From an uncultured Methanobrevibacter sp. (GTDB lineage: Archaea; Methanobacteriota; Methanobacteria; Methanobacteriales; Methanobacteriaceae), in the NCBI GenBank assembly GCA_900314605.1, contig OMVX01000002.1, forward strand, positions 1 through 64,000: 64,000 nt of DNA, written 5' to 3'. A model generated the notes under the pieces. It was not told where the DNA came from. It did no database searches and worked only from the letters and a program-made list of their open reading frames with translations. A program made the position numbers and the translations under genes. Below, piece after piece: positions 1 to 64,000 of the stretch (its first letter is position 1; each line of letters starts with the position of its first letter).

Positions 1-96
1 TAAAAGACCTATGTGTATGTTTGGACGTGTTAAACAAAATTTTTCTAGGGTAAAAAATTAGAAATAAAATTTATCACACAAGTTTTTGAAAGAGCC
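1..96. repeat. Right-end fragment of a MITE-like inverted-repeat element
   Basis: These bases are closely similar to the right-hand part of the element at 1076-1293: both carry a TATGTATGTTTGGAC block and end in an AAGTTTTTGAAAG-GCC terminus. The left part lies outside the window. The two copies are in the same orientation and flank the Ig-like protein gene at 159-752. Confidence 0.6.
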
Positions 97-158
97 AAAA
101 TAAACTAATTATATAACTATATATAGAAGCAATATTAATATATTTAATTGGTGATAAT

Positions 159-752
159 ATGAATAAAAATGTAATTATCGCAATACTAATAATTATTATT
201 ATAGCAGTTGTTGGGATCTTCGGATTCGGACTTCTTGATGGAAAAACTGGAACCCAAATAAATTTTGTAAGTGGGGACCATATTAAAAATGGAGAATCAG
301 TTACAGTAGAACTTAAAGATTCTAATGGAAAAGCAATAACAAATCAAATTGTTAATTTCACATATAATGAAAATAATAAAGCAGAAAAATTTTCAGTATA
401 TACAGATAGTCAAGGAAAAGCATATTTAAATTTTGCAGGCGAAAAAGAAGGACAATATGAAATTTCCGCATCCTACGGAGGAAATGATACATTAAAACCA
501 TGTACTGCAAGTCAAAAAATTACCGTTGTAAAAGGTAATGCTACTGAAACTCCTACTGAAAGTAATTCTACTGCAAGTACAATGGAATATAATAAAAAGA
601 GTGAAGGTTCAACTCAAACCTATTATGATGCAGAATTAGGCCTATACTATGATGGAAACGGTAAAGTTATAGGTGGACAGCACGATGGAGCAAACATCTA
701 TGAACTTAGAGAACACCCTCCATTTGAAGCAGAAGAAGGTGAATTTGTATAA
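159..752 (+). CDS. Membrane-anchored or secreted Ig-like surface protein
   Basis: The 197-residue protein starts with a hydrophobic segment (about residues 4-26) that would export it and probably anchor it by the N terminus. Residues about 33-125 look like a bacterial Ig-like/invasin-type beta-sandwich, with alternating strands, a GESVTVELKD stretch and a GQYEISASYGG-like end that is typical of cell-surface repeats in Methanobacteriaceae. A Thr/Ser/Asn-rich linker (about 128-150) follows, then a Tyr/Gly-rich tail containing GLYYDGNGKVIGGQ. The ATG is preceded by GGTGAT at good spacing. Methanobacteriales encode many such adhesin-like proteins and most are larger, so this is a minimal single-domain version. 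The ligand is unknown. The gene stands alone, ends in a hairpin terminator and lies between two copies of a small inverted-repeat element. Confidence 0.7.
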   Translation: MNKNVIIAILIIIIIAVVGIFGFGLLDGKTGTQINFVSGDHIKNGESVTVELKDSNGKAITNQIVNFTYNENNKAEKFSVYTDSQGKAYLNFAGEKEGQYEISASYGGNDTLKPCTASQKITVVKGNATETPTESNSTASTMEYNKKSEGSTQTYYDAELGLYYDGNGKVIGGQHDGANIYELREHPPFEAEEGEFV

Positions 753-771
753 AATAATTTTTAAATAAAAA

Positions 772-797
772 AAAGTATTATTATTAAATAATACTTT
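772..797 (+). terminator. Hairpin terminator after the Ig-like protein gene
   Basis: A perfect 10-bp stem (AAAGTATTAT with ATAATACTTT) with a 6-nt loop starts 19 bp after the stop codon. An eight-T run follows a few bases later. The stem and T-run suit transcription from the upstream gene. Confidence 0.55.
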
Positions 798-1075
798 AAA
801 CTCCTTTTTTTCAAACAATTATTCTTAATATTAAGCATTATTTTTATACTTTAAACATTTAACTATTTTTATCTAAATTTAGACTTTATTTTTAATATTA
901 AAAATTGCAAAATAATAATTAATCATAAATATGGGATTTGCAAAAATATAACAATTTAATAATTTTTTTCTTTATATTAAATTAAATTCCGTTATACTGA
1001 TTTTATAAATAAGATTTAAACATTTAGCAGCCAGTTATAAAAAATAAAAAAAAGTATCTAAACATAAAAAATTAT

Positions 1076-1293
1076 GGCACTTTCAAAAACTTAAGTGATT
1101 TTAATTTTTACAAGTTATATGCCCCAAAAATTTCCGCCAATTTATTATTTATTTTTAATTTAAAAAATAATAACTTAATATATGTGTAATATAGAAATAA
1201 AAGCTCTATATGTATGTTTGGACTTATTAAACCGAATTTTTCAAAGGTAAAAAAATGGAAATTAAATTTATCACTCAAGTTTTTGAAAGTGCC
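1076..1293. mobile_element. 218-bp MITE-like element with 8-bp target-site duplication
   Basis: The ends are inverted repeats: GGCACTTTCAAAAACTT at the left and its reverse complement at the right, with the similarity running further inward. The element is flanked directly by identical 8-mers AAAATTAT (1068-1075 and 1294-1301), the mark of a transposition event. There is no ORF inside. Termini beginning GGC and 8-bp duplications resemble the ISL3 family, which is an inference. Related copies lie at 1-96 (partial) and 56299-56552. The element fills most of the 706-bp gap between the Ig-like gene and the CARF genes; I see nothing else in that gap apart from the terminator at 772-797. Confidence 0.75.
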
Positions 1294-1458
1294 AAAATTA
1301 TATTTTTACAAAAAAATAGATAGACAATAAACTTATAAAAATCATTTTATAAATAAAGAAATATTAAAAAATTGAATAAAAAAATAGAAAAATATTTGGA
1401 AAGGAATAAAAAAAATTTATAAATTTAATTAACTAACAACAATTGTAAAGTGATAAAA

Positions 1459-2811
1459 ATGTCAAAAACTGCCCTTATAATAACTATTGGTCTAGCTACA
1501 GAACCTTCAATAAAAAGAATTAATAAATTAAAACCTGATTTAGTTTATTTTATACATTCTATAAAATCTAAAGAGAATACATTATTCATAATTGAAGAAA
1601 CTAAAATTAAAAATTATAAATTTAAATTATTAGATGACCATGAAAGTGTTGATGATGCATTCATAAAATCCTTAGAATGTATTAATGAATTAAAAAGTGA
1701 ATACAATATTGTAGGAGATTTTACTGTTGGAACAAAACCAATGGTTGCAGGTCTTGTGATGGCATGTTATGCATATGAAGGTTGTGATTGTGTTTATCTT
1801 GGAGAATCTGATGAAGATTCCAGACATAATAAAATGGGTCCTGTAAAATCAGGCCAGGAAAAAACGAAAAATCAGGAAAATCCATTTGAAAACTATGCAA
1901 TTAATGAAATTAAATCTGGAAGAGAATTTTTTGATAAATACCAATTTATTGCAGCAAAAGAAAACTTTACAAATGCTAAATTAAAATTAAAAGATTCTAG
2001 TTTAAAAGAAAAATCAAAAATATTTATCAAAATTGTAAATTTTTATGATTATTGGGATAAATTTAACGATAGTCTGGATGATATTAAATTAAATGAATAT
2101 TTAAAAGAGATGATTTTAGACGAAATAAATTCAAAAGATGTTTTAAAGGAATATTTTGAAAATAAAATACCTGATTTTTTTAAACAAATGAAAAACAACA
2201 AAAAATTTTTAGATAAAAAAATCTCTGAAAATACATCTGAAAGTATTGATTATTATTTACCAGATTTACTGAATAATGCAGAAAGAAGAATTTCAGAAGG
2301 TAAATATGATGATGCTGTAGCTAGACTTTATCGAGCAATGGAGTTAATATCTCAAATTAGATTAAATCATTATAATGTAATAGATAAATCAGAAATTAAT
2401 AAAAAGAAAACATTTTTACTGGATAAACAAAAATTAAAAAAGAGATTATCAAAACCTAATTTAGCAGAAGTTGATGAGATTGGAATTAAAGACTGGAGAA
2501 ATGATAACATTAAATTTGTTAAATTAGATTCTAGTAAAAATTATAAATTACTGAAATTATTTGGAAAAGAGACAAAATATGAAATTAGCAAATCTACTGA
2601 CAAATTAGTTAAAAATTATTTTAAAATTAATCCTCAAGTACAAAAAAGAAATAAATCTATTTTAGCTCATGGTTTAAGGCCATTGAATAAAGTAGAAACT
2701 TTACAATTATTCAAATTAGTTTTAAATCATTCAAAAAAATTATGTGAAAATATTGAAATTGAAATGGAAAAAAGTAAATTTCCACAATTTAAAGGAGATA
2801 TGTTATGGTAA
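1459..2811 (+). CDS. CARF-HEPN ribonuclease, Cas02710 family (first of tandem pair)
   Basis: The protein has about 450 residues. The N-terminal ~130 residues look like a CARF (Rossmann-like) domain: an LIITIGLATEPS strand-loop and a second motif, GDFTVGTKPMVAG, that matches the ligand-binding hD.T.GTK.M element of the Cas02710/Csx1 group. The middle is helical. The C-terminal part has NNAERRISEGKYDDAVARLYRAMELI and then RNKSILAH (about residues 397-404), an R-x6-H HEPN RNase motif. In type III CRISPR systems such proteins are activated by cyclic oligoadenylate and cut RNA. ATG 1459 was chosen because GTGAT lies just upstream. The gene overlaps the next by 7 nt and so is probably translationally coupled to it. 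No CRISPR array or Cas10 gene is in the window. Ligand and target are unknown. Confidence 0.8.
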   Translation: MSKTALIITIGLATEPSIKRINKLKPDLVYFIHSIKSKENTLFIIEETKIKNYKFKLLDDHESVDDAFIKSLECINELKSEYNIVGDFTVGTKPMVAGLVMACYAYEGCDCVYLGESDEDSRHNKMGPVKSGQEKTKNQENPFENYAINEIKSGREFFDKYQFIAAKENFTNAKLKLKDSSLKEKSKIFIKIVNFYDYWDKFNDSLDDIKLNEYLKEMILDEINSKDVLKEYFENKIPDFFKQMKNNKKFLDKKISENTSESIDYYLPDLLNNAERRISEGKYDDAVARLYRAMELISQIRLNHYNVIDKSEINKKKTFLLDKQKLKKRLSKPNLAEVDEIGIKDWRNDNIKFVKLDSSKNYKLLKLFGKETKYEISKSTDKLVKNYFKINPQVQKRNKSILAHGLRPLNKVETLQLFKLVLNHSKKLCENIEIEMEKSKFPQFKGDMLW

Positions 2812-4037
2812 AAGATATAGCAATGTTAATAACAGTTGGTACTGGTATTGGTGGAACAGAAGAAGCAACAAATAGTTTAGCCCATGGAATTCTTCATGCT
2901 ATAAATCAATTTAATCCTAAAAAAGTTATATTTTTTGGATCTGATTTATCTATACCTACTATTGATTCATTAAAAAAACAATACCTTAAAAAAGAAAATG
3001 ATGAATTTGATTTTTATGAATTCGTAAAAATAAAAGAAATCGATAATTTTAGAGATTGTTTTACTTTAATGAAAGATAAGCTTTTAGAGTTAAATGATAA
3101 TTATAAAATAATTATTGATTATACCTCTGGAACAAAAACAATGACAATGTCTGCTGCATTTGTATCAATGCTTTATCATAAAAAACTAGTGTTAGTTAAA
3201 GGTAAAAGAATGAATGGTATTGTTCAAAAAGGAACAGAGGAAATTTCTTCACAAAATTTATATTTAGTATATGATGAATTGATGATGTCAAAAGTAAAAG
3301 AAATGTTTAATACTAATAGATTTGAATCTGGAAAAACTTTACTTGAAGACATTATCGGAATGAATGATGATAAATTAATTTTTGAAAAATTATTCAATGC
3401 ATATTCTGCCTTTGATAGTGTAAATTATGAGTTAGCTTTTGAAAACTTCAACTCTAAAGAATTTAGTGAAAAATGGCCAGAATTAACCTCAGATTTTCAA
3501 AAAAATGCAAAAGCACTTAATATCTTAAATACCAAAAAACACAATCTAAAATGTTATTATATTCTTGCAAGCCTATTAAATAATGCTAGAAGAAGAGCTG
3601 AAGAACATAAATACGATGACGCAATTGCACGATTATATCGATCATTAGAACTTATAGGGCAGATTAAACTAAAAGAATATGGCATAAACACATCCAATGT
3701 TAATCTGGATAAATTAAAAGAAAATAATCTAAGTGACGAATTTTTAAAAAGTTTTCAGTCAGATGAAGATAATAAGATTAAAATTGGTTTAACACAAGAT
3801 TATATACTTTTAAATGAGTTAAAAGATGAATTAGGATTATTTTATATGGAAAAACACGAATTAATCCTAGAATACCTTAAATATAGAAATAATTCTATAT
3901 TAGCACATGGTTTAAACTCACAAAATGAAAAACATTATAATGATTTTAGAGATATAGTATTAAAAGCTAGTGAAATATTAAATAAAAATATCAATGAATT
4001 TATTTTAGAAACGAAGTTTCCAAAATTTAATTTATAA
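2805..4037 (+). CDS. CARF-HEPN ribonuclease, Cas02710 family (second of tandem pair)
   Basis: This 410-residue paralogue of the previous gene has a more canonical CARF region: LITVGTGIGGTEEATNSLAHG at the N terminus and DYTSGTKTMTMSAAF near residues 105-120. The C-terminal module again has NNARRRAEEHKYDDAIARLYRSLELI, followed by RNNSILAH (about 361-368), the R-x6-H HEPN catalytic signature. Both copies keep catalytic and ligand-type motifs, so neither looks dead. Two CARF-HEPN proteins from one transcript could form a heteromer, since family members dimerise through CARF and HEPN (inference). The start is an ATG inside the upstream gene, with GGAGAT at proper spacing. Transcription ends at the strong hairpin at 4070-4100. 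Confidence 0.82.
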   Translation: MVKDIAMLITVGTGIGGTEEATNSLAHGILHAINQFNPKKVIFFGSDLSIPTIDSLKKQYLKKENDEFDFYEFVKIKEIDNFRDCFTLMKDKLLELNDNYKIIIDYTSGTKTMTMSAAFVSMLYHKKLVLVKGKRMNGIVQKGTEEISSQNLYLVYDELMMSKVKEMFNTNRFESGKTLLEDIIGMNDDKLIFEKLFNAYSAFDSVNYELAFENFNSKEFSEKWPELTSDFQKNAKALNILNTKKHNLKCYYILASLLNNARRRAEEHKYDDAIARLYRSLELIGQIKLKEYGINTSNVNLDKLKENNLSDEFLKSFQSDEDNKIKIGLTQDYILLNELKDELGLFYMEKHELILEYLKYRNNSILAHGLNSQNEKHYNDFRDIVLKASEILNKNINEFILETKFPKFNL

Positions 4038-4069
4038 CAAATTAATGTAATTATAATATTTATTAAGTT

Positions 4070-4100
4070 TATTATTATATAATCTGATTATATAATAATA
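4070..4100. terminator. Bidirectional hairpin terminator between convergent genes
   Basis: A perfect 14-bp inverted repeat (TATTATTATATAAT with ATTATATAATAATA) has a 3-nt CTG loop and is followed by TTTT and then a six-T run. It lies between the convergent CARF-HEPN (+) and nuclease (-) genes. Confidence 0.6.
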
Positions 4101-4256
4101 TTTTAACTATTTTTTACAATAATTTACTTTTTATTATAATAATAAAAGATTAACAAATTTATGATAATTCACTAATAATAATAAAAAAAATGAGAATCCT
4201 TATTAAATATAATAAAAAAAATTTAAATAAAAAATAAAGATTTTAAATAATATTAA

Positions 4257-5171
4257 CTATCCATTTAAGGGTAAACCTAAGTTTTCACGTAAAACATAAT
4301 TTATTTCTTCTTTAAAATCTTCAACAGAAATTATAGACATTCCAAATGTTTTACTTAAGATATATGCAGTATTGGGATGAGGAACATCAGTTAAAACCAT
4401 AAAAGAATATTGTTTATCAAGACCCATTAAACTTTCAACTTCTGAATATTTATTAATATAATGTTGATAATTACCAGTTTTTCCTTCAAACCAGTAAATT
4501 TGTCCATTAATTAAAAAAACAACATCTAATTCAAAATCATCTCCATTTGGTAAAGTTATTTGGGGATTAATTAAATAAGTGTATTCTATGTCTGTAGGTA
4601 AAGACTGTAAAGATTCTTGCACAATTCTTCTAATAAAAATTTCTAACCAGTGGCCAGTTAAAAAGTTTATTGCAATTGGGATTTTATTTGGTGTTGCATG
4701 TATGAAGTATTTAGGTGATTTATCATATTTATATTCGGATAAAAATGCGATTTGATATAAATTATTACACAATTGACAGGAAGCAGAAATTTCATTTTGT
4801 GAAGCATTTTTTAAATCCAAATGAAAACCATGGGGCTTATTTAAGTGACGTTTCATTGCTTCGTAAACTGTTTTAATATCACTATATCTCATACCCATGA
4901 ATTTAGAAATATAATCCATAGAAGTATTTTCATCTTCCTTATCAACATAAGTTTTTACAGTAATATTATTATCTTTTAATTTATCAATTAATATATTAAC
5001 ATCAATTTCTTCTCTTTTATAAATAGGATGGGAAATTGTATTTTCTTCAGAAACAACATTCTGTGATGTATTTACATCCGAAGTTTTAGAGGGATTTTTT
5101 TCTAAAGAATCTGCAATACTTTCTAATGCTACTGCAATTCTAGTTAATATTTGTAATTCTTCTTCATTCAT
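4257..5171 (-). CDS. PD-(D/E)XK nuclease with Card1/Can2-like (DUF1887) C-terminal domain, no CARF seen
   Basis: The protein has about 304 residues. The N terminus is a short coiled coil (EELQILTRIAVALESIADSLE) and a polar linker. The C-terminal half has GHWLEIFIRRIVQESL and then ELDVVFLINGQIYWFEGKTG, i.e. the D-x(n)-E-x-K core of a PD-(D/E)XK nuclease, in the arrangement I know from the DUF1887 domain of Card1/Can2 CRISPR ancillary nucleases. Those enzymes carry an N-terminal CARF domain, and I cannot see one here. A CQLC pair may bind metal. The nuclease converges on the two CARF-HEPN genes, which fits a shared defence role. The second ATG was chosen because GGAAG sits 6 nt upstream of it. 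Metal-dependent nucleic-acid cleavage is inferred; the trigger is unknown. Confidence 0.65.
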   Translation of the reverse strand: MNEEELQILTRIAVALESIADSLEKNPSKTSDVNTSQNVVSEENTISHPIYKREEIDVNILIDKLKDNNITVKTYVDKEDENTSMDYISKFMGMRYSDIKTVYEAMKRHLNKPHGFHLDLKNASQNEISASCQLCNNLYQIAFLSEYKYDKSPKYFIHATPNKIPIAINFLTGHWLEIFIRRIVQESLQSLPTDIEYTYLINPQITLPNGDDFELDVVFLINGQIYWFEGKTGNYQHYINKYSEVESLMGLDKQYSFMVLTDVPHPNTAYILSKTFGMSIISVEDFKEEINYVLRENLGLPLNG

Positions 5172-5232
5172 ATACATCTTCCTGTTAATTAATCATATAA
5201 TGATTAAAAATAATGTTTAAATAATCCTCAAG

Positions 5233-6366
5233 TCATTCAGGATGGTTAATACAATAAGCTTCAGCTATAGAATCATTATCTCCATATGTAGGATCATTTA
5301 ATTGTTTATCTAAAAGCTTTACCTGTTTCATTAAATAGTTCTCTTCATGCAAGTGTTGTTCGATAATATTATTAATATGATTTAATTCCTCTTTTTCAAA
5401 ATCAACACCCTTTATTAACCAATATTCTTGATAGTTGAAAAATTCTAAATAACTATTATCATAATAATCTAAATCATCAATATCATTAGGTTGTAATAGT
5501 TTTATATTATCCTCATCAAAAGGCATATCTATTTCAAAATCCATATGCTCTTCAAAATCCATATGCTCTTCAAAATCCATATCTATTTCAATAGGACAGT
5601 AATCTGTTGAAAAAGTTTCCTTTTGATAATAGTCAAATGACCCTGTAAATTCTGGGTATATTTCATATTGGTTTCCAGAAAAGTCCTCATAAGGAATGTC
5701 ACCATAATCAAGGTCATAACTTTGATCATAATCTTCATAATTAGAACTGTAATAATTTTGGCTTAAGGAAGGATATTTTTCAGATAAATCCCTATACATT
5801 TTATTATAAACAAGGTCATCTTCATAATTGTCATAAACCATCTCTTTATAATCTTCCGGGGTCATTTCAGGAGCATAATCTTCATCTAAAAAATCAAAAT
5901 CCTCATATGAAAGGTCATTTAATTCTTCATCTAAAAGCTTTGCCTCTTCTTTTAAATGTTTCTCTTCTTGTAAGTATTGCTCAATGAGACTATTGATATA
6001 GGACTCCTCACCCATATCTTCTTCATATTCATCTAAGAGGTCTATATAATGCTGTTCATTTTCTTCAAATTCTAGATATCTTAAATAGTCATCTTCATAT
6101 AAGATATCTTCATCCTCATCAAAAAGAGACTCATATAATTGTGAATATGAATTAGTTATATAAGAATCTGTTATAGAATCTTCTTCTAAATTATCTTCTA
6201 AAATAAGTTGCTTTTCATTTTCCAGATAATTTTCAATTAGTAGATTGGTGTGTTCACTTTCCATATCTTCTAATTGTTTAAATGCATTGTATAGATTATT
6301 AATTTCAATATCTAACTTGTTTATTTTTTGGTCAATATTATTAAATTCTTCTAAAAAATCAAACAT
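5233..6366 (-). CDS. Highly acidic protein with internal duplication, function unknown
   Basis: The 377-residue protein is very rich in Asp, Glu and Tyr and has no recognisable catalytic motif. It contains a duplicated helical unit: INSLIEQYLQEEKHLKEEAKLLDEELND near the middle and INNIIEQHLHEENYLMKQVKLLDKQLND near the C terminus, with a weaker copy near residues 40-60 (LLIENYLENEKQLILEDN). A perfect 18-bp tandem DNA repeat (about 5541-5580) encodes an MDFEEH repeat. The charge suggests a DNA mimic, chaperone or scaffold, which is an inference from composition only. GGGGAT precedes the ATG. It is the last gene of the long minus-strand block and follows the 890-residue zinc-ribbon protein by 85 bp. 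Confidence 0.6.
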   Translation of the reverse strand: MFDFLEEFNNIDQKINKLDIEINNLYNAFKQLEDMESEHTNLLIENYLENEKQLILEDNLEEDSITDSYITNSYSQLYESLFDEDEDILYEDDYLRYLEFEENEQHYIDLLDEYEEDMGEESYINSLIEQYLQEEKHLKEEAKLLDEELNDLSYEDFDFLDEDYAPEMTPEDYKEMVYDNYEDDLVYNKMYRDLSEKYPSLSQNYYSSNYEDYDQSYDLDYGDIPYEDFSGNQYEIYPEFTGSFDYYQKETFSTDYCPIEIDMDFEEHMDFEEHMDFEIDMPFDEDNIKLLQPNDIDDLDYYDNSYLEFFNYQEYWLIKGVDFEKEELNHINNIIEQHLHEENYLMKQVKLLDKQLNDPTYGDNDSIAEAYCINHPE

Positions 6367-6451
6367 ATTATCCCCTAAACTATTAATTACTATTATTTAT
6401 TAATATTTTAATTATATAAATATAAGGTATGCTCATTTTCAATATATTATT

Positions 6452-9124
6452 TTAATTAAGAATTTCTCTTTTCATATCTTCTATATCATCTAAATCATTT
6501 CTTAAAATACCTGAAGAAACAGTGAGTTTTTGATAATTGAAGAAATCATTAAATTGTTCTAATGGCTCATCATCCGAATCTTTATTATTAATAGATTCAT
6601 ATAATTCAGAATTATAACCACGTTTACTAATAAATATTTCTTCATCACCATTTTCATCATTATCATTATCATCTAAATTAAGAACAATATTTTCTTTTTC
6701 AATTAAGCCCTCTTCCTTCCAGATTTGAAAATCTTTATTGGTGAAATTAATTTCAAACATTTTTAAGATTAAATGAATAGGTTTTCCTTCCAGAACCATT
6801 TCATTGAAATATAATAAATTAGGTTTCATATAATGATTATAAAAGAATTCTGAAAACTCTTTAAACTTATCATCACTCTTTCCTTTATAATACCAATCAT
6901 AAATATCGTCAAATGAAACACCAGCATGCTTAGCAGCAATTTCTGTAGTTTGGTCATTAAGGATTTCGTTCATAACAATTTCTATTCGTTTATCCAAAAT
7001 CATCTCATCAATAGTAGATTTAAATTGGTCAAACTCTATTTGATCTAAATTAGATTTTTGTAAGGCCTTTCGATGATTAGTTCCTGAGACAATCTGGTTT
7101 ACATAAATATCTATTTTAAGGCTTAGATAAGATTCATAAAATTGGTCATATGGATTAACACCTTCTCGACCTAGGTCATAATACTTATTAAACTCATCTA
7201 AAGTTAAATCACATGCGTCTAATGATTTTTTAAAAGGTTTACGTTCTATTTCATTAATAAAATTTAGTAATTTCATAGGAATAATATTCTCTTTATAATA
7301 ATCAAATAATTCCTTGTAACGTTCATGGCCTCTTTCACCTAGCCTTAAATATTCATTAATAGTACTTATACTTACACCAACTAAATCTGAAATATCTCTT
7401 TTAGATTTATTAGTCTTAAATCCATTTAAAATTAAAAAGATATTAACATCAAGATTTTTATCTTTAAATTCCTTAAATCTAGATATATCTGTTTTAAGCC
7501 AATAATCTATATATTTAGGTTTAATACCAATTGATTCTATAGATTCTTCTTTAGTTTTACCATTTTTACGTTCATTTAAATACTTATCCATTAAAATTTT
7601 AGTTGAATTTTTATAAAAATATGAATCAATATCTGCATCATCATACCATTTATAAAAATCATGAATATAAATTTTAGATAGTTTACAGGAAGTTTTTAAA
7701 TCATTAGATTTTAAATTCGTGACAAAACGTTCTTTTCTTGATTCGATTTCTAAATATAGTGCTTGTGAAAATTTATCATTATTAAATGTAGACTCTTTTT
7801 TAATTTCTCTATATTCTTTTTGAGTTATTCCTGCCTGTTGTAATACTTCCAATGGAGTTTTATCTTCACTATAACCTTTTATAATCAGATCTTTTTTAAT
7901 GTCATTTAATTGAATTATAAATTCTTCAAAGTTATCATGCCAAAAATTATAAATCTCATCTGAAATATCTAATTCAATTCGAATATCCTTATCAAACATA
8001 CCCTTTGATTTTAAGTGAAGATATTCATCCATTAACAATCGATTATATATAACAAAGGATTCATTTACATTATCTCTATTAAATTTAGCTAAATGAATAC
8101 TATACCATCGGTTTAATTGTTTTTGACTTATTGTTGTATATTCAATACTGGAGGAGATATTTTCCGTTGTAAGTAGATCCTGTTCAAATTTTTTAACAAT
8201 TTCCTCATTTGTTATCCTATATAACTGGTTAAAAGGTTCATGTTTAAACTTACCTTCTTTGTATTCATATGTTTCTTTCATATCCTTTGGAGTAATTTTA
8301 TCTTCTCTAAATTGAGTTATTAACTCACATATTTTTATATAATTATCTATTTTTTGAAGATAATCATCTAAATGAATATTATTAAATGTAATGAATCTTC
8401 CTTTAACATTTAACATCTTTTCCCTAACCATTGTATTAATTAATTGATTAGCATAAGCCTCAGCTAATCCATAATCAATTAAATCTTCTTTAGTAAACTC
8501 TGCATTTTTACCAAAGTTATTACGAATAGATATGAAATTATTTGCATTATCTATTACTCTATTACATTTTTCACAACAAAGAGAATAATTGGAATGATTA
8601 GGTTCACCACAGATTACACAATAATCATAACTAATATCAATTACCTCAGAAAAATCAGGAATTTTAATTAACTCAAGTTCATCATCACTTGTATCAATTT
8701 CAATTGGTTTAAAAGAGGGAACACCTGTAAAATCATCATAATTAGTAGAAAAATCCCTATATAATTTCTTAGAAATATAAAATAATTGTTTATGTAATTG
8801 CTGGGCAATGAGAAATTCACTTTTCTCCATTTCTTCCACATGATCATGAATACGGTTTCTAAGTTTATATGCACTATAAATCTTTTGTTTAAAATTATAT
8901 GCTATTATACCTTCCCTATAAACTGTATCTAACATATTATAAAAGATATTTCGAGAATTAAATTTTTGACTACTTTTCGCCATTAATAAATTTAATACTC
9001 TCTCTAGAAATGGAGTAGCATAAGTTTTTACTGCTGCAGGAGATGTACTTATACTATCCTCTATTTTATTTCCTAATCTGTATAAATCATCATCATAATT
9101 TTTTAAAAAATCAAAGTTAGACAA
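6452..9124 (-). CDS. Large zinc-ribbon protein with DUF4145/HEPN-like N terminus and repeated HTH-like units
   Basis: The protein is about 890 residues from TTG 9124. That TTG has a strong GGGGGTG upstream, whereas ATG 9181 has none. The N-terminal ~130 residues are helical and include LRNRIHDH, resembling the R-N..H motif of DUF4145/HEPN folds. A four-cysteine knuckle (CVIC...CCEKC) follows near residue 170. The C-terminal two thirds holds about seven loosely repeated units of 60-75 residues, each with a short helix-turn-helix-like element ending in an aromatic pair (FYKWYDD, YIDYWLK, DEFNKYYDLG, DDIYDWYYKG). These resemble transposase or Hin-type HTH repeats. The tail is acidic. I infer a nucleic-acid-binding scaffold, but the actual function is not known. 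Confidence 0.6.
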   Translation of the reverse strand: MSNFDFLKNYDDDLYRLGNKIEDSISTSPAAVKTYATPFLERVLNLLMAKSSQKFNSRNIFYNMLDTVYREGIIAYNFKQKIYSAYKLRNRIHDHVEEMEKSEFLIAQQLHKQLFYISKKLYRDFSTNYDDFTGVPSFKPIEIDTSDDELELIKIPDFSEVIDISYDYCVICGEPNHSNYSLCCEKCNRVIDNANNFISIRNNFGKNAEFTKEDLIDYGLAEAYANQLINTMVREKMLNVKGRFITFNNIHLDDYLQKIDNYIKICELITQFREDKITPKDMKETYEYKEGKFKHEPFNQLYRITNEEIVKKFEQDLLTTENISSSIEYTTISQKQLNRWYSIHLAKFNRDNVNESFVIYNRLLMDEYLHLKSKGMFDKDIRIELDISDEIYNFWHDNFEEFIIQLNDIKKDLIIKGYSEDKTPLEVLQQAGITQKEYREIKKESTFNNDKFSQALYLEIESRKERFVTNLKSNDLKTSCKLSKIYIHDFYKWYDDADIDSYFYKNSTKILMDKYLNERKNGKTKEESIESIGIKPKYIDYWLKTDISRFKEFKDKNLDVNIFLILNGFKTNKSKRDISDLVGVSISTINEYLRLGERGHERYKELFDYYKENIIPMKLLNFINEIERKPFKKSLDACDLTLDEFNKYYDLGREGVNPYDQFYESYLSLKIDIYVNQIVSGTNHRKALQKSNLDQIEFDQFKSTIDEMILDKRIEIVMNEILNDQTTEIAAKHAGVSFDDIYDWYYKGKSDDKFKEFSEFFYNHYMKPNLLYFNEMVLEGKPIHLILKMFEINFTNKDFQIWKEEGLIEKENIVLNLDDNDNDENGDEEIFISKRGYNSELYESINNKDSDDEPLEQFNDFFNYQKLTVSSGILRNDLDDIEDMKREILN

Positions 9125-9193
9125 ATAAACACCCCCAATTATAAAATATATAGATTTTTTAAGTAATAATAATTTTTCCATTAAATCAACATT

Positions 9194-9216
9194 AAAAAAA
9201 AAAAAAAAAAAAAAAA
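9194..9216. repeat. Run of 23 A (T23 on the transcribed minus strand)
   Basis: An uninterrupted 23-base homopolymer lies between two minus-strand genes. Read on the minus strand it is a T23 tract 22 bp after the stop of the 79-residue gene, so it could act as a U-tract terminator. Its length also makes it slippage-prone and a likely sequencing-error site. Confidence 0.7.
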
Positions 9217-9237
9217 TTAAATTGCTATTAAAGTTAC

Positions 9238-9477
9238 CTAGTCTGAATACCCAACAATCTCCAACTTAATTCCTTTTAAGGAATGAATTGTTTCAAGATC
9301 TACTTTTATTTTTTTATCCCCTTGACCATCAAGCATATAATATTGCTCTGCTTTAAGATACATTTCATCAACTGTATATATCTTACCTTCAGAAATTATT
9401 TTTCCATCTTCAAGGCCATCCATTAAAAATTGCTCCATAATATAAAATAAATTTTCAGCTGTATAGGTAACTTCCAT
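9238..9477 (-). CDS. Small hypothetical protein (79 aa)
   Basis: A 79-residue soluble protein with no family I recognise. It is acidic and alternates helix (TAENLFYIMEQFLMDGLEDG) with short strands ending in LKGIKLEIVGYSD. The start is well supported, with GGAGTGA just before ATG. The same leader (TAATGGAGTGAAAAA) reappears at about 10886-10903 ahead of a broken reading frame. The gene lies between the single-TM protein and the large zinc-ribbon protein and ends before the T23 tract. Confidence 0.55.
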   Translation of the reverse strand: MEVTYTAENLFYIMEQFLMDGLEDGKIISEGKIYTVDEMYLKAEQYYMLDGQGDKKIKVDLETIHSLKGIKLEIVGYSD

Positions 9478-9601
9478 TTTTTCACTCCATTACACTTCAT
9501 AAGTTAACTATTTTATTTCGTACTTGATAGGTATAATATTTCCTTTTATTATTTTTTTTAAAAACACACTATAAAAACCGTATTACTTAATTTATCTACC
9601 T

Positions 9602-10234
9602 TTAGATAGTGTACTCAACTCCTTGTATTTTACATACATTTTCGTAAAGTTTTTCCTTACTGATATTTTTGAAGAAATCATTTGGCACTTTAAGAGTCCA
9701 AATTTCTTGCCATAAACCATTTCGTGAATGGACATAGGAATGATTATCTACAATACGATTCCATAATCTATTTTTTAATAAAGTATTCATTCTTTCTTCT
9801 GGTGATAAATCACTAACATATATAGTTCTTCTTAATATAATTTTGTTGTCAGCTGGTCTATTCAATAATGAATACATTAATCTTTTGTTTGTTAATTTTA
9901 ATCTGTCAAGTTGTTGCTTTTTTCCTTCTTCTAATTCTTCATAAAATTGTTTTTTGAATTGGTCAATTTCAGTTTCTGTATATCCTTGATACCTTAGGTA
10001 TTCAATTGCAACATTAATATTGTTATCGTTTATTGGTCTTCCATCTTTTAACTTAATGTCACATCTCTGACAAATAATACAAAATTGATTTGCTAATCTT
10101 TCTTTATTCATGTTCGCATTTTGTAAGTTTGGTTTTGTTTTATAATCTGCTACAATACTTTGAGTTTCTTTCTTTAAAAGATAAGTACCATATACCATAC
10201 CACCTATCGCTCCAAATGCTAATAAAAAACTCAT
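9602..10234 (-). CDS. Single-TM hypothetical protein with Cys cluster
   Basis: The protein has about 210 residues from ATG 10234, which is preceded by AAGGTGAT. An N-terminal transmembrane helix (MSFLLAFGAIGGMVYGTYLL) is followed by a cytoplasmic or extracellular domain with a CIICQRC cysteine cluster that may bind a metal, a charged helical region (about residues 80-120) and a C-terminal globular part with WQEIWTLKVPNDFF. No known domain is recognised. It starts 5 nt after the stop of the 106-residue gene, so the two are almost certainly co-transcribed. Confidence 0.55.
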   Translation of the reverse strand: MSFLLAFGAIGGMVYGTYLLKKETQSIVADYKTKPNLQNANMNKERLANQFCIICQRCDIKLKDGRPINDNNINVAIEYLRYQGYTETEIDQFKKQFYEELEEGKKQQLDRLKLTNKRLMYSLLNRPADNKIILRRTIYVSDLSPEERMNTLLKNRLWNRIVDNHSYVHSRNGLWQEIWTLKVPNDFFKNISKEKLYENVCKIQGVEYTI

Positions 10235-10239
10235 ACATA

Positions 10240-10560
10240 TCACCTTTTTATTTTAATTATTTCATTAAGTGGTTCATACCAAAATTCTGCTACTTTACCG
10301 AAATTTTCATCAGTATCGCAATAAAATGATAGTAATTGCATCATATCTTTTTCATAATCCCAACTATCAGTGATTTTAACTGTACCAAATAGATTATGTA
10401 TGATAATTATCTTATCGAATTCATCAGATACTAAGACATCAATCCTACAATTACCTTGATTTAATGCAATCCATTTTTTAAATAATTCCACTACTTTTTT
10501 TACTTGTTTTATATTATCCATATCTATTTTGTTGAAAGGAATGTGTATTCGATTACTCAT
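10240..10560 (-). CDS. Small hypothetical protein (106 aa)
   Basis: A 106-residue protein with an alpha/beta pattern: an N-terminal helix (IKQVKKVVELFKKWI), the strands CRIDVLVSDEF and DKIIIIHNLFGTVKI, and a C-terminal FWYEPLNEIIKIK. No domain is recognised. AAGGTGAT precedes the ATG. It is the first gene of a two-gene unit with the single-TM protein downstream; its own stop overlaps that gene's ribosome-binding site. Confidence 0.55.
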   Translation of the reverse strand: MSNRIHIPFNKIDMDNIKQVKKVVELFKKWIALNQGNCRIDVLVSDEFDKIIIIHNLFGTVKITDSWDYEKDMMQLLSFYCDTDENFGKVAEFWYEPLNEIIKIKR

Positions 10561-10589
10561 TTTATCACCTTATTCTAAGGGAAAACTTG

Positions 10590-10877
10590 TTATAATCTTT
10601 CTTGGATATTAATAGAAGTTTCATAATTATAACACTCGTATGAATGTTGCATATATATTATTGTACTTGCATACCATATTTTCCTTGTAACATAGTATAT
10701 TATATTCTTGCGAATGTTTTTTGGCTTGTTGAATGTTAGTAATGCCAATAATAACTTTACATCTTCAACTGCTTTTTTTATTTCTAAAATATCTTTTCTT
10801 GTAATTTCTTTGTGAATTAACTTATTTTTTATTTGATATCGGAAATATTTATGTTTATTTTTTGTAATTATGTAACT
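10590..10877 (-). pseudogene. Possible decayed small gene without a start codon
   Basis: A 95-codon open frame on the minus strand has plausible coding composition (for example KEITRKDILEIKKAVEDVKLLLALL) but no ATG, GTG or TTG before a late ATG. Just upstream, at about 10886-10903, lies a leader almost identical to that of the 79-residue gene (TAATGGAGTGAAAAA), followed by ATT-GAA-GTT-ACA-TAA where the 79-residue gene reads M-E-V-T. This looks like the remains of a duplicated gene start joined to another frame. I see nothing else in the 527-bp gap up to 11087. Confidence 0.25.
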
Positions 10878-11087
10878 TCAATTATTTTTCACTCCATTAG
10901 GCTTATAAGGCATCATAAAAGTCAATTTAGTATAATAATAAATTTAAAAACATTTGATTAAAATAAAAAAAAATTAAATTCAAAGATGAATATAAAATAA
11001 TATAAAAGAGTAGTGTTAAATGATAATATTTAACACTAATCGGTAACTATCACTACAATGATTGATAATATTTTTTAATAATAAAGA

Positions 11088-11393
11088 TTAATAATCTTCA
11101 TCATCTTCAGGATTTTTCTTCTTAATATAGCCCATATATGGAATATCTGGAACACCAGCAGGACCATCTGCCCAGTCTTCAGGATCTCCTACATGCCAGC
11201 GAGAATTATCAAAATCATCATCTGAATCAGAATTTGAATTATCATTATTAGAAGAATTTAAATCATCATATGAATTACCATAATCATCATAATCGTCATA
11301 ATCATTATTATCTTCATAAGAATTATCATAATCATCATTATTATCATATGAATCTTCATAATCATCGTATTCATCATAATCGTCATCACACAT
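11088..11393 (-). CDS. Asp/Tyr-rich low-complexity protein (101 aa)
   Basis: The N-terminal ~65 residues are almost entirely Asp, Tyr, Asn, Ser and Glu. The C-terminal ~35 residues (RWHVGDPEDWADGPAGVPDIPYMGYIKKK) have normal composition and could be the functional peptide. GGAGTGA precedes the ATG. It is 75 bp downstream of the vWA gene and in the same direction, so an operon with it is likely. The acidic tract recalls the acidic protein at 5233-6366. Calcium binding, DNA mimicry and disorder are all possible and not separable from sequence. Confidence 0.5.
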   Translation of the reverse strand: MCDDDYDEYDDYEDSYDNNDDYDNSYEDNNDYDDYDDYGNSYDDLNSSNNDNSNSDSDDDFDNSRWHVGDPEDWADGPAGVPDIPYMGYIKKKNPEDDEDY

Positions 11394-11468
11394 AAATAAT
11401 CACTCCATTTTAGTATTAATTTATTTTTTATTTTAATTTAAAAAAAATATTATAAAAGAAGAATTGAA

Positions 11469-12128
11469 TTATTCTAACTCTTCTTTCCAATCTACACTGT
11501 TATCAGCAATATTTCTTTCAACATAATATGTATCTGTAATATTACTACATGCATCATACATATCTTTAAATCCTTTTGAACTTTTTTTGCTCATAGCTAT
11601 ACGACTGTCACGGATTCCGATATGTGATGCTTCACGGTAAGAGTCAATATCTGCTCCTATGAAAACAAATTCCCAACCACTATTTAAAATTAAATCTTTA
11701 ATTTGGTCTCTATTATATTCTCTAGAAGCATTTTCATATCCATCAGTAGTAATAATACACATTGCAGAATTTACTTTATTTTTATATGTATTTACTGTTT
11801 TTCCTATTGAATCAAGTAAAGCTGTAGATCCTCTTACAAAATACTCTTTTTCTGTAAGTGGTTTAACCTCAGAAATTGGTTTTCTATTATATAAAACTTC
11901 ATATTCATTATCAAAGAGAATAGTAGTTACAAAAATCTGATGACCTTGTACAGATTGCCTTTCAATAAAAGAATTGAAACCATTTATAGTATCTAATTCA
12001 GAACCACTCATGGATCCACTCCTATCTAAAATAACAAATAAATCCATTTCTTCTTCATCTTTTAAGCTGATTTTTTCTAAATTTTCATCATTATAATTAT
12101 TAAAAACCCTTTTGTTTTCATTAACCAT
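11469..12128 (-). CDS. vWA-domain protein (TerY-like)
   Basis: The 219-residue protein is essentially one von Willebrand factor A domain with an intact metal-ion-dependent adhesion site: DRSGSMSGS (residues 35-43), the threonine in RGSTALLDS (T102) and the aspartate in ITTDG (D129). Cytoplasmic stand-alone vWA proteins of this size resemble TerY, found in tellurite-resistance-type and other conflict operons, where they bind partner proteins through a bound divalent cation (family knowledge). GGGGGTT precedes ATG. It is encoded in the same direction as the ARPP-1-like and HIRAN-like genes upstream and the Asp-rich protein downstream. Partner unknown. Confidence 0.8.
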   Translation of the reverse strand: MVNENKRVFNNYNDENLEKISLKDEEEMDLFVILDRSGSMSGSELDTINGFNSFIERQSVQGHQIFVTTILFDNEYEVLYNRKPISEVKPLTEKEYFVRGSTALLDSIGKTVNTYKNKVNSAMCIITTDGYENASREYNRDQIKDLILNSGWEFVFIGADIDSYREASHIGIRDSRIAMSKKSSKGFKDMYDACSNITDTYYVERNIADNSVDWKEELE

Positions 12129-12346
12129 ATATTAACCCCCATCGGAATATTTCTCAAGTTTTAAATTTTAACATTTGATTTTATATTGATTAAAAAATCA
12201 ATTTCCATTAATTCATTATTTCATAATCCCCTCCTATTAATAAAAATTAATTAATAAATTTAAATTAAATATAAAATAAAGAACAAATAAACCATATTAA
12301 TCTATAAACTTTGAATATAAGAATTAAAGGTTAAAATATCTTAACC

Positions 12347-12823
12347 TTATTTAATAATTTGCTTTTTTAGATTTCTTACTCTTTCATCTATAATCATCCC
12401 TGAATGACTGTAAGATGATTCAAAAGTATCTGGTTTATTTATCCACTGAAATTTTACAAAATTATTTTTATTTTTACAAGCGACATACTTATTTAAAACA
12501 GGACTTTCTTTTTTAACAATATTATCCTCTGTTGTTGGATTTGTTTTAACACTATTATTCTTTTTAGAAAATCCTTTACTTTCAATCCATGGATAATTTT
12601 TACTTAAAACCTTCATTTTGAGGATTTCTATATTTTCATCACGTAAAATTACCTGATTACCACTTACTGTAAAAATATAAAAGTATCCATTATGGTCCTT
12701 AAATAGATTAATAATTTCTGTTTTGAAATCTCCTACAGTATCTCCATTTAATTTGGAACCACAAATTCTACAGTACTTAGATCTATTATTCATTTCCTTA
12801 TTACAATTTGGACAAATTTTCAT
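12347..12823 (-). CDS. Zinc-ribbon protein (158 aa)
   Basis: The N terminus is a treble-clef or rubredoxin-like zinc ribbon, CPNCNKEMNNRSKYCRICGSKL (two C-x2-C knuckles, residues 4-24). A small beta-rich domain follows (about 30-85: YFYIFTVSGNQVILRDENIEILKMKVL), then a polar linker and a basic C-terminal helix (ERVRNLKKQIIK). Similar N-terminal ribbons occur on at least three other proteins of this minus-strand block, which suggests a common binding partner or nucleic-acid contact. No enzymatic motif is seen. Confidence 0.6.
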   Translation of the reverse strand: MKICPNCNKEMNNRSKYCRICGSKLNGDTVGDFKTEIINLFKDHNGYFYIFTVSGNQVILRDENIEILKMKVLSKNYPWIESKGFSKKNNSVKTNPTTEDNIVKKESPVLNKYVACKNKNNFVKFQWINKPDTFESSYSHSGMIIDERVRNLKKQIIK

Positions 12824-12945
12824 ATTAAAACCTATAATTTGGTGTTGTTAAATTAATTTTAATATTTGTAAAAACTTTTGATTGTAAATTAAAAAAATAT
12901 AAAATAAATTTTGTAAATTTAAAGAACATATAAAATAAATAAATA

Positions 12946-13845
12946 TTATATATCTTTAAAGTATGGCATGTGTATAATTTCATCTTCATATATTAATGCA
13001 GAGCCAGAACCATAATCATTGGTGAATTTAATTAGTTCTCCAAGGCCAGGTGCTTCCTGTTTAATAAAAACTGAATTTGAAATATTATTAATAATTTCAT
13101 TAATATTAGCCTCATAACTAATATCAATCTCTTTATAATCAAGACTATCAATAATATAACTTTTAATAATCTTATCATGATAATTTGCATAAATATCAGG
13201 ACTATTAAAGAGCTCAAGACCTACAACTTCATTGTTAATAATTGCAATAATACCAGATTGACCAACTGATAAATCAAATGATTTTAAAAATTCATCTTGA
13301 TCTTGGCTAAAATCTTCATAACAGTCATTCATAGCACTAGTATCTGGCCTTGTTGAACATCGATCAGAAAACAAATCAATAGAATCCCATACATTATCTT
13401 GCCTGGATCTTTCATCAATAGCACTTGCTTTAGCTCGACGTGTATTTGAATTTGCAAAATATTGAGATTCTTCAAAAAGTACAGACTTATTATTCTTATA
13501 ACTCCATCTATCTCTTTCAGTACAGCTAACAGATATTTTCATGGTGGTTTTTGGTGGAACTAAAATAGTATTATTTACTATACGATTCTGTTTTGCTCCA
13601 ATAATCTCTTCTCCATCAACTAATATTAAGGGAGTAACTGCATTATTAGTTATGAGAATATTATTTACATCTTCAACTTCACATTCTTTAACTTCAACAA
13701 GACCTAAATCAAATCCTTTATTTAAAGTAAGAATATCAGTGGTGTTGGAAGTTTCAGATTTTAAAGGAATAATTGTAAGAGCATTATGACTTTGGATTTT
13801 TAATGTCTCAAAAATTATACTATTTTCATTAATTTTAATTTTCAT
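12946..13845 (-). CDS. ARPP-1-like domain protein (DUF6569 type)
   Basis: The protein is about 299 residues from ATG 13845, which has GGGGTGA upstream. The hallmark segment is VDGEEIIGAKQNRIVNNT...VPPKTTMKISVSCTERDRWSY (about residues 75-120), which I recognise from the ARPP-1 (ARG and rhodanese-phosphatase-superfamily-associated) domain. The rest is alpha/beta with GQSGIIAIINNEVVGLELF and an acidic C terminus. The biochemical role of ARPP-1 is not established; computational surveys of prokaryotic conflict genes place it in ADP-ribose-linked and defence contexts (from memory). It follows the HIRAN-like gene by about 50 bp and precedes the zinc-ribbon and vWA genes. Confidence 0.65.
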   Translation of the reverse strand: MKIKINENSIIFETLKIQSHNALTIIPLKSETSNTTDILTLNKGFDLGLVEVKECEVEDVNNILITNNAVTPLILVDGEEIIGAKQNRIVNNTILVPPKTTMKISVSCTERDRWSYKNNKSVLFEESQYFANSNTRRAKASAIDERSRQDNVWDSIDLFSDRCSTRPDTSAMNDCYEDFSQDQDEFLKSFDLSVGQSGIIAIINNEVVGLELFNSPDIYANYHDKIIKSYIIDSLDYKEIDISYEANINEIINNISNSVFIKQEAPGLGELIKFTNDYGSGSALIYEDEIIHMPYFKDI

Positions 13846-13893
13846 ACTATTCACCCCGATTAATAATAAAAAAAATAAAAAGAAAAAAATAAT

Positions 13894-14256
13894 TTAAATA
13901 TGATTAATATCAGAATTTGGGTCTTTACTTAAAGAGTTTATTTCTTCTGATGTTAAAATTTTAGCAATTACACCATTATTAGATATGAATTTTACTTGAG
14001 CATAATCTTCATCTAAGATTTTATCATAAATTCTACCAGCACTCATTGTACCTTTTATAACAGTTTTAGCACTATTTGCAACATATCCTGATTTACCAGC
14101 ATATCTTAATTCAACAACTATAGCTTCACCATCATAATCATTAGTAGGATCTTTTACAAGTTTTAAAATAGAACCTAATTTAAATGGTTTAATGCCATGA
14201 AACATATTAAACGCATTAACGGTTATAAAAATATCATCAGAATATTCATAATCCAT
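13894..14256 (-). CDS. HIRAN-like domain protein
   Basis: The 120-residue protein is one small beta-barrel domain. KPFKLGSILKLVKDPTNDYDGEAIVVELR...KSGYVANS (about residues 23-62) fits the HIRAN signature G..L.L..EP.N.yD..Ai.V.....iGYv. HIRAN domains bind single-stranded 3' DNA ends in HLTF and occur fused or adjacent to helicases and nucleases in prokaryotes. The C-terminal half (YAQVKFISNNGVIAKIL) adds strands. GGGGGTT precedes the ATG. Immediately upstream is the 0.3-kb tandem repeat, so this may be the first gene of a sub-operon reading into the ARPP-1-like gene. Confidence 0.6.
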   Translation of the reverse strand: MDYEYSDDIFITVNAFNMFHGIKPFKLGSILKLVKDPTNDYDGEAIVVELRYAGKSGYVANSAKTVIKGTMSAGRIYDKILDEDYAQVKFISNNGVIAKILTSEEINSLSKDPNSDINHI

Positions 14257-14312
14257 ATTAAAACCCCCTTTAATAAAAATTATTATATTATCATTATTAG
14301 TTTAATGGTATT

Positions 14313-14597
14313 GATGTTGTATAAATTCTTCGATTATAATATATTAGATGACCATAGTATATAAAGCTTATTGTTATTAACATGAAAAAATATGAAAAAA
14401 AAAAATAACTCATATAATTCTGGTGTGATGTTGTATAAATTCTTTTACAATAATATATTTGTCGACCATAGTATATAAAGCTTATTGTTATTAACATGAA
14501 AAAATATGAAAAAAAATAACTCATATAATTCTGGTGTGATGTTGTATAAATTCTTTTACTATAATATATTTGTCGACCATAGTATATAAAGCTTATT
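14313..14597. repeat. Tandem repeat, 2.5 copies of a 111-114-bp unit
   Basis: The unit beginning GATGTTGTATAAATTCTT recurs at 14313, 14427 and 14538 (spacings 114 and 111). Each copy carries CATAGTATATAAAGCTTATT and an A-rich stretch. Copies 2 and 3 are nearly identical; the third loses its second half. A minus-strand open frame runs through it (14297-14692) only because the unit length is close to a multiple of three. Its product would be a Tyr/Ile/Phe-rich repeat, so I treat it as non-coding. The array fills the gap between the methylase-HEPN fusion gene and the HIRAN-like gene. Confidence 0.85.
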
Positions 14598-14719
14598 ATA
14601 TTTAAGATAAAAAAATGAAAAAAAAAAACATTAAAAATAATGTATAAAAAGGTTTTATTTAGAAATATAATATTGTTAATTAAAAAATTCATTAAACAGC
14701 AGAATAAAAATCATAGAAT

Positions 14720-16813
14720 TCAGAAATTTAATAAAATATCCTCTTTAAAAGATGAAATTCCTTGTCTATAATTATTTTCCTTAGATTGGAAACATTTGTA
14801 AAATGCATTATTCTCATATTTATCACAATTATTATAAATATATAATGCCCAATGCTTTCTTCTATTGTCAAGAGGTATGAATTTCATAAAAGAATCCTTA
14901 ATTAGTAATTTTTTATTGTTTTTAGGATTATACAAATAGAGAGATTTCTCTTTAAGACAATTATCAAAAATAATCTTGTCATAAATTGGTTGTGCACATG
15001 GTCCATTTAAAAGAATAATTTCATGAATAAAATTATTATCTTTACATTCAATATTACCAGTTGTATAAATTAATTTATAATTTGTATAAATTTCCAGTAT
15101 ATCAAAAACATCCTCTAAATACTCATCTAATATTTCAATCGTCTTTTCAGCATCATAAACATTAGACATTGCATCATGAAATTCCTTATTTCTAATATTT
15201 TTAACTTCATTTAATGCATATAAAATTTCATATGATGTGATCTTTTCAAAAAATTCTTCATCAAGAGCAGATGTGAAATTATTATCATTATAAACATCAG
15301 CAAGGTTTCTAGATATATAAATCCAATTTCCAAATGTCATTCCTGATTTATATTGTTTTAAAGTTAAATCACTCCAAATTTTATCAAAATTTTTTAAATA
15401 AACATCCCTAGGAAGGGCACTTAATAAAATAATAGCGTTAAAAGCTGCTGTAAATTCAAATAATTTAAGATAATTATCTTTTTTCTCCACTATTTCAAAA
15501 CCACATTTTGTTGCAGATAAATAAGATATTGCAAGTGGCCAAATCAAACCTTGATAAGCCTGTCTCCAGGATCTTGAGAGCTTATTAATTTCAGATGTTT
15601 GAGGGTCAATTTCAATCTCTCCTTTCAAATCTTTTAGTGATTGGGAAATATGTTTATAATCCAAAATATTTGAGTTAAACTCTTTTTTAAGTAAATCAAC
15701 TGTTTTAAAAAATTCTCTAGCTTCTCGTGATGTTTTAACAATTTCATTTTGAATATCTAAAGATGGAATTGGAATTTTAATAGAACCAATTAACTCAGCA
15801 CTAATATAATCATTTCCATCAGAATAATATAATAACTCATCAGTACCATAATCTGAATTTAAATATTCATATAAATAATCAGCTGAGACATTTTTTGATA
15901 TATTTGATATTTCAATAAATTGTTGATGATAAAAATCATTCCAATCCTTATTATAATAAACTAATTTATTATCAAGATTTTTAGATGAAGATATTAATAA
16001 TATAGTATCATTATTTTTCTTATCTGTATTTTTCAAATATGCAATATCTTCAAGTTTTTTAAATTTAACTTCACCCTCAATCAAAGGTTTATTTTTCTTT
16101 TCAAGCATATTTTCTGGGTTTGGTCGTTTTTTAAGATAAGAAGATTCTTTTATAAAATTAGCTGAAGAAAAATTAATTTTCTCAATATTTAATGACGGGT
16201 CAATTTGATTATTTTCAATTAATTTTTCATTCCTATTATTAAATGCTTGAGCTTCCCTTCCTATTAAACCACTAGTCACATCTTTAACTACATTAGCATC
16301 TACTTTTTTATTAAAATCTTCTAAATGGTCTTCCTCATATAAACTTAAGAGTTCATCAGATTCTTCAACAGTCACTAAAGTAGTTATATTTTGAAAAATA
16401 GTATTTAACTTTAAAGAAATTTCATTATCTGATTGTTTAAAAATCTTGATTAATTCCTCTGCAAGTTCTTCAGAAATATTTTCAAAATCAGCTTTATGAA
16501 ATAAAGCATCAGATTCATCAATTAATATAAAATCCTCAGAATTCTTATTTGAATCTAACATAATCAATATTATATTTGAAGAACCTTTATAAATTGGAAG
16601 TGAATAAACTGATTTTAAATTGTTAATATTTTTTATATTAGAAAATAATTGAATATTTGAATGAAAAAAAGATGATGAAATAGCTATGGCTAATTTTGAA
16701 TTAAAATTTGAAATTAAATTAATAAATTCTTTCTTTTCTTCATAAAATGAAAGATTTTTAATCTGATAATCATTACCAATTAATTTTTTTAAAAATTCAT
16801 CTATATTCATCAT
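14720..16813 (-). CDS. Degenerate N6-methylase / specificity (TRD) / HEPN fusion protein
   Basis: The protein is about 697 residues from ATG 16813, preceded by GAAGGAGAT. Residues ~1-165 resemble the C-terminal half of a type I modification subunit (LAIAISSSFFHS...LKSVYSLPIYKGSSNIILIMLD...FILIDESD), but no SAM-binding or NPPY motif is seen. Residues ~270-400 resemble a target-recognition domain, ending in ISAELIGSIKIPIPSLDIQNEIV and a helix, as in HsdS subunits. The C-terminal region is helical with RNKEFH (about 541-546), an R-x4-H HEPN RNase motif. It therefore reads as a sequence-recognition module without methyltransferase activity, joined to a likely RNase or toxin. The metallopeptidase gene ends 10 nt upstream, so the two are co-transcribed. 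The domain calls are by eye. Confidence 0.55.
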   Translation of the reverse strand: MMNIDEFLKKLIGNDYQIKNLSFYEEKKEFINLISNFNSKLAIAISSSFFHSNIQLFSNIKNINNLKSVYSLPIYKGSSNIILIMLDSNKNSEDFILIDESDALFHKADFENISEELAEELIKIFKQSDNEISLKLNTIFQNITTLVTVEESDELLSLYEEDHLEDFNKKVDANVVKDVTSGLIGREAQAFNNRNEKLIENNQIDPSLNIEKINFSSANFIKESSYLKKRPNPENMLEKKNKPLIEGEVKFKKLEDIAYLKNTDKKNNDTILLISSSKNLDNKLVYYNKDWNDFYHQQFIEISNISKNVSADYLYEYLNSDYGTDELLYYSDGNDYISAELIGSIKIPIPSLDIQNEIVKTSREAREFFKTVDLLKKEFNSNILDYKHISQSLKDLKGEIEIDPQTSEINKLSRSWRQAYQGLIWPLAISYLSATKCGFEIVEKKDNYLKLFEFTAAFNAIILLSALPRDVYLKNFDKIWSDLTLKQYKSGMTFGNWIYISRNLADVYNDNNFTSALDEEFFEKITSYEILYALNEVKNIRNKEFHDAMSNVYDAEKTIEILDEYLEDVFDILEIYTNYKLIYTTGNIECKDNNFIHEIILLNGPCAQPIYDKIIFDNCLKEKSLYLYNPKNNKKLLIKDSFMKFIPLDNRRKHWALYIYNNCDKYENNAFYKCFQSKENNYRQGISSFKEDILLNF

Positions 16814-16823
16814 ATTATCTCCT

Positions 16824-18068
16824 TCATTTATTATTTTCACTAAATTTCATGCGAGTATTCTCTAATTTTTCCAAATCCTTTGGATTATACATAATTTGAT
16901 CTATGTTTTTTGTTAAAATAATTTTTATAGCCTGTCTAAACTTATTCCAATTATTCTTTTTATCTGTTGCATATTGAAAATCATTAGTTTTTTTAAGGTC
17001 TGATTTACGTAATTCATATTTAATTTCATTTCTTAACTCAGCAGTGATAAATGATTCTATAATTGATTTAATATAAATTGCAAAAGTATTACCTATAGTT
17101 TTTGCAATATTTAAATGTTTTTTTGAATATTCCTGTGCAAATTCATTTAAAAGATCTAAATAAGACCCATAATCTTGATAAGCAAAATTTTCAAAACGAG
17201 CTTCGACAGTATGAGCACAGTATTCATCAACTACCTTATTAAAAATATCTTTATGTAATATATGATAAACTAATGCTTCTAATGCATCCGTCTTATCAGT
17301 GTTTAATATTTCAGATATAATCTGCTCTAAAATCTCAGATAAGAGAAAATGTGAAAGTTCATGTATAATTGTTATTATTTCATAAGGGTCACTGTCTATA
17401 TCCTGTACATATATTGTATTATATCCATAATACCCATAATAACTAGTATTAACCTGTTTATACTCAGTTTTTACAAATGTTTTAGCATATAATAGTATTT
17501 TCTCTGAAATATAAAGTTTGTCCATATAAATATTATACTTTGTAATAAATTCTTCCATAATCATTTTAGAAGTATTTGTTATATTTTGAATTATAGTATC
17601 AAATTGAAGCTGTGTAAAATTGAATTCCTTTAATAAATTTATATTTTCATCACTTAATAAGTCATTAAATTCTGCAAAATTATTTTGATGTTTTTTAAAG
17701 TTGTATCTTTTATTAGGATTGTACTTTAATTGTCGTATTTCATCAATATGCGGTCGGGGCTTAGAGAAAACTTCTAATGGTTCGTCCCATTCACATTTTA
17801 TACAATAATTATAATCTTCAGGATATTCTGCCCCACATGCTTTACATCTTTTAACTAAATCTTTTATATATGATAACTTAATTGGAGCATCATGGATACC
17901 GCAGAAATTATCATTTTTAAGATATTTCTTTCCACATTTAGGACATATTTTAACTAAATCTCTCTCATCAATTAGTTTAACTAAATTCAAATGTTTAGAG
18001 CAAAAATTATTCTCTGGAGAGTATTTTTTTCCACAAACTGGACAAACTTTATGATAATTAGATAAAAT
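16824..18068 (-). CDS. Zinc-ribbon metallopeptidase (HExxH zincin), probable ATT start
   Basis: From TTG 17990 the protein has 388 residues: a zinc ribbon (CPKCGKKYLKNDNFC, 16-30), a second one (CKACGAEYPEDYNYCIKC, 49-66), a helical region and a zincin motif IIHELSHFLL (HELSH about 210-214) with a downstream EYCAH-x-VEARFE that could supply further zinc ligands. In-frame codons upstream to 18080 encode a third matching ribbon, KVCPVCGKKYSPENNFCSKH, with no ATG, GTG or TTG. GTGATAAT-ATT at 18068 mirrors the GGTGATAAT-ATG starts seen elsewhere, so an ATT start (414 residues) or a mutated ATG is likely. The role is inferred as proteolysis of a partner, possibly to activate the methylase-HEPN protein encoded 10 nt downstream. 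Confidence 0.65.
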   Translation of the reverse strand: MLSNYHKVCPVCGKKYSPENNFCSKHLNLVKLIDERDLVKICPKCGKKYLKNDNFCGIHDAPIKLSYIKDLVKRCKACGAEYPEDYNYCIKCEWDEPLEVFSKPRPHIDEIRQLKYNPNKRYNFKKHQNNFAEFNDLLSDENINLLKEFNFTQLQFDTIIQNITNTSKMIMEEFITKYNIYMDKLYISEKILLYAKTFVKTEYKQVNTSYYGYYGYNTIYVQDIDSDPYEIITIIHELSHFLLSEILEQIISEILNTDKTDALEALVYHILHKDIFNKVVDEYCAHTVEARFENFAYQDYGSYLDLLNEFAQEYSKKHLNIAKTIGNTFAIYIKSIIESFITAELRNEIKYELRKSDLKKTNDFQYATDKKNNWNKFRQAIKIILTKNIDQIMYNPKDLEKLENTRMKFSENNK

Positions 18069-18204
18069 ATTATCACAATCCTATATTAGATTCAAGCTTT
18101 TTTTTGAAATAAATTAAAATAGAATTTTTTAATTCTTTAATTGAGTAATTTACTTTAATATTTTTAAATAGAACCAAGATATAATTAAATTTCTAAAGGA
18201 TATG

Positions 18205-18648
18205 TTATCTTATAAATGCAAGTATTATAGCAATAATAATAAATATCAATCCAATTCCACTCATTACTCCAAATGTAAATAATAAAAAAGTAGCAATTAA
18301 AAGGATTATAGCACCAATTTTTGCATAGTATCTTATTACAATAACTCCTATAATTTCACTAATCATTACAATTAAAATATATTGTAAAAGATTTGCATAT
18401 TGGAATCCATAATTATCCATTATTTGAGGAATTGAAAGGGCTATGAAAACAATCCCAATAAGTGCTAGAATAAATTCTATATTGTGATGAGGATTAGGAG
18501 AAAAAAACCTTTTTATTCTAGTAAAAATATTATCTATTCCATTACTAACATCCTCAGAATTAGGTATATAGTTTAATTTATTTCCACATTTACTGCAACG
18601 TTTATCAGTAACAGAAACTTCATTTCCACATTGTTCACAATAAGGCAT
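18205..18648 (-). CDS. Zinc-ribbon membrane protein
   Basis: The 147-residue protein has an N-terminal zinc ribbon, CEQCGNEVSVTDKRCSKCGNKL (residues 4-25), a polar linker and then four hydrophobic segments between about residues 57 and 147 (FILALIGIVFIALSI, YILIVMISEIIGVIVI, IGAIILLIATFLLF, GIGLIFIIIAIILAFI). It would sit in the membrane with the ribbon in the cytoplasm. It lies between the helicase and the metallopeptidase and could tether this system to the membrane (inference). GAGATGG precedes the ATG. Confidence 0.65.
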   Translation of the reverse strand: MPYCEQCGNEVSVTDKRCSKCGNKLNYIPNSEDVSNGIDNIFTRIKRFFSPNPHHNIEFILALIGIVFIALSIPQIMDNYGFQYANLLQYILIVMISEIIGVIVIRYYAKIGAIILLIATFLLFTFGVMSGIGLIFIIIAIILAFIR

Positions 18649-18809
18649 TTATTCCATCTCAATTTTAAAAAAATTTTCTTAAAGAATTATTATATATATT
18701 ATTGAAACTTAGTATTATAATGTTTGTTTAATATTTATAAGATATCAAGTAATTATAATAATTTGTATTTTTCATGATTAATTAAATCTTTTTAATTAGA
18801 TTGTTAAAT

Positions 18810-21404
18810 TTAACAAAAATCTTCAATAGAAAAAGAAGTATTTAATTTTGAATTTATCTTTTTTAATCTGTTAGCAAACCAAGTATCGCTCGTTTTACAT
18901 TTATCAAATGGAGGAGATTTATAATATAATTTAATAATATTTAATTCTCTTTCATAATCTTCTAATTTTTCTAAAGAAAAACAGATTCTTTTATAAAAAT
19001 CATAAAACTGATATTTTTCATTATGAATTATTTTAGTAAAGAATTCAATTGCATCTTCATATTTACCTTCTTTTTCTAAATTACGACCTATTTCATTTAA
19101 TTCATATTTTTTCTGAAGTTTTTCATATTCTTGCTCCGAAACAAGTTTTAAATTGTCTCTACTCCCTATTAATCTATCTGCAACAGGAACTGGAGTATGA
19201 AGTTTTGATTTATTTATAGCACCGTGATTTTGATAATATTCAAAACATTGAAAAATTTCTATTTCATTAAATGAAATTTTATCTCTTATTATCTTTAATT
19301 TTGAGTAAATCCAAATTAATTGATAAGAGGGTAAAAAAATATCTGATTTAAGCATCATTTTTATAGAATCTAACATCCCTTTAAAATCGTCCATTAATTC
19401 ATAAACAATACATAACTGCCTATATGGATAGTAATCATTAATAAAATAAGAATTTTCTATTAATAAATTCAAATAATCAATTAGAGTTGAATAATCTTTT
19501 TCAGATTTTAAAATCAAAGCTTTCTGTTTTAATAAGATTTTATTATTTACATTTTCATTAAAACTTAAAGAAGGATCATATTCATATAAATTGTCTTTAC
19601 ATATTTCCTCATTGGTATTTTCATTATTCAACGTAATAACATTTGCCTCTATAATTTTAGGATTTGATTTATTATTAGATAAATCCTTAGGTTTTTCTTC
19701 CTCCGGATAATTTAAATCTTTTTTGATTATTGTAGGTTTAATATTAATAGCATCCTTAAAATAATCAGGTATTAAATAATGTCTTGCATTATCTACTTTA
19801 AGATAATAGTCTAATCTACTATCAATAAAATAAGTTTTACAGTAATCATCTTCTGATCTCATTCCTCTACCATATGTTTGGACTAATGTAATAGCTGTTT
19901 TATATTGAAACCAAAAAGGATCATCTTTTCTTCTGAACTCTGTTTGTTTATCCTTGATACTAGGATAAGGAATTTTATATATAATCTGAAATCGACATAG
20001 GTCGCCAGGTAAATCAACTCCCTGATTCATGGAAGGACTAATAAGAACTAATGGTTTTTTAGATTTTTTAAACTTATTTAAAATTTTTTCTCTGTTACGA
20101 TTATTATGGTCAATTAATCTTTTATCATCCAATTCCTTTTTTAAAAATTCTTTACATCGGTAACTGACTGTGTGAATTATACCTTTATCATTTTTATGCT
20201 TTTCTAAAATCTCTTTTATAATTGGAATAGATTTTTTTGAGCTTTTAGGTAGATACTTGTAAGCCATATTTAATCCTGAATATGTTTTTATAGGATTCCT
20301 TCCAATATCAAATGGTGATTTTCTTCTAATAGCATAAATTTCATCTTCCTCAATACCTAACCATTTAGCAAATTTAGAGTAATTTAAAATTGTACCACTC
20401 AAAAATATACATTTATCCCCATACCTCAAAATGCTGTCTTTAGCATATTTATCTACCTTAATAGGTTTGAAAGATAATGTTTGAGAACGTTTATCATAAT
20501 CAACTATCCAATTATGTGGATCTACTTTAATATATTTAATAAACTTACTAAAGTCCTTAATTTTCTGTTTTAAATTTTCAATTTTTTTACTTAAAGTGAA
20601 AACCTTACGATTATCTAAAGCTTCTTTAGACTCTTTTAACTGTTTTTGATATGATTTTTTAATTTTATCAACAAAAAATATCCATGATTTATAACCATTA
20701 ATCTCTAAATCTAGAATTACATCTTTAGATAAATTAATACCGACTTCTTCTTTTAAATCTTTCCTTGTAAACTCTAAACTGATTAAGTCCATTAATTTAC
20801 TTTCTAAATTATGAGCTTCATCAAAAATCATTAATTCTCTTTTTTGAAAACCGCCGGGGTTGTGTAATTCTAAAAACATATAATCATAATTACTTATAAC
20901 AACCTTAGAATTTAAGCCGACAGCTTTTTGATAATGATATGGACAAGACTGTTCTTTGCCTTTATCATTATAATCAAACATTGTTACTCTATTATCACAG
21001 GAATAGGCTTCTAAAATACATTTACCATAATCACAGGTTTCATCTATTTTCTCATTAGCATATGTTAAACATTTAAAATTTTTCCTACCTTTAACAAGAG
21101 CAAAATTATAATCTTTAAAATCATCAAGATATTGATTCTGTAGTTGTTTAGTAATGGTTAAAATATATGCATCCTCATAAATCCTTGCGAGAGTTGCAGC
21201 TATAGCTGATTTACCAGTACCGGTTCCTGCTTCAAGAACGATATAATTATATCCCTTATTTATAGCATCAAAAATTTCAGATATTGTTTCTAATTGATGT
21301 GGACGAGGTTTATTAAATGGAAAATTATCAACGACTTCTTGAAAAATTTTTGTATAATTAGAATACTTCCATTCATTAGCTTTTTTAGAATTTTTATAAA
21401 ACAT
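18810..21404 (-). CDS. Rad3/XPD/DinG-type superfamily 2 helicase with C-terminal helical extension
   Basis: The 864-residue protein has an intact ATPase core: RPHQLETI (Q-like motif), Walker A EAGTGTGKSA (58-67) and DEAH (195-198), with VQTYGRGMRS near residue 500 as motif VI. Between Walker A and DEAH lie cysteines 112, 124, 129, 136 and 154, the place where XPD and DinG bind a 4Fe-4S cluster. The protein should therefore be a 5'-3' DNA helicase that unwinds or remodels forked DNA. The last ~280 residues are helical and TPR-like (for example GRNLEKEGKYEDAIEFFTKII), unusual for DinG. GGTGGAG precedes ATG. A catalytically dead relative is encoded 2.5 kb upstream in the same block. Confidence 0.85.
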   Translation of the reverse strand: MFYKNSKKANEWKYSNYTKIFQEVVDNFPFNKPRPHQLETISEIFDAINKGYNYIVLEAGTGTGKSAIAATLARIYEDAYILTITKQLQNQYLDDFKDYNFALVKGRKNFKCLTYANEKIDETCDYGKCILEAYSCDNRVTMFDYNDKGKEQSCPYHYQKAVGLNSKVVISNYDYMFLELHNPGGFQKRELMIFDEAHNLESKLMDLISLEFTRKDLKEEVGINLSKDVILDLEINGYKSWIFFVDKIKKSYQKQLKESKEALDNRKVFTLSKKIENLKQKIKDFSKFIKYIKVDPHNWIVDYDKRSQTLSFKPIKVDKYAKDSILRYGDKCIFLSGTILNYSKFAKWLGIEEDEIYAIRRKSPFDIGRNPIKTYSGLNMAYKYLPKSSKKSIPIIKEILEKHKNDKGIIHTVSYRCKEFLKKELDDKRLIDHNNRNREKILNKFKKSKKPLVLISPSMNQGVDLPGDLCRFQIIYKIPYPSIKDKQTEFRRKDDPFWFQYKTAITLVQTYGRGMRSEDDYCKTYFIDSRLDYYLKVDNARHYLIPDYFKDAINIKPTIIKKDLNYPEEEKPKDLSNNKSNPKIIEANVITLNNENTNEEICKDNLYEYDPSLSFNENVNNKILLKQKALILKSEKDYSTLIDYLNLLIENSYFINDYYPYRQLCIVYELMDDFKGMLDSIKMMLKSDIFLPSYQLIWIYSKLKIIRDKISFNEIEIFQCFEYYQNHGAINKSKLHTPVPVADRLIGSRDNLKLVSEQEYEKLQKKYELNEIGRNLEKEGKYEDAIEFFTKIIHNEKYQFYDFYKRICFSLEKLEDYERELNIIKLYYKSPPFDKCKTSDTWFANRLKKINSKLNTSFSIEDFC

Positions 21405-21440
21405 ATTAAAAACTCCACCACATTAAAATGTCTCCAAAAT

Positions 21441-21540
21441 TATATTTTTTAAATAATTTCTTTCTTTATTTTTAAAATAAAGGATTTTATGGAGATTTTA
21501 GAAAAAAGTTTTTGACCTTTGGCAGACACTATTAAAAAAA
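21441..21540. repeat. Dispersed ~100-bp intergenic repeat (copy 1)
   Basis: The segment shares long blocks with 50389-50490: TATTTTTTAAAT, ATTTCTTTCT, AAAATAAAGGATT, GAAGATTTTA/GGAGATTTTA and CAGACACT. It has no ORF. It lies between the TPR/cold-shock gene and the helicase gene. It may be the end of a decayed insertion element or a structured RNA. Confidence 0.5.
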
Positions 21541-21563
21541 AAAAGTTAAAAAATTAAAAATCA

Positions 21564-22766
21564 TTATATTACATGAATATTTACTGCATTTAATTTAAAT
21601 TCATCTTTAGATTTATCATAACCCTCTTCAAGATAAAATAAAACATTTACGCCCTCTTTAAAATCATCTTCATCTCCTTTAAATTGGAATTTATTAAAGA
21701 AATAAGACTCACCATCATCAGTTCTAATAAAACCAGATTTTCCATGTGGAAGAATCTTAGAGATATAACCTGAACATTCCTCCTGATTTTTATATTTTAA
21801 TTCAATCCAAAAACCAGCAAGTTCTTTTTCAATTTTCCAATATTCAGTATTATCAGGATCAAAATTGGAATCTGTAATTTTATCCTCTAAACTTTCATCA
21901 ATTGACCATTCATTATGTAATCTAATAGAATAAACTAGATAAGCATGTTTTAAGGCAATATCAGGATATTCATCCTGAAGTAAATCTTCAAGTAAAGAAT
22001 ATAATTTAACTTTTTTATCAATATCACCATGACTTAAAGCTGCAGACACTGCATATTCAAGAGATTTTGCATAATCCTCTTCAAAAAAGTAATTTTCAGC
22101 AATTTCACTTTGAATAAACCAATCCTGTTTATATTTATATACCTCATTAAGATATTCAATAGCTTCGGTGTATTCTCCAATTTCCCTTAATGATTTTGCT
22201 ATTCTCCATTTAAACCAGATATCACTATTATTTGTAAAGTTATCTAATTTTTCTAGTGCCTCTTTAGAAATAGTTAAACATTCATCATAGTCTTCTTCTT
22301 CAAGATAAGATTTGGAAAGTAAAGAATAATATTTTTCTCTAGAAGATTGGTTATTAATTACTCTTCCATCATCTCTAGTGAATGATGAAGTTTTTGAAGA
22401 TAAAAAATCAGGATTTAATCTATCTGACCAAACAATAATGTCTTCATAATCATTATTTTTTGATAAATAATCTAGAAGTTTCATCATAGATAAAGTATAT
22501 GCACATACCCCATCCTTTTTAGAAAGGTTTTCCTGAGGTAATAATTGGGTGACTAAATCTACCGCTTCAATTAATTCTGTTTCATTTTCTGGATTTTTAA
22601 TGTAAGTCTGATAAAGAGCCCAGCAATAAAATCTTTTATCCCAAATGTCAAATGCATCTTGATTATCTTCATAAATAGATTCATATAAATCTTTAGATTC
22701 TTCATATTTTTTGCTTTGATAAAGCTTTTTTGCCTGAATTAAAGTCTTTTTAATATCTTCACTCAA
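21564..22766 (-). CDS. TPR protein with C-terminal cold-shock (CSD-like) domain
   Basis: The protein is about 400 residues. Most of it is helical repeats of TPR type (IKKTLIQAKKLYQSKKYEESKDLYESIY; ALEKLDNFTNNSDIWFKWRIAKSLREIGEYTEAIEYLNEVYK; AENYFFEEDYAKSLEYAVSAA). The last ~65 residues read GYISKILPHGKSGFIRTDDGESYFFN...GVNVLFYLEEGYD, a cold-shock/OB-fold pattern with the GFI and YFF positions that contact single-stranded nucleic acid. A TTG at 22766 is preceded by GGGGTGG, which also contains the alternative GTG start at 22775. It is likely a nucleic-acid-binding scaffold for the neighbouring helicases (inference). Confidence 0.7.
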   Translation of the reverse strand: MSEDIKKTLIQAKKLYQSKKYEESKDLYESIYEDNQDAFDIWDKRFYCWALYQTYIKNPENETELIEAVDLVTQLLPQENLSKKDGVCAYTLSMMKLLDYLSKNNDYEDIIVWSDRLNPDFLSSKTSSFTRDDGRVINNQSSREKYYSLLSKSYLEEEDYDECLTISKEALEKLDNFTNNSDIWFKWRIAKSLREIGEYTEAIEYLNEVYKYKQDWFIQSEIAENYFFEEDYAKSLEYAVSAALSHGDIDKKVKLYSLLEDLLQDEYPDIALKHAYLVYSIRLHNEWSIDESLEDKITDSNFDPDNTEYWKIEKELAGFWIELKYKNQEECSGYISKILPHGKSGFIRTDDGESYFFNKFQFKGDEDDFKEGVNVLFYLEEGYDKSKDEFKLNAVNIHVI

Positions 22767-23014
22767 ATAATCCACCCCATTTCTATTATATGTATATAAA
22801 TTTCTATTTAAATTATTTATACTTTAATATTTAATTTAGATAATTTAACTCTTTTATTTTTTATGAAAAAAATCAAATCTAATTTGATTAATCAATTAAA
22901 AATACATATTTGTATTAGTTAATTAGGAATTGTTAAATATATTCTAAATAAATTTATTAAAATTTAATTATTCATTATATCTGATTAAATAAACTTCAAT
23001 TGGAAATTTTTTCC

Positions 23015-23932
23015 TTAAATTAATTTTTGCTGAACAGATTTAGATTTTTTTTGATTTATAGAATTCTTTAATTTATCTAAAACATCATCCACATTATCAA
23101 TTTTCAATGCATTTTTATTATCACTTAAAATTAATTGATTTCCCTCATAAAACCCTTCTGGATATTCATTAGGAAGAAATGAGTAAATTTGTTTTCCATA
23201 TTCTTGAGCAAAATCTACAGTGTGTAGTGTTCCACTATTAACTCCACATTCAACAACAAAAATATCCTGTGACAATGCTGCTACCATTCGATCCCTTTCA
23301 ATATAATGTCCTTTCTGAAATTTAACCCCTGGTTCATATTCAGAAATCAGACAACCTCCTGTTTTAATAATTTCTTCAGCTAGTTTTTTATTTGAAGCAG
23401 GTGTAATTTTAGTAATATCACTTGGAAGAACTGCAATTGTAATTTTATTTTCATCTACTGTGGTTTGATGTGCAATTTTATCACATCCCAAAGCTAAACC
23501 GCTTAAAATAACTCTATTTGTAACATTAACAATATTTTTTACTAATAATTCCTCAAATTCTACACTAACCTTATAAGGTTTTCTTGTTCCTATAACACCA
23601 ATATTTGGCTTTGTTAATGAATCAAGATTACCTTTAACATATAAAATGAGAGGCTTTTTATTACCCATAATGTTTAATTGTTTAGGATAATTTTCATCAA
23701 AAACGGTGATAACATCAATATCAGAATTAAAAAGATCATCATATAAATTTTCAGCATAATTCATAGATATTTCCGTCTCTTCCTTTGAAAGTTTACTTTC
23801 CAATTCTACTTCAGAAACTAAATCATAAAAATCATCCGATTCTTTAAGTATTTCCCAATATTTATCATATATAGTGGCTTTTCCAACATCTTTTAAATTT
23901 TTTAAAAATAATATTTCTTTAAGTTTAATCAT
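23015..23932 (-). CDS. DprA/Smf-like SLOG-domain protein
   Basis: The protein is about 305 residues. The Rossmann-like SLOG core is clear: NIGVIGTRKPYKVS, VILSGLALGCDKIAHQTTVD, TIAVLPSDI, GCLISEYEPG, RDRMVAALSQDIFVVECGVNSGTLHTVDFAQEYGKQIYSF. These match the DprA motifs (G-S/T-R, SGxAxGID-like, NR.I..LS...VVE...SGTL.TA..A...G). DprA loads RecA on ssDNA during transformation in bacteria, while SLOG proteins in conflict operons may bind nucleotides instead. The ATG (23932) follows GGTGAT; an earlier ATG overlaps the upstream stop (ATGGTGA). Tight coupling to the pseudo-helicase-phosphoribosyltransferase gene implies a joint function. Confidence 0.85.
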   Translation of the reverse strand: MIKLKEILFLKNLKDVGKATIYDKYWEILKESDDFYDLVSEVELESKLSKEETEISMNYAENLYDDLFNSDIDVITVFDENYPKQLNIMGNKKPLILYVKGNLDSLTKPNIGVIGTRKPYKVSVEFEELLVKNIVNVTNRVILSGLALGCDKIAHQTTVDENKITIAVLPSDITKITPASNKKLAEEIIKTGGCLISEYEPGVKFQKGHYIERDRMVAALSQDIFVVECGVNSGTLHTVDFAQEYGKQIYSFLPNEYPEGFYEGNQLILSDNKNALKIDNVDDVLDKLKNSINQKKSKSVQQKLI

Positions 23933-23937
23933 AATTA

Positions 23938-26031
23938 TCACCATAATGTTTTAAATAGAGCAAATTTAATAATATGATTTTTACTAGCACCATTTTTTAT
24001 TAAAATATCTTCACAAGCATCCATTACTGTTCCTCTAGTACATATATCATCTAAAATTATAAATACAACATCATCCCTTTCAAAAATATTATCATATACA
24101 CATTCGATTGAATTCATATGTTCTATATAGCTTGGACGTTTTTTCGTTATATGAGAAGTAGCTACATCTTTAGTTCGAATTAGTAAATTACTACAATTAA
24201 CAATCTCTTTATCACAAGCGAATCTTGTTTTTATTTTACCTTCATTATACCATTGTGAAAAGCATTTTATACTTTCTCTCATAGTAGCAAATTTATCCCT
24301 TTCTTTTGTAGATGAAGGAACAGAAATTAAAGCTATTTTATTTATTTGATTACTGATAAATTTATAAGATATTTCAGATATAGCCTCCATTAATCTTTTA
24401 TTAAAATAATTAAAGGAACCTAAACATCTTTCAGATTTTTCTGTTCCGTAATATTTATAATATAATATTTTTTCACTTAAACTTTTACTCTCACTATATT
24501 TATGATTAGAATCTATATTTTTATATTTATTATCTTTTACATAATCAAATAGATAATAAACTCCAAATTGTTTTTTAATATTACTGGTAACATATCCATA
24601 TCCTTTATCCATATCTACAATTGAATCAAGAATATACCTTGGAATAAATTTATTATTAAGAATATCATTCTTAATACTCAGTATAATAGGCTCATCAATA
24701 ATATATGAAACACAATTATCATCTGACTTTCTATTAATTCGTTGTAACATTTGTACAATGTAAAAAGCTTTTTTGTAGGAATACCAATTATTTTCTTTAT
24801 TTTTAATTTTAGCTCTTTTATTCCATGGAAGTAATTTTTCTTTCATAATTATTTGAAAATTACAGTTATATTTTTTAAAATCCATCTCCTCGTCTATTGA
24901 ATCAGAAACAAAAACAAAATTATCAATTTCTTTAAAATCAATATTATTTAATTTATTTTTTGGGTAATTTTTAATTGATATTATACGCCTGTCATTAATT
25001 TCATGATTAATTAAATTTTTATAACGCCTAGTGCAATCAATTATTCCTTTATCATTTTTATGTTTCTTCAATATATCTTCAATAATGAGTATTAAAAACT
25101 TTTTATTATCATAATAATTTTTCAAATAAAGATTATTTCTTAAAAAAATTTGTTGTTTATTCGAATCCCCCTTAAGAAGTTTTTTAATAAATTTTACTTT
25201 AAAATTATTTAAACCTAATTCTTGAGTAAATATTTCAGAATCTAATATTACGGGACTTATAAAAATACATATTTCTGCTTTATTTAACAAAAACTTCTTT
25301 AAAAGATTACCTATATTTAATGGTTGGAATTTTAAGCTTTTATACTTATAATTATCATAAGAACAAATCCAATTATCAGGATTTTCTTTAATAGAATCAA
25401 TAACAATATCTATTTTATCATCATCTAATTGTAAGAACTTAAAAAAATCTAACCAATCCTTATAATTTTTTTCCTCTAACTCTTTAACATTAAAATCCAG
25501 TGCATTAATTTTTTCTTTAAATTTTTCTATATCAATAGTATAAGTGAAAAAATTTGCAATATTTTCATCAATACTATAAGCATCATCAAAAATTAATAAG
25601 TTAATATTTTCGAAATCTTTAAACTTAAATATATTTTGATGAGTTGAAAAATGGATTTGTTCTTGATATTTTAAATCATAGCTTTTTATATATTTATTTT
25701 TAAGAAACTCATTTTCAGACAAAATAAATGAATTTTTGTATTTATTAGCTAAATTAATAGCAATAGAAGATATTTCAACATTTGTTTCTAAAATAATATA
25801 TTTATATCCATCTGTAATAGCTTGAATAATTCTATTCAATAGTTTATTTTGGTCTTCATTTAATGTAAGAGAATGAAAATTTTCTTTCATATCATTTTGA
25901 GATTGCCTTTTGGAGTCATTTGAATCTGTTTTTATATATTTATTCTTTTTAGAAAAATTAAAATTACTTTGATCGCAACAATATCCACAGATACACATAG
26001 ATTTAGGCAAACCACATTTAGGACAGAACAT
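23938..26031 (-). CDS. Inactivated Rad3-type helicase fused to a ComFC-like phosphoribosyltransferase
   Basis: The protein is about 697 residues from ATG 26031, with GGGGGGT upstream. It opens with a Cys-rich zinc ribbon (CPKCGLPKSMCICGYCC). Residues ~55-470 align by eye with the active helicase at 18810-21404 (shared landmarks ILE, SYD, KHKNDKGII, WYSYKKAFYIVQ), but the Walker A position reads ILETNVEISS, the DEAH position reads DDAY, and the FeS-region cysteines are absent. The C-terminal ~150 residues form a type I phosphoribosyltransferase: ALISVPSSTKERDK, ITKKRP and the PRPP loop VFIILDDICTRGT (656-668). ComFC homologues work with DprA in competence. Here the dead helicase may recruit DNA or the active helicase. 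This is the first gene of the block. Confidence 0.75.
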   Translation of the reverse strand: MFCPKCGLPKSMCICGYCCDQSNFNFSKKNKYIKTDSNDSKRQSQNDMKENFHSLTLNEDQNKLLNRIIQAITDGYKYIILETNVEISSIAINLANKYKNSFILSENEFLKNKYIKSYDLKYQEQIHFSTHQNIFKFKDFENINLLIFDDAYSIDENIANFFTYTIDIEKFKEKINALDFNVKELEEKNYKDWLDFFKFLQLDDDKIDIVIDSIKENPDNWICSYDNYKYKSLKFQPLNIGNLLKKFLLNKAEICIFISPVILDSEIFTQELGLNNFKVKFIKKLLKGDSNKQQIFLRNNLYLKNYYDNKKFLILIIEDILKKHKNDKGIIDCTRRYKNLINHEINDRRIISIKNYPKNKLNNIDFKEIDNFVFVSDSIDEEMDFKKYNCNFQIIMKEKLLPWNKRAKIKNKENNWYSYKKAFYIVQMLQRINRKSDDNCVSYIIDEPIILSIKNDILNNKFIPRYILDSIVDMDKGYGYVTSNIKKQFGVYYLFDYVKDNKYKNIDSNHKYSESKSLSEKILYYKYYGTEKSERCLGSFNYFNKRLMEAISEISYKFISNQINKIALISVPSSTKERDKFATMRESIKCFSQWYNEGKIKTRFACDKEIVNCSNLLIRTKDVATSHITKKRPSYIEHMNSIECVYDNIFERDDVVFIILDDICTRGTVMDACEDILIKNGASKNHIIKFALFKTLW

Positions 26032-26331
26032 ATTACCCCCCCATGAATTAAAAAGTCTATTTAACAAAATTAAAAATAAAATTATTATTTAAACTTTTTA
26101 TTTAAAAATATTATTAAAGTTATAATTGAAAAATTATATACATATATGTTTCACTAATTCTAGTATATAATTTTTTAAAATTTTAAAATTAATATTATGC
26201 TAAAAAATCAATTAAATAATAAAAAAAGGTAAATAAAATTTAAAGCATCTAATAGGTTATGAATATGAGATACAAAATCTTAAAGTTTGAAGTATTTAAA
26301 TTTAAATATTATATTAAACAAAATAATAACC

Positions 26332-27684
26332 ATGAAATTTAATGTGGATTTTGTAACAAACCCTAAAGAGGCTTTTTGGCAATTTAGTAGACCTTTACTT
26401 TTACTTTCTATTTTTGAAGCATGTTATTCATTTATAGATGTTTTTTGGGTATCTCAAATGGATTCAAAATCATTTTTTGCAATAGGAGTTGCAATTCCAT
26501 TATTTACCTTGATTTATGGTATTGGAAAAGCATTGGGAGTTGGAACTAATTCTATAATAGCAAGACAAAGTGGTCAAAAGGATATATTAGGAGCCGAAAA
26601 TTCTATTTTACATGGTATTATAGCATGTATTATAATGGGAATCATCATTGCATTATCTTCATTCTTTATAAAAGACCTTTTGATAATGATAAAAGCAGAC
26701 TCATGTTTAGACTTATCAATGGCATATTTAACACCATTATTTTTATTTTCCTTTGTTTTTCTTTTTGCTAATTTATTTGTAAGTACATTACAAGGAGAAG
26801 GAAACTCCAGAATACCTACTGCTATGCTTATTTTAACAAATATATTAAATTTAATTTTAGATCCTATTTTTATCTTTGTTTTACATATGGGAGTAATTGG
26901 TGTTTCAATTGCTACAATAATATCCAATGCAGTAACTGCACTTTTCCTATTATACTGGTATTTAAGTGGAAGATCAGTTATTGAAATAAATTTCAAATAC
27001 TTTAAAATAGGAATAGTATATGAAATATTTATTGTTGCTGTTCCAAGTTTTTTAACAGATAGTTTATGGTGTATTACTAGTTTGTACTTTAATAAAATTT
27101 TAATAGAGCAACTTGGTCAAATCGGAGTATTACTTTATGGAACATCATCCAGAATAGAATCATTAATTGCAGCTCCTCAAAAAGCATTTAGTAGAGCATT
27201 AATAAGTGTTAGTGGCCATTTATTTGGTGCAAAAAAATTAGATGAATTAATAGATTTATATTTTTATGTACTTAAAATCTCCATTATAATTGCAATTATT
27301 ACAACTATAATATTCTTCTTTATTAGAGATTATGGATTTGCTTTGTTTTCAGTAACTGGTGCTCCTGAATCTGTATTTTATATTGCACTAGCAGGTCTGG
27401 TAATTGTTCCAGTTGATGAAGTTATAATATTATCAAAAAAAATTATAGATGGAACAGGAAAAAGTTATTACGACTTAATATTAGCCATTTTTATGGTATT
27501 ATTTGAGATTATTGCTGCAACATTATTAGCTCCATATTTCAAACATGGTGTATGTGTTTTACTAGGAATATTATTAGCAGAAGTTGTGTTTGCTCTAATT
27601 TACTTTAGCTTAATACTTCATATTTTCGGCTCAAAAAAATTGGAAAAACTCAAAAGATTCCATCATTATCACGGTTTCAAATAA
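26332..27684 (+). CDS. MATE-family multidrug/sodium antiporter
   Basis: The protein is about 450 residues from ATG 26332; an upstream TTG has no ribosome-binding site. Twelve hydrophobic segments and the MATE signatures are visible: an N-terminal QFSRPLLLLSIFEACYSFIDVFWVSQMDS, then PLFTLIYGIGKALGVGTNSIIARQSGQKD, and the second-half equivalents PSFLTDSLWCITSLYFNKILI and KAFSRALISVSGHLFGAKK. Such proteins export cationic drugs or metabolites in exchange for Na+ or H+. The gene is alone, divergent from the island at its left, and marks the end of the minus-strand block. Confidence 0.88.
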   Translation: MKFNVDFVTNPKEAFWQFSRPLLLLSIFEACYSFIDVFWVSQMDSKSFFAIGVAIPLFTLIYGIGKALGVGTNSIIARQSGQKDILGAENSILHGIIACIIMGIIIALSSFFIKDLLIMIKADSCLDLSMAYLTPLFLFSFVFLFANLFVSTLQGEGNSRIPTAMLILTNILNLILDPIFIFVLHMGVIGVSIATIISNAVTALFLLYWYLSGRSVIEINFKYFKIGIVYEIFIVAVPSFLTDSLWCITSLYFNKILIEQLGQIGVLLYGTSSRIESLIAAPQKAFSRALISVSGHLFGAKKLDELIDLYFYVLKISIIIAIITTIIFFFIRDYGFALFSVTGAPESVFYIALAGLVIVPVDEVIILSKKIIDGTGKSYYDLILAIFMVLFEIIAATLLAPYFKHGVCVLLGILLAEVVFALIYFSLILHIFGSKKLEKLKRFHHYHGFK

Positions 27685-27791
27685 ACAAAAGTTTATTGAA
27701 AAAAATATATTGTAAAGTAAGCTAGCAAAGATGGTAGGTCACCTAATAAAATAAGTAAATCATACATTAGTTTTTGAGAAAATTAGAATAA

Positions 27792-27839
27792 TTAAATTAA
27801 ATCTTCAAGATATGCTCTTAGTTCTGGATTAGCGTTCAT
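27792..27839 (-). pseudogene. Truncated HEPN (HepT/DUF86) gene start
   Basis: A 15-codon frame reads MNANPELRAYLEDLI and then stops. It begins inside the last codons of the nucleotidyltransferase gene, exactly where the HEPN partner begins in MntA-HepT pairs, and it matches the usual HepT N terminus (M...ELR.YLEDI...). The rest of the HEPN gene is missing. Confidence 0.5.
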
Positions 27840-28122
27840 AAATTAACAACTCTTCATCTTGGATTCTACTTAAAAATTCTCTATCAGAACATCCAGTTGT
27901 AATTAAATCAACATGACATCCAAATTCCTCTTCTAATCTACGAATAATAGCACAATATTGTATCATTCCAATTAATCCATCAGTGTCCATTATAAAATCT
28001 AAATCACTATCATCATTAGCTTCTCCACAAGCATATGAACCAAATATACTTAATTTAGCAATACCATACTCACTAACAATTGGAATAGCAATATTTTTAA
28101 TCTCTTCAATAGTGTAAATCAT
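27829..28122 (-). CDS. mntA: MntA-type minimal nucleotidyltransferase (orphan antitoxin)
   Basis: The 97-residue protein is a minimal nucleotidyltransferase with the signature SIFGSYACGEANDDSDLDFIM (GS-x(n)-D-x-D, about residues 26-46) and a third acidic position in HVDLIT. In MntA-HepT modules the enzyme adds AMP groups to the HEPN RNase and silences it. AAGGTGATT precedes the ATG. The partner gene directly downstream survives only as a 15-codon stump, so this is an orphan antitoxin that may neutralise a HEPN protein elsewhere, or a relic. Confidence 0.8.
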   Translation of the reverse strand: MIYTIEEIKNIAIPIVSEYGIAKLSIFGSYACGEANDDSDLDFIMDTDGLIGMIQYCAIIRRLEEEFGCHVDLITTGCSDREFLSRIQDEELLIYER

Positions 28123-28230
28123 AATGAATCACCTTCAAGGAATAATAAATATAAAAATTATATTTATTAAATATTTTGAAAGTACACACTTGTGAAAAAA
28201 CACAAATAAAATTTGAATAAATACTATTCG

Positions 28231-28310
28231 TGGCCTGTTAAGAGTACTCCTTTCAAAAGTGAGTAGGTAATAACTAATTTTTCCGAAGAATGCCGAGAAA
28301 AATAAGATTA
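28231..28310. other. Locally GC-richer intergenic segment with hairpin
   Basis: Between two minus-strand genes this ~80-bp stretch is visibly richer in G and C than its surroundings (GTGGCCTG, TCCGAAGAATGCCGAG). It holds a hairpin (TACTC-CTTT-CA-AAAG-T-GAGTA, 28245-28265). It could be a small RNA or a remnant of transferred DNA. It is not a recognisable tRNA. Confidence 0.25.
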
Positions 28311-28404
28311 ACAATAATTATTATTTGTCATTTTATCAAATGTAAAATAAAAAGTTTATATTTATATTACATTTTAAAGGTCAATTAAAAAAAAATGTAA
28401 GAAA

Positions 28405-28818
28405 TTACTGTAATTGTTTATAATATTGATTATCAACATCAGAAGTTAATCTCATTTGACCATAAGTATGCTGGTCTACAACAATATGATTCAAAACAAT
28501 CTCACGATGTCGTCCTTCATATTCCTCACCGAAATCTGAAGCAAGAACATTTGCATCTTTATCATTAAATGTGCCATTCAATGTAACATTATCACCAACA
28601 TTAAATTCTTCATATGGTTGGTCACTAGATGACAAATAACAAATAGTTCCATTAATCTCAATTAAATAATCAATAGATTTTCCACCAACATCTTTAGCAA
28701 CGATAGTACCAGTCATTTCATGCATATCTTCTACATTCCATATAGCAGATGAAACTCCAATGCTTAAAACTAGAATAACCAGTCAAATACATATTAAAAT
28801 AAATTTTTTAAAATCCAT
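28405..28818 (-). pseudogene. Secreted OB-fold-like protein interrupted by a TGA in its signal peptide
   Basis: The intact part (from ATG 28725, 106 residues) looks like a small beta-barrel: TGTIVAKDVGGKSIDYLIEINGTICYL...FNVGDNVTLNGTFND. Reading the same frame upstream to ATG 28818 gives a textbook signal peptide, MDFKKFILICI-stop-LVILVLSIGVSSAIWNVEDMHEM, broken only by TGA at 28783-28785. The gene is thus a recent nonsense pseudogene, or the domain is made without export from ATG 28725 or 28734. Methanobacteriales are not known to decode UGA as selenocysteine. Confidence 0.65.
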
Positions 28819-29060
28819 AATATGCCTCTACAGATAAATATGTAATTTCATACTTAATTACTTATTGATTATTGCTAACTATATATTGAACAAGAAGACT
28901 ATATAGAGACAAATATAGAAAAAGCAATTGAAATTTATAAACCATTAAATAGTGCTAATTAAACTAATATTGGCAAAAATTATAAAAAATATACAATAAA
29001 AAACATTGAAACTAAAAAAAAGAAATTATTGACTTGAAAAGTAAATATGCGCTAAAAAAA

Positions 29061-29336
29061 TCAAAATAACCTATAATCATTTCTACGTGGTATTATATCT
29101 ATTATCTCAATCACATTTTGTTTTTCTGAAATAAAATAGACAATTCGGTAATTTCCAACTCTAGCTCGACGACACTTTGGACATTTCTCACTTTTCAACT
29201 CCAAAAAAGCAGAACTATGAAGATTTCTAATAATCTCTATATACTTTTTATCGATACGTAAAATCAATTGTTTATCGTTTTTATGCTTTCTTTTGAACTT
29301 AATTGCTTTTTCATGTTCTAAAATTTTATAACTCAT
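29061..29336 (-). CDS. RelE/ParE-superfamily toxin
   Basis: The 91-residue protein has the RelE fold pattern: YKILEHEKAIKFKRKHKNDKQLILRIDKKYIEIIRNL, then RRARVGNYRIVYFISEKQNVIEIIDIIPRRNDYR, where R-x-G-x-Y-R-I-x-Y and the terminal R..YR are typical. Members usually cut mRNA at the ribosome. A CPKC pair just before the core is unusual for the family and may bind zinc. The start overlaps the antitoxin stop by 4 nt (ATGA), so translation is coupled. Confidence 0.85.
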   Translation of the reverse strand: MSYKILEHEKAIKFKRKHKNDKQLILRIDKKYIEIIRNLHSSAFLELKSEKCPKCRRARVGNYRIVYFISEKQNVIEIIDIIPRRNDYRLF

Positions 29337-29587
29337 TTCTCAATCTCTTTTTCTAATTTTGAAACTCTTTCTTCGAGTTCAGACAAGCTTATTTCATGTA
29401 CATTTTCAAAAATACCATTATCAACCTGTTCAATCTCATTATTATAAAATTCTGCTTGTTCATCACTAAATTCCTCATAATTATCAATTAATCGTTTAAT
29501 TACATCATTATAACTATCATTTTTTCTTGCCAATCCTGACAACAAATCATGCACTTCTTTAGATACTCTAATTGTTTTATTTAACAT
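29333..29587 (-). CDS. VapB-like archaeal antitoxin (DUF7557 type)
   Basis: The protein has 84 residues from ATG 29587. The N-terminal KTIRVSKEVHDLLSGLARKNDSYNDVIKRLIDNY is the ribbon-helix-helix DNA-binding part of the antitoxin family common in archaea. The C-terminal acidic helix (LSELEERVSKLEKEIEK) would wrap the toxin. It precedes and overlaps the RelE-like toxin gene by 4 nt, the standard order, and probably represses its own promoter. Confidence 0.82.
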   Translation of the reverse strand: MLNKTIRVSKEVHDLLSGLARKNDSYNDVIKRLIDNYEEFSDEQAEFYNNEIEQVDNGIFENVHEISLSELEERVSKLEKEIEK

Positions 29588-29796
29588 TTTTTTCAAATCC
29601 TTAATTCAATATCATTACTATGTATACTCAGTATACAATATATACTTTTCTAATAACCTTATACCATTATCAACTAAATTTTTTAATACTGTATAACTTG
29701 ATTTTATGGAATATTAGTATCTTTAACTATTACTTAGGGAAATTTAGCACCATCACATAAGGATATAATTATATTAGGACGATACTTAAAGTAAGA

Positions 29797-30888
29797 TTAT
29801 TTATTTATAATCTTCTCAACATCTTCTCTGTGTTCAAATAATACACAACCACCCTCATGATCTTCTATGAGAATATCTCCCTCTCTAAGAGATTTAAATA
29901 AATTAGAATTTAAAGCTTCAAGAAGTGATGTGTCTTTAACATTTATATCACTATATGGTGATGCAGGACATGGTTCTGCTTCTCCATGAGAATTAATATG
30001 GAAAAATCCTCTCCCTGCTGCAAGACAGCCTCCAGAAGTTTTTTCATCTCCTGGAAATGATAAAAATAACATATCCTCATGTTTTTTACGTAAAATATCT
30101 AATTTATCTGACAATATTTCTCTTTCAATATCTCCAGGTGCTAAATCTAATCTTTCTCCACTGACAGGTACATATTCAATGAAAAATATTACTTTACATC
30201 CATAATCCTTTAACTGTTTAATAAATTCATCACTTAAAAGTTCTGATAAGTTTTTGCTAGTAAAAGTAAGTGATGCTCCAAATATTATATGATTCTTTTT
30301 CATCAAATCCATTGACTGTAAAATATTATTATAAACACCTTCTCCCCTTCTAGAATCAGTAATCTCCTTGTTACCTTCAATTGATAATATTGGAACAAGA
30401 TTTCTATTTTTATCAAAAAGTTTTAAATAATCATCATTCATCATAGTTCCATTTGTAAATATGGGAAATAAAATTTCATCATACTTACTTGCTCTTAATA
30501 TAACATCTTCCCTAAGCATAGGTTCTCCACCAGCAAGAACTATGAAACTTATTCCTATATCTTTAGCCTGTCTAAATATATCTTCCCATTCATCTGAACT
30601 TAACTGGTTAACAGGAACATCATCATCACATCCATGATTTGCTCTTGAATAACATCCTCTACAATGTAAGTTACATGAAGAGGTAATACTTGATATTAAA
30701 AATATTGGAATATTTTGACCATTACGATTATACTCTTCTCTAATCTTTTTTGCTTTTTTAATATGTTTTGCAAATTTTGCTAAAAACAAAGTTTCATTAG
30801 GGTTTTTAAGTGATGCTTTAATAGCATCTTTTACAATATGCTCAGCACCATTTGATAGGTATTCCTGTAAATTGAATTCATTTACCAT
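29797..30888 (-). CDS. Radical SAM/SPASM-like protein
   Basis: The protein is about 363 residues. ATG 30888 was chosen because GAGGGA lies 6 nt upstream of it; the earlier ATG lacks a site. The radical SAM cluster motif is CNLHCRGC (C-x3-C-x2-C), followed by GGEPM and the SIEG barrel motif. The C-terminal part has GGCLAAGRGFFHINSHGEAEPCPASPYSD, a partial SPASM-like cysteine set, and one more cysteine near the end. Relatives include peptide- and heme-modifying maturases; the substrate is unknown. It is 35 bp downstream of a TetR gene in the same direction, so both probably answer to the operator at 31557-31574. Confidence 0.8.
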   Translation of the reverse strand: MVNEFNLQEYLSNGAEHIVKDAIKASLKNPNETLFLAKFAKHIKKAKKIREEYNRNGQNIPIFLISSITSSCNLHCRGCYSRANHGCDDDVPVNQLSSDEWEDIFRQAKDIGISFIVLAGGEPMLREDVILRASKYDEILFPIFTNGTMMNDDYLKLFDKNRNLVPILSIEGNKEITDSRRGEGVYNNILQSMDLMKKNHIIFGASLTFTSKNLSELLSDEFIKQLKDYGCKVIFFIEYVPVSGERLDLAPGDIEREILSDKLDILRKKHEDMLFLSFPGDEKTSGGCLAAGRGFFHINSHGEAEPCPASPYSDINVKDTSLLEALNSNLFKSLREGDILIEDHEGGCVLFEHREDVEKIINK

Positions 30889-30923
30889 AAAATTTCCCTC
30901 ATATTTATAAATATACATAATAA

Positions 30924-31550
30924 TTAGTTTAGCTTAACAGAATCAAGTAGAAACTTAACATGTTCTTCAGTCTCTTTAAAGAAATCATCTAATGAATCTT
31001 GAGGAATATCATCATATTTTGCACATATCTCTAAAAGGAGATAAATTGGATAACTATAATATTCTTTTGCAAGTAGTTTAGGATTACAATCTTTCTGGAT
31101 GATTTCTTTTTCTTGTAAAATAGTGAAAAATTCTTCCCAAAATAATAATGGTTTTAAAAGTATTTCATTCTGGAAAAACACTCTTATTTTTTCATTATAA
31201 TGCATTTGAATAAAAATTAATTTCCATATTTTAAGATTTCTTTCATTTGAAAACATTTCTTTTATAGCTTCAGAACCTATATGATAAAACATTTCAGGGT
31301 TTTGAGTTAATATGTCATTATCAGTTGCAAGGACTAATTCTTTACTGTTAAGTAATTCATCATATTCAAATAAGTCTGTAAAATATTCAAATATACTGAT
31401 GAGTATTGCTTCTTTAGAGGGATAATGACTATAAATAGAACTTTTTTTTATGCCTACTTCCTCTGCAATTTCTCTTAGGGAAACAGAATCATAACCTTTT
31501 TTTGAAAATAAATCTAAAGCTACATCAAAAATTTTTTCTTTAGTATTCAT
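30924..31550 (-). CDS. TetR-family transcriptional regulator
   Basis: The 208-residue protein has a clear TetR N-terminal HTH: TKEKIFDVALDLFSKKGYDSVSLREIAEEVGIKKSSIYSHYPSKEAIL (residues 3-50). The C-terminal ligand domain is helical and not assignable. AGGTAGGTT precedes ATG and overlaps the palindrome upstream, so binding there would block both transcription and access to the gene start. It heads an operon with the radical SAM gene. The inducer is unknown. Confidence 0.9.
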   Translation of the reverse strand: MNTKEKIFDVALDLFSKKGYDSVSLREIAEEVGIKKSSIYSHYPSKEAILISIFEYFTDLFEYDELLNSKELVLATDNDILTQNPEMFYHIGSEAIKEMFSNERNLKIWKLIFIQMHYNEKIRVFFQNEILLKPLLFWEEFFTILQEKEIIQKDCNPKLLAKEYYSYPIYLLLEICAKYDDIPQDSLDDFFKETEEHVKFLLDSVKLN

Positions 31551-31556
31551 ATTAAC

Positions 31557-31574
31557 CTACCTATCGTTAGGTAG
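31557..31574. promoter_or_regulatory. Palindromic TetR operator (autoregulatory)
   Basis: CTACCTA-TCGT-TAGGTAG is a perfect 7-bp inverted repeat with a 4-bp centre, starting 7 bp upstream of the TetR start codon. Position and form fit the operator of the adjacent TetR protein. Confidence 0.7.
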
Positions 31575-31711
31575 TTATAATTATAGAATTAATATTATAT
31601 AAAGATTAGTACTTTAAAAAAATAGCATTTTGAATAATAAAAAAAGATTAAAAAACATTAAAAAAAAAGAGTTATGAAAAAAATAGAATAATTAAATAGG
31701 ATAATTAAAAA

Positions 31712-32326
31712 TTAAACTCCATTAATATCTTTAAAGTATATTTTATCATCACATATAGTGTCAACTAAATCCATATCATGACTTACAAGTAGAAATCCCA
31801 TTTTACGTTTTTTAACAACTTTTAAAACAGAATCTAAAATCTGTACCTGAGTAATAGCATCAAGCATAGTAGTCATTTCATCTGCAATTAAGAATTTTGT
31901 ATTAGGATTTAATGATCTAAGAACAGAAAACCTTTGAAGTTCTCCTCCAGATAATTCCTGTGGAAATCTGTTTAACCATGATTTTTGTATACCAAATTCT
32001 TCTAAATCCTCATCAGTAACATCCCATGATTCTTTTAAAACCTGACTCATTCTCCATTTAGGATTCATGACTTTTTCAGGATGCTGATAGATTAGCTGAA
32101 TAGGTTTAAAACCTTTTTTTGGAAGAGGATTTCCATCAAAACTTACACTACCCTCATAATTTGTAATGTAGCTAGAGAGAATTTTACATAAAGTAGATTT
32201 TCCACTACCACTATCTCCAATTAAACCCATAATTTTATTATTATCCAACTCAATGTTAACATCTTTCAGTAAATATTCTTTAGCAGAAGGATATTTAAAA
32301 GATACATCTGTTGCTTTAAGTTCCAT
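31712..32326 (-). CDS. nikE: Nickel/peptide ABC transporter ATPase (NikE/OppF type)
   Basis: The protein is about 204 residues from ATG 32326, with GGAGG upstream. Walker A is GDSGSGKST, the ABC signature is LSGGELQR and the Walker B region is FLIADEMTTML, followed by an H-loop (LLVSHD). It lacks the C-terminal solute-specificity extension of OppF. The start lies one base after the stop of the NikD-type gene. It is closely similar to the ATPase at 55400-56011 (shared GLIGDSGSGKSTLCKILS, HPEK-MNPKW). Its permeases and binding protein are on the other strand from 34671. Substrate is probably Ni2+ or a Ni-ligand complex, but peptides cannot be excluded. Confidence 0.8.
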   Translation of the reverse strand: MELKATDVSFKYPSAKEYLLKDVNIELDNNKIMGLIGDSGSGKSTLCKILSSYITNYEGSVSFDGNPLPKKGFKPIQLIYQHPEKVMNPKWRMSQVLKESWDVTDEDLEEFGIQKSWLNRFPQELSGGELQRFSVLRSLNPNTKFLIADEMTTMLDAITQVQILDSVLKVVKKRKMGFLLVSHDMDLVDTICDDKIYFKDINGV

Positions 32327-32327
32327 A

Positions 32328-33275
32328 TTATGCCTCCTCCTCATATTTAAAACATCGAACTTTCTTATTACCTAAATCTATTAATTCTGGTCTTTCATCT
32401 TTACATCTATCAAATTTCATTTCACATCTATCATAATAGGGACATCCCTGCTGGATTTCTCCATGTAATGGTTGATGTCCTTTAATAAGTTCAAATCCAT
32501 TTTTAGGAAGTGCCTTGTATAAAGCTTTTGTATATGGGTGAAGTAGGTTTTCACCATCACCTGAAAAGTCTTTGTTTTCTGCAATTTCAATTACATATCC
32601 TGAATAAAATATTCCTATTCTGTCTGCTACTTCAAGTGCAGCATGAATATCATGTGTAATTAAAAGTACACCTATTCCATCTTTTTTCATTTGTTTAAAG
32701 TGATTAAGTGTTTCTTGAACTGTCTTCTCATCAAGTCCAGGAGTTGGTTCATCAGCTACAACTAATTTAGGCTCAGATAATAAAGCTGTTGATACAAGAA
32801 CTCTTCGAGCCATTCCACCTGATAATTGATATGGATACATTTCATCTACTTCAGGGCCTAAGTTGTATTGTTGGAAAATTTCCCTTTGTTTTAATTTTTT
32901 TTCTTTTTTCTCTTCATCAGTTTCTGTGTGACCAATTGCCTGGTCAGATATTTTCATCAAGGGGTCTAAAAAGTTTACAGACTGAGGTACAAGAACAATA
33001 TCTTTACCTCTTAATTCTTCCTTATCTGCTTGTGATAATTCTTTTCCTTTATATTTTATTTTTCCCATTTGATTTGCATTTTCTGGTAAAATCCCAAAAA
33101 TAGCATGTGCTAGTAGACTTTTTCCAGAACCACTTGAACCTAAGACTGCTAAAATTTCTCCTTCTGATATATCTAATGTTAAATCACTGATAACTTGTAA
33201 ATCTCTTTGATTTAATCCTTTTGTATATTGCATAAATGAAATGGAAACATTTTCCACATCTAATACTTTTTCCAT
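32328..33275 (-). CDS. nikD: Nickel/peptide ABC transporter ATPase (NikD/OppD type)
   Basis: The 315-residue protein has Walker A GSSGSGKS, signature LSGGMARR, Walker B LVVADEPTPGLD and an H-loop LLITHD, and ends with the oligopeptide/nickel extension (LLHPYTKALYKALP...QGCPYYDRCEMKFDRCKDERPELIDLG) whose four cysteines can hold an Fe-S cluster in Opp/Dpp/Nik ATPases. AAGGGGAT precedes the ATG. An AGTATTACT site lies about 80 bp upstream (33355). It is nearly collinear with the protein at 54466-55413. Confidence 0.82.
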   Translation of the reverse strand: MEKVLDVENVSISFMQYTKGLNQRDLQVISDLTLDISEGEILAVLGSSGSGKSLLAHAIFGILPENANQMGKIKYKGKELSQADKEELRGKDIVLVPQSVNFLDPLMKISDQAIGHTETDEEKKEKKLKQREIFQQYNLGPEVDEMYPYQLSGGMARRVLVSTALLSEPKLVVADEPTPGLDEKTVQETLNHFKQMKKDGIGVLLITHDIHAALEVADRIGIFYSGYVIEIAENKDFSGDGENLLHPYTKALYKALPKNGFELIKGHQPLHGEIQQGCPYYDRCEMKFDRCKDERPELIDLGNKKVRCFKYEEEA

Positions 33276-33354
33276 AAAATCCCCTTTATGATTTTTTAGA
33301 ATAATTTTTCATTTAATTATTTATTGATTAATCAATAATAAACTTTTTTAAAAA

Positions 33355-33363
33355 AGTATTACT
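33355..33363. promoter_or_regulatory. AGTATTACT site upstream of nikD-nikE
   Basis: An exact copy of the 9-bp near-palindromic motif found at both transporters and at hmd. It lies about 80 bp before the nikD-type start, with imperfect partners (GTAATTT, GTAATAA) at 33381-33394. I see nothing else in the gap 33276-33619. Confidence 0.55.
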
Positions 33364-33619
33364 AATTTGATGAAAATACTGTAATTTGTAATAATTTTAC
33401 TATTTTTTATCGAAAATTTCCTTAATCGCCAAAAAAAATCTAATAATTATAAAAATAATTAATAAAAAATAAAATTCAAAAAAGAAAAAAATGTTATGAT
33501 AAAACAAATGAAAATCTTCATTAAAGAAGAAATAAAATTTTAATTTAAGGAAAACTGAAATTTTAATCAAAAAAAGACTATACTTAATAATAAAAATAAA
33601 TAAAAACTATTTAGAAAAA

Positions 33620-34312
33620 TTAGACTTTTTTAATATAGTTTTGTGTATGAGGACATGCAAAAATACATTTACCACATACAGTATCAGTTTTACCTAAATT
33701 TTCTTTAGAAACTTTAAGAGCATATCTTTCACATTTCTTATCATCATAAAACTGATTTCTTTTAAGTTTATAATTCCATTGTTTTCCACTTATTGCACCA
33801 CCGGGACATGCATCTCGACATTTTAAACAACTTCCACATTTTGATTTTAATATAGGTTTACCTATCTCTAAAGGAGCATCAGTTAAAACCGAGGATAACC
33901 TTAAAGCAGAACCATAATCTTTAGTTGTAAATAATGCAGATTTTCCAATCCATCCAAGACCTGCACGTGTAGCAATTGTTTTATGAGGAAGTTCAAACGA
34001 ATTAAACTCTCCAAAATCAGTGCCTAATCTTAATTTAGTCTGAGCATATGCATTGTAACCTTCTTTTATTAAAAATTCCTCACACAACATCCCCAATTTA
34101 TCTAATCTATTATTTATACTACAGAGTTCTTGAAAGTAATTAGGTGTAGGAGCATTTTCCATATTTCTTATAATTTCTTTTGAATAAGTAATAAAAAAAA
34201 CAATACCCCTATTTAATTCTGAATTAGGGCTAAGATTTGTAATATCTGAAAATCCTACTTCTGTTGCACCATTTTTTAAGAGGTAATTTCTAATTTCAAT
34301 AGAAAGAGTCAT
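33620..34312 (-). CDS. QueG-like 4Fe-4S double-cluster protein
   Basis: The 230-residue protein resembles the C-terminal part of epoxyqueuosine reductase and reductive-dehalogenase-like proteins: ATRAGLGWIGKSALFTTKDYGSALRLSSVLTDAPL and two ferredoxin-like sets, CGSCLKCRDACP and VCGKCIFACP, plus an isolated KCERY. The usual cobalamin domain of QueG is shortened, so the substrate is uncertain and a role in queuosine is not implied. No clear ribosome-binding site precedes the ATG. It sits between the two halves of the transporter, and an AGTAATACT site 39 bp upstream of the start puts it in the same putative regulon. Confidence 0.7.
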   Translation of the reverse strand: MTLSIEIRNYLLKNGATEVGFSDITNLSPNSELNRGIVFFITYSKEIIRNMENAPTPNYFQELCSINNRLDKLGMLCEEFLIKEGYNAYAQTKLRLGTDFGEFNSFELPHKTIATRAGLGWIGKSALFTTKDYGSALRLSSVLTDAPLEIGKPILKSKCGSCLKCRDACPGGAISGKQWNYKLKRNQFYDDKKCERYALKVSKENLGKTDTVCGKCIFACPHTQNYIKKV

Positions 34313-34350
34313 AAAATGAATATTATAATTATGATATTTATATTTAATTC

Positions 34351-34609
34351 AGTAATACTTTTAATTTAATAATAATACACCTTTATTAAAATAAAATAAT
34401 AAGCATTTAAGAAATTTGATTAAAAATATAAATCATTAGTGAAGATTATCTAATTTTTGAATTAAATATTTGAAAATCTTATAAAATTAAGCAAAATAGC
34501 TAAAAGTAATAACTATATTTTTATATAAATATTGATAGATTAAAATTAGTATTAAAATAGATTAAATTAGTATTACTAATTGTGTATTTTTTAAATAAAA
34601 AGTATTACT
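34351..34609. promoter_or_regulatory. Three AGTATTACT sites between the 4Fe-4S gene and nikA
   Basis: Sites are at 34351-34359 (complement orientation, near the minus-strand gene), 34569-34577 inside a 13-bp perfect palindrome TTAGTA-T-TACTAA (34567-34579 or one base either side), and 34601-34609 inside AAGTA-T-TACTT. The last two are 32 bp apart, i.e. three helical turns, and stand 62-102 bp before the binding-protein start. Weaker half-matches (TTAGTATTAAA, TTAGTATTATT) flank them. Confidence 0.6.
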
Positions 34610-34670
34610 TTATTTTAGACTTTTTTAAAAATTTTCTTATTTTAGTATTATTGATTAATTGGTGAATATA

Positions 34671-36290
34671 ATGAACAAAAAAATTATAATCATTGGGATT
34701 ATAGTTTTAGCATTTGTATTGGTTGGGTCATTAGTAGTATTTGGAAATTCAAGAGATACAGACCCTACACATTTAACAATAGCTGCACACAGTAACATCA
34801 AAGAACCAGAATCCGGATTCAATCCATTAACTGGTTGGGGATGTGGACATCAAAACTATAATCCATTAGTACAAAGTTGTTTATTTAAAACAGATGCAAA
34901 TGGAGAGATTATTCCAGATCTCGCAACAGATTATTCAATTAGTAGTGATGGAAAAACTTGGACTGTTAATCTTAGAGATGATGTTAAATTTTCAGACAAT
35001 TCTACATTCAATGCAGAAGATGTTGCATTTACATTTAATACTGCTAAAGAAACAGAATCTGATTTAGATTTAACAAATATTGAAAAAGCCACTGCAAAAA
35101 ATTCTACATGTGTCGAATTTGATTTAGTTGAACCAAGATCAACATTCATATATGATTTAAGATATGTAGGTATTGTACCATCAGATTCATATAATAATAC
35201 TACATATGGAGAACATCCAATAGGTACTGGACCATATATTTTAGACAATTGGGATAAAGGTCAACAGGCAATATTTAAAATAAATGAAAATTACTATGGT
35301 AAAAAACCATACTTTACTCAAATAAACTTAATATTTCCTCAAGAACCGACATGGATACAATTAGCTAGATCTGGACAGGTAGATGTTGTTCCTGTTCCAA
35401 CCTCTACATTAAATCAAAATGTAGATGGATATAAATTCTACGAAATCTCTGCAGGTAGAGCAGAAGGTGTATCCTTACCATACCTTAAAGATACAGGAAT
35501 TGTAACCGACGACGGTTATAAAGTAGGTAATAATGTTACCTCTGACGTTGCTATTAGAAAAGCATTAAATGTTGGTATTAACCGTGACAAAATGGTTAAA
35601 GAAGTATTTGCAGGTCACGGAAAAGCTGAATTTACAGGTGTAGATACTAGAGCATATGTTAACAATAATTCTAAAGTAAAAGATTGTAATATTAAAAAGG
35701 CAAAAGAAATCCTGAAAAAAGGAGGATGGGTAGATACAGATGGCGATGGAATTGTAGAAAAAAATGGTACCAAAGCATCATTTAATTTATACTACCCACC
35801 AGACTATCTTGACAGACAATCTTTATCACTGGTATTTTCAGAACAAGCAAAAGAAATTGGAATAGAAGTAACACTTGTAGGTGCTGACTGGGACACTATC
35901 TATGCAAATATGTACAGTTCAGCTGCTTTAATGCAACAAACTTCACCAGACCCTTATAAATCAATTTATCAACAGTATCACAGTAAGGAAATGGATGGAT
36001 TTTATATGAATCCTAATTTATACAATAGTAGTGTAAGTGATAAATATATGGATGATGCTATGCATACAACTGATTTTGATAAAGCAAATTCATTATGGGC
36101 TTTATCTGCAGATACAAATGGTGAAGGTTGGGGTCCTGCAGCTGATGCTCCATGGGTATGGCTTGTAAACTACGACTACAATTATTATATAAAAGAGGGC
36201 ATTAATATTGGCCATCAGCCAGATGGTTTAGGAAACGATATATTAATTAATATATGTGAGTGGAATAGAACTACCAACTCTACAAGTTAA
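34671..36290 (+). CDS. nikA: Family 5 substrate-binding protein, nickel/peptide ABC transporter (NikA type)
   Basis: The protein is about 539 residues from ATG 34671, with GGTGAA upstream. An N-terminal hydrophobic segment (IIIIGIIVLAFVLVGSLVVFG) serves as signal or membrane anchor. The SBP family 5 layout follows: an early FNPLTGWG region, ETDANGEIIPDLATDYSISSDGKTWTVNLRDDVKFSDNSTFNAEDVAFTFN-type core, then IGTGPYILDNWDKGQQ and a C-terminal KEILKKGGWVDTDGDGIVEKNG. It is paralogous to the protein at 50833-52482 (GWG, IG-GPY-L-WDKGQQ and DTDGDGI are shared). It captures the substrate outside the cell for the permeases encoded next. Confidence 0.82.
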   Translation: MNKKIIIIGIIVLAFVLVGSLVVFGNSRDTDPTHLTIAAHSNIKEPESGFNPLTGWGCGHQNYNPLVQSCLFKTDANGEIIPDLATDYSISSDGKTWTVNLRDDVKFSDNSTFNAEDVAFTFNTAKETESDLDLTNIEKATAKNSTCVEFDLVEPRSTFIYDLRYVGIVPSDSYNNTTYGEHPIGTGPYILDNWDKGQQAIFKINENYYGKKPYFTQINLIFPQEPTWIQLARSGQVDVVPVPTSTLNQNVDGYKFYEISAGRAEGVSLPYLKDTGIVTDDGYKVGNNVTSDVAIRKALNVGINRDKMVKEVFAGHGKAEFTGVDTRAYVNNNSKVKDCNIKKAKEILKKGGWVDTDGDGIVEKNGTKASFNLYYPPDYLDRQSLSLVFSEQAKEIGIEVTLVGADWDTIYANMYSSAALMQQTSPDPYKSIYQQYHSKEMDGFYMNPNLYNSSVSDKYMDDAMHTTDFDKANSLWALSADTNGEGWGPAADAPWVWLVNYDYNYYIKEGINIGHQPDGLGNDILINICEWNRTTNSTS

Positions 36291-36334
36291 TTATAATCAT
36301 TTGCCAAATTTAAAAAAATAGGATGGGCTTAAAA

Positions 36335-37324
36335 ATGAATAAAAATCAAATATTAAAATTTTTTGGATACAAACTAATAAGATTTGTAATACTGATGATT
36401 GCTGTTGCAATATTTAGTTTTGTACTTTTAGACTTATCCCCAATTGATCCTGTAAGTGCTTATTTAAAAGGTGCTGCAGTATCTGAATCTCAAAGAGCAA
36501 TACTAGAAAGTTATTTTGGTGTAAATGTTCCACTGACAACAAAAATATATCATTGGTTAGTTCAGTTAATACAGGGAAACCTTGGAACTTCATTAATATA
36601 TCGTGCTCCAGTAACAGACATTATTCTTGAAAAATTCTGTGCATCTGCAGTTTTAATGGGACTATCATGGTTATTAAGTGGAGTATTTGGATTTTTAATA
36701 GGTATAGTTGCTGGTAAAAATAAAGGATCCTGGATTGACAAAGCAGTTAAAGTATATTGTTATGCAATTCAATCTGCACCTTCATTCTGGGTAGGAATGC
36801 TTATTTTAATGGTTTTCTCTATATATTTAGGATGGTTCCCAATTGGATTTGGTGTTCCTATAGGTGTTAAAAGTACTGATGTTACCTTTATAGATTGGGC
36901 TTCCAGATTGGTTCTTCCTACACTTACATTAAGTTTAGTAGGTCTCGCACCAATTGCGATGTATACTCGAAATGAATTAATCCAAGTATTATCCTCTGAT
37001 TATGTTTTATTTGCAAAATCAAGAGGAGAAAAAGGATGGGATTTAATTCAAAATCATGGTATAAGAAATATTTTATTACCTGCTGTAACATTACAGTTCT
37101 TATCATTTAGTGAATTGTTTGGTGGTGCAGTACTGGTAGAACAGGTATTTTCATATCCTGGAATAGGGCAGACAGCTGTTGCTGCCGGACTACAAAACGA
37201 TGTTCCACTATTTTTAGGAATCGTTGTAGTTAGTGCAATTTTTGTATTTGTAGGAAACTTACTTGCTGATTTATCCTATTATTTAATTGATCCTAGAATT
37301 AAGGAGAGTGAGTTCAGTGATTAA
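36335..37324 (+). CDS. nikB: ABC transporter permease (NikB/DppB type)
   Basis: The protein is about 329 residues from ATG 36335 (GGATGGG upstream); ATG 36323 lies within the site. Six hydrophobic segments and the permease signature are visible: LSPIDPVSAYLKG near the N terminus, the EAA-like loop FAKSRGEKGWDLIQNHGIRNILLPAVTL, and ELFGGAVLVEQVFSYPGIGQTAVAAG. It forms the channel with the NikC-type protein, whose GTG start lies inside its last codons. Confidence 0.85.
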   Translation: MNKNQILKFFGYKLIRFVILMIAVAIFSFVLLDLSPIDPVSAYLKGAAVSESQRAILESYFGVNVPLTTKIYHWLVQLIQGNLGTSLIYRAPVTDIILEKFCASAVLMGLSWLLSGVFGFLIGIVAGKNKGSWIDKAVKVYCYAIQSAPSFWVGMLILMVFSIYLGWFPIGFGVPIGVKSTDVTFIDWASRLVLPTLTLSLVGLAPIAMYTRNELIQVLSSDYVLFAKSRGEKGWDLIQNHGIRNILLPAVTLQFLSFSELFGGAVLVEQVFSYPGIGQTAVAAGLQNDVPLFLGIVVVSAIFVFVGNLLADLSYYLIDPRIKESEFSD

Positions 37325-38174
37325 GAAGAATAAAGGTGATGATAAAAAACAATGGTTCTTATATCATGCTAATTTAAGAACAAAAACCATTGTTATTATA
37401 CTAATTTCAGCAATAGTAATTGTTTCAATATTTATTGCTAGTACTTTTATCAAAGATTTACCTACACATTTTATAAATGCAAATCAGATGCCCTCATTTG
37501 AACATCCATTTGGTACTGATTGGATGGGACGGGACATGTTTCAGAGAACAATTGCAGGTCTTGGATTAAGTTTAATAGTAGGTTTCATTGCATCAGCAAT
37601 AAGTACTCTTATCTCTATTATTCTTGGTTTACTTTCAAGTTTCAATAGATTTGCAGATGAAGCAGTTGCAGGAGTAATTGATTTATTCGGTTCTATTCCT
37701 CATATTATCTTAATTATTCTTATATCCATCATGTTTGGTGGAGGTGTACTTGGTGTTGTTATGGGTGTAGGTTTAACTCATTGGACTCCCCTTGCAAGAG
37801 TTTTAAGATCTGAGGTTAAAGAAATTAGAACAAAAGAATATATACATTTAGCAGAAAATCTTGGTAAAAGTAAAATATGGATTGCAACTAAACACATTTT
37901 ACCACTCATTGTATCTCAGATTATTGTTGGTGTTATTTTAATGTTCCCACATGCTATTATGCATGAAGCAGCAATTACATTTTTAGGATTTGGTCTACCT
38001 CCTCACGAACCTGCTATTGGGGTTATTTTATCTGAGTCAATGAATTATTTAGCTTCAGGGTCATGGTGGTTAGCATTTTATCCAGGTATTTCATTATTAA
38101 TCGTAGTATTATTATTTGATCTTATTGGAGAAAATGTTGAAAAATTACTTAACCCAGAAACTGCACAAGAATAA
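37317..38174 (+). CDS. nikC: ABC transporter permease (NikC/DppC type)
   Basis: The protein is 285 residues from GTG 37317, which has AAGGAG about 10 nt upstream and overlaps the nikB-type stop by 8 nt; this mirrors the paralogous pair at 53604. Signatures are FEHPFGTDWMGRDMFQRTIAGLGLSL near the N terminus, LTHWTPLARVLRSEVKEIRTKEYIHLAENLGKSKIWIATKHILP (EAA loop) and HEAAITFLGFGLPPHEPAIG. It is the last gene of the plus-strand half; the ATPases lie divergently on the other side. Confidence 0.85.
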   Translation: MIKKNKGDDKKQWFLYHANLRTKTIVIILISAIVIVSIFIASTFIKDLPTHFINANQMPSFEHPFGTDWMGRDMFQRTIAGLGLSLIVGFIASAISTLISIILGLLSSFNRFADEAVAGVIDLFGSIPHIILIILISIMFGGGVLGVVMGVGLTHWTPLARVLRSEVKEIRTKEYIHLAENLGKSKIWIATKHILPLIVSQIIVGVILMFPHAIMHEAAITFLGFGLPPHEPAIGVILSESMNYLASGSWWLAFYPGISLLIVVLLFDLIGENVEKLLNPETAQE

Positions 38175-38212
38175 GAAATATTTTATATATTTCTCTTTTT
38201 TTCTTTTTTTTA
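38175..38212 (+). terminator. Hairpin and T-tract after nikC
   Basis: A short stem GAAATA/TATTTC (38175-38193) is followed at once by an almost pure T/C tract (CTTTTTTTCTTTTTTTT). The ~470 bp from here to the 33-bp repeats hold no gene that I can see. Confidence 0.5.
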
Positions 38213-38682
38213 AAAATATAGGGTATTATTGAAGTAAACAACTAAACTTTAATTATATTTGTTTATAAATGAATTATAACCAAAATTTGCTAAACAACTA
38301 TAATATAAATTCAAAAATACGAATTTAAAAAAGAAATCATTTTTTTGATTAAAAATATTATTTTTTTACAAATCTTTTATGAAAAATTTAGAAAAAATTA
38401 ATTAAAAAAAAATATTATCCTACAAAGAAACTTGATAATATTTTAAAGAATAGTTTATAATTATTAAAATAATTTAACTATCTATTAATATAATGATGAT
38501 ATTTTAAAATTTTAAAAGATAAAGATTTGAGCATATAATCATGATACATATATCTATATCTTTATCATCAAAATTGTATAAATCTCAAAATTTTTATAAA
38601 ATTAGTCATTATTATATGGCATGAAAAAATAAGTATAGAGAAAAAATTATTTAAAGAAGAAAATAATAAAAAAGAAAAAATA

Positions 38683-38815
38683 ATTAAAAGGAAAAAATAA
38701 AAAAAAGAACAAAAAATTAAAAGGAAAAAATAAAAAAAAAGAACAAAAAATTAAAAGGAAAAAATAAAAAAAAGAACAAATGATTAAAAGGAAAAAGTAA
38801 AAAAAAAAGTTTTTT
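38683..38815. repeat. A-rich 33-34-bp tandem repeat, 4 copies
   Basis: The unit starting ATTAAAAGGAAAAA recurs at 38683, 38716, 38750 and 38783. It is low-complexity purine-rich DNA just beyond the 3' end of the minus-strand coiled-coil gene. It is not CRISPR-like, since there are no unique spacers. Confidence 0.7.
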
Positions 38816-38832
38816 TAAGATAAAATGAATGA

Positions 38833-39363
38833 TTATTTTTTATATTTCTGTTTTAATTCCTCTTTATCACTTTGAATTTTTCCTTCTAAAGTAACTACAA
38901 CAGTATCAATTTTATCTCTAACATCATCAAGATCTTGTTCTATATTAGATAATTCTATAGCCCTATCAATATCATTTTCAAGGTTAGTAATTAATTCATT
39001 TTTAGCCTTTTGCATTTTCAATTGAGAATTTAAAAATATTTCTTCAAATCTATTATCAGCCTTATATAAAATCAACTCAAGAGGTTTAACTGCTTCTGCA
39101 AATTCTTCATCAACACCATCTAATACATTATTAATCTCATTACCTGCATCTTCTAAAGCTTTATTGATTTTATAATCAGCATTTTCAATATGCGCGATAA
39201 ACATTTTTTCATTAACAGCCTTTTTAAGATCTAACTTTTTCTCTTCATATTTAACTTTAAGATCAAATTTTTTCGCATCAAATTTTAATTTGCCTTCTTC
39301 AGCTATAATTTTGGTTTCATCTAACTTTTTAGAAAGTTTTTGTTTTTTATCTTCTAAATCCAT
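38833..39363 (-). CDS. Coiled-coil protein, function unknown
   Basis: The 176-residue protein is highly charged (Lys/Glu/Asp) and almost wholly helical, with heptad-like stretches (DLEDKKQKLSKKLDETKIIAEEGKLKFDAKKFDLK; IEQDLDDVRDKIDTVVVTLEGKIQSDKEELKQKYKK). There is no signal peptide or membrane segment and no family I recognise. AGTGAT precedes the ATG. It stands alone with AT-rich gaps on both sides. Confidence 0.6.
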   Translation of the reverse strand: MDLEDKKQKLSKKLDETKIIAEEGKLKFDAKKFDLKVKYEEKKLDLKKAVNEKMFIAHIENADYKINKALEDAGNEINNVLDGVDEEFAEAVKPLELILYKADNRFEEIFLNSQLKMQKAKNELITNLENDIDRAIELSNIEQDLDDVRDKIDTVVVTLEGKIQSDKEELKQKYKK

Positions 39364-39747
39364 ATTATCACTTGATTTTTTTTAGATACATATAAAATTA
39401 ATAAATTTATTTTTTTTAATCTCATATATAAAAATATTGATTTTAAACAATAGTTATAAAAAAAATTGGAATATTAAACAAAATATTTAAAATTTGATAA
39501 ATGAAAATCTAAAACTTATAAAATAAATAAAAATGCAATAATAAATATAATAATAAAAAAAGTTAAAAAATTATTACTTAATAATTTTAAAATATAATAA
39601 ATCATTATTAGAAGAATTAAAAGAAGAAAGAGAATTTACAAAAACATGAAAAAAATAAAAAAATGAAGAAAACATAAAATAAGATTAATAATGATAAAAA
39701 GATAAAATAGGAATATACAGATTATAAGACTTAAAATAACTTATTTT
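39364..39747. other. Intergenic gap, nothing recognised
   Basis: A 384-bp, extremely AT-rich gap between two minus-strand genes. I see no ORF, palindrome or repeat of note. Confidence 0.5.
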
Positions 39748-40356
39748 TTAATGATAACGATTATTATAAAAAGTTATATAACCCTCTCTTAATCTGTCAT
39801 AATTAGTTTTTCCATAACCAGATTTAGATGAACTTCTAGCTTCATAATCATTATATAAACTATCATAAGATAATTGATCATCCCTATCTTTAATATATGT
39901 ATCAATTGCATTATCAACAATTGAATTAAATGAATCACTACCTATCTCGGAATCAGGAGTGTCTTTAATTAATTTTTCTATATCTGGTGTAATCTGATTT
40001 CCTACCCAAAAAATCTCATAAAAAGAATTACCACTTGAAAAATAAGCATGTGACATATTATCACTAACATATTGATTATAAGAATAATAATATCTTACAG
40101 GATGATTATCAATATCTAAACTATCATTATGATCACTTTCACTTGCCCAGAAACCAACTCTTTGAGGTAAATTATCATCAATACAGAATATACCGAAAAT
40201 ATTCTCTAATTGATAACCATCAGATTTAGTCTCTCCCCCAAGGTACTTATTTGGAATTTTAAAATCTATACCATTTACATCAACAGCAGATATTGTAACC
40301 ATAAATGAAGAAACTAATATTAAAAATACAAATAATACACATATTTTTTTAAACAT
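39748..40356 (-). CDS. Secreted protein, function unknown
   Basis: The protein is 202 residues from the second ATG, which has GGGGGAT 5 nt upstream. A signal peptide is evident (FKKICVLFVFLILVSSFMVTISAVD, cleavage near residue 25). The mature part is polar, with NGIDFKIPNKYLGGETKSDGYQLENIFGIF near its start, followed by WVGNQITPDIEKLIKDTPD. The IDFKIP-type start is common in small exported proteins of Methanobacteriaceae. No catalytic motif is seen. Confidence 0.6.
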   Translation of the reverse strand: MFKKICVLFVFLILVSSFMVTISAVDVNGIDFKIPNKYLGGETKSDGYQLENIFGIFCIDDNLPQRVGFWASESDHNDSLDIDNHPVRYYYSYNQYVSDNMSHAYFSSGNSFYEIFWVGNQITPDIEKLIKDTPDSEIGSDSFNSIVDNAIDTYIKDRDDQLSYDSLYNDYEARSSSKSGYGKTNYDRLREGYITFYNNRYH

Positions 40357-40558
40357 CATATCCCCCTTAGAAATATTTTATTAATATAAAATTAAAAAAA
40401 TTTTAAAATATTTTTTAAAATTAATTATTAAAACTATAAATTAATTAAATTAAGAATAAAGAATTTACTCTAAATTAATTAAATATAAAAATAATGAAAT
40501 AATTCTAATTAATTAAAATTAAAAATAAATAATTAACTCTCATAATATAAAATAATAA

Positions 40559-41401
40559 TTAAAACTCCTTCTTAATTAAGTCAAAATCATTATAGAATTT
40601 TAAATATACATTCAGATTCTCCATATCATAGACTATTGAGTAGATAGTGTATTCAAAAGAATCATTAACATTAGTAAGACCATATACCTGCTCAATACTA
40701 CTTAATAAATGTAAAGATTGATTAGCATCATTGAAAGAATTATCACTATTTTCTAATTTATCTTTTATATAGGATAATCTTTCAAACCTACCCATACTGG
40801 TGTAATCACCTGAAAGATATGAAGTTTCTAATCCTCGTGTATCATACTCATGGTCTAATTGAAAATCAACATTACCTATTTTACTATCAACAATATGATA
40901 ATTTTCTAATTGCTGAGGATAGGGAGGATTATTTGTTAGAACTTCACCATTATAATAATTTAAACCATCCTTTGTCTGTTCTACAATAATAGATTCCTCC
41001 TTATCTGCAATAAACCAGTGCAAATCAGATGGGGGGAAATTTTCATTAAATGGTTCATTAGTAATATTAATTTTATCTAAATGACCTTTAACTTCCTCAA
41101 GATTTTTAAATTGAGATAAAATCTCTAGTGGAAACTTATATGACGGAATATTAATCATACCCTCCTTTACAGGATTATAAACAGCATTACCCATAAAAGC
41201 TAAACCACAAACACATAATCCTTCCTGATTCATACCATCATATAATAAAGGATAATCATGAATAATTCCAGTACACATCCCTAAGATTTTATATTTATTA
41301 TCAAATCTATTCGGCTCAATTACCCGTAATTCTTCATTGTAAGAAACCTCATAATCAAAATTTCTTCCAATACAATATTTATATTTAAAAGTTGAACACA
41401 T
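40559..41401 (-). CDS. bsh: Bile-salt-hydrolase-like (choloylglycine hydrolase family) enzyme
   Basis: The protein is 280 residues from ATG 41401. This start is required because the Ntn-hydrolase nucleophile must be Cys2 (MCSTF...); AGGTG lies just upstream. Conserved positions present are C2, R13 and D16 (IGRNFDYE), N72 (AFMGNAVY), the asparagines in TNNPPYP (~157-158) and R205 (MGRFERL). It hydrolyses an amide bond, most likely of conjugated bile salts or a related N-acyl amide or penicillin-type substrate. There is no signal peptide, so it acts in the cytoplasm. Such genes are known in gut methanogens. It is monocistronic. Confidence 0.85.
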   Translation of the reverse strand: MCSTFKYKYCIGRNFDYEVSYNEELRVIEPNRFDNKYKILGMCTGIIHDYPLLYDGMNQEGLCVCGLAFMGNAVYNPVKEGMINIPSYKFPLEILSQFKNLEEVKGHLDKINITNEPFNENFPPSDLHWFIADKEESIIVEQTKDGLNYYNGEVLTNNPPYPQQLENYHIVDSKIGNVDFQLDHEYDTRGLETSYLSGDYTSMGRFERLSYIKDKLENSDNSFNDANQSLHLLSSIEQVYGLTNVNDSFEYTIYSIVYDMENLNVYLKFYNDFDLIKKEF

Positions 41402-41616
41402 TTTATACACCTACAAATTAATTTGATACTATCCTATAATTAATATCAATACTTAATTATATTTTAGTTTAATATTAATGATATATTTTTTCAAAAGTTC
41501 TATAAAGTATGTAACTTTAAATAGGATTAAAATTAAATTACATTCAAAGTATATGTAAAATTTAGAATATATATACAAAAACTTAAAAAATTAATAAAAA
41601 ATTTAAGGTGATAAAT

Positions 41617-42300
41617 ATGGAATACGAAATAACTGGTGGGTCTTTTCCAATGGTAGTCTGTACATTAAAAGAAGGAGAAACCATGAAAAATGAAACCGGT
41701 GCAATGGCATATATGACTTCCGGTATGAATATGGAAACAAATACTGGTGGAGGCTTAATGAAAGGATTAGGAAGAGCTCTATCAGGAGATACAGTATTTT
41801 TAAATTTCTTTACAGCAGAAAATGACAATGAACAAATAGGATTTTCAGCTTGTACACCTGGAAAAATTATGGATATTAAATTAGATGGAACAAATACCAT
41901 TATTGGTCAAAAAAATGCATTTTTAGCTGCAGAAAATGATGTTGATGTAGACATATACTTTAAGAAAAGTCTTGGAGCTGGAATATTCGGTGGAGAAGGA
42001 TTTGTACTACAAAAATTCTCTGGAGAAGGAATGGTATTTTTAGAAATTGATGGAGAAGTAATTGAAAAAGATTTAGCAGAAGGAGAAAAATTATTACTCG
42101 ACCCTGGACATATTGCAGCAATGGAAGAAACTGTTGACTTTGATATTGAAATGGTTAAAGGTGCAAAAAATATTTTATTTGGAGAAGGACTATATTTCAC
42201 AAAGATAACTGGTCCTGGAAAAGTGTGGATACAAACTATGCCAATAAGTAAATTAGCTGAAGCACTTATACCATTTATGCCACAAGAAAACCATTATTAA
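41617..42300 (+). CDS. AIM24/TIGR00266-family protein
   Basis: The protein is 227 residues from ATG 41617 (AAGGTGAT upstream). It is a beta-rich repeat protein with the family's landmarks: EITGGSFPMVVCTLKEGETMKNETGAMAYMTSGM, GEGFVLQKFSGEGMVFLEIDGEVIEKDLAEGEKLLLDPGHIAAM and TGPGKVWIQTMP. Several GGG/GLGRAL residues in the first half match the TRAP-like fold. The function is not established in prokaryotes. A hairpin terminator follows directly. Confidence 0.82.
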   Translation: MEYEITGGSFPMVVCTLKEGETMKNETGAMAYMTSGMNMETNTGGGLMKGLGRALSGDTVFLNFFTAENDNEQIGFSACTPGKIMDIKLDGTNTIIGQKNAFLAAENDVDVDIYFKKSLGAGIFGGEGFVLQKFSGEGMVFLEIDGEVIEKDLAEGEKLLLDPGHIAAMEETVDFDIEMVKGAKNILFGEGLYFTKITGPGKVWIQTMPISKLAEALIPFMPQENHY

Positions 42301-42323
42301 AAGTTTATTTTTAAATAAACTTT
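42300..42323 (+). terminator. Hairpin terminator after the AIM24-like gene
   Basis: AAAGTTTATTT pairs with AAATAAACTTT around a very short loop, starting at the last base of the stop codon. An ACTTTTTTTA stretch follows. The rest of the gap to 42659 shows nothing. Confidence 0.6.
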
Positions 42324-42659
42324 ATTACTTTTTTTATATTTAATCTTTTTACACTATTTTTCATAAAATTACAATTTAAAGTTTTAACATTACTTCTTTT
42401 TAAATAAATTTAGTTGAGAAAAATATTATTTAGATTGTAATTATAAAATAAGGATTTATTAAAAAAATAGATAAAAACTAATGGAATATAATATAAAAAA
42501 AGAATTCCTTTAAAACTAGTAAATATTGAAATGTATCAAGTAAAAAATAGTTAGTACATTAAAAAATAATAATTTGTTATGAAAGTATTTTCTAAATAAT
42601 TCTTAGAAACACTTAAAACAAATTATTATTCAATTCGAAATAAAATGTATTAAAGATAA

Positions 42660-43154
42660 TTAGAATGCTACAGGAGTAAGATTATTATCTTTATTAAAAG
42701 CAGTTAATGCTTTTGTTAAATCAGAATCTTTAACATTACTACTATTTTTAGCAAATGAAATTACAATGAATTCATTTCCTTCACTTTTAACAAGTTCTAC
42801 AACACCATGTGTACCATGGTCATAATCTTCAAAATGACCGGTGCTGTCATTGTTTTTAGTAATTTTCATATCGTCATCAGCAACAATATATTCTCTTCCC
42901 TCATCATGAACTAAATGATCATCATGAGTTTCTTTGTCATCATCATGATCATGGGAATCATCATCAGCATTTGGATAAATAGCTATACCTGAATTTTTAT
43001 CTTTATTTAAATATAGTGCAAAAAAATTATTTTCGGTTTCAGCTTTTTCTAAAGATTTATCTACTTTAAAATCAGTAACGCTTTTTGCAGCATAAGCAGT
43101 ACTAAGTAACATTACTGAAACTAATGCAATTACAAATATTTTTTTATAATCCAT
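42660..43154 (-). CDS. Secreted His/Asp-rich protein, paralogue of 49740-50222
   Basis: The 164-residue protein has a signal peptide (YKKIFVIALVSVMLLSTAYAA, cleavage after AYA) followed by KSVTDFKVDKSLEKAETENNFFALYLN, shared with the paralogue. Between about residues 64 and 88 it carries a His/Asp-rich loop (DDDSHDHDDDKETHDDHLVHDEG) that the paralogue has only in a shortened form lacking the His cluster. This loop is a plausible metal site. The C-terminal half (HGVVELVKSEGNEFIVISFAKN...LTKALTAFNKDNNLTPVAF) is conserved between the two. GAGGAA precedes the ATG. External metal binding is an inference. Confidence 0.65.
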   Translation of the reverse strand: MDYKKIFVIALVSVMLLSTAYAAKSVTDFKVDKSLEKAETENNFFALYLNKDKNSGIAIYPNADDDSHDHDDDKETHDDHLVHDEGREYIVADDDMKITKNNDSTGHFEDYDHGTHGVVELVKSEGNEFIVISFAKNSSNVKDSDLTKALTAFNKDNNLTPVAF

Positions 43155-43636
43155 AGTATTCCTCTTTATAAATTTTAATTAAGTAAACTCATACATTTTT
43201 TTAATAATAAACTCAAGTACATTAAAAATAAAGATTTATAAAATAAATTCTTTAATTTTATTAATGTTAAATAAAATTATCATTTCAATAAACATTATGA
43301 ATTATAATATATAAGATTGTTTAATATATAAGTCTTTTTAAAAAAAATTTTTTTTTTTGAACTTAAAAGAAAATAAGTAGGTTAAAGTAGAATAATTCTT
43401 TAGTTTCAAAACTTTATTTTTGGATAAAGTCCAATACTTATTTTTCTGCATTAATAATTTTTTTAGAGTTTACAGAAGTTTAAATAAAACTTTTAAATTA
43501 TAATATCATATCAATAGAAATAAAAACATTATAATTGTTTATTAAGCTCTGTAAAATATATTTAGTGAGATGATTGATATTTTAAGGATTATACTTTTTA
43601 TAAGATATAATCCTCCTTAATATTTAGAAGGATTAA
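43155..43636. other. Intergenic gap, nothing recognised
   Basis: A 482-bp gap between two minus-strand genes containing a long A-then-T run at about 43338-43359. I see no ORF or convincing structure. Confidence 0.5.
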
Positions 43637-46279
43637 TTAATTTAAAATACATTTACTTTCATCTTTCTGCATATCATGATAAAATTCAAGATTATTCTGA
43701 TCAAAGTTAATTACATGAATCATATCATATATTTCATCTTCTAAATCAGGATTTATATTATGTAATATATTTGAGAATTCTTTAATTAAATCCTTATTAA
43801 ATTCTAATCTTTTATCATTTTCAAAGATTGCACCATAATAAATATCTGCTTCAACCAAATCCTGGAACATATGACTTCCAAATGATAATTCTGGAACATA
43901 ACCTACTTCACTATAAGATTCTTCTAATATTGCTCTAAATTGACTAATCTCAGCAAAAACAACTGGGATACCTAACTCTGGTGAAGAGGTACCTATTCTT
44001 CCTGGAACAATTAACATTGGTGTTTTATTATTCTCTTTACAATAAGTGTTTATCTCACCAATTATCCTTGCAATAAAACTTTTCTTAGAATATGGATACT
44101 CATAATATTTATGTGGATTTACATACACTAAGGTGTCAATTTTTTCTTTTCTAGAACGACCCATAGATGCTTTTTGAATATGGAAATAAGTTTCACCTAG
44201 ATTTTCAGGTATTTCAATAAGTTCTTTTGTTGTTGAAATTTGAAGTGGCCTACATTGAAGTAAATTAACAACAAATGAATTATTTTCACCAATATTAACT
44301 GTATATTCAACATCAACAGGATAATCATAAGCATTTTCAAGTGTTGTAAGTAATTCTTTCATCATATTAATAAAATTATTATTATTTACAATACCATTAC
44401 AGTTTACAAATACTACTTCCCTATGCTGTCCTCGCTCTCTTAAACGTCTTTCAGCTTCCCGGTCATGTTCAATAACTGGACGTTTAGCATATCTTGGAAG
44501 TACTTCTAACCCTTCATTTACTGGAATTTCACAAATAGAGATTTCTTTTAAATCTAAAACATCTAGGGAATGTTGTGAGTATCTGTGTCTTTCCCTAATA
44601 TCAGGGTGATCTATTGCATGAGGATGGTCAAGATTAATAATTCTAGGATAATCATTCTGAGTCCTGTCAACTGCTTTTGTACCAAGACCCATTACAAGTC
44701 TAAGCATTCCAGCATTATGATCTGCACCAGGTTGTGGAGTGTATGGAGAATATGAAAATCCTACACCTGCAATAGTTGGGAAAAAGTAATTATCATAATA
44801 AGAACCAGAAACCCTCTGAACTAATAATCCCATCTGTTCATCCATATCATCTAAAGCATTTAAACTACGATATTCTAAAGCAGAAATATTCATTGTACTT
44901 GCATATACAGTTTTAACAGCTTCTTCAAAAGCTTCAAGTCGATCTTCAATTGGACCCTGATTAACACAAAATACAGACTCATATTTTCCTGCAAATGCAT
45001 TTCCAAATCCATCTTCTAAAAAACTACTGCTTCTTACAATGATTGGACTTTGGCCAAAATAATCAAGGATTCTGATAAATTTATCTTTAATATCATCTGG
45101 AAACTGACCATTTTTTAATCCTTCTTCTAACTGCTTACCTGCTTCATAATAACCTTCTTTTGTCCTTTGTTTAACTCTAATATCCCACAGGTCATTTGAA
45201 ACAATATACGTATAAAATAGATCAGAACCGATGTAGAAGGAATCATCTGGTTCAAAATTTTCATATATATCTGGACGGTCCTTTTCAATAATTTTACGAG
45301 CTAAAAGCATACCACAGGCTTTGCCTCCAATCATTCCACTTCCAACCAGACGATTGTAAATAGTAATATAATCCTCATATTCAAAGTATTCAGTGATTTT
45401 TGAACTAATATTAGGATCCTTTGTCATCATCATTGAACACATAAGTTCATACTTATCAGAGACATCTTCTCCATTTTCATGTAACATTTCAATAAATGTG
45501 AAAAATCTTTCCCAACTATCAGTATTCTGCTCTGCATGATTAGCTGAAGATTTATTTATAACCTTATAATATTCACTAACCTCCATACCATCAGTTAAGG
45601 TTATTACACTACCATCAGTCGGATTATATTTATGGCCTAAAAACATATTTTGTGAATATCTGTTCCAAACTTTCAATGGATGAATATAAACTGAATCTTT
45701 ATTTGAGTATACATCTAAAAATAGTTGAGTCGTTTCTCTAATCTTTGCAATAGCCTCAAAAGAATGTTTACCCCGAATCACAGGAAAGAATGCCACAGTA
45801 TCAAGTGAAAATAGATATGGGCATGTTACTCTAAAGAAATTACCCATCATTAAATCTGTAGACCATGCTGATTGAAGATCTGATAAACAGTCAAAAACAT
45901 AAAATGCATCGAAACCTTCTTTTGTAATGATATTGTGAACTTCAAGGGTAAAGGATTCAAACTGTTCCATAGGATCAACAGTATATATTTTTATACCATC
46001 CTTAACAATCATAGCAAACTCATTATCAGGATTATTTTTTTCCTCTTCAAGTTTTTTCAAATCCTCATCATCCATATTGATTAAAGGTTCATGCTGACCA
46101 AAATTAATATAAATTAAATTTCTTTCATCTTTTAAAGCCTGTTCTACATAAGGATTTACAAAATATGAAAATTCTTTTAAGTTTGAAACCTGAAAAACTA
46201 CATTATCACCTAAACGAATATTATCTAATGTTTTATCCAGTTCATCAATTCCAGATTTTATTCTTTCAAATGCTACCAT
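43637..46279 (-). CDS. PEP-synthase-like (PPDK-N ATP-grasp) protein with degenerate KaiC-like N terminus
   Basis: The protein is about 880 residues from ATG 46279 (GGGGAA upstream). Residues ~1-230 resemble a KaiC/RecA domain (RIKSGIDELDKTLDNIRLGDNVVFQ) but the P-loop is absent (VSNLKEF in place of GxxGxGKT). Residues ~310-700 match the pyruvate-phosphate-dikinase/PEP-synthase nucleotide-binding region: GSGMIGGKACGMLLAR, QSPIIVRSSSFLEDGFGNAFAGKYESVF, the LLVQRVSG strand and a final VNLLQCRPLQ. There is no phospho-histidine domain or PEP-binding barrel, so it is not a complete PEP synthase. It may phosphorylate a small molecule or protein. It is a single gene. Confidence 0.72.
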   Translation of the reverse strand: MVAFERIKSGIDELDKTLDNIRLGDNVVFQVSNLKEFSYFVNPYVEQALKDERNLIYINFGQHEPLINMDDEDLKKLEEEKNNPDNEFAMIVKDGIKIYTVDPMEQFESFTLEVHNIITKEGFDAFYVFDCLSDLQSAWSTDLMMGNFFRVTCPYLFSLDTVAFFPVIRGKHSFEAIAKIRETTQLFLDVYSNKDSVYIHPLKVWNRYSQNMFLGHKYNPTDGSVITLTDGMEVSEYYKVINKSSANHAEQNTDSWERFFTFIEMLHENGEDVSDKYELMCSMMMTKDPNISSKITEYFEYEDYITIYNRLVGSGMIGGKACGMLLARKIIEKDRPDIYENFEPDDSFYIGSDLFYTYIVSNDLWDIRVKQRTKEGYYEAGKQLEEGLKNGQFPDDIKDKFIRILDYFGQSPIIVRSSSFLEDGFGNAFAGKYESVFCVNQGPIEDRLEAFEEAVKTVYASTMNISALEYRSLNALDDMDEQMGLLVQRVSGSYYDNYFFPTIAGVGFSYSPYTPQPGADHNAGMLRLVMGLGTKAVDRTQNDYPRIINLDHPHAIDHPDIRERHRYSQHSLDVLDLKEISICEIPVNEGLEVLPRYAKRPVIEHDREAERRLRERGQHREVVFVNCNGIVNNNNFINMMKELLTTLENAYDYPVDVEYTVNIGENNSFVVNLLQCRPLQISTTKELIEIPENLGETYFHIQKASMGRSRKEKIDTLVYVNPHKYYEYPYSKKSFIARIIGEINTYCKENNKTPMLIVPGRIGTSSPELGIPVVFAEISQFRAILEESYSEVGYVPELSFGSHMFQDLVEADIYYGAIFENDKRLEFNKDLIKEFSNILHNINPDLEDEIYDMIHVINFDQNNLEFYHDMQKDESKCILN

Positions 46280-46707
46280 AAAAATTCCCCATATATTCAA
46301 TTATTGACAATATTAGATTGTTATTTTGATAATATATTCAGATTAATATATAAATATATTGAATATTCTCAAATTTTAAAAAAATTCAATTATTTACCGT
46401 TAATAAATATTATAAAGAAAGTCATTAAAAAAAGGATTATACTAGGATGATTTAAATGAAAATCTTAAGAGTGAAAATAAGAAAAAAAATCTTTATGAAA
46501 TATAAAAATATAAAAAACAGTACTTAAAAGAAGATTTTTAAGAATGAATAAATTAAACAATATTTTTAATAATAAAAGGAATATTAGAAGGAATATAAAA
46601 TAAAGAACAAAAAACAAAGTGTTAAATCTAAAAGAATATTTTATTTAAAAAAAAAAGAAAATTATTAAAATATTATATTGAACATAAGCTCAAATAAGTT
46701 AAAAAAA
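46280..46707. other. Intergenic gap, nothing recognised
   Basis: Roughly 430 bp of A-rich DNA that contains the promoter of the PEP-synthase-like gene and the 3' region of the small membrane protein gene. No further gene or repeat is seen. Confidence 0.45.
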
Positions 46708-46941
46708 TTAATATTCACCATTAACTGCTTTAACTTCTTTATAAGTTGCATACAATGAGTATATCCAAATAATAAATATTAATAATCCAAAAATATTAGC
46801 TACTAAATAGAATAATATTTCAAATATTACAGCAAGAACTGCTATAATAATTCCCTTTTGAATATTTCCAGCATAAATTAGTCCAAGTCCAGACCATATA
46901 ATTGATAGGACCATTGCTAATATCATGTTTTTCTTAGCCAT
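46708..46941 (-). CDS. TM2-like small membrane protein
   Basis: The 77-residue protein has two or three hydrophobic segments: MILAMVLSIIWSGLGLIYAGNIQKGIIIAVLAVIFEILFYLV and FGLLIFIIWIYSLYATYKE. The GLGLIYAGNIQKG turn is close to the TM2-domain G.GxxYLG...G motif. AAGGAGG gives a strong start. Function is unknown. Confidence 0.65.
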   Translation of the reverse strand: MAKKNMILAMVLSIIWSGLGLIYAGNIQKGIIIAVLAVIFEILFYLVANIFGLLIFIIWIYSLYATYKEVKAVNGEY

Positions 46942-47149
46942 AAAAATCCTCCTTATTAATATATAATATTTATATTTTATCTTAATATAAAAATATATAT
47001 GATATTATAATAAAAAATCTTTTTTTCCAAAATGAAACTTCCAGTAATAAATAGTTCATTAAATTAAACTTGAATTTATCCATATTATAAAATTAAATAA
47101 TTAAATTTTTGAAAAAATATTTAAATAAATTTTAAATATAATATTTAAT

Positions 47150-47788
47150 ATGAATATAAGGCAATTTAATAGATATATAATTTATTTGATTTCATTGTTT
47201 ATTATATCTCTTGGAGCTAGTATATCCATTAAAGCTAATTTAGGAACTTCCCCTTTAATTTGTCTTCCTTACGTTTCAAGTGAAATAGTAAAATTAAGTG
47301 TTGGAACTGTATGTTTTATTTTTAATTTTATTTTTGTCTTTATCCAAATAATTTTACTTAGAAAAGATTTTGAAAAAAGACAATTATTACAGATTATTGT
47401 AGGAATAGTATTTTCATTCTTTATAGACTTTTCATTAAGCCTAATTGGTTTTATTCATCCTGTAGACTATATCAGTCAATTATTAGTACTGTTTTTAAGT
47501 TGTATTGTATGTGCTTTTGGAGTGTTACTAGAAATAAAAACAGAGGTTGTCTATTTACCACCAGATGGAGCGATTGTAGCAATTTCAAAAATTTTAAAAA
47601 AAGAATTTGGAAAAGTAAAGCCATTTGTTGATACAACTTTAGTTATAATATCCGTCTCATTATCATTTATCTTTTTAGGATATCTGACAGGTGTTCGTGA
47701 AGGTACAGTTATATCTGCACTGATTATTGGACCCTTAGTAAGAATACTTAAAAAATACTTAGAGAAATATATTGATGCTTTAATTTAA
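47150..47788 (+). CDS. YczE/DUF6198-like integral membrane protein
   Basis: The 212-residue protein has about five membrane helices and the family landmarks FIISLGASISIKANLGTSPLICLPYV at the N terminus and LPPDGAIVAISKILKKEFGKVKPFVDTTLV in the second half, followed by FLGYLTGVREGTVISALIIGPLVR. These fit the YczE/YitT-like group, whose transport role is not proven. No ribosome-binding site is seen before the ATG, so a leaderless transcript is possible. Confidence 0.72.
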   Translation: MNIRQFNRYIIYLISLFIISLGASISIKANLGTSPLICLPYVSSEIVKLSVGTVCFIFNFIFVFIQIILLRKDFEKRQLLQIIVGIVFSFFIDFSLSLIGFIHPVDYISQLLVLFLSCIVCAFGVLLEIKTEVVYLPPDGAIVAISKILKKEFGKVKPFVDTTLVIISVSLSFIFLGYLTGVREGTVISALIIGPLVRILKKYLEKYIDALI

Positions 47789-47822
47789 GTATATACTTTA
47801 AAATAAGTTTGAAAGTAGAATA

Positions 47823-47928
47823 ATATTAATCTAGCTTGATGTTTTTTATATTAATCTACAGGGATATTTTTTAATCTAAATTTATATTGATATTTTATTT
47901 ATATTAATGTAGTTTGATGTGTTTTTTC
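47823..47928. repeat. Decayed ~27-bp tandem repeats at the 3' end of a radical SAM gene
   Basis: Four imperfect copies of a TATTAATCTAGCTTGATGTTTTT-like unit run from 47823 into the last codons of the gene at 47899. The first (47828-47850) and last (47904-47926) copies differ at only a few bases. Confidence 0.45.
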
Positions 47929-48759
47929 AGGAAATTCTCTTAAATAATTAAAGATTTCCTGAGGATTATTTAAAATATTGTTTTCATCGGTTAGTTTTTT
48001 AAATAATCTCATAAGATTTCGGTTATTTGGACTTATAACAGCATATCTCTTTCCAAATTCATTAATATACTTTTCTTTTAATGATGGAAAATGAGTATCT
48101 AATTTTTTATAGAAATATTCACGGTTACCCTCTCTTAGTGTCAGTCCCATATTAAAACATATTATTCCTTTAACATTTGTTTTTAGACATGCATCAATAA
48201 TTTTATTGATATTTTCTTCATTATCATTAATATAGGGTAATATAGGAGATAACCACACAACTGTAGGAATATTCTCTTTATTTAACTTTTTTAAAACTTC
48301 AATTCTCTTTGATGTGGCACATACATTAGGTTCTAAAATACGAGATAATTCATCATCATAAGTGGTTATAGTCATTTGTACAACAGTTTTTGTTTTTTCA
48401 TTAATCTTTTTTAAGAGATTCAAATCTCTTAGGATTAAATCTGATTTTGTAATACATGTAAAACCAAAACCATAATCTAATATTAATTTTAAAACTTTGC
48501 CCATGTAATTTAATTCCTCCTCAAGAGGAATATATGGGTCTGTCATTGAACCTGTTCCAATCATAGCTTTAGGTCTTTTTTTAAGTTCTTTTTTAAGAAG
48601 TTCAATAGCATTTTCCTTAACTTCAATATTAAAAAAGTCATGGTCCATTCCATATATTTTACTTCTAGAATCACAGTAGATACAACCATGACTACAACCT
48701 CTATACAGATTCATACCATTGTTTTTAGATAAAATAGTCTTAGATTTTACATAGTGCAT
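47899..48759 (-). CDS. Spore-photoproduct-lyase-like radical SAM protein (Rv2578c type)
   Basis: The 286-residue protein has the radical SAM motif CSHGCIYC near residue 22 (C-x3-C-x2-C), preceded by KNNGMNLYRG. IGTGSMTDPYIPLEEELNYMGKVLKLI and the ITKSDLILRDLNLL stretch are characteristic of the Rv2578c/SPL-like group. The TIM-barrel strands (VVQMTITTYDD, IPTVVWLSPILPYINDNEENI, VKGIICFNMGLTLREGNREYFYKKLD) are present. True SPL repairs thymine dimers in spores; the archaeal members' substrate is unknown. It is monocistronic. Confidence 0.8.
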   Translation of the reverse strand: MHYVKSKTILSKNNGMNLYRGCSHGCIYCDSRSKIYGMDHDFFNIEVKENAIELLKKELKKRPKAMIGTGSMTDPYIPLEEELNYMGKVLKLILDYGFGFTCITKSDLILRDLNLLKKINEKTKTVVQMTITTYDDELSRILEPNVCATSKRIEVLKKLNKENIPTVVWLSPILPYINDNEENINKIIDACLKTNVKGIICFNMGLTLREGNREYFYKKLDTHFPSLKEKYINEFGKRYAVISPNNRNLMRLFKKLTDENNILNNPQEIFNYLREFPEKTHQTTLI

Positions 48760-48887
48760 AATATCTATCTTTTAAAATAGTATAATTTTTATTCATCCGA
48801 TTAGAAAAAATAAAATTATTTAGTTGAAATTTTAAAATTTAAATTCAATTGATTAAACGAAATGTGATTTAATTAAATACTGAATAT

Positions 48888-49286
48888 CTATTTTTGCCAT
48901 AAATCTACAAGTTTATCTGCAATAAAAACACAGCAGTCAACACATAAAGACTTATCTTCACCATTATTTGTTATTTTACCACAACAAACACTGCCATATT
49001 CTTCTTTAAAAGAATTATAAAGCTCATTAGCATTAGCTTTAATTTTTGTTGGATCATCTACTACTAAACCATTTGCAATTAAAGCACCTGTTAAAGCACC
49101 ACAGGTTCCTTCATCAAATGTTCCTCCAATTCCTCCTGCAAACCCAATACCTAATTTTACCATTTCAGATTTTTCTATAGGGTATTCAACACTTTCACAT
49201 AATCCCATTAAAGTAGATTCAGAACAACTTAAAAAAGTTCTGTATTCTCTTATTTTTTCTTCTAATAATTCCTTATTAACATCCAT
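48888..49286 (-). CDS. C_GCAxxG_C_C family redox protein
   Basis: The 132-residue protein has an N-terminal CSES...C pair, the family core GTFDEGTCGALTGALIANGL and C-terminal SVCCGKI and CVDCCVF cysteine pairs, the layout of the C_GCAxxG_C_C putative redox family. No signal peptide is present. A role in electron transfer or thiol chemistry is assumed from family context. AGGTAA precedes ATG. Confidence 0.82.
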   Translation of the reverse strand: MDVNKELLEEKIREYRTFLSCSESTLMGLCESVEYPIEKSEMVKLGIGFAGGIGGTFDEGTCGALTGALIANGLVVDDPTKIKANANELYNSFKEEYGSVCCGKITNNGEDKSLCVDCCVFIADKLVDLWQK

Positions 49287-49739
49287 AAAAATTACCTGTT
49301 ACTTGGATTATTTCTTATAATTTTATATATAATCTTAAATATTAATATAATTTTCAAATTTAATAAAAATTGCTAAATATAAAAGACTATTAAATAAAAT
49401 TTTTTAAATTTTAAATTATATTTAGTGTTTTATTCTATTTAAAAAAATTTATATATATATTCATTATAAATAAATTATTAAAAAAATGGGTAGTGGGGTA
49501 AAACTAAAATAAAAATATAATATTCAGATAAAAATACAAATTATTAATCCTATTGAAGAAAAATTATAGAAAAAAAACTAAAAAAGAAGAGAATTATTTT
49601 TAAATAAAGAAAATTATTAATAGAATTTCTATTTGACTATTCTTTAGATAAAAAAAGTATTTTTAATATTATAACTTTTAGTGGAATCCTTTAAAAAAAA
49701 TTATTGATTAAATGATTATTACAATTTAAGATGATTAAA
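49287..49739. other. Intergenic gap, nothing recognised
   Basis: About 450 bp of AT-rich DNA between divergent genes. One G-rich patch (GGGTAGTGGGG, about 49488) stands out but encodes only eight codons before a stop. No promoter motif is convincing. Confidence 0.4.
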
Positions 49740-50222
49740 ATGAATTATAAAAAAATATTTATAATTGGGATAATTGCATTAATGGTACTTAGTACCTGTT
49801 ATGCTGCAAAAAGTGTTACTGATTTTAAGATTGATAACTCTTATTATAAAGTAGATAGTGGAAAATATTTTGCATTATATTTAACTAATAATCAGGAATC
49901 TGGCATTGCTATTTATAAATATGTGAATGATAAAGATATTGTAGATGAAAATGACAAATATGACCATATGGTTAATGATTATGGAAAACAATATATTAAT
50001 CCTAATGAACAAATAGACATTACAAAAAATAAGGATAATACTACTGTATTTAAAGATCATGGTAATCAAGAACATGGTGTTTTAGAACTTGTAAAAATTG
50101 GAGATGAACAATTCGTTATTGTAGCATTTACAAAAGAACAAAGTAAAACTGAACAATCTACATTAGTTACTTTATTAAATAATTTTAATAAAGCAAATAA
50201 CCTCACTCCAATAGCATATTAA
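49740..50222 (+). CDS. Secreted protein, paralogue of 42660-43154
   Basis: The protein is 160 residues from ATG 49740. A signal peptide (YKKIFIIGIIALMVLSTCYAA) is followed by the same KSVTDFKIDNS start, then FALYLTNNQESGIAIY, HGVLELVKIGDEQFVIVAFTKE and NNLTPIAY, showing duplication with the protein encoded 7 kb away on the other strand. It lacks the His-rich loop of the paralogue. The role is unknown. Confidence 0.62.
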   Translation: MNYKKIFIIGIIALMVLSTCYAAKSVTDFKIDNSYYKVDSGKYFALYLTNNQESGIAIYKYVNDKDIVDENDKYDHMVNDYGKQYINPNEQIDITKNKDNTTVFKDHGNQEHGVLELVKIGDEQFVIVAFTKEQSKTEQSTLVTLLNNFNKANNLTPIAY

Positions 50223-50388
50223 ATATTCTATTTAATTTTTTTTTATAAAATTTAATATTTTGATTTTATTTAAACTTAAATAAATGGTTAAGGTTTTTTA
50301 TAGAAATTATAGAAAAAATTATATTATATAAAAATTTTTATATTTTAATATTTAATTTCTTTTTTTAATTAAATGTATTCTTTAAAAC

Positions 50389-50490
50389 TATTTTTTAAAT
50401 TATTTCTTTCTATATTTATAAAATAAAGGATTAATGAAGATTTTATAAATATATATAGACATTGACAGACACTCGAAATATTTTTTTTGA
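50389..50490. repeat. Dispersed ~100-bp intergenic repeat (copy 2)
   Basis: It matches the copy at 21441-21540 in the same order of blocks (TATTTTTTAAAT, ATTTCTTTCT, AAAATAAAGGATT, AGATTTTA, TTGAC, CAGACACT). It is located upstream of the second transporter operon, before the AGTATTACT sites. Confidence 0.5.
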
Positions 50491-50660
50491 AATATGGACT
50501 ATAATAGAATATAATCTTTATATTATTTTTAAATAGTCCTAACTATGACTTTCTTTATTTATCCTTTTAGAAAGCTCTGTAAAAACTTTTTATTAATATT
50601 TGCTTTTAAATGAAAATTTTTAAAAAAAATACTTAATCTAAATTAAAAATTATAAAAAAT

Positions 50661-50793
50661 AGTAATACATTTTTTAAAATAAATAATATTTATATAGTAA
50701 AAAGATTCTATAAATAAATAGTAATATCTATTTACTAATTAGTATTACTTTTTAATTAATTTTTTGAGAATTTGTAATACTTTATGATATTAC
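50661..50793. promoter_or_regulatory. AGTATTACT cluster upstream of the second nik operon
   Basis: Elements: AGTAATACA (50661-50669), AGTAATATC (50719-50727), AGTATTACT (50741-50749), TGTAATACT (50773-50781) and GATATTAC (50786-50793). GTAATAT and GTATTAC at 50720 and 50742 form an inverted pair with 15 bp between them, much like a NikR-type operator. The cluster ends 40 bp before the binding-protein gene. Confidence 0.6.
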
Positions 50794-50832
50794 ATTAAAA
50801 TTTAAGAATTAATTTTTAAGAGGATTAATTAC

Positions 50833-52482
50833 ATGAATAAAAAGATAATTATTGGTGGAGTAATAGCAGTAGTTGCAATTATTGTTATTGCTGCAGTGGC
50901 ATTAGGTGGAGGAAGTTCAGAACATGCACCAGACGAGTTAGTAGCTTGTGTTGCAGCTCATGGTGAAGAACCAGAATTTGGTTTTGATCCAATGCATGGT
51001 TGGGGATATCATGATTCTGGAACTGAACCTCTTATACAAAGTACACTTCTTAAAAGAGATGCAAATAATAGTTTTGTTAATGATTTAGCTACTGATTATA
51101 GTGCATCTGATGATTATAAAACATATACTGTTAATATTCGTGATGATGTTAAATTCACCGATGGTAGTAAATTAACTGCAAAAGATGTTGCATTCTCCTA
51201 TAATAAAGCTAAAGAATTAGGTGAAGGAGCAGATTTAAGTTCAATGAAGGAAGCTAAAGCTAAAGGAAATAATGAAATAGTTTTCACATTAGATAAATCA
51301 GATTCAACATTTGTAAACAAATTAACAGATGTAGGAATTGTTCCTGAAGCAAGCTATGACAATGCAACATATGGTCAAAATCCTATTGGATCTGGACCTT
51401 ATAAATTAGCTCAATGGGATAAAGGACAACAATTCATATTAGAGAGAAATAACCAGTATTATGGTAAAAAACCGTATTTCCGTAAAATAACTAATCTTTT
51501 CCTAGATTCAGATGCTGCATATGCAGCAGTGAAAAATGGAGATGTAGATATTGCAGAAATACCTGTATCCTATGCAAATGAAACTGTCAAAGGATATCAT
51601 TTAGAATACTTCGATTCAATTGATGTTCGTGGTATTTCATTACCAACACAAAAGGATACTGGAAAAGTTATAGGTCCTGATAAGAATCCTTATGGTAATA
51701 ATGTAACTGGTGACCCTGCAATTAGGGAAGCATTATCTATTGGTATAAACAGAGAAAAATTAGTTGACGGTGCATTAAATGGATTTGGAAATGTATCTTA
51801 CACCGGTGTTGCAAACCAATTAGCTTGGGCATATGACGCACCATATAAAGATGGTCAAGTAGACCAAGCAAAAGCAATCCTTGATGAAGCTGGATGGAAA
51901 GATACTAATGGTGATGGAATTAGAGAAAAAAATGGTGTAAAAGCATCAATACCTGTTTATTATACATCTTCTGCAGTTGAAAGACAGGCATTAGCAGTAT
52001 CTCTTGCAGAAGAGGCAAGTAAATTAGGTATTGAAATTGTTCCTGAAGGTAAAAGTTGGGATGATATTGATCCTGTAAGAAACCAAGTTGGTGTAGTATG
52101 GGGATTCGGTTCAGCTGATCCAAATGAAATTGTACATCAATATGATTCAAGAGTAGCTGGTGAAGGTTATGATAATCCTGAAGTACTTAATGATTCAGCT
52201 GTAGATGCTGCAATTGATACAGCGATGTCACAGGATACAGATAGTTCATACAGTACTTGGTCACAGGCATCACAAATAGCAAATACAGAATATCCATTCT
52301 TATGGATTGGTACAGTAGATTATACCTATATGGTAAGTGATCATTTAGATATTTCTAAAAGTACTCACCTCATTTATCCACATGGTGGAGATATTTGGGG
52401 TAATATCTACGATTGGAGATATGTAAATAATACTAGTACAAATGCTACAAACACTACTAATGCTACTAATTCTACAGCATAG
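50833..52482 (+). CDS. nikA: Family 5 substrate-binding protein, second nickel/peptide ABC transporter
   Basis: The 549-residue protein has an N-terminal anchor or signal (IIIGGVIAVVAIIVIAAVALGGGSS), then the family 5 SBP layout: FGFDPMHGWG, LATDYSASDDYKTYTVNIRDDVKFTDGSKLTAKDVAFSYNKAKE, PIGSGPYKLAQWDKGQQF, DTNGDGIREKNG and, near the end, YPFLWIGTVDYTYMV. The tail is Asn/Thr-rich (NTSTNATNTT), a likely glycosylation or spacer region. It heads a five-gene operon with two permeases and two ATPases. Paralogy to 34671-36290 is clear along the length. Confidence 0.85.
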   Translation: MNKKIIIGGVIAVVAIIVIAAVALGGGSSEHAPDELVACVAAHGEEPEFGFDPMHGWGYHDSGTEPLIQSTLLKRDANNSFVNDLATDYSASDDYKTYTVNIRDDVKFTDGSKLTAKDVAFSYNKAKELGEGADLSSMKEAKAKGNNEIVFTLDKSDSTFVNKLTDVGIVPEASYDNATYGQNPIGSGPYKLAQWDKGQQFILERNNQYYGKKPYFRKITNLFLDSDAAYAAVKNGDVDIAEIPVSYANETVKGYHLEYFDSIDVRGISLPTQKDTGKVIGPDKNPYGNNVTGDPAIREALSIGINREKLVDGALNGFGNVSYTGVANQLAWAYDAPYKDGQVDQAKAILDEAGWKDTNGDGIREKNGVKASIPVYYTSSAVERQALAVSLAEEASKLGIEIVPEGKSWDDIDPVRNQVGVVWGFGSADPNEIVHQYDSRVAGEGYDNPEVLNDSAVDAAIDTAMSQDTDSSYSTWSQASQIANTEYPFLWIGTVDYTYMVSDHLDISKSTHLIYPHGGDIWGNIYDWRYVNNTSTNATNTTNATNSTA

Positions 52483-52615
52483 TTATTGATTTTAATTTTT
52501 AAAATGGTTTATTTTCTAATAAATCATTTTTAATAATTTTTTAAAATAATAAAAACTTTAAAATGATTTAAAGTTAAATTAATAGAAAAACTTTTTTTAA
52601 ATAAAAATTTACGAG

Positions 52616-53611
52616 TTGATTAAAATTAACAATAAAAAATTAGCTAAATTTATAGGGTTTAAAGCCATTCGATTACTAATTTTATTAATTGTTATTGCAA
52701 CAATCAGTTTTATAATGATACAGTTATCACCTATTGACCCTGTTAGAGCATATCTTGGTCAGAGAATTGTAAGTGAAGAACAGCTAGCAATTATAGGACA
52801 TTACTGGGGTACAGAATTATCATTAGGTGAAAGAGTATTAGGATGGCTTCAAACTTTAGCAACAGGAAGTATGGGTTTTTCACTTATTTATCGTGTTCCA
52901 GTTACTGAAGTAATTATTTCAAAATTCACATCATCTTTAATTCTTATGTTAAGTTCATGGGTAATTTCTGGATTTGTAGGTTTTGGATTAGGTGTACTTG
53001 CTGGTGCTAAGGAAGGTACATGGATAGATAAAGTTATTAAAACATACTGTTACATTTTACAGTCTTCACCTACCTTTTGGATAGGTTTAGTATTACTGAT
53101 GTTTTTTTCAGTTTATTTAGGTTGGTTCCCTATTGGACTTTCAGTACCTATTGGTCAATTATCTGATACTGTTACAATCTGGGAATGGTTAGATAGATTA
53201 ATATTACCTGCAATAACTTTAAGTATTGTTGGAATTGCTTCAATTACAATGTACACAAGAGATAAACTTATAAACGTTAAAAAAAGTGATTATTTTTTAT
53301 TTGCTCAGGCAAGAGGAGAAAGTTTCTGGGGCATAATTAAAAATCATGGTATAAGAAATATTCTACTTCCAGCAATATCTATACAATTTTTATCATTTAA
53401 TGAATTATTTGGTGGAACAATACTTGTAGAACAGGTATTTGCATACCCTGGAATTGGTCAAGCTACTGTAGCTGCTGGTTTAAGGTCAGATGTTCCATTA
53501 TTACTAGGTATTGTTATTGTAAGTACTATTTTTGTTTTTGTAGGTAATATGTTAGCAGATATTATCTACAAATATGTGGATCCAAGATTAAGGAGTGTTG
53601 ACGATGAGTGA
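52616..53611 (+). CDS. nikB: ABC transporter permease (NikB/DppB type), second system
   Basis: The 331-residue protein has six hydrophobic segments, LSPIDPVRAYLGQ, FAQARGESFWGIIKNHGIRNILLPAISI and ELFGGTILVEQVFAYPGIGQATVAAG. It starts at TTG 52616 with only a weak GAG upstream; no nearby ATG fits the alignment with the first system. It ends with ATGAGTGA, which overlaps the next start. Confidence 0.85.
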   Translation: MIKINNKKLAKFIGFKAIRLLILLIVIATISFIMIQLSPIDPVRAYLGQRIVSEEQLAIIGHYWGTELSLGERVLGWLQTLATGSMGFSLIYRVPVTEVIISKFTSSLILMLSSWVISGFVGFGLGVLAGAKEGTWIDKVIKTYCYILQSSPTFWIGLVLLMFFSVYLGWFPIGLSVPIGQLSDTVTIWEWLDRLILPAITLSIVGIASITMYTRDKLINVKKSDYFLFAQARGESFWGIIKNHGIRNILLPAISIQFLSFNELFGGTILVEQVFAYPGIGQATVAAGLRSDVPLLLGIVIVSTIFVFVGNMLADIIYKYVDPRLRSVDDE

Positions 53612-54452
53612 AAATCCATGGTATAATAAAGGTTTATTTAGTTCACTGAATTTACGGGAAAAAACACTTTTAACAATAGCTCTTACCGGATTAGTGTTAG
53701 TAGTAATATTCATATGTGGAACTATGATTAATAATATTCCAACAAATTTTGATACTAAAATGCAGGCTCCCTCATTTGTTCACATTTTCGGTACAGATTG
53801 GATGGGTAGAGATATGTTCTTTAGAACCATTAAAGGTTTAAGTTTAAGTATTATAATTGGATTAGGAGCTTCAATAATATCCAGTATAATAGCTACAATA
53901 CTTGCATTTCTAGCTAGTTCAAATAAATATCTTGATTCATTTGTCTCATGGTTAATTGATTTGTTTGCATCTATACCCCATATTTTATTAATTATGATGA
54001 TATCAATTGCATTAGGTAAAGGTGCTTTTGGTGTAATAATGGCTGTTGCATTTTCACATTGGGTGAATCTAACAAGAGTACTTAGAGCAGAAGTATTACA
54101 AATCAATACCTCCGAATATGTTGCATTATCTAATAAATTTGGAAAAAGTAAATTTTGGATAGCAAAAGAACATATTTTACCATTAATATTATCACAAATA
54201 TTTGTAGGTACATTACTTGTATTTCCTCATGCAATTATGCACGAATCAAGTGTAACATTTTTAGGATTTGGTCTATCACCACATGAACCTGCAATTGGTA
54301 TTATTCTATCTGAATCTATGTCATATCTTGCAATGGGTGCATGGTGGCTAGCTTTCTTCCCAGGACTTGCATTACTTATAGTGGTACTATTGTTTGATAT
54401 TATTGGAGATAATCTTAAACGTTTACTCGATCCTAGAGAGGCAAATAACTAA
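53604..54452 (+). CDS. nikC: ABC transporter permease (NikC/DppC type), second system
   Basis: The protein is 282 residues from ATG 53604, which has AAGGAG 9 nt upstream and overlaps the nikB-type stop by 8 nt. Signatures are FVHIFGTDWMGRDMFFRTIKGLSLSI, the EAA loop VALSNKFGKSKFWIAKEHILPLI and HESSVTFLGFGLSPHEPAIG. A 13-bp gap with GGTGAT leads to the ATPase gene. Confidence 0.86.
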   Translation: MSENPWYNKGLFSSLNLREKTLLTIALTGLVLVVIFICGTMINNIPTNFDTKMQAPSFVHIFGTDWMGRDMFFRTIKGLSLSIIIGLGASIISSIIATILAFLASSNKYLDSFVSWLIDLFASIPHILLIMMISIALGKGAFGVIMAVAFSHWVNLTRVLRAEVLQINTSEYVALSNKFGKSKFWIAKEHILPLILSQIFVGTLLVFPHAIMHESSVTFLGFGLSPHEPAIGIILSESMSYLAMGAWWLAFFPGLALLIVVLLFDIIGDNLKRLLDPREANN

Positions 54453-54465
54453 AATTGGTGATATT

Positions 54466-55413
54466 ATGGAAAAGTTATTAGAAGTAAATAATTTATCAAT
54501 ATCATTTACACAATATGTTCAGGGATTAAACAGAAATGAATCAAAAGTAATATCTGATTTAACAATAGATGTTAATGAAAATGAAATTGTTGCCATATTA
54601 GGTTCTAGTGGTTCTGGAAAAAGTCTTTTAGCCCACTCAATTTTAGGTATTTTACCATACAATTCTCATGTAACGGGAACCCTTAAATTTAAAGGAAAAA
54701 CTTTAAATCAAGAAATAAAAGAAGAATTAAGAGGTCATGAAATTTGTTTAATACCTCAATCTGTTAATTTCTTAGATCCATTAATGAAGGTATCAGACCA
54801 GGCAATTGGTGAATGTGAAAACGAAGAAGAATATAATAGGAAAAAAATAAAACAAAGAGAAGTATTTAGTAAATATGGATTAAATGAAAGTGTAGATGAT
54901 TTATATCCATTTGAATTATCTGGTGGAATGGCAAGAAAAGTCTTATTATCTACAGCATTATTAAATGATCCGGATTTATTAATTGCAGATGAACCAACCC
55001 CTGGTCTTGACAGTAAAAGTGTTGAAGAAACAATTGAAGATATTAAAAATCTTAAAGAGAAAGGTAAAGGTGTTTTACTGATTACACACGAAATTGATGT
55101 TGCACTTAAAACTGCTGATAGAATTGCAATATTCTATTCAGGTTATGTAATTGAGATTAATAAAGCTGAAAACTTCAAAAATAAAGAGAATATTTTACAC
55201 CCTTATACTAATGCATTAATAAATGCATTACCTGAAAATGGATTTAAATTAACTGAAGGTGTACAACCTTTAGATATAGTTGAAGGATGTCCATATTATG
55301 AAAACTGTCCAATAAGATTAGAAAAATGTGAAAACACTAAACCTGAACTAATAGACCATAATGGTATAATGATTAGATGTTTCAATTTCAAGGAGGCTAA
55401 TGATGGAACTTAA
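54466..55413 (+). CDS. nikD: ABC transporter ATPase (NikD/OppD type), second system
   Basis: The protein is 315 residues from ATG 54466 (GGTGAT upstream), exactly the length of its paralogue at 32328-33275. Walker A GSSGSGKS, signature LSGGMARK, Walker B LLIADEPTPGLDS, H-loop LLITHE, and a C-terminal extension with CPYYENCPIRLEKCENTKPELID and a last cysteine. It overlaps the next gene by 14 nt. Confidence 0.86.
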   Translation: MEKLLEVNNLSISFTQYVQGLNRNESKVISDLTIDVNENEIVAILGSSGSGKSLLAHSILGILPYNSHVTGTLKFKGKTLNQEIKEELRGHEICLIPQSVNFLDPLMKVSDQAIGECENEEEYNRKKIKQREVFSKYGLNESVDDLYPFELSGGMARKVLLSTALLNDPDLLIADEPTPGLDSKSVEETIEDIKNLKEKGKGVLLITHEIDVALKTADRIAIFYSGYVIEINKAENFKNKENILHPYTNALINALPENGFKLTEGVQPLDIVEGCPYYENCPIRLEKCENTKPELIDHNGIMIRCFNFKEANDGT

Positions 55414-56011
55414 AGCAGAAAATATTACATTTTCCTATAATAAAAGACCTATATTAAAGGATGTTACATTATCCCTTGAAAGTAATCAGATTGTTGGATT
55501 AATCGGAGATAGTGGTAGTGGTAAAAGTACATTATGTAAAATCCTCTCTGGACATATTCCTAATTATAAAGGTAATGTAAGAATTGAGGGTAAGGAAATT
55601 GAACAAAAAGGTTTTTATCCTGTACAATTAATTTTTCAACATCCTGAAAAAACAATGAATCCTAAATGGAAAATGGAAAAGGTTTTAAAAGAATCATGGA
55701 ATCCTCCACAGGAATTGAAAGATACCTTTGGTCTTAAAGAAAATTGGATGAATCGTTGGCCAAATGAACTTTCTGGTGGAGAACTGCAACGTTTCAGTAT
55801 TTTAAGAGCTATTAATCCAAATACAAAATTTATTATTGCAGATGAAATCAGTACAATGCTTGATGCTGTAACCCAAGTTCAAATATGGGAAGCACTTATA
55901 AATCATTGTAAAGCTAATAATATTGGAATTTTAGCAGTAAGCCATGATATAAAATTACTTGATGTTATATGTGATGAGGTTCTGTATTTTGATGAAATTA
56001 ATCATATATAA
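55400..56011 (+). CDS. nikE: ABC transporter ATPase (NikE/OppF type), second system
   Basis: The 203-residue protein begins at ATG 55400 or the adjacent ATG 55403; AAGGAGG lies just upstream and favours the second. Walker A GDSGSGKST, signature LSGGELQR, Walker B FIIADEISTML, H-loop LAVSHD. It lacks a solute-specific extension, like its paralogue at 31712-32326. It is the last gene of the operon and is followed by a pyrimidine-rich terminator. Confidence 0.85.
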   Translation: MMELKAENITFSYNKRPILKDVTLSLESNQIVGLIGDSGSGKSTLCKILSGHIPNYKGNVRIEGKEIEQKGFYPVQLIFQHPEKTMNPKWKMEKVLKESWNPPQELKDTFGLKENWMNRWPNELSGGELQRFSILRAINPNTKFIIADEISTMLDAVTQVQIWEALINHCKANNIGILAVSHDIKLLDVICDEVLYFDEINHI

Positions 56012-56020
56012 AAATTATAT

Positions 56021-56063
56021 TCTTTTTCTTTATTTTTCTTTTTTTTCCTTTTTCCTTTTTTAT
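56021..56063 (+). terminator. Pyrimidine-tract terminator after the second nik operon
   Basis: About 40 bases of nearly pure T and C (TTCTTTTTC, TTTTTTTTCC, CCTTTTTT) begin 10 bp after the stop, a typical archaeal U-rich termination signal. Confidence 0.6.
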
Positions 56064-56298
56064 ATACTCTGTGTTTTGAATAATATTCCTATCCTATATA
56101 AAATATAAATTATATATTTCTCTTTCTGATTAATATTAACACATTAAGTATTAATAATCTAATACTGTATAGGTATTAATCTTTATTTAATTTTAATTAT
56201 ATTATATTATATTATTAAACTATAAATGATTATTATAACCTGCTTAAAATTACATTGCTCCTTTCATATTAGATCTAATATTTAAATTAATCAATAAT

Positions 56299-56552
56299 GG
56301 ACACCTTCAAAAACTTCTGTGATTTGAATTTTTATTATATTTGATGTCGAAATTTTTAACTAGTTAATATTTGTTTATTTTTAGTTTAAAAGTAGTAAAC
56401 TTAATATATTAAGTTTAACTTACTTATTAATCGTAAATATATAAAAATAAGAATAAAAATAGAAAAATAACTTAAACAAGATTCATCAAAAACTAAAATA
56501 TAGAAAAGGGAATATGCTATAAATTTTATCAGACAAGTTTTTGAAAGTGACC
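56299..56552. mobile_element. 254-bp MITE-like element, relative of 1076-1293
   Basis: Termini GGACACCTTCAAAAACTT and, inverted, AAGTTTTTGAAAGTGACC flank about 220 bp of non-coding DNA. The left third is clearly related to the element at 1076 (GTGATTT, AATTTTTA, TTTATTTTTAGTTTAAAA). A 6-bp direct repeat AATAAT abuts both ends. The element has diverged and is probably old. Confidence 0.6.
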
Positions 56553-56727
56553 AATAATTTTTAGAACATATATAATAAAAAAAATATAATATAGTGAAAA
56601 AAGTATAATAAAATGAGTATTTTCTATACATATGACATAAAATATCAATTTAGTATTAAAAATACTTTAAAATATTATAGCTTATTTTAAAAATTCTTTT
56701 AAATAAATAATTAAAAAAGGAGATATT

Positions 56728-57279
56728 ATTGACAACAATATAAATGAGATTCTATCTTTAAAGCAGATATGTGGAATAGTGATTCAAAGTTTATTAATCA
56801 TTATTGGTTTCTTTTTAACTTTATACACTGTATATACTACACTTATATCTAAAATTCCTTTAAATGTTTTTCCATTTATAACGGTTTTAATAGCATTTAT
56901 TTGTATAATATATTATGTTACATTTGGATATAAAAAAGGAACAAAATCATATAAACTTGCTATCATACTGGATATGATAACACTTATTTTTTCTATAATC
57001 CCTATGATAGTATTTATAAACCTTGTTGGAGGTTTAATCCAATTAGCACAATTAATAGTAATAATTTATTTCCTCAAGAACATGGATAATACAAAAATTG
57101 CAAGTAAATCTATAGTTGTATTTACAATTTTAAGCCTCATTGTTACTATTATTATTTGCGTTGATGGATATGGTATAAGGTCAATTGATGGTTTTCCATC
57201 TATGATTTTAAGTGGTACTTTTGCTTTAGTATACTATATACATAATAGACTTTCACCATTTGATAATAATGGAAAATGA
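56728..57279 (+). CDS. Small integral membrane protein, probable ATT start
   Basis: The product has about five hydrophobic segments (SLLIIIGFFLTLYTVYTTLI, VFPFITVLIAFICIIYYVTFGY, LAIILDMITLIFSIIPMIVFINLVGG, IAS-VVFTILSLIVTIIICVDG, a last one near SMILSGTFALVYYI). No family is recognised. The first in-frame GTG (56779) has no ribosome-binding site and cuts into the first helix. Seventeen codons upstream, AAAAAAGGAGATATT-ATT-GAC-AAC gives an ideal site before ATT 56728, adding DNNINEILSLKQICGI. An ATT start or a mutated ATG is likely. Confidence 0.5.
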   Translation: MDNNINEILSLKQICGIVIQSLLIIIGFFLTLYTVYTTLISKIPLNVFPFITVLIAFICIIYYVTFGYKKGTKSYKLAIILDMITLIFSIIPMIVFINLVGGLIQLAQLIVIIYFLKNMDNTKIASKSIVVFTILSLIVTIIICVDGYGIRSIDGFPSMILSGTFALVYYIHNRLSPFDNNGK

Positions 57280-57468
57280 ATATAAAATTAGTTATAATAA
57301 TATAAAAAGAGAAGAACAATGTTTTTATAGGTGACACATTGTTCCCTGGTTTAAAGAGTAAATTTATTTTGAATTTGAGTGATAATTTTTTTTAAAAAAA
57401 ATGCTCTTTAAACACATTTATTATTTTATATTTTGTTATATAAAAAGTTTATTACTTATATTAAAATA

Positions 57469-57477
57469 AGTATTACT
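57469..57477. promoter_or_regulatory. Orphan AGTATTACT site
   Basis: AAGTATTACTAAT at 57468-57480 lies between two convergent annotated genes, so neither has it as a promoter. A half-match TTAGTATTAATTAC follows at 57500. The only candidate downstream is the 26-codon frame at 57626. The rest of the 510-bp gap is AT-rich and empty. Confidence 0.45.
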
Positions 57478-57625
57478 AATTTAATAAAATCATATAAATT
57501 AGTATTAATTACAATAAATGAATTTTTTTAATAATAACTTTAATTAATTAAAAATTGTATAAAAAAATATTTTGATTTTAAAGGATTATTATTAAAAAAG
57601 TTAAAGTTAAATAATAGGTGAATAT

Positions 57626-57706
57626 TTGATTCATTTGAATATGACATGTTTTTTATTATTATTTTTAAAATTTTGTGATATTATGTATAAAATTTTTAAA
57701 ATTTAA
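57626..57706 (+). CDS. Possible 26-residue hydrophobic peptide
   Basis: GGTGAATAT precedes TTG, giving MIHLNMTCFLLLFLKFCDIMYKIFKI. The peptide would be a single membrane-spanning helix with a basic end. The only support is the ribosome-binding site and the orphan AGTATTACT site about 150 bp upstream. It could be chance. Confidence 0.2.
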   Translation: MIHLNMTCFLLLFLKFCDIMYKIFKI

Positions 57707-57790
57707 AAAAATAATAAAATAAAATTATAATATATTTAACTAAAAATTTTAAAATAATACTCAATTATCAAAAAAATATTTTATTATTTT

Positions 57791-59299
57791 TTAGATAATA
57801 TTGATTGCATGTGGAATTTTTGATTTTATAATATTGTGGATTTGAGGAATAGTTGTAGTAATAATAGATTCATTTGCAATATTTCCTACACTTTTATCAT
57901 CAGCATGCCCTTGTATAATTGTAGCATTTAATTCCTCTTGCAGATTATTAACACTTACTTTTTCAACCCACGGATTACTATCTGTAATTATAATTTCATC
58001 TATACCTTTACTATCAAGTTCTTTTGCAACAATCCAGGAGACAAATCTTCCACCATGTAATGAAACAGAATCTCCTTTAACCTGACTCGTAATTTCATCT
58101 AAACTAAAAGGTAGATTCATATCCTGATACATTTTAGAGTTTTGTATTGTTACCCAATGTGCATCTCCAATGGTAAAGGATCCTATAGTATTAGGATATA
58201 TATTTTCAGGACCTGCAAGTTTAACTGCATGAGTTAAGGCAAGTAGTTCATCTCTTTGAACAGGAACTCTTGTAGGACCATGATTAATCTCTTCATTCAT
58301 AATTTTAATTACTCTAGGAAGACCAAATTTACCTCTTTTTGCTGTTCCTGGTTCAAAACCGCACATATATCCATGATGATTTTTAGGAAAACCAGTAATA
58401 ATAACATTTAAACCTGATCTTAATCCTGCTCTACATTCACTTTCATAAGCTCCGTTAGTTGCAACTACTTTTCCAGGGTTTAAAATTCGGCTCATAGCAA
58501 TTGCTTTAGCAAAACTTTCATTGGTATTCTCACAACGATTAAATGGTCCTCCTTCAATAACAAAAACATCTACACCAATTTCAAGCGCTTTTTTAAATCC
58601 TGTTATTAACTCATCGTATCCATCACCTACAAACATTATAGCTTCTAAACCTTTATTATATTTTTTTGCAAGATGAGCTAAATCCATAGCTTCATCTAAT
58701 GGTGCTGCATGAGCTTCTCCACATTGTTCACTGGTTAAGTTTATTGCAACAGAAGAAGACAATTTTACCCATTTTTCCTTATCAGCTTCTTCCTGTTTTT
58801 CTTTATCAGTTAACCGTTCATGTATTCTTCCTCTTGGACATTCAGTAAAACTTGGACCTTGATTATAACAATCTCCTCCACAGCCAACAATTTGTTTAGG
58901 AAATCTCATTGCACCATATTTACCAAAATGATCTAAATCTAAAGGAACATCAGTAGCATTATAAACTTCTTCCATTACTTCTATTCCTCTTTTAGAGTAT
59001 TTTTCTGCAATATCTGAGAAAGCATATGCACAAATATGTATTGGTGCTCCTATCATATTAGCAAGTAAACAATTACCAAGTAAATCTTTTTTACTTAAAT
59101 CTGATGCACAGGTTCCAACAACAATTTCAGTTAAGTCACAACCTATAGGAAACTTTTTAAAACGCATACCTAATTTCATTGTATCTTCAAAACTTAAATC
59201 AGATATAGCATCTACAACAGCCTCTACATCTTTTTTAGATTTTGCTAATTCCAATGCACTTTCATCACTATTAATTGATTCTTTAATCAGTTCATACAT
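57791..59299 (-). CDS. hcgG: HmdC/HcgG, Hmd cofactor biosynthesis protein (DUF2193)
   Basis: The protein is about 502 residues from ATG 59299 (GAGGGA upstream). I recognise it as the DUF2193 protein called HmdC or HcgG that accompanies hmd in methanogens. Visible landmarks are GCGGDCYNQGPSFTECPRGRIHERL, NLTSEQCGEAHAAPLDEAMDLAHL, MFVGDGYDELITGFKKALEIGVDVFVIEGGPFNRCENTNESFAKA and DSVSLHGGRFVSWIVAKELDSKG. Its exact step in guanylylpyridinol cofactor synthesis is not established. It is divergent from hmd and shares the intergenic region with five AGTATTACT-type elements, the nearest 32 bp from its start. Confidence 0.8.
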   Translation of the reverse strand: MYELIKESINSDESALELAKSKKDVEAVVDAISDLSFEDTMKLGMRFKKFPIGCDLTEIVVGTCASDLSKKDLLGNCLLANMIGAPIHICAYAFSDIAEKYSKRGIEVMEEVYNATDVPLDLDHFGKYGAMRFPKQIVGCGGDCYNQGPSFTECPRGRIHERLTDKEKQEEADKEKWVKLSSSVAINLTSEQCGEAHAAPLDEAMDLAHLAKKYNKGLEAIMFVGDGYDELITGFKKALEIGVDVFVIEGGPFNRCENTNESFAKAIAMSRILNPGKVVATNGAYESECRAGLRSGLNVIITGFPKNHHGYMCGFEPGTAKRGKFGLPRVIKIMNEEINHGPTRVPVQRDELLALTHAVKLAGPENIYPNTIGSFTIGDAHWVTIQNSKMYQDMNLPFSLDEITSQVKGDSVSLHGGRFVSWIVAKELDSKGIDEIIITDSNPWVEKVSVNNLQEELNATIIQGHADDKSVGNIANESIITTTIPQIHNIIKSKIPHAINII

Positions 59300-59330
59300 T
59301 TTTTCCCTCAATTCTAAAATTTTATATAAA

Positions 59331-59568
59331 AGTATTACTATTTTGTAGAAAAATCATTAATAAGTAATATTATTTTATAAAATTTTATTACTACTATAAG
59401 TTCTATTAATGGAATACTATATAAAAATTTTACTATTTTTTCAAGTTTTTTAGTTAAGATAATTGAAAGTATTACTTTTTGTTTAAAATTGATGATAAAA
59501 GTAATAAATAATTATAAATATGTATTAAGTATATAATATTTCACACTACTTTGTTAATAAGTATTACT
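59331..59568. promoter_or_regulatory. AGTATTACT cluster between hmdC/hcgG and hmd
   Basis: Exact sites are at 59331-59339, 59468-59476 (inside the palindrome AAAGTA-T-TACTTT) and 59560-59568. Looser ones are AGTAATATT (59363), TTATTACTA (59387) and AGTAATAAA (59500). The spacing and near-palindromes suggest a cooperative regulator of both divergent genes. Confidence 0.6.
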
Positions 59569-59721
59569 CTAATAATTAATTAATGGTAATTATATATTAA
59601 GGACCATTTTATTCAAAAGATAAATCAGAAATTATAAAATTAAAATTAGAATACAAGATTTTATCAACCAAAAGTAAAGATTAAATAATTTCTCTTTTAT
59701 TTAAAAAAGGAGTAAGATAAA

Positions 59722-59769
59722 ATGTTAAAATATAAAAGTATAACCCTTCTATACTTTAAAAGATTTTAA
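59722..59769 (+). promoter_or_regulatory. Possible leader peptide and hairpin upstream of hmd
   Basis: AAAAAAGGAG precedes ATG 59722, opening a 15-codon frame MLKYKSITLLYFKRF. Inside it lies a perfect 8-bp inverted repeat, AAAGTATA-N7-TATACTTT (59735-59757), and a further ATACTTTTAT follows. The hairpin ends about 60 bp before the hmd start. It may be an operator or an attenuator. Confidence 0.35.
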
Positions 59770-59817
59770 TACTTTTATTTATTTACAAAGTGGGAAAATA
59801 TATAGGAGATTTTAAAA

Positions 59818-60834
59818 ATGAAAGTAGCAATATTAGGTGCAGGATGTTATAGAACTCATGCTGCAGCAGGTATTACAAACTTCTCAAGAGCATGTGAAGT
59901 TGCAGAGAAAACTGGAAAAGAAAATATTTCAATGACCCACTCCACTATTGAAATGGGTGCTGAATTATTAGAATTAGCAGGTGTAGACGAAGTCGTTGTA
60001 TCTGACCCAACTTTTGATGGTGACTTTACTGTAGTAGATGACTTTGATTATTCTGAAGTAATTGCAGCTCACAAAGCAGGAAAACCTGAAGATGTAATGC
60101 CAGCAATCAGATCCAAAGTTGCTGAATTAGCAGAAACTGTTCCAAAACCATCCAAAGGTGCAATTCATTTCACCCACCCAGAAGACTTAGGAATGAAATG
60201 TACTACTGATGACCGTGAAGCAGTAGCAGATGCTGATTGGGTAATGACCTGGTTACCAGAAGGAGGTATGCAACCTGCAATTATTGAAAAATTCGTAGAC
60301 GAAATTAAAGATGGTGCTATTGTAACTCATGCATGTACCATCCCTACTACTGGATTAAACAAAATCTTTGAAGACTTAGGTAAAAACGTTAATGTAGCAA
60401 GTTACCACCCAGGTGCTGTACCTGAAATGAAAGGACAAGTATACATTGCAGAAGGATTTGCTGATGATGCATCCATTAAAACTTTAATGGATTTAGGTCA
60501 AAAAGCAAGAGGATCTGCATTTACATTACCTGCAAACATGGTAGGACCTGTATGTGATATGTGTTCAGCTGTAACTGCTATTACCTATGCAGGAATTTTA
60601 GCTTACAGAGACACTGTTACCCAAATCTTAGGTGCTCCAGCAGGATTTGCACAAATGATGGCTAATGAAGCTTTAACCCAAGTAACTGCATTAATGCAAG
60701 ATGAAGGTATTGACAAAATGGATGATGCTTTAAACCCAGGTGCATTATTAGGTACTGCTGACTCCATGAACTTTGGTCCATTATCTGACATTGTACCTAC
60801 AGTTTTAGACTCTTTAGAAAAAAGGAGTAAATAA
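59818..60834 (+). CDS. hmd: [Fe]-hydrogenase, H2-forming methylene-tetrahydromethanopterin dehydrogenase
   Basis: The 338-residue protein is full length. It catalyses reversible reduction of methenyl-H4MPT with H2 to methylene-H4MPT, in methanogenesis from CO2, using an iron-guanylylpyridinol cofactor and no nickel. Visible features: N-terminal Rossmann start KVAILGAGCYRTHAAAG with the conserved His14, the iron ligand cysteine in HACTIPTTG (Cys173, equal to Cys176 of other Hmds), and ASYHPGAVPEMKGQ with the conserved active-site histidine. GGAG stands before the ATG. Codon use is more biased than in neighbours, as for a highly expressed gene. A palindromic terminator follows. Confidence 0.97.
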   Translation: MKVAILGAGCYRTHAAAGITNFSRACEVAEKTGKENISMTHSTIEMGAELLELAGVDEVVVSDPTFDGDFTVVDDFDYSEVIAAHKAGKPEDVMPAIRSKVAELAETVPKPSKGAIHFTHPEDLGMKCTTDDREAVADADWVMTWLPEGGMQPAIIEKFVDEIKDGAIVTHACTIPTTGLNKIFEDLGKNVNVASYHPGAVPEMKGQVYIAEGFADDASIKTLMDLGQKARGSAFTLPANMVGPVCDMCSAVTAITYAGILAYRDTVTQILGAPAGFAQMMANEALTQVTALMQDEGIDKMDDALNPGALLGTADSMNFGPLSDIVPTVLDSLEKRSK

Positions 60835-60840
60835 ATCTCT

Positions 60841-60860
60841 TATAACTTTATAAAGTTATA
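60841..60860 (+). terminator. Perfect palindrome after hmd
   Basis: TATAACTTTATAAAGTTATA is a perfect 20-bp palindrome 6 bp after the hmd stop. No long T-run follows, so it may also protect the mRNA 3' end. Confidence 0.45.
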
Positions 60861-60900
60861 ATAGTCTAAATTAAAAATAGCTGAAATAAAGAAATTAAAT

Positions 60901-60942
60901 TAAATAGGAATAATCTTTTGAATTTGGAAGTAATCCTATTTA
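60901..60942. other. Inverted repeat in the hmd-hcgA gap
   Basis: TAAATAGGA and TCCTATTTA form a 9-bp stem around a 24-nt loop, followed by TTTAATTC. It could be a second terminator. I see nothing else in the gap up to hcgA. Confidence 0.35.
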
Positions 60943-61211
60943 TTTAATTCTTTATCTTTAGTATTAAACAATAAGTTCAAATTAATTCAAAAATTAATTT
61001 TAAAACAAATTATTTAATAATTATATATTTATTTAAAATATTATTTAAAATAATAGAAATTTTAATGAAAAAGGGAATTTTCTATAACAATTATTTAGAA
61101 ATTCCATATTAAAAATGAGAATACTCTTAAAATTTACATTAAAAATAATAAATTTTTATTTACTTATCATATCATATTTATTTTAATTCATAAGTCTTTT
61201 AAGGTGTTAAA

Positions 61212-62213
61212 TTGATAGAAACAATCTTAAAAAAGGTTGAAAATAGAGAAAAATTAAATAAAGAAGAATTGATTCGGTTATTTGAAATCGATGATGAGGA
61301 GAATTTAAAAAAATTATGTAAAACTGCCTCACAAATTCGAAACAAAGAATCGGATGAGATAAAATTAACCTCTACAATTCACCTTACAAATATATGTCAA
61401 GTTAGACCAAGATGCAAATATTGTGGATTTGCAACAAAAACTTCATCAGCAGGTTACTACGATGCTTTTTATAAAACTGATGATGAAATACGAGATGCAG
61501 CACTATGTGTTGAAAAATCAGGAATTCCTAGAATAAGCTGTTCTGGAGGACATGGTTACAAAGGTAAACAGGCAGTTAATGCTACAAAAATAGTGAAAGG
61601 CGAAACATCCCTTGAAATATTAGTTAATGTAGGTGCTGATTTAACTGAAGAATCTGTATATGAATTGAAAAAATACAATGCAGATACTGTCTGTTGTAAT
61701 TTAGAAACAATAAATGAAGATCTTTTCAATTATATAAAACCGGGAGAAAAATTATTTGACCGAGTAAAAATATGTCAAATGGTTTCTGATGCAGGTATAG
61801 GTTTATCCTCAGGACTTTTAATTGGTATTGGAGAATCTTATGAAGACCGTGTAAATCATTTACTTTTCCTTAAAAGATTTGACAGTTTAGAAGAAATTCC
61901 AATAATGGGTTTTAATCCTTATATTAACACCCCAATGGAAAATCATCCACCATGTTCTATTGAAGAACAGTTAAAAACAATAGCAATTACAAGAATACTT
62001 TATCCTAATATTAGAATTACAGTTCCAACACCAACTATTGGTCCTAAAAATGTGGAACTTCCATTACTTGCAGGTGCAAATAATCTAGCAACTGTTATAC
62101 CAGAAGACTATCCTTTAACTGTTAAAGGTGTAGGTTCTCCAGATTATGGTAATTTACAGGATGTAATTTCTGTAGTTGAAGACTTGGGCCTTGAAGTACA
62201 GTTACATGCCTAA
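61212..62213 (+). CDS. hcgA: HcgA (HmdB), radical SAM enzyme of Hmd cofactor synthesis
   Basis: The 333-residue protein starts at TTG 61212 with AAGGTG upstream. Its cluster motif is CQVRPRCKYC, the unusual C-x5-C-x2-C spacing that marks HcgA/HmdB within radical SAM proteins related to BioB and HydE. ISCSGGHG, ETINEDLF and SSGLLIGIGESYEDRVNHLLFL are typical barrel elements. It is thought to make the pyridinol ring precursor. It is followed by hcgB after 25 bp, so the genes form an operon. Confidence 0.93.
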   Translation: MIETILKKVENREKLNKEELIRLFEIDDEENLKKLCKTASQIRNKESDEIKLTSTIHLTNICQVRPRCKYCGFATKTSSAGYYDAFYKTDDEIRDAALCVEKSGIPRISCSGGHGYKGKQAVNATKIVKGETSLEILVNVGADLTEESVYELKKYNADTVCCNLETINEDLFNYIKPGEKLFDRVKICQMVSDAGIGLSSGLLIGIGESYEDRVNHLLFLKRFDSLEEIPIMGFNPYINTPMENHPPCSIEEQLKTIAITRILYPNIRITVPTPTIGPKNVELPLLAGANNLATVIPEDYPLTVKGVGSPDYGNLQDVISVVEDLGLEVQLHA

Positions 62214-62238
62214 TTAATTTTAAATATTTGGTGATTAA

Positions 62239-62715
62239 ATGGCATTTGAAGAAAGTATTAAAAATGCTTCTATAGAATCTTACAAAGGAACTCGTAAGGG
62301 AGATACACTTAAAGAAGTAGAAGAAATACAGGAATATATTAAAAATGCAAAAATTGTAGTTCCAAATAAAAATGGAATAAAAGTAGAAGTTATAAATAAA
62401 GTTTTAAAAAAGTTTAATATAGCTCCTGCAGAATATTTACATGTAAACACAAATTATGCTGATTTTAGTAGAACACCTGCAATATCAAAGGCTAAAATAG
62501 CAATAGACCAAAGTGATGCTGATTTAGTAATTGCAAGAGGTCGTTTAGGAATACCCGGTTCAGGTTCATTTTTAGTTTTTATGGATAATAAATCACGAAT
62601 TTTAACAGCAGCATCTTCTCCTTCACATGTTATTCATAATGAACCTTTAGAAAAAACTGTTTATAAAGAAACATTAGAAGCTCTAAAAAGAATTGGTTTT
62701 AAAGAAAATGAATAA
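62239..62715 (+). CDS. hcgB: HcgB, guanylyltransferase of the Hmd cofactor
   Basis: The 158-residue protein is of family length and has EYLHVNTNYADFSRTPAISKAKIAIDQSDADLVIARGRLGIPGSGSFLVFMDNKSRILTAASSPSHVIHN, the conserved HcgB core. It joins GMP from GTP to the pyridinol to make guanylylpyridinol. GGTGAT precedes ATG. Confidence 0.92.
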   Translation: MAFEESIKNASIESYKGTRKGDTLKEVEEIQEYIKNAKIVVPNKNGIKVEVINKVLKKFNIAPAEYLHVNTNYADFSRTPAISKAKIAIDQSDADLVIARGRLGIPGSGSFLVFMDNKSRILTAASSPSHVIHNEPLEKTVYKETLEALKRIGFKENE

Positions 62716-62742
62716 ATTTTAAAAATTATCCTTACTGATAAT

Positions 62743-63564
62743 ATGATAAAAGAAAACTACAACACAGGAATAAGTTCTGAAGTTTATACTATAAAATCTA
62801 AAATTAGGTTAATTGATATATTTAATAGTATAATTGATAAAAAAGCAGAAGTCATTTTAGATTTATTAAATAAATTATCTTTTAAAAAAACCATTAAAAA
62901 AGAAGATAATATTATTATTATAGGTACTTATTTTACTGGTATTGGTATTGGAAAAATATTATCTCTAAATGAATTTAAAAATATTACCATTATAGATATT
63001 TATCCTCACCTTGAAGAGTTTATAGATTCTAATATAGGAGGAGATTTGAAAAGAAATATTAAATTTTCAAGTAATTTAGATTTAATCCCTACAGGAGATA
63101 TTATTATCGATACAACTGGACTAGGAGGAATAACAGAAGAACAATCTTCTAAATTTAATCCTAAACTATTTATAATCGAAGACCCTATTGCTGAAGATAA
63201 TGATAAGAGTCTAAATGAAAAAAATAATATATACTCCAGATTAGAATCAGTAAATTCAGAAAATAAATATATTTTAAAAACACTTGGATTAAATACAAAA
63301 ACCTCAGGAACAATGACTTTAACTATTGATGTTTTAAGACAAACAATGGATAATATTCTAAAAAAAGAGGGAGTATTATATTGTGCATGTGAAATGAGAT
63401 TTTTTGAAGAGATAATCTTCAAAGAAAATAACATAAAAAAATTTTTAAATATTAGCAATTCTCCAGCTATTAAAGTTTCAACCATTTCAATATTTGAATG
63501 TGACAGGGAAATAGAAAATATTTTAGATAAAATCCACTCAAAGATTATATCCGAATACATGTAA
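62743..63564 (+). CDS. hcgC: HcgC, SAM-dependent methyltransferase of the Hmd cofactor
   Basis: The 273-residue protein has a Rossmann-like core (IIIIGTYFTGIGIGKIL, ITIIDIYPHLEEF, GDIIIDTTGLGGI) and VLYCACEMRFFEEIIF towards the C terminus. HcgC methylates C3 of the pyridinol ring. The AT-rich sequence is more diverged than hcgA or hcgB. It is 27 bp downstream of hcgB. Confidence 0.88.
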   Translation: MIKENYNTGISSEVYTIKSKIRLIDIFNSIIDKKAEVILDLLNKLSFKKTIKKEDNIIIIGTYFTGIGIGKILSLNEFKNITIIDIYPHLEEFIDSNIGGDLKRNIKFSSNLDLIPTGDIIIDTTGLGGITEEQSSKFNPKLFIIEDPIAEDNDKSLNEKNNIYSRLESVNSENKYILKTLGLNTKTSGTMTLTIDVLRQTMDNILKKEGVLYCACEMRFFEEIIFKENNIKKFLNISNSPAIKVSTISIFECDREIENILDKIHSKIISEYM

Positions 63565-63665
63565 TAAAAAGAATATAAGCGACTGAGCTATGAAAGTATA
63601 ATTACTGAATAATAGAGAAATTATAAACTGCTGAAAATTAAATGCTTTTATTAAATAGTGATAAA

Positions 63666-64000
63666 ATGTATGCTAAAGATATTTTTAATATAATTGATGA
63701 ATTAGTACCTAAAAAATTAGCCCTAAAAGATGATAGTATTGGTTATTTTGGAAAAAATTTTGAAAATTATGATGTTAAAAGTATTAAAATGATGATGGAT
63801 TTATTACCTGAATATGATTTAAAATTTACAAAAGATACATTGATTATAGCTCATCATCCCCCTTTATTTTTACCTAAAACCCCTACTTATGTAGTACATT
63901 CTAATTGGGATGTTATAAAAGGAGGAGCGAATGATGCCCTTGCAAGTTATTTAGGTTTAAAACCAGTATCCCCTTTTGATAGGAAAACAAATATAGGTAG
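63666..64000 (+). CDS. hcgD: HcgD, NIF3-like iron-binding protein (5' part)
   Basis: The gene begins at ATG 63666 with GTGAT upstream and runs off the window after 111 codons. YAKDIFNIIDELVPKKLALKDDSIGY..., LIIAHHPPLFLP and VVHSNWDVIKGGANDALASYLGLKPVSPF are the NIF3/DUF34 landmarks, including the metal-binding HHP and the HSNWD element. HcgD is proposed to deliver iron to the cofactor. It continues the hcgA-B-C operon; hcgE and hcgF, if present, lie beyond the window. Confidence 0.88.
   Translation, partial: MYAKDIFNIIDELVPKKLALKDDSIGYFGKNFENYDVKSIKMMMDLLPEYDLKFTKDTLIIAHHPPLFLPKTPTYVVHSNWDVIKGGANDALASYLGLKPVSPFDRKTNIG

Follow-up and report, generated by a model that had tools for sequence, protein, structure and literature searches.

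CARF domains were reportedly classified by Makarova in 2020. Among described systems, the closest to the genes analysed here are the Csm6/Csx1-type CARF-HEPN RNases (TIGR02710), the nucleases Can2, Card1, Cdn1 and VC1899 (CARF4-PD-(D/E)xK, DUF1887), and the type III-A accessory blocks of two Methanobacteriaceae genomes, G087 and G038. Type III effectors encoded away from their locus have a precedent in a passage of PMC11229360, and a passage in PMC12669027 notes that CARF homologues are plentiful beyond CRISPR-Cas systems, which means that orphan CARF proteins in themselves are not new. Within the titles, abstract openings and some passages of the literature, nothing was found on solitary CARF-HEPN proteins in Methanobrevibacter or on a CARF-less Can2.

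Here, we analysed 64,000 nucleotides of a Methanobrevibacter contig (the window), which starts at base 1 of the contig, so that the leftward neighbourhood is not visible. The original prediction of two tandem CARF-HEPN genes, A and B, facing a Card1-like nuclease was borne out by intact open reading frames, family profiles and a model of the nuclease (Table 1). A and B are probably CARF-HEPN RNases of the genome's own type III-A system, encoded in a displaced accessory island, with the nuclease being a separate CARF-less gene and not a conserved partner.

Table 1. Features of the locus, with positions in the window
Feature	Position	Strand	Remarks
235-bp inverted-repeat (MITE-like) element	1066..1300	.	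just upstream of A
CARF-HEPN protein A	1450..2811	+	453 aa from GTG 1450; alternative ATG 1459 gives 450 aa
A, CARF ligand-loop motif DFTVGTKPM	1717..1743	+	residues 90-98
A, HEPN motif RNKSILAH	2647..2670	+	R-x6-H
Overlap of A end and B start	2805..2811	+	7 bp; GGAG inside A end, just 5' of the ATG of B
CARF-HEPN protein B	2805..4037	+	410 aa
B, CARF ligand-loop motif DYTSGTKTM	3117..3143	+	residues 105-113
B, HEPN motif RNNSILAH	3885..3908	+	R-x6-H
CARF-less Can2/Card1-like PD-(D/E)xK nuclease	4257..5177	-	306 aa; convergent with A-B
Nuclease residues 57-300	4278..5009	-	match the post-CARF part of Can2, Cdn1, VC1899 and Card1
Nuclease N-terminal helix	5097..5165	-	residues 5-27; in the model, sits where a CARF domain is expected
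909-aa protein, function unassigned	6452..9181	-	50% identical to the protein between CARF-HEPN genes in the G038 type III accessory block
TPR + cold-shock/OB protein	21564..22775	-	43% identical to the neighbour of the A-type CARF-HEPN gene in the G038 type III accessory block

The CARF-HEPN pair and the type III-A system of the source genome

Both A (159 bits, E 1.6e-46) and B (184.5 bits, E 2.9e-54) passed the curated TIGR02710 cut-off of 83.9. They also matched the Pfam Csm6 HEPN profile (E 1.2e-27 and 4.6e-37, respectively) and, over the full length of CARF1, the PADLOC CARF1-CARF_HEPN profile (E 2.5e-119 and 3e-138). Each protein has the CARF domain and the R-x4-6-H type of HEPN motif of the Csm6/Csx1-type RNases, and the pair resembles these RNases in its CARF-linker-HEPN order, GTK-type CARF loop and R-x6-H motif, whereas it differs in forming an overlapping tandem encoded away from a type III locus. 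In the alignment, the GTK column is kept in all 17 A-type rows and the R-x6-H motif is unbroken in 16 of them. The overlap of the two genes suggests that they are translated together, as originally proposed, and with the GGAG it makes translational coupling plausible. The AF2 model of B, built from the A and B sequences alone, was poor (pLDDT 49), leaving the profiles as the basis for a CARF fold in B. A PDB sequence search returned no match for B and a single ribosomal chance match for A, an Rfam search over positions 1-6500 gave no match, and none of the viral contigs encodes a relative of B or of the nuclease.

A search of the window for array-like repeats gave none, and the genome's only Cas10 and RAMP matches are on another contig, C44, in line with the reported lack of an array or Cas10 around the pair. 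The genome-wide search for cas10 and arrays advised in the original prediction revealed a complete type III-A locus on C44, comprising cas10 (TIGR02578, E 7.8e-180), csm2, csm3, csm4, csm5, cas1, cas2 (a weak match) and an array of ~60 repeats. Its cas6, which has no NCBIfam match, was called from position and an 18-locus cluster. The Cas10 carries HD (at 18) and GGDD (at 653) motifs, and cyclase activity is predicted from them. A CARF-HEPN gene is already part of this locus, which might make A and B redundant; its product shares 39% identity with A and 27% with B. Adjacency to a type III locus is not a defining trait of the Csm6/Csx1-type (TIGR02710) family.

We built a tree of 65 CARF-HEPN rows, leaving out rows shorter than 330 aa (such as the broken copies in G006, G080, G081, G028 and G078:C124) and the TIGR02710 loci of G056, G110, G112, G114, G115 and G120. 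Window A grouped with the G087 A copy beside cas10 (100/100), and window B with copies from G040, G087 and G038 (100/96). The G087 gene order is A-B-cas10-csm2-csm3-csm4-csm5-cas6, with the tandem directly upstream of cas10. The window pair is orthologous to this tandem, its closest A-B relative, with identities of 48% (A) and 51% (B). The G038 order, cas10-B-B'-909aa-...-A-TPR/OB, has four families in common with the first 23 kb of the window, where the TPR + cold-shock/OB gene is an ancillary-type gene listed by PADLOC. The window is therefore like the G087 and G038 blocks in its A-B tandem and its 909-aa and TPR/OB families, but those blocks adjoin cas10, whereas that of the window is on a different contig from cas10. 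Given the III-A locus on C44, the G087 pair and the two window genes found in the G038 block, A and B are most likely type III-A RNases acting in trans. The original suggestion that the genes may be accessories of a type III locus elsewhere is thus supported for A and B, whereas the nuclease as their partner is not supported.

The contig breaks hide the true distance between A-B and the III-A locus. Further copies of the 235-bp inverted repeat occur at 1-134 (partial), 56293-56593, C21:71088-71338 and C44:83-184, and contigs C21 and C44 both terminate close to copies of it. On whether a type III locus directly flanks the window, which would speak against the original prediction, the ends of C21 and C44 share this repeat, but no exact suffix-prefix overlap of more than 10 bases joins them in the one orientation tested, and their adjacency is neither shown nor excluded.

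In the proposed mechanism, the C44 III-A complex would recognise invader RNA, and its Cas10, as the HD and GGDD motifs suggest, would make cyclic oligoadenylate. Family membership and conserved motifs suggest that A, B and the CARF-HEPN protein of the C44 locus would bind this messenger through their CARF dimers, and their HEPN sites would then degrade RNA and slow the cell. If A and B do work in trans, surveys restricted to cas10 neighbourhoods miss type III effectors.

A Can2-type nuclease with a helix in place of CARF

The nuclease matched the Card1_endonuc profile weakly and under the cut-off (E 8e-4), and the fold was confirmed by the predicted structure (pLDDT 90.7). Its residues 57-297 superimpose on residues 139-365 of Can2 (7bdv) with a Z of 17.8 (202 aligned, rmsd 3.2). 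The Can2/Card1 core motifs GxWLE, ELD and ExK are present; across 25 sequences, E179, D218 and E231 are invariant and K233 is kept in at least 90%, which bears out the predicted DUF1887-like core. The protein therefore keeps the whole post-CARF part of Can2, Card1, Cdn1 and VC1899 with its catalytic E...D...ExK core, but has a 23-residue helix in place of CARF, where its relatives have a hydrophobic segment or an HTH-like stretch. The ~57 residues before the match comprise this single short helix and a low-confidence stretch (residues 30-43, pLDDT <50). The call of a nuclease with no visible CARF domain was thus upheld, and the structure prediction advised for a CARF dimer and the nuclease N terminus was informative for the nuclease N terminus, which has no CARF fold, and not for B. 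On the model, the nuclease is a putative Can2/Card1-type enzyme that lost its CARF sensor. Since it has no CARF pocket, switch-on by cA4 or cA6 would not be expected. It would probably cut nucleic acid, perhaps once helix-driven dimerisation or another partner pairs two nuclease domains.

We then looked at where this nuclease occurs. It was present in 6 other genomes of the 138 searched, all without a CARF gene in the neighbourhood, and two of these carriers, both single-contig genomes, have no match to Cas10, RAMP or TIGR02710, which does not support the three genes as the set originally described. The single sequence as query found no named relatives, and the alignment as query found 38 named loci; a phmmer search with A and B found no CARF-HEPN gene near any of these. 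In many bacteria, its relatives occur as solitary genes, their N-termini being helical, membrane-segment or HTH-like. This CARF-less family shows that the nuclease half of Can2 can be wired to other inputs.

Solitary relatives and alternative readings

The tree contains one clade of 30 slowly evolving solitary CARF-HEPN proteins. Both the CARF and HEPN motifs are conserved in it, and 24 of the 30 members come from genomes in which neither Cas10 nor RAMP genes were detected, so the presence of a CARF-HEPN gene is no proof of Cas10 dependence. The dN/dS analysis covered 19 of the 30 genes and gave 0.03-0.17 in the 14 closest pairs listed; the 25 pairs with dS <2 had a median of 0.12 and a maximum of 0.17, many other pairs being saturated.

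These proteins raise the reading that A-B is independent of Cas10 and takes its ligand from a source other than a type III complex. Window B belongs to the same larger group as the solitary clade, but lies outside the clade itself; A and B both group with type III-linked copies and the source genome has Cas10, which makes this reading unlikely. It is slightly less likely still that A and B are decaying relics, stranded when a type III locus was relocated or replaced. The low identity of the C44 CARF-HEPN protein to both, and broken relatives in G006, G080, G081 and G028, would fit such decay, but neither frame is truncated, and the CARF and HEPN motifs of both are intact. The stand-alone signalling defence of the original prediction, in which A and B would make up, together with the nuclease, a single CRISPR-independent three-gene system with its own trigger, is disfavoured as highly improbable and is not supported for the source genome. 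The three genes do adjoin, the nuclease being convergent with A-B, but the arrangement is kept neither in the 6 other family genomes nor at the 38 named loci, no nucleotide cyclase gene was recognised among the ORFs examined, and A-B relatives adjoin cas10.

A rather unlikely reading of the nuclease, if less so than the readings above, is that it contributes to the type III response in trans, for instance because another effector, bound to cyclic oligoadenylate, recruits or activates it by way of its helix. Among sampled cyanobacteria, RAMPs occur in 9 of 10 nuclease carriers versus 72 of 281 other genomes (Fisher 5.5e-5); the corresponding counts for the family of the window are 4/7 versus 21/131 (p 0.02). 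Both comparisons ignore genome size, habitat and relatedness, and small cyanobacterial genomes tending to lack both genes would inflate the association. Among the 291 cyanobacterial genomes counted, 13 had a match to the nuclease, of which three (G254, G323 and G340; E 3e-4 to 7e-4), all RAMP-positive and matching the catalytic stretch only, were dropped. One carrier, L144, has cas1 adjoining the nuclease, but the other 37 of the 38 named loci show no such linkage, and the two single-contig carriers lack Cas10 and RAMP. The PF22335 Cas10 model matched in 26 of 36 nuclease-carrying genomes (24 above the cut-off); these counts had no control and were set aside as evidence, because PF22335 also matches in E. 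coli, presumably via GGDEF domains.

A more far-reaching reading, which we consider less likely than not, is that two detached halves of type III signalling have become independent, namely a lineage of CARF-HEPN proteins kept by purifying selection in Cas10-less archaea and a widespread family of sensor-swapped Can2-type nucleases. Such a lineage would sense a messenger from an enzyme other than Cas10, and the nucleases, in which a helix, a membrane module or a DNA-binding module has taken the place of CARF, would read a different signal. If the solitary clade is truly active without Cas10, methanogens hold an undescribed source of the activating nucleotide. As a Cas10 substitute, mCpol was above the cut-off in none of the 138 genomes, with one sub-threshold match in G122. 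SMODS matched in 114 of the 138, nearly all at ~450-500 aa and in a single copy per genome; these look like the CCA-adding enzyme, which makes the count nearly uninformative. Apart from these, the SMODS matches that stand out most are a protein of 344 aa in G028 (E 5.7e-25) and one of 334 aa in G075.

A CARF-HEPN pair facing a nuclease without a CARF domain

The window contains two tandem CARF-HEPN genes facing a nuclease, as in the original prediction. Whole-protein profiles match both A and B, leaving no doubt at the sequence level that they are CARF-HEPN proteins, and the HEPN motif and CARF loop are intact in each. A and B share only 29% identity, indicating that the duplication is old. 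The pair belongs to a known type and is unusual for its location; the window starts at base 1 of its contig (C21), in a 2.37-Mb genome of 103 contigs.

Coordinates of the features discussed
Feature	Position	Strand	Remark
CARF-HEPN gene A	1450-2811	+	overlaps B by 7 bp
CARF-HEPN gene B	2805-4037	+	overlaps A by 7 bp
Nuclease	4257-5177	-	faces A-B
Acidic protein	5233-6366
900-1000-aa family	6452-9181; L093:10444-13146
ARPP-1 domain protein	12946-13854
ARPP-1 homologue	L020:182-1192
DinG-like helicase	18810-21404
TPR/OB protein	21564-22775
DprA-like and large gene	23015-26067
Inverted-repeat element	1-134; 1066-1300; 56293-56593; L004:7088-7338; L002:83-184
Solitary CARF-HEPN genes	L079:7872-9161; L120:7314-8603		G032; G088
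Thiomargarita nuclease	L144:687-1607
Thiomargarita cas1-like gene	L144:1768-2745

In the AlphaFold2 model of the nuclease (25 sequences, pLDDT 90.7), residues 57-300 structurally match the regions that follow the CARF domain in Can2 (7bdv 139-365, Z 17.8), Cdn1 (9u49 149-399, Z 16.8), VC1899 (1xmx 133-383, Z 15.4), and Card1 (6xl1 142-373, Z 11.7). Upstream of residue 57 are a single helix (5-27) and a low-confidence stretch. Since the model matches only these post-CARF parts, the predicted lack of a CARF domain is confirmed and the nuclease falls outside Can2/Card1 in the strict sense; the post-CARF part is alike, whereas only the known proteins have the CARF domain. With its sensor removed, the nuclease represents a new variant. 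A report on Cdn1 describes cyclic oligoadenylate as working by creating a nuclease-domain dimer interface (PMC12825302). In our nuclease, a dimerising helix could substitute for such a ligand-driven interface.

Across 84,980 species genomes, 38 nuclease-family loci were identified in many phyla. Their N-termini differ: most have the same short helix, L135, L137, L141, L150, and L157 have a hydrophobic segment (mean hydropathy 1.8-2.5 across a stretch of 19 residues), and L169 and L170 have what we read as an HTH-like stretch. Apart from the nuclease itself, no gene family is shared by over a quarter of these neighbourhoods. The window also encodes an ARPP-1 domain protein (E 1.5e-79), a homologue of which lies directly upstream of the nuclease with the HTH-like stretch in L020/L169. 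On a Thiomargarita contig, the CARF-less nuclease has a cas1-like gene (E 6e-13) as its neighbour, and three short repeats separate the two.

Type III genes in the genome and its relatives

A distant type III locus had been proposed as one explanation for the set, and both cas10 and an array were found on another contig of the genome, C44. The NCBIfam models matched Cas10/Csm1, Csm2, Csm3, Csm4, Csm5, and Cas1 of a type III-A locus, and Cas2 weakly, under the cut-off; a putative cas6 lacking an NCBIfam match was called by position and conservation. The locus includes a third CARF-HEPN gene, and its array of about 60 repeats reaches the contig end. HD and GGDD motifs are present in Cas10, which should therefore make cyclic oligoadenylate, judging from these motifs.

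In a 65-row CARF-HEPN tree of the window's family, Methanobacteriaceae, A pairs with A of G087 (support 100/100) and B groups with copies from G040, G087, and G038 (100/96). The G087 gene order is A-B-cas10-csm2-csm3-csm4-csm5-cas6. In G038, the block adjoining cas10 comprises B, B', a 900-aa protein, A, and a TPR/OB protein, and the window has homologues of the 900-aa protein (50% identity), A (40%), and the TPR/OB protein (43%). With these homologues, the window's left arm resembles a type III accessory island that has been displaced. In G040, the B copy and cas10 are on separate contigs. The 900-1000-aa family (also L086, L090, and L113) turns up repeatedly close to CARF-HEPN genes, in three lineages, and carries an RNRIHDH-like sequence in its N-terminal stretch.

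The nuclease was found in 7 of the 138 family genomes searched. RAMP genes occur in 4/7 of these carriers versus 21/131 other genomes, and among 291 cyanobacterial genomes in 9/10 carriers versus 72/281 others; both counts are uncorrected for relatedness and genome size, and the tie to type III is taken as a hint. Two single-contig carriers of the family gave no Cas10, RAMP, or TIGR02710 match. The proposal that A, B, and the nuclease form one set was not borne out, as the nuclease stands alone in the family carriers and none of the six others has a CARF gene in its neighbourhood; the grouping in the window is probably a chance product of a defence-rich island.

A solitary CARF-HEPN clade

Of the 138 family genomes, 61 carry TIGR02710 proteins, but just 23 carry Cas10 and 25 carry RAMPs. 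Thirty tree rows form one slow-evolving clade of solitary genes (support 100/100, short branches). No cas10, csm, cas6, or cas1 cluster member flanks any of the 30 within the fetched sequence (up to 8 kb, shorter at contig ends); in one case, G018, an array lies about 3 kb away. Twenty-four of the genes are in genomes with neither a Cas10 nor a RAMP match; completeness reaches 90% or more in 11 of these genomes, one of which has 6% contamination. RN-x-SILAH is retained in all 30 proteins and the GTK loop in nearly all. The 14 closest pairs listed have dN/dS values of 0.03-0.17. The solitary proteins are maintained for some purpose. No mCpol match exceeded the cut-off in the 138 genomes, and SMODS matches, nearly all of them probably the CCA-adding enzyme, carried little information. 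What activates this clade is the strongest question raised by the analysis. The solitary genes of L077, L083, L089, L116, L120, and L122 have the same chromosomal neighbours.

Other features of the window

A possible Shosta-type defence pair consists of the DprA-like gene and the large gene, whose PADLOC matches are ShosA (E 4.9e-65) and ShosT (E 5.1e-14). The top PADLOC match of the DinG-like helicase is typeIV_DinG (E 4.4e-78); no type IV CRISPR genes were seen accompanying it. Flanked by the nuclease gene and the 909-aa gene (6452-9181) is one for a very acidic 377-aa protein without a family match, with internal repeats of 125-nt and 18-nt units. A dispersed, MITE-like inverted-repeat element of 235 bp is present in several copies, and both C21 and C44 have it at the left end.

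Follow-up and report, generated by a model that had tools for sequence, protein, structure and literature searches.

A dead Rad3-type helicase fused to a ShosT-type phosphoribosyltransferase beside a DprA-like gene: a probable ShosTA-type toxin-antitoxin module in Methanobrevibacter

Why would an archaeon keep a helicase that seems to have lost its motor, and keep it fused to a phosphoribosyltransferase (PRTase)? The question is raised by a gene in a stretch of 64,000 nucleotides from an uncultured Methanobrevibacter sp. (contig OMVX01000002.1, positions 1 to 64,000, referred to here as the window), which appears to offer a natural example of a helicase retained for a purpose other than unwinding DNA. 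The gene at 23938-26031 on the minus strand encodes a protein of 697 residues with a Rad3/DinG-type helicase fold and a C-terminal PRTase, with the motifs lying where a first-pass annotation of the DNA had put them. That annotation had described a Rad3-type helicase and a PRTase in one protein coupled to dprA, and the description holds, with the end of the one gene and the start of the dprA-like gene overlapping by 7 bases (23938-23944). The parts of the locus are given in Table 1.

Table 1. Features of the fusion gene, its DprA-like partner and two nearby genes (positions in the window)
Feature	Residues	Position	Strand	Remarks
Fusion gene, toxin side: zinc motif, catalytically dead Rad3 helicase and ShosT-type PRTase		23938..26031	-	697 aa, ATG at 26031
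G-run 5' of the ATG, probable ribosome-binding site		26036..26042	-	read from sequence
N-terminal CxxC-x6-CxC motif	1-20	25972..26031	-	common to core Rad3 helicases of the order
Pseudo-Rad3 helicase region: RecA1, remnant Arch, RecA2	about 55-475	24607..25869	-	BLASTP, predicted fold
Ruined Walker A, LETNVEISS	81-89	25765..25791	-	alignment
Site of the missing 4Fe-4S domain	about 119-124	25660..25677	-	alignment with active relatives
Ruined DEAH box, DDAY	149-152	25576..25587	-	alignment
PRTase domain, ShosT-like	484-697	23941..24582	-	profile and predicted fold
PRPP-binding loop, IILDDICTRGTVM, intact	658-670	24022..24060	-	alignment of relatives
DprA-like antitoxin-side gene, ShosA type		23015..23944	-	309 aa; profile and fold
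TPR and cold-shock-domain protein, outside the minimal pair		21564..22775	-	403 aa; widespread family
Active-motif Rad3/DinG helicase, outside the minimal pair		18810..21404	-	864 aa; profile, genome survey

The helicase ancestry of the N-terminal part had been put forward with the proviso that profile comparison of residues 55-470 might show none, and it is upheld. BLASTP aligns the fusion with the 864-residue helicase over 372 residues at 29% identity (E 9e-32), with a second aligned piece covering the P-loop region (E 5e-7), and the fusion is matched by the DinG model of PADLOC (E 4e-7) and by a helicase family of PHROG (E 2e-17). An AlphaFold2 model of the full-length protein, built from 23 relatives, has a pLDDT of 84.8, and its top PDB matches in Foldseek are DinG and XPD structures, namely 9kqh (E 1.5e-12), 6fws, CasDinG and 3crv. 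The fusion therefore resembles the Rad3/XPD/DinG helicases, amongst them the core helicase of the Methanobacteriales, CasDinG and bacterial DinG, in its fold and in several structural motifs, and it has retained at its N terminus the zinc-type CxxC...CxC that is seen in the order's housekeeping Rad3 helicases. It differs from them in what has been lost, as Walker A, the DEAH box and the Fe-S domain are absent and motifs Ia, III, V and VI are altered.

An alignment that includes 31 active members of the Rad3 family from this order shows that these losses are shared by all three fusions that were found. Walker A (GxGxGKS) has disappeared from each by a two-residue deletion together with substitutions, the DEAH box reads DDAY, DDAH or DGAH, and the functional motifs Ia, III, V and VI are also gone from all three, with motif VI (QxxGRxxR) reading QMLQRINR, EPLQRPIT or DSLKKLAV, so that the glycine is gone from every one and the arginines in part. 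The first-pass annotation had noted the loss of Walker A, of DEAH and of the Fe-S cysteines; all of this is borne out, and in the case of the Fe-S cluster the entire 4Fe-4S domain has been deleted from the three proteins rather than the cysteines alone, with the five conserved cysteine columns appearing as gaps. An intact P-loop elsewhere in the protein had been named as something that would speak against a dead helicase, and a search for the pattern [AG]x4GK[ST] gave no occurrence anywhere in the 697 residues. Walker A and DEAH are retained in all complete Methanobacteriales Rad3 relatives that were checked, a simple pattern for the two failing in a few thaumarchaeal or truncated rows of the Rad3 set. 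Motif residues at conserved columns are not significantly more often lost than other residues (Fisher p 0.19-0.34), and to judge from the alignment the loss of motifs looks like part of an overall release from motor function.

The C-terminal domain and the neighbouring protein belong to a family other than the one first suggested for them. The PRTase is matched by the ShosT profile PDLC03962 (E 5e-14, residues 486-705 of a 709-residue frame) and the DprA-like protein by the ShosA profile PDLC03961 (E 5e-65), with the match to PsyrA being weaker (E 2e-31), and the PsyrT profile gave no match at E values up to 1. The same picture is given by structure, with the model of the PRTase alone (pLDDT 88.5) finding as its best fold among 350,542 PDB chains 8zvc, 'ShosT with PRPP-Mg', at E 6.5e-6, followed by the ComF of H. 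pylori, and the DprA-like protein matching the solved ShosA structure 9vzo at E 1e-24. The PRPP loop had been called intact, correctly so, since both acidic residues and the TxGT are present and the DD and the G are invariant in 12 relatives. The ComF family TIGR00201 matches the C terminus at E 7e-6 with 26 bits, against a curated cut-off of 233.55. The identity of the genes as a ShosTA-type pair of PRTase and DprA is thus well supported, and the competence or ComFC frame in which they had first been placed has to be given up, because the ShosT and ShosA profiles and fold rank first.

Whether the state of the helicase is peculiar to this genome can be answered from others, 151 genomes of the order having been searched with the ShosT profile and 152 genomes of the phylum with a profile of the fusion. 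It had been proposed to look for the same fusion elsewhere, and two more came to light, giving three in the 152 genomes of the phylum: one of 702 residues in G142 (L055) and one of 858 residues in G073 (L051), both Methanobrevibacter-type genomes, at E 5e-167 and 9e-157 respectively. The G073 protein carries an additional N-terminal region of about 105 residues (L051 5235-5550). The death of the helicase does not appear to be a matter of local decay, because the same fusion with the same motif losses is found directly before dprA in both of the other genomes. A tree groups the three fusions into a single clade (support 100/100) on a long stem, with no settled branch point relative to the core and accessory Rad3 helicases. 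Beyond these genomes, a pattern-seeded scan of GTDB r220 with a three-sequence profile returned one fusion, taken to be that of G073 itself, and a scan seeded with a single sequence returned none; no fusion was found in IMG/VR, in plasmids, or in phage records, where there were ordinary Rad3/DinG helicases only, nor in a scan of 23 genomes of a neighbouring phylum that was run without a positive control.

The three proteins have diverged deeply and unevenly. Between them the identity is 38-63% in the helicase region, 56-69% in the PRTase and 63-75% in DprA, compared with 65-67% between the active core Rad3 helicases of the same three genomes. The frames are intact although 37-62% of the helicase-region positions differ, with 47 columns still common to the fusions and the active helicases and a further 37 invariant columns that are specific to the fusions, although with three sequences, too few to judge the conservation of specific surfaces, these 37 residues could be inherited rather than selected. 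On these comparisons the dead domain appears to evolve faster than the active helicase, yet it is full length and predicted to fold, and the fusion seems to be maintained by selection with an unlike constraint on helicase, PRTase and DprA.

The surroundings of the pair bear on what it might work with. In G142 it has no helicase for a neighbour and stands alone between the LonB protease gene (lonB) and a gene of CobB/CobQ type. In G073 it lies inside a defence-like island that also encodes a DUF5655 protein, a TIR protein and a second ShosT-type PRTase, the gene for the latter following dprA (L051 8819-9514). The left end of the window carries genes for a Csm6 HEPN protein (2805-4037) and a Card1/Csx1-like protein (4257-5177), ancillary effectors of CRISPR type III, and the same island holds an ARPP-1 domain protein (12946-13854) and a 706-residue protein (14720-16840) with weak similarity to type I specificity subunits. 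The accessory Rad3 helicase, zinc-ribbon proteins and a TPR/cold-shock protein (window 14720-22775) recur together in other genomes (L150, L152, L165) and apparently make up a separate module. Of 151 genomes, 50 have a member of the TPR/cold-shock family, frequently in a housekeeping setting, and so the gene was rejected as an obligate third component. Close homologues in many Methanobrevibacter-type genomes (L153-L162) occupy a fixed site, where they adjoin other housekeeping genes and a conserved but unrelated gene of 904 residues that looks like valS; the family is also listed by PADLOC as defence-associated. The 864-type helicase was likewise dropped as an obligate partner, the pair standing alone in G142, the helicase being distant and most of its occurrences being free of the fusion. 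From these distributions the fusion and dprA by themselves make up the minimal unit.

Even so, the fusion had been proposed as a regulatory or docking subunit that pairs with the neighbouring active helicase of 864 residues, and the two halves of this proposal have fared differently. A non-catalytic role is the sensible reading because three species have kept the helicase in its dead form, but the active helicase is an unlikely partner. Both genes are close together on the same strand in the window, and an accessory helicase of this type is present in 3/3 fusion genomes as against about 38 of 151 in the order, the latter counted as rows over 500 bits; the probability of this by chance is near 0.02, but genomes rich in defence genes are not independent, and thus the association is possible but weak. 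In G142 the pair lies among housekeeping genes with the accessory helicase some 100-105 kb away, in G073 the distance is about 53 kb and the helicase is split over two pieces, about 35 genomes have the 864-type helicase without the fusion, and this helicase recurs in a module of its own with the TPR/cold-shock and zinc-ribbon proteins. Far less probable still is a competence-like unit for uptake or processing of ssDNA, in which the proteins would act as ComFC and DprA do. The weak ComF match, the second place of H. pylori ComF amongst the folds and the DprA domain itself are what speak for such a unit, yet ShosT and ShosA come first in both profile and fold, and a fusion confined to 3 of 152 genomes has the patchiness expected of a defence module and not of housekeeping DNA uptake.

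The helicase part might on the other hand be inert, a decaying remnant, a linker or a solubility tag, with the PRTase working without it. Standalone ShosT-type PRTases do exist in the order (as in G128, 200 residues), the helicase region is the faster evolving part (40-44% identity between G000 and G142, compared with 57% for the PRTase and 65% for the active core helicase), and the motif residues have not been preferentially lost, as a general relaxation predicts. One would however expect evolution to shorten or disrupt a useless domain of 420 residues, whereas this one has kept a full-length frame and a confidently predicted fold throughout a deeply diverged clade, together with the shared and the fusion-specific invariant columns described above, and an inert helicase part is accordingly a doubtful explanation.

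The reading that is preferred, and with fair confidence, is that the fusion and the DprA-like protein make up a toxin-antitoxin module of ShosTA type with a probable antiviral function, in which the dead Rad3 would act as a non-catalytic control domain. The C-terminal PRTase would be a PRPP-dependent effector, as its fold and motif suggest, and the Rad3 domain, without motifs for binding or hydrolysing ATP, would be kept folded in order to bind DNA or a protein partner and so position or restrain the PRTase. By analogy with its family the DprA-like protein may bind the PRTase and/or ssDNA and keep the PRTase harmless, until infection or replication damage, a trigger suggested by the literature on ShosTA and RqlHI, lifts the restraint. 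The freed PRTase, on the strength of the same literature, would then poison the nucleotide pool or the DNA. We infer an antiviral use from the family of the pair and from its defence-gene surroundings. For the helicase itself, the most likely role on the present comparisons would be that of a regulatory or DNA/partner-binding domain, without catalysis, for a PRTase toxin. A more specific version, in which a complete Rad3 was turned into a sensor or safety catch that recognises, without ATP, DNA of a certain structure or the replication complex of a virus and gates the PRTase, is offered as a tentative possibility, less probable than the general one. It can be compared with the dead helicase domains of RecC or AddB type, which are used for Chi recognition.

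Helicases other than Rad3 are also found with this type of PRTase. Fusions of UvrD with a ShosT-type PRTase, followed by dprA, occur in G117 (L048 3768-7991, 1407 residues) and G122 (L034 91-2001), and in each the PRTase comes behind the helicase and a zinc-ribbon region. In the former Walker A and DEYQD are intact, and in the latter DEYQD is seen in a contig that is incomplete at its start. They are like the fusion of the window in having a ShosT-type PRTase behind a helicase and then dprA, and unlike it in that the helicase is an SF1 UvrD without a Rad3 part. The standalone PRTase of G128 is in an operon of PRTase, DprA, TPR/cold-shock and UvrD genes (L053 1109-6266). The C-terminal repeats of this UvrD resemble the C terminus of the 864-residue Rad3 helicase of the window at about 30% identity, from which it seems that a C-terminal module passes between unrelated helicases. 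ShosT-type PRTases with dprA are found behind other N-terminal regions in five more genomes (G105, G012, G023, G135, G131). Within one archaeal order the ShosT PRTase is thus found by itself, joined to UvrD or joined to a dead Rad3, the partners being swapped around a PRTase-DprA core, and as PRTases that are standalone or fused to UvrD occur in the same order it would appear that the PRTase repeatedly takes a helicase partner. A constant core with exchangeable helicases fits a steering or sensing role on DNA.

Pairs of DprA and PRTase are already known from bacteria, where such a pair protects E. coli from T7 and lambda (PMC9122126). According to a review (PMC12593503) that cites Pu et al. 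2025, ShosT is a PRTase and pyrophosphatase that disturbs purine pools and causes DNA duplications, ShosA binds DNA, and the system is triggered by Gp0.7 of T7. The pair in the window is like ShosTA, also listed as DprA-PRTase, in having a PRTase with an intact PRPP loop, a DprA-like partner and overlapping genes. It differs in the complete dead Rad3 domain before the PRTase and in its archaeal host, and its toxicity is a predicted one.

A precedent for the architecture is that of RqlHI/PsyrTA, in which an SF2 helicase and a C-terminal PRTase are likewise in one protein that adjoins a DprA-like protein. In RqlHI the C-terminal PRTase of a RecQ helicase is toxic unless bound by the DprA-like protein, a mutant of the PRPP site is not toxic to growth, and the PRTase alone is not toxic either (PMC4670107). 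Because of this last point the dead helicase of the window might, by analogy, be required for toxicity instead of restraint. The difference is that the helicase of RqlH is a RecQ and active, whereas that of the window is of Rad3/DinG type and dead. No description of a dead Rad3 version of a helicase-PRTase with DprA was found in the literature. As RqlHI consists of a RecQ helicase and a PRTase restrained by a DprA-like protein, the protein of the window can be regarded as a putative Rad3 counterpart of that architecture, made of ShosT-type parts and with a helicase that was naturally inactivated. The purpose of the helicase attached to the toxic PRTase in RqlHI is unsettled, with engineered helicase-dead mutants still losing viability and being restrained only in part (PMC4670107). 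Evolution seems to have run the same experiment, with a helicase-dead form kept in at least three species, and this fusion, by separating the unwinding of DNA from the control of the PRTase, makes the question that RqlHI poses a directly testable one.
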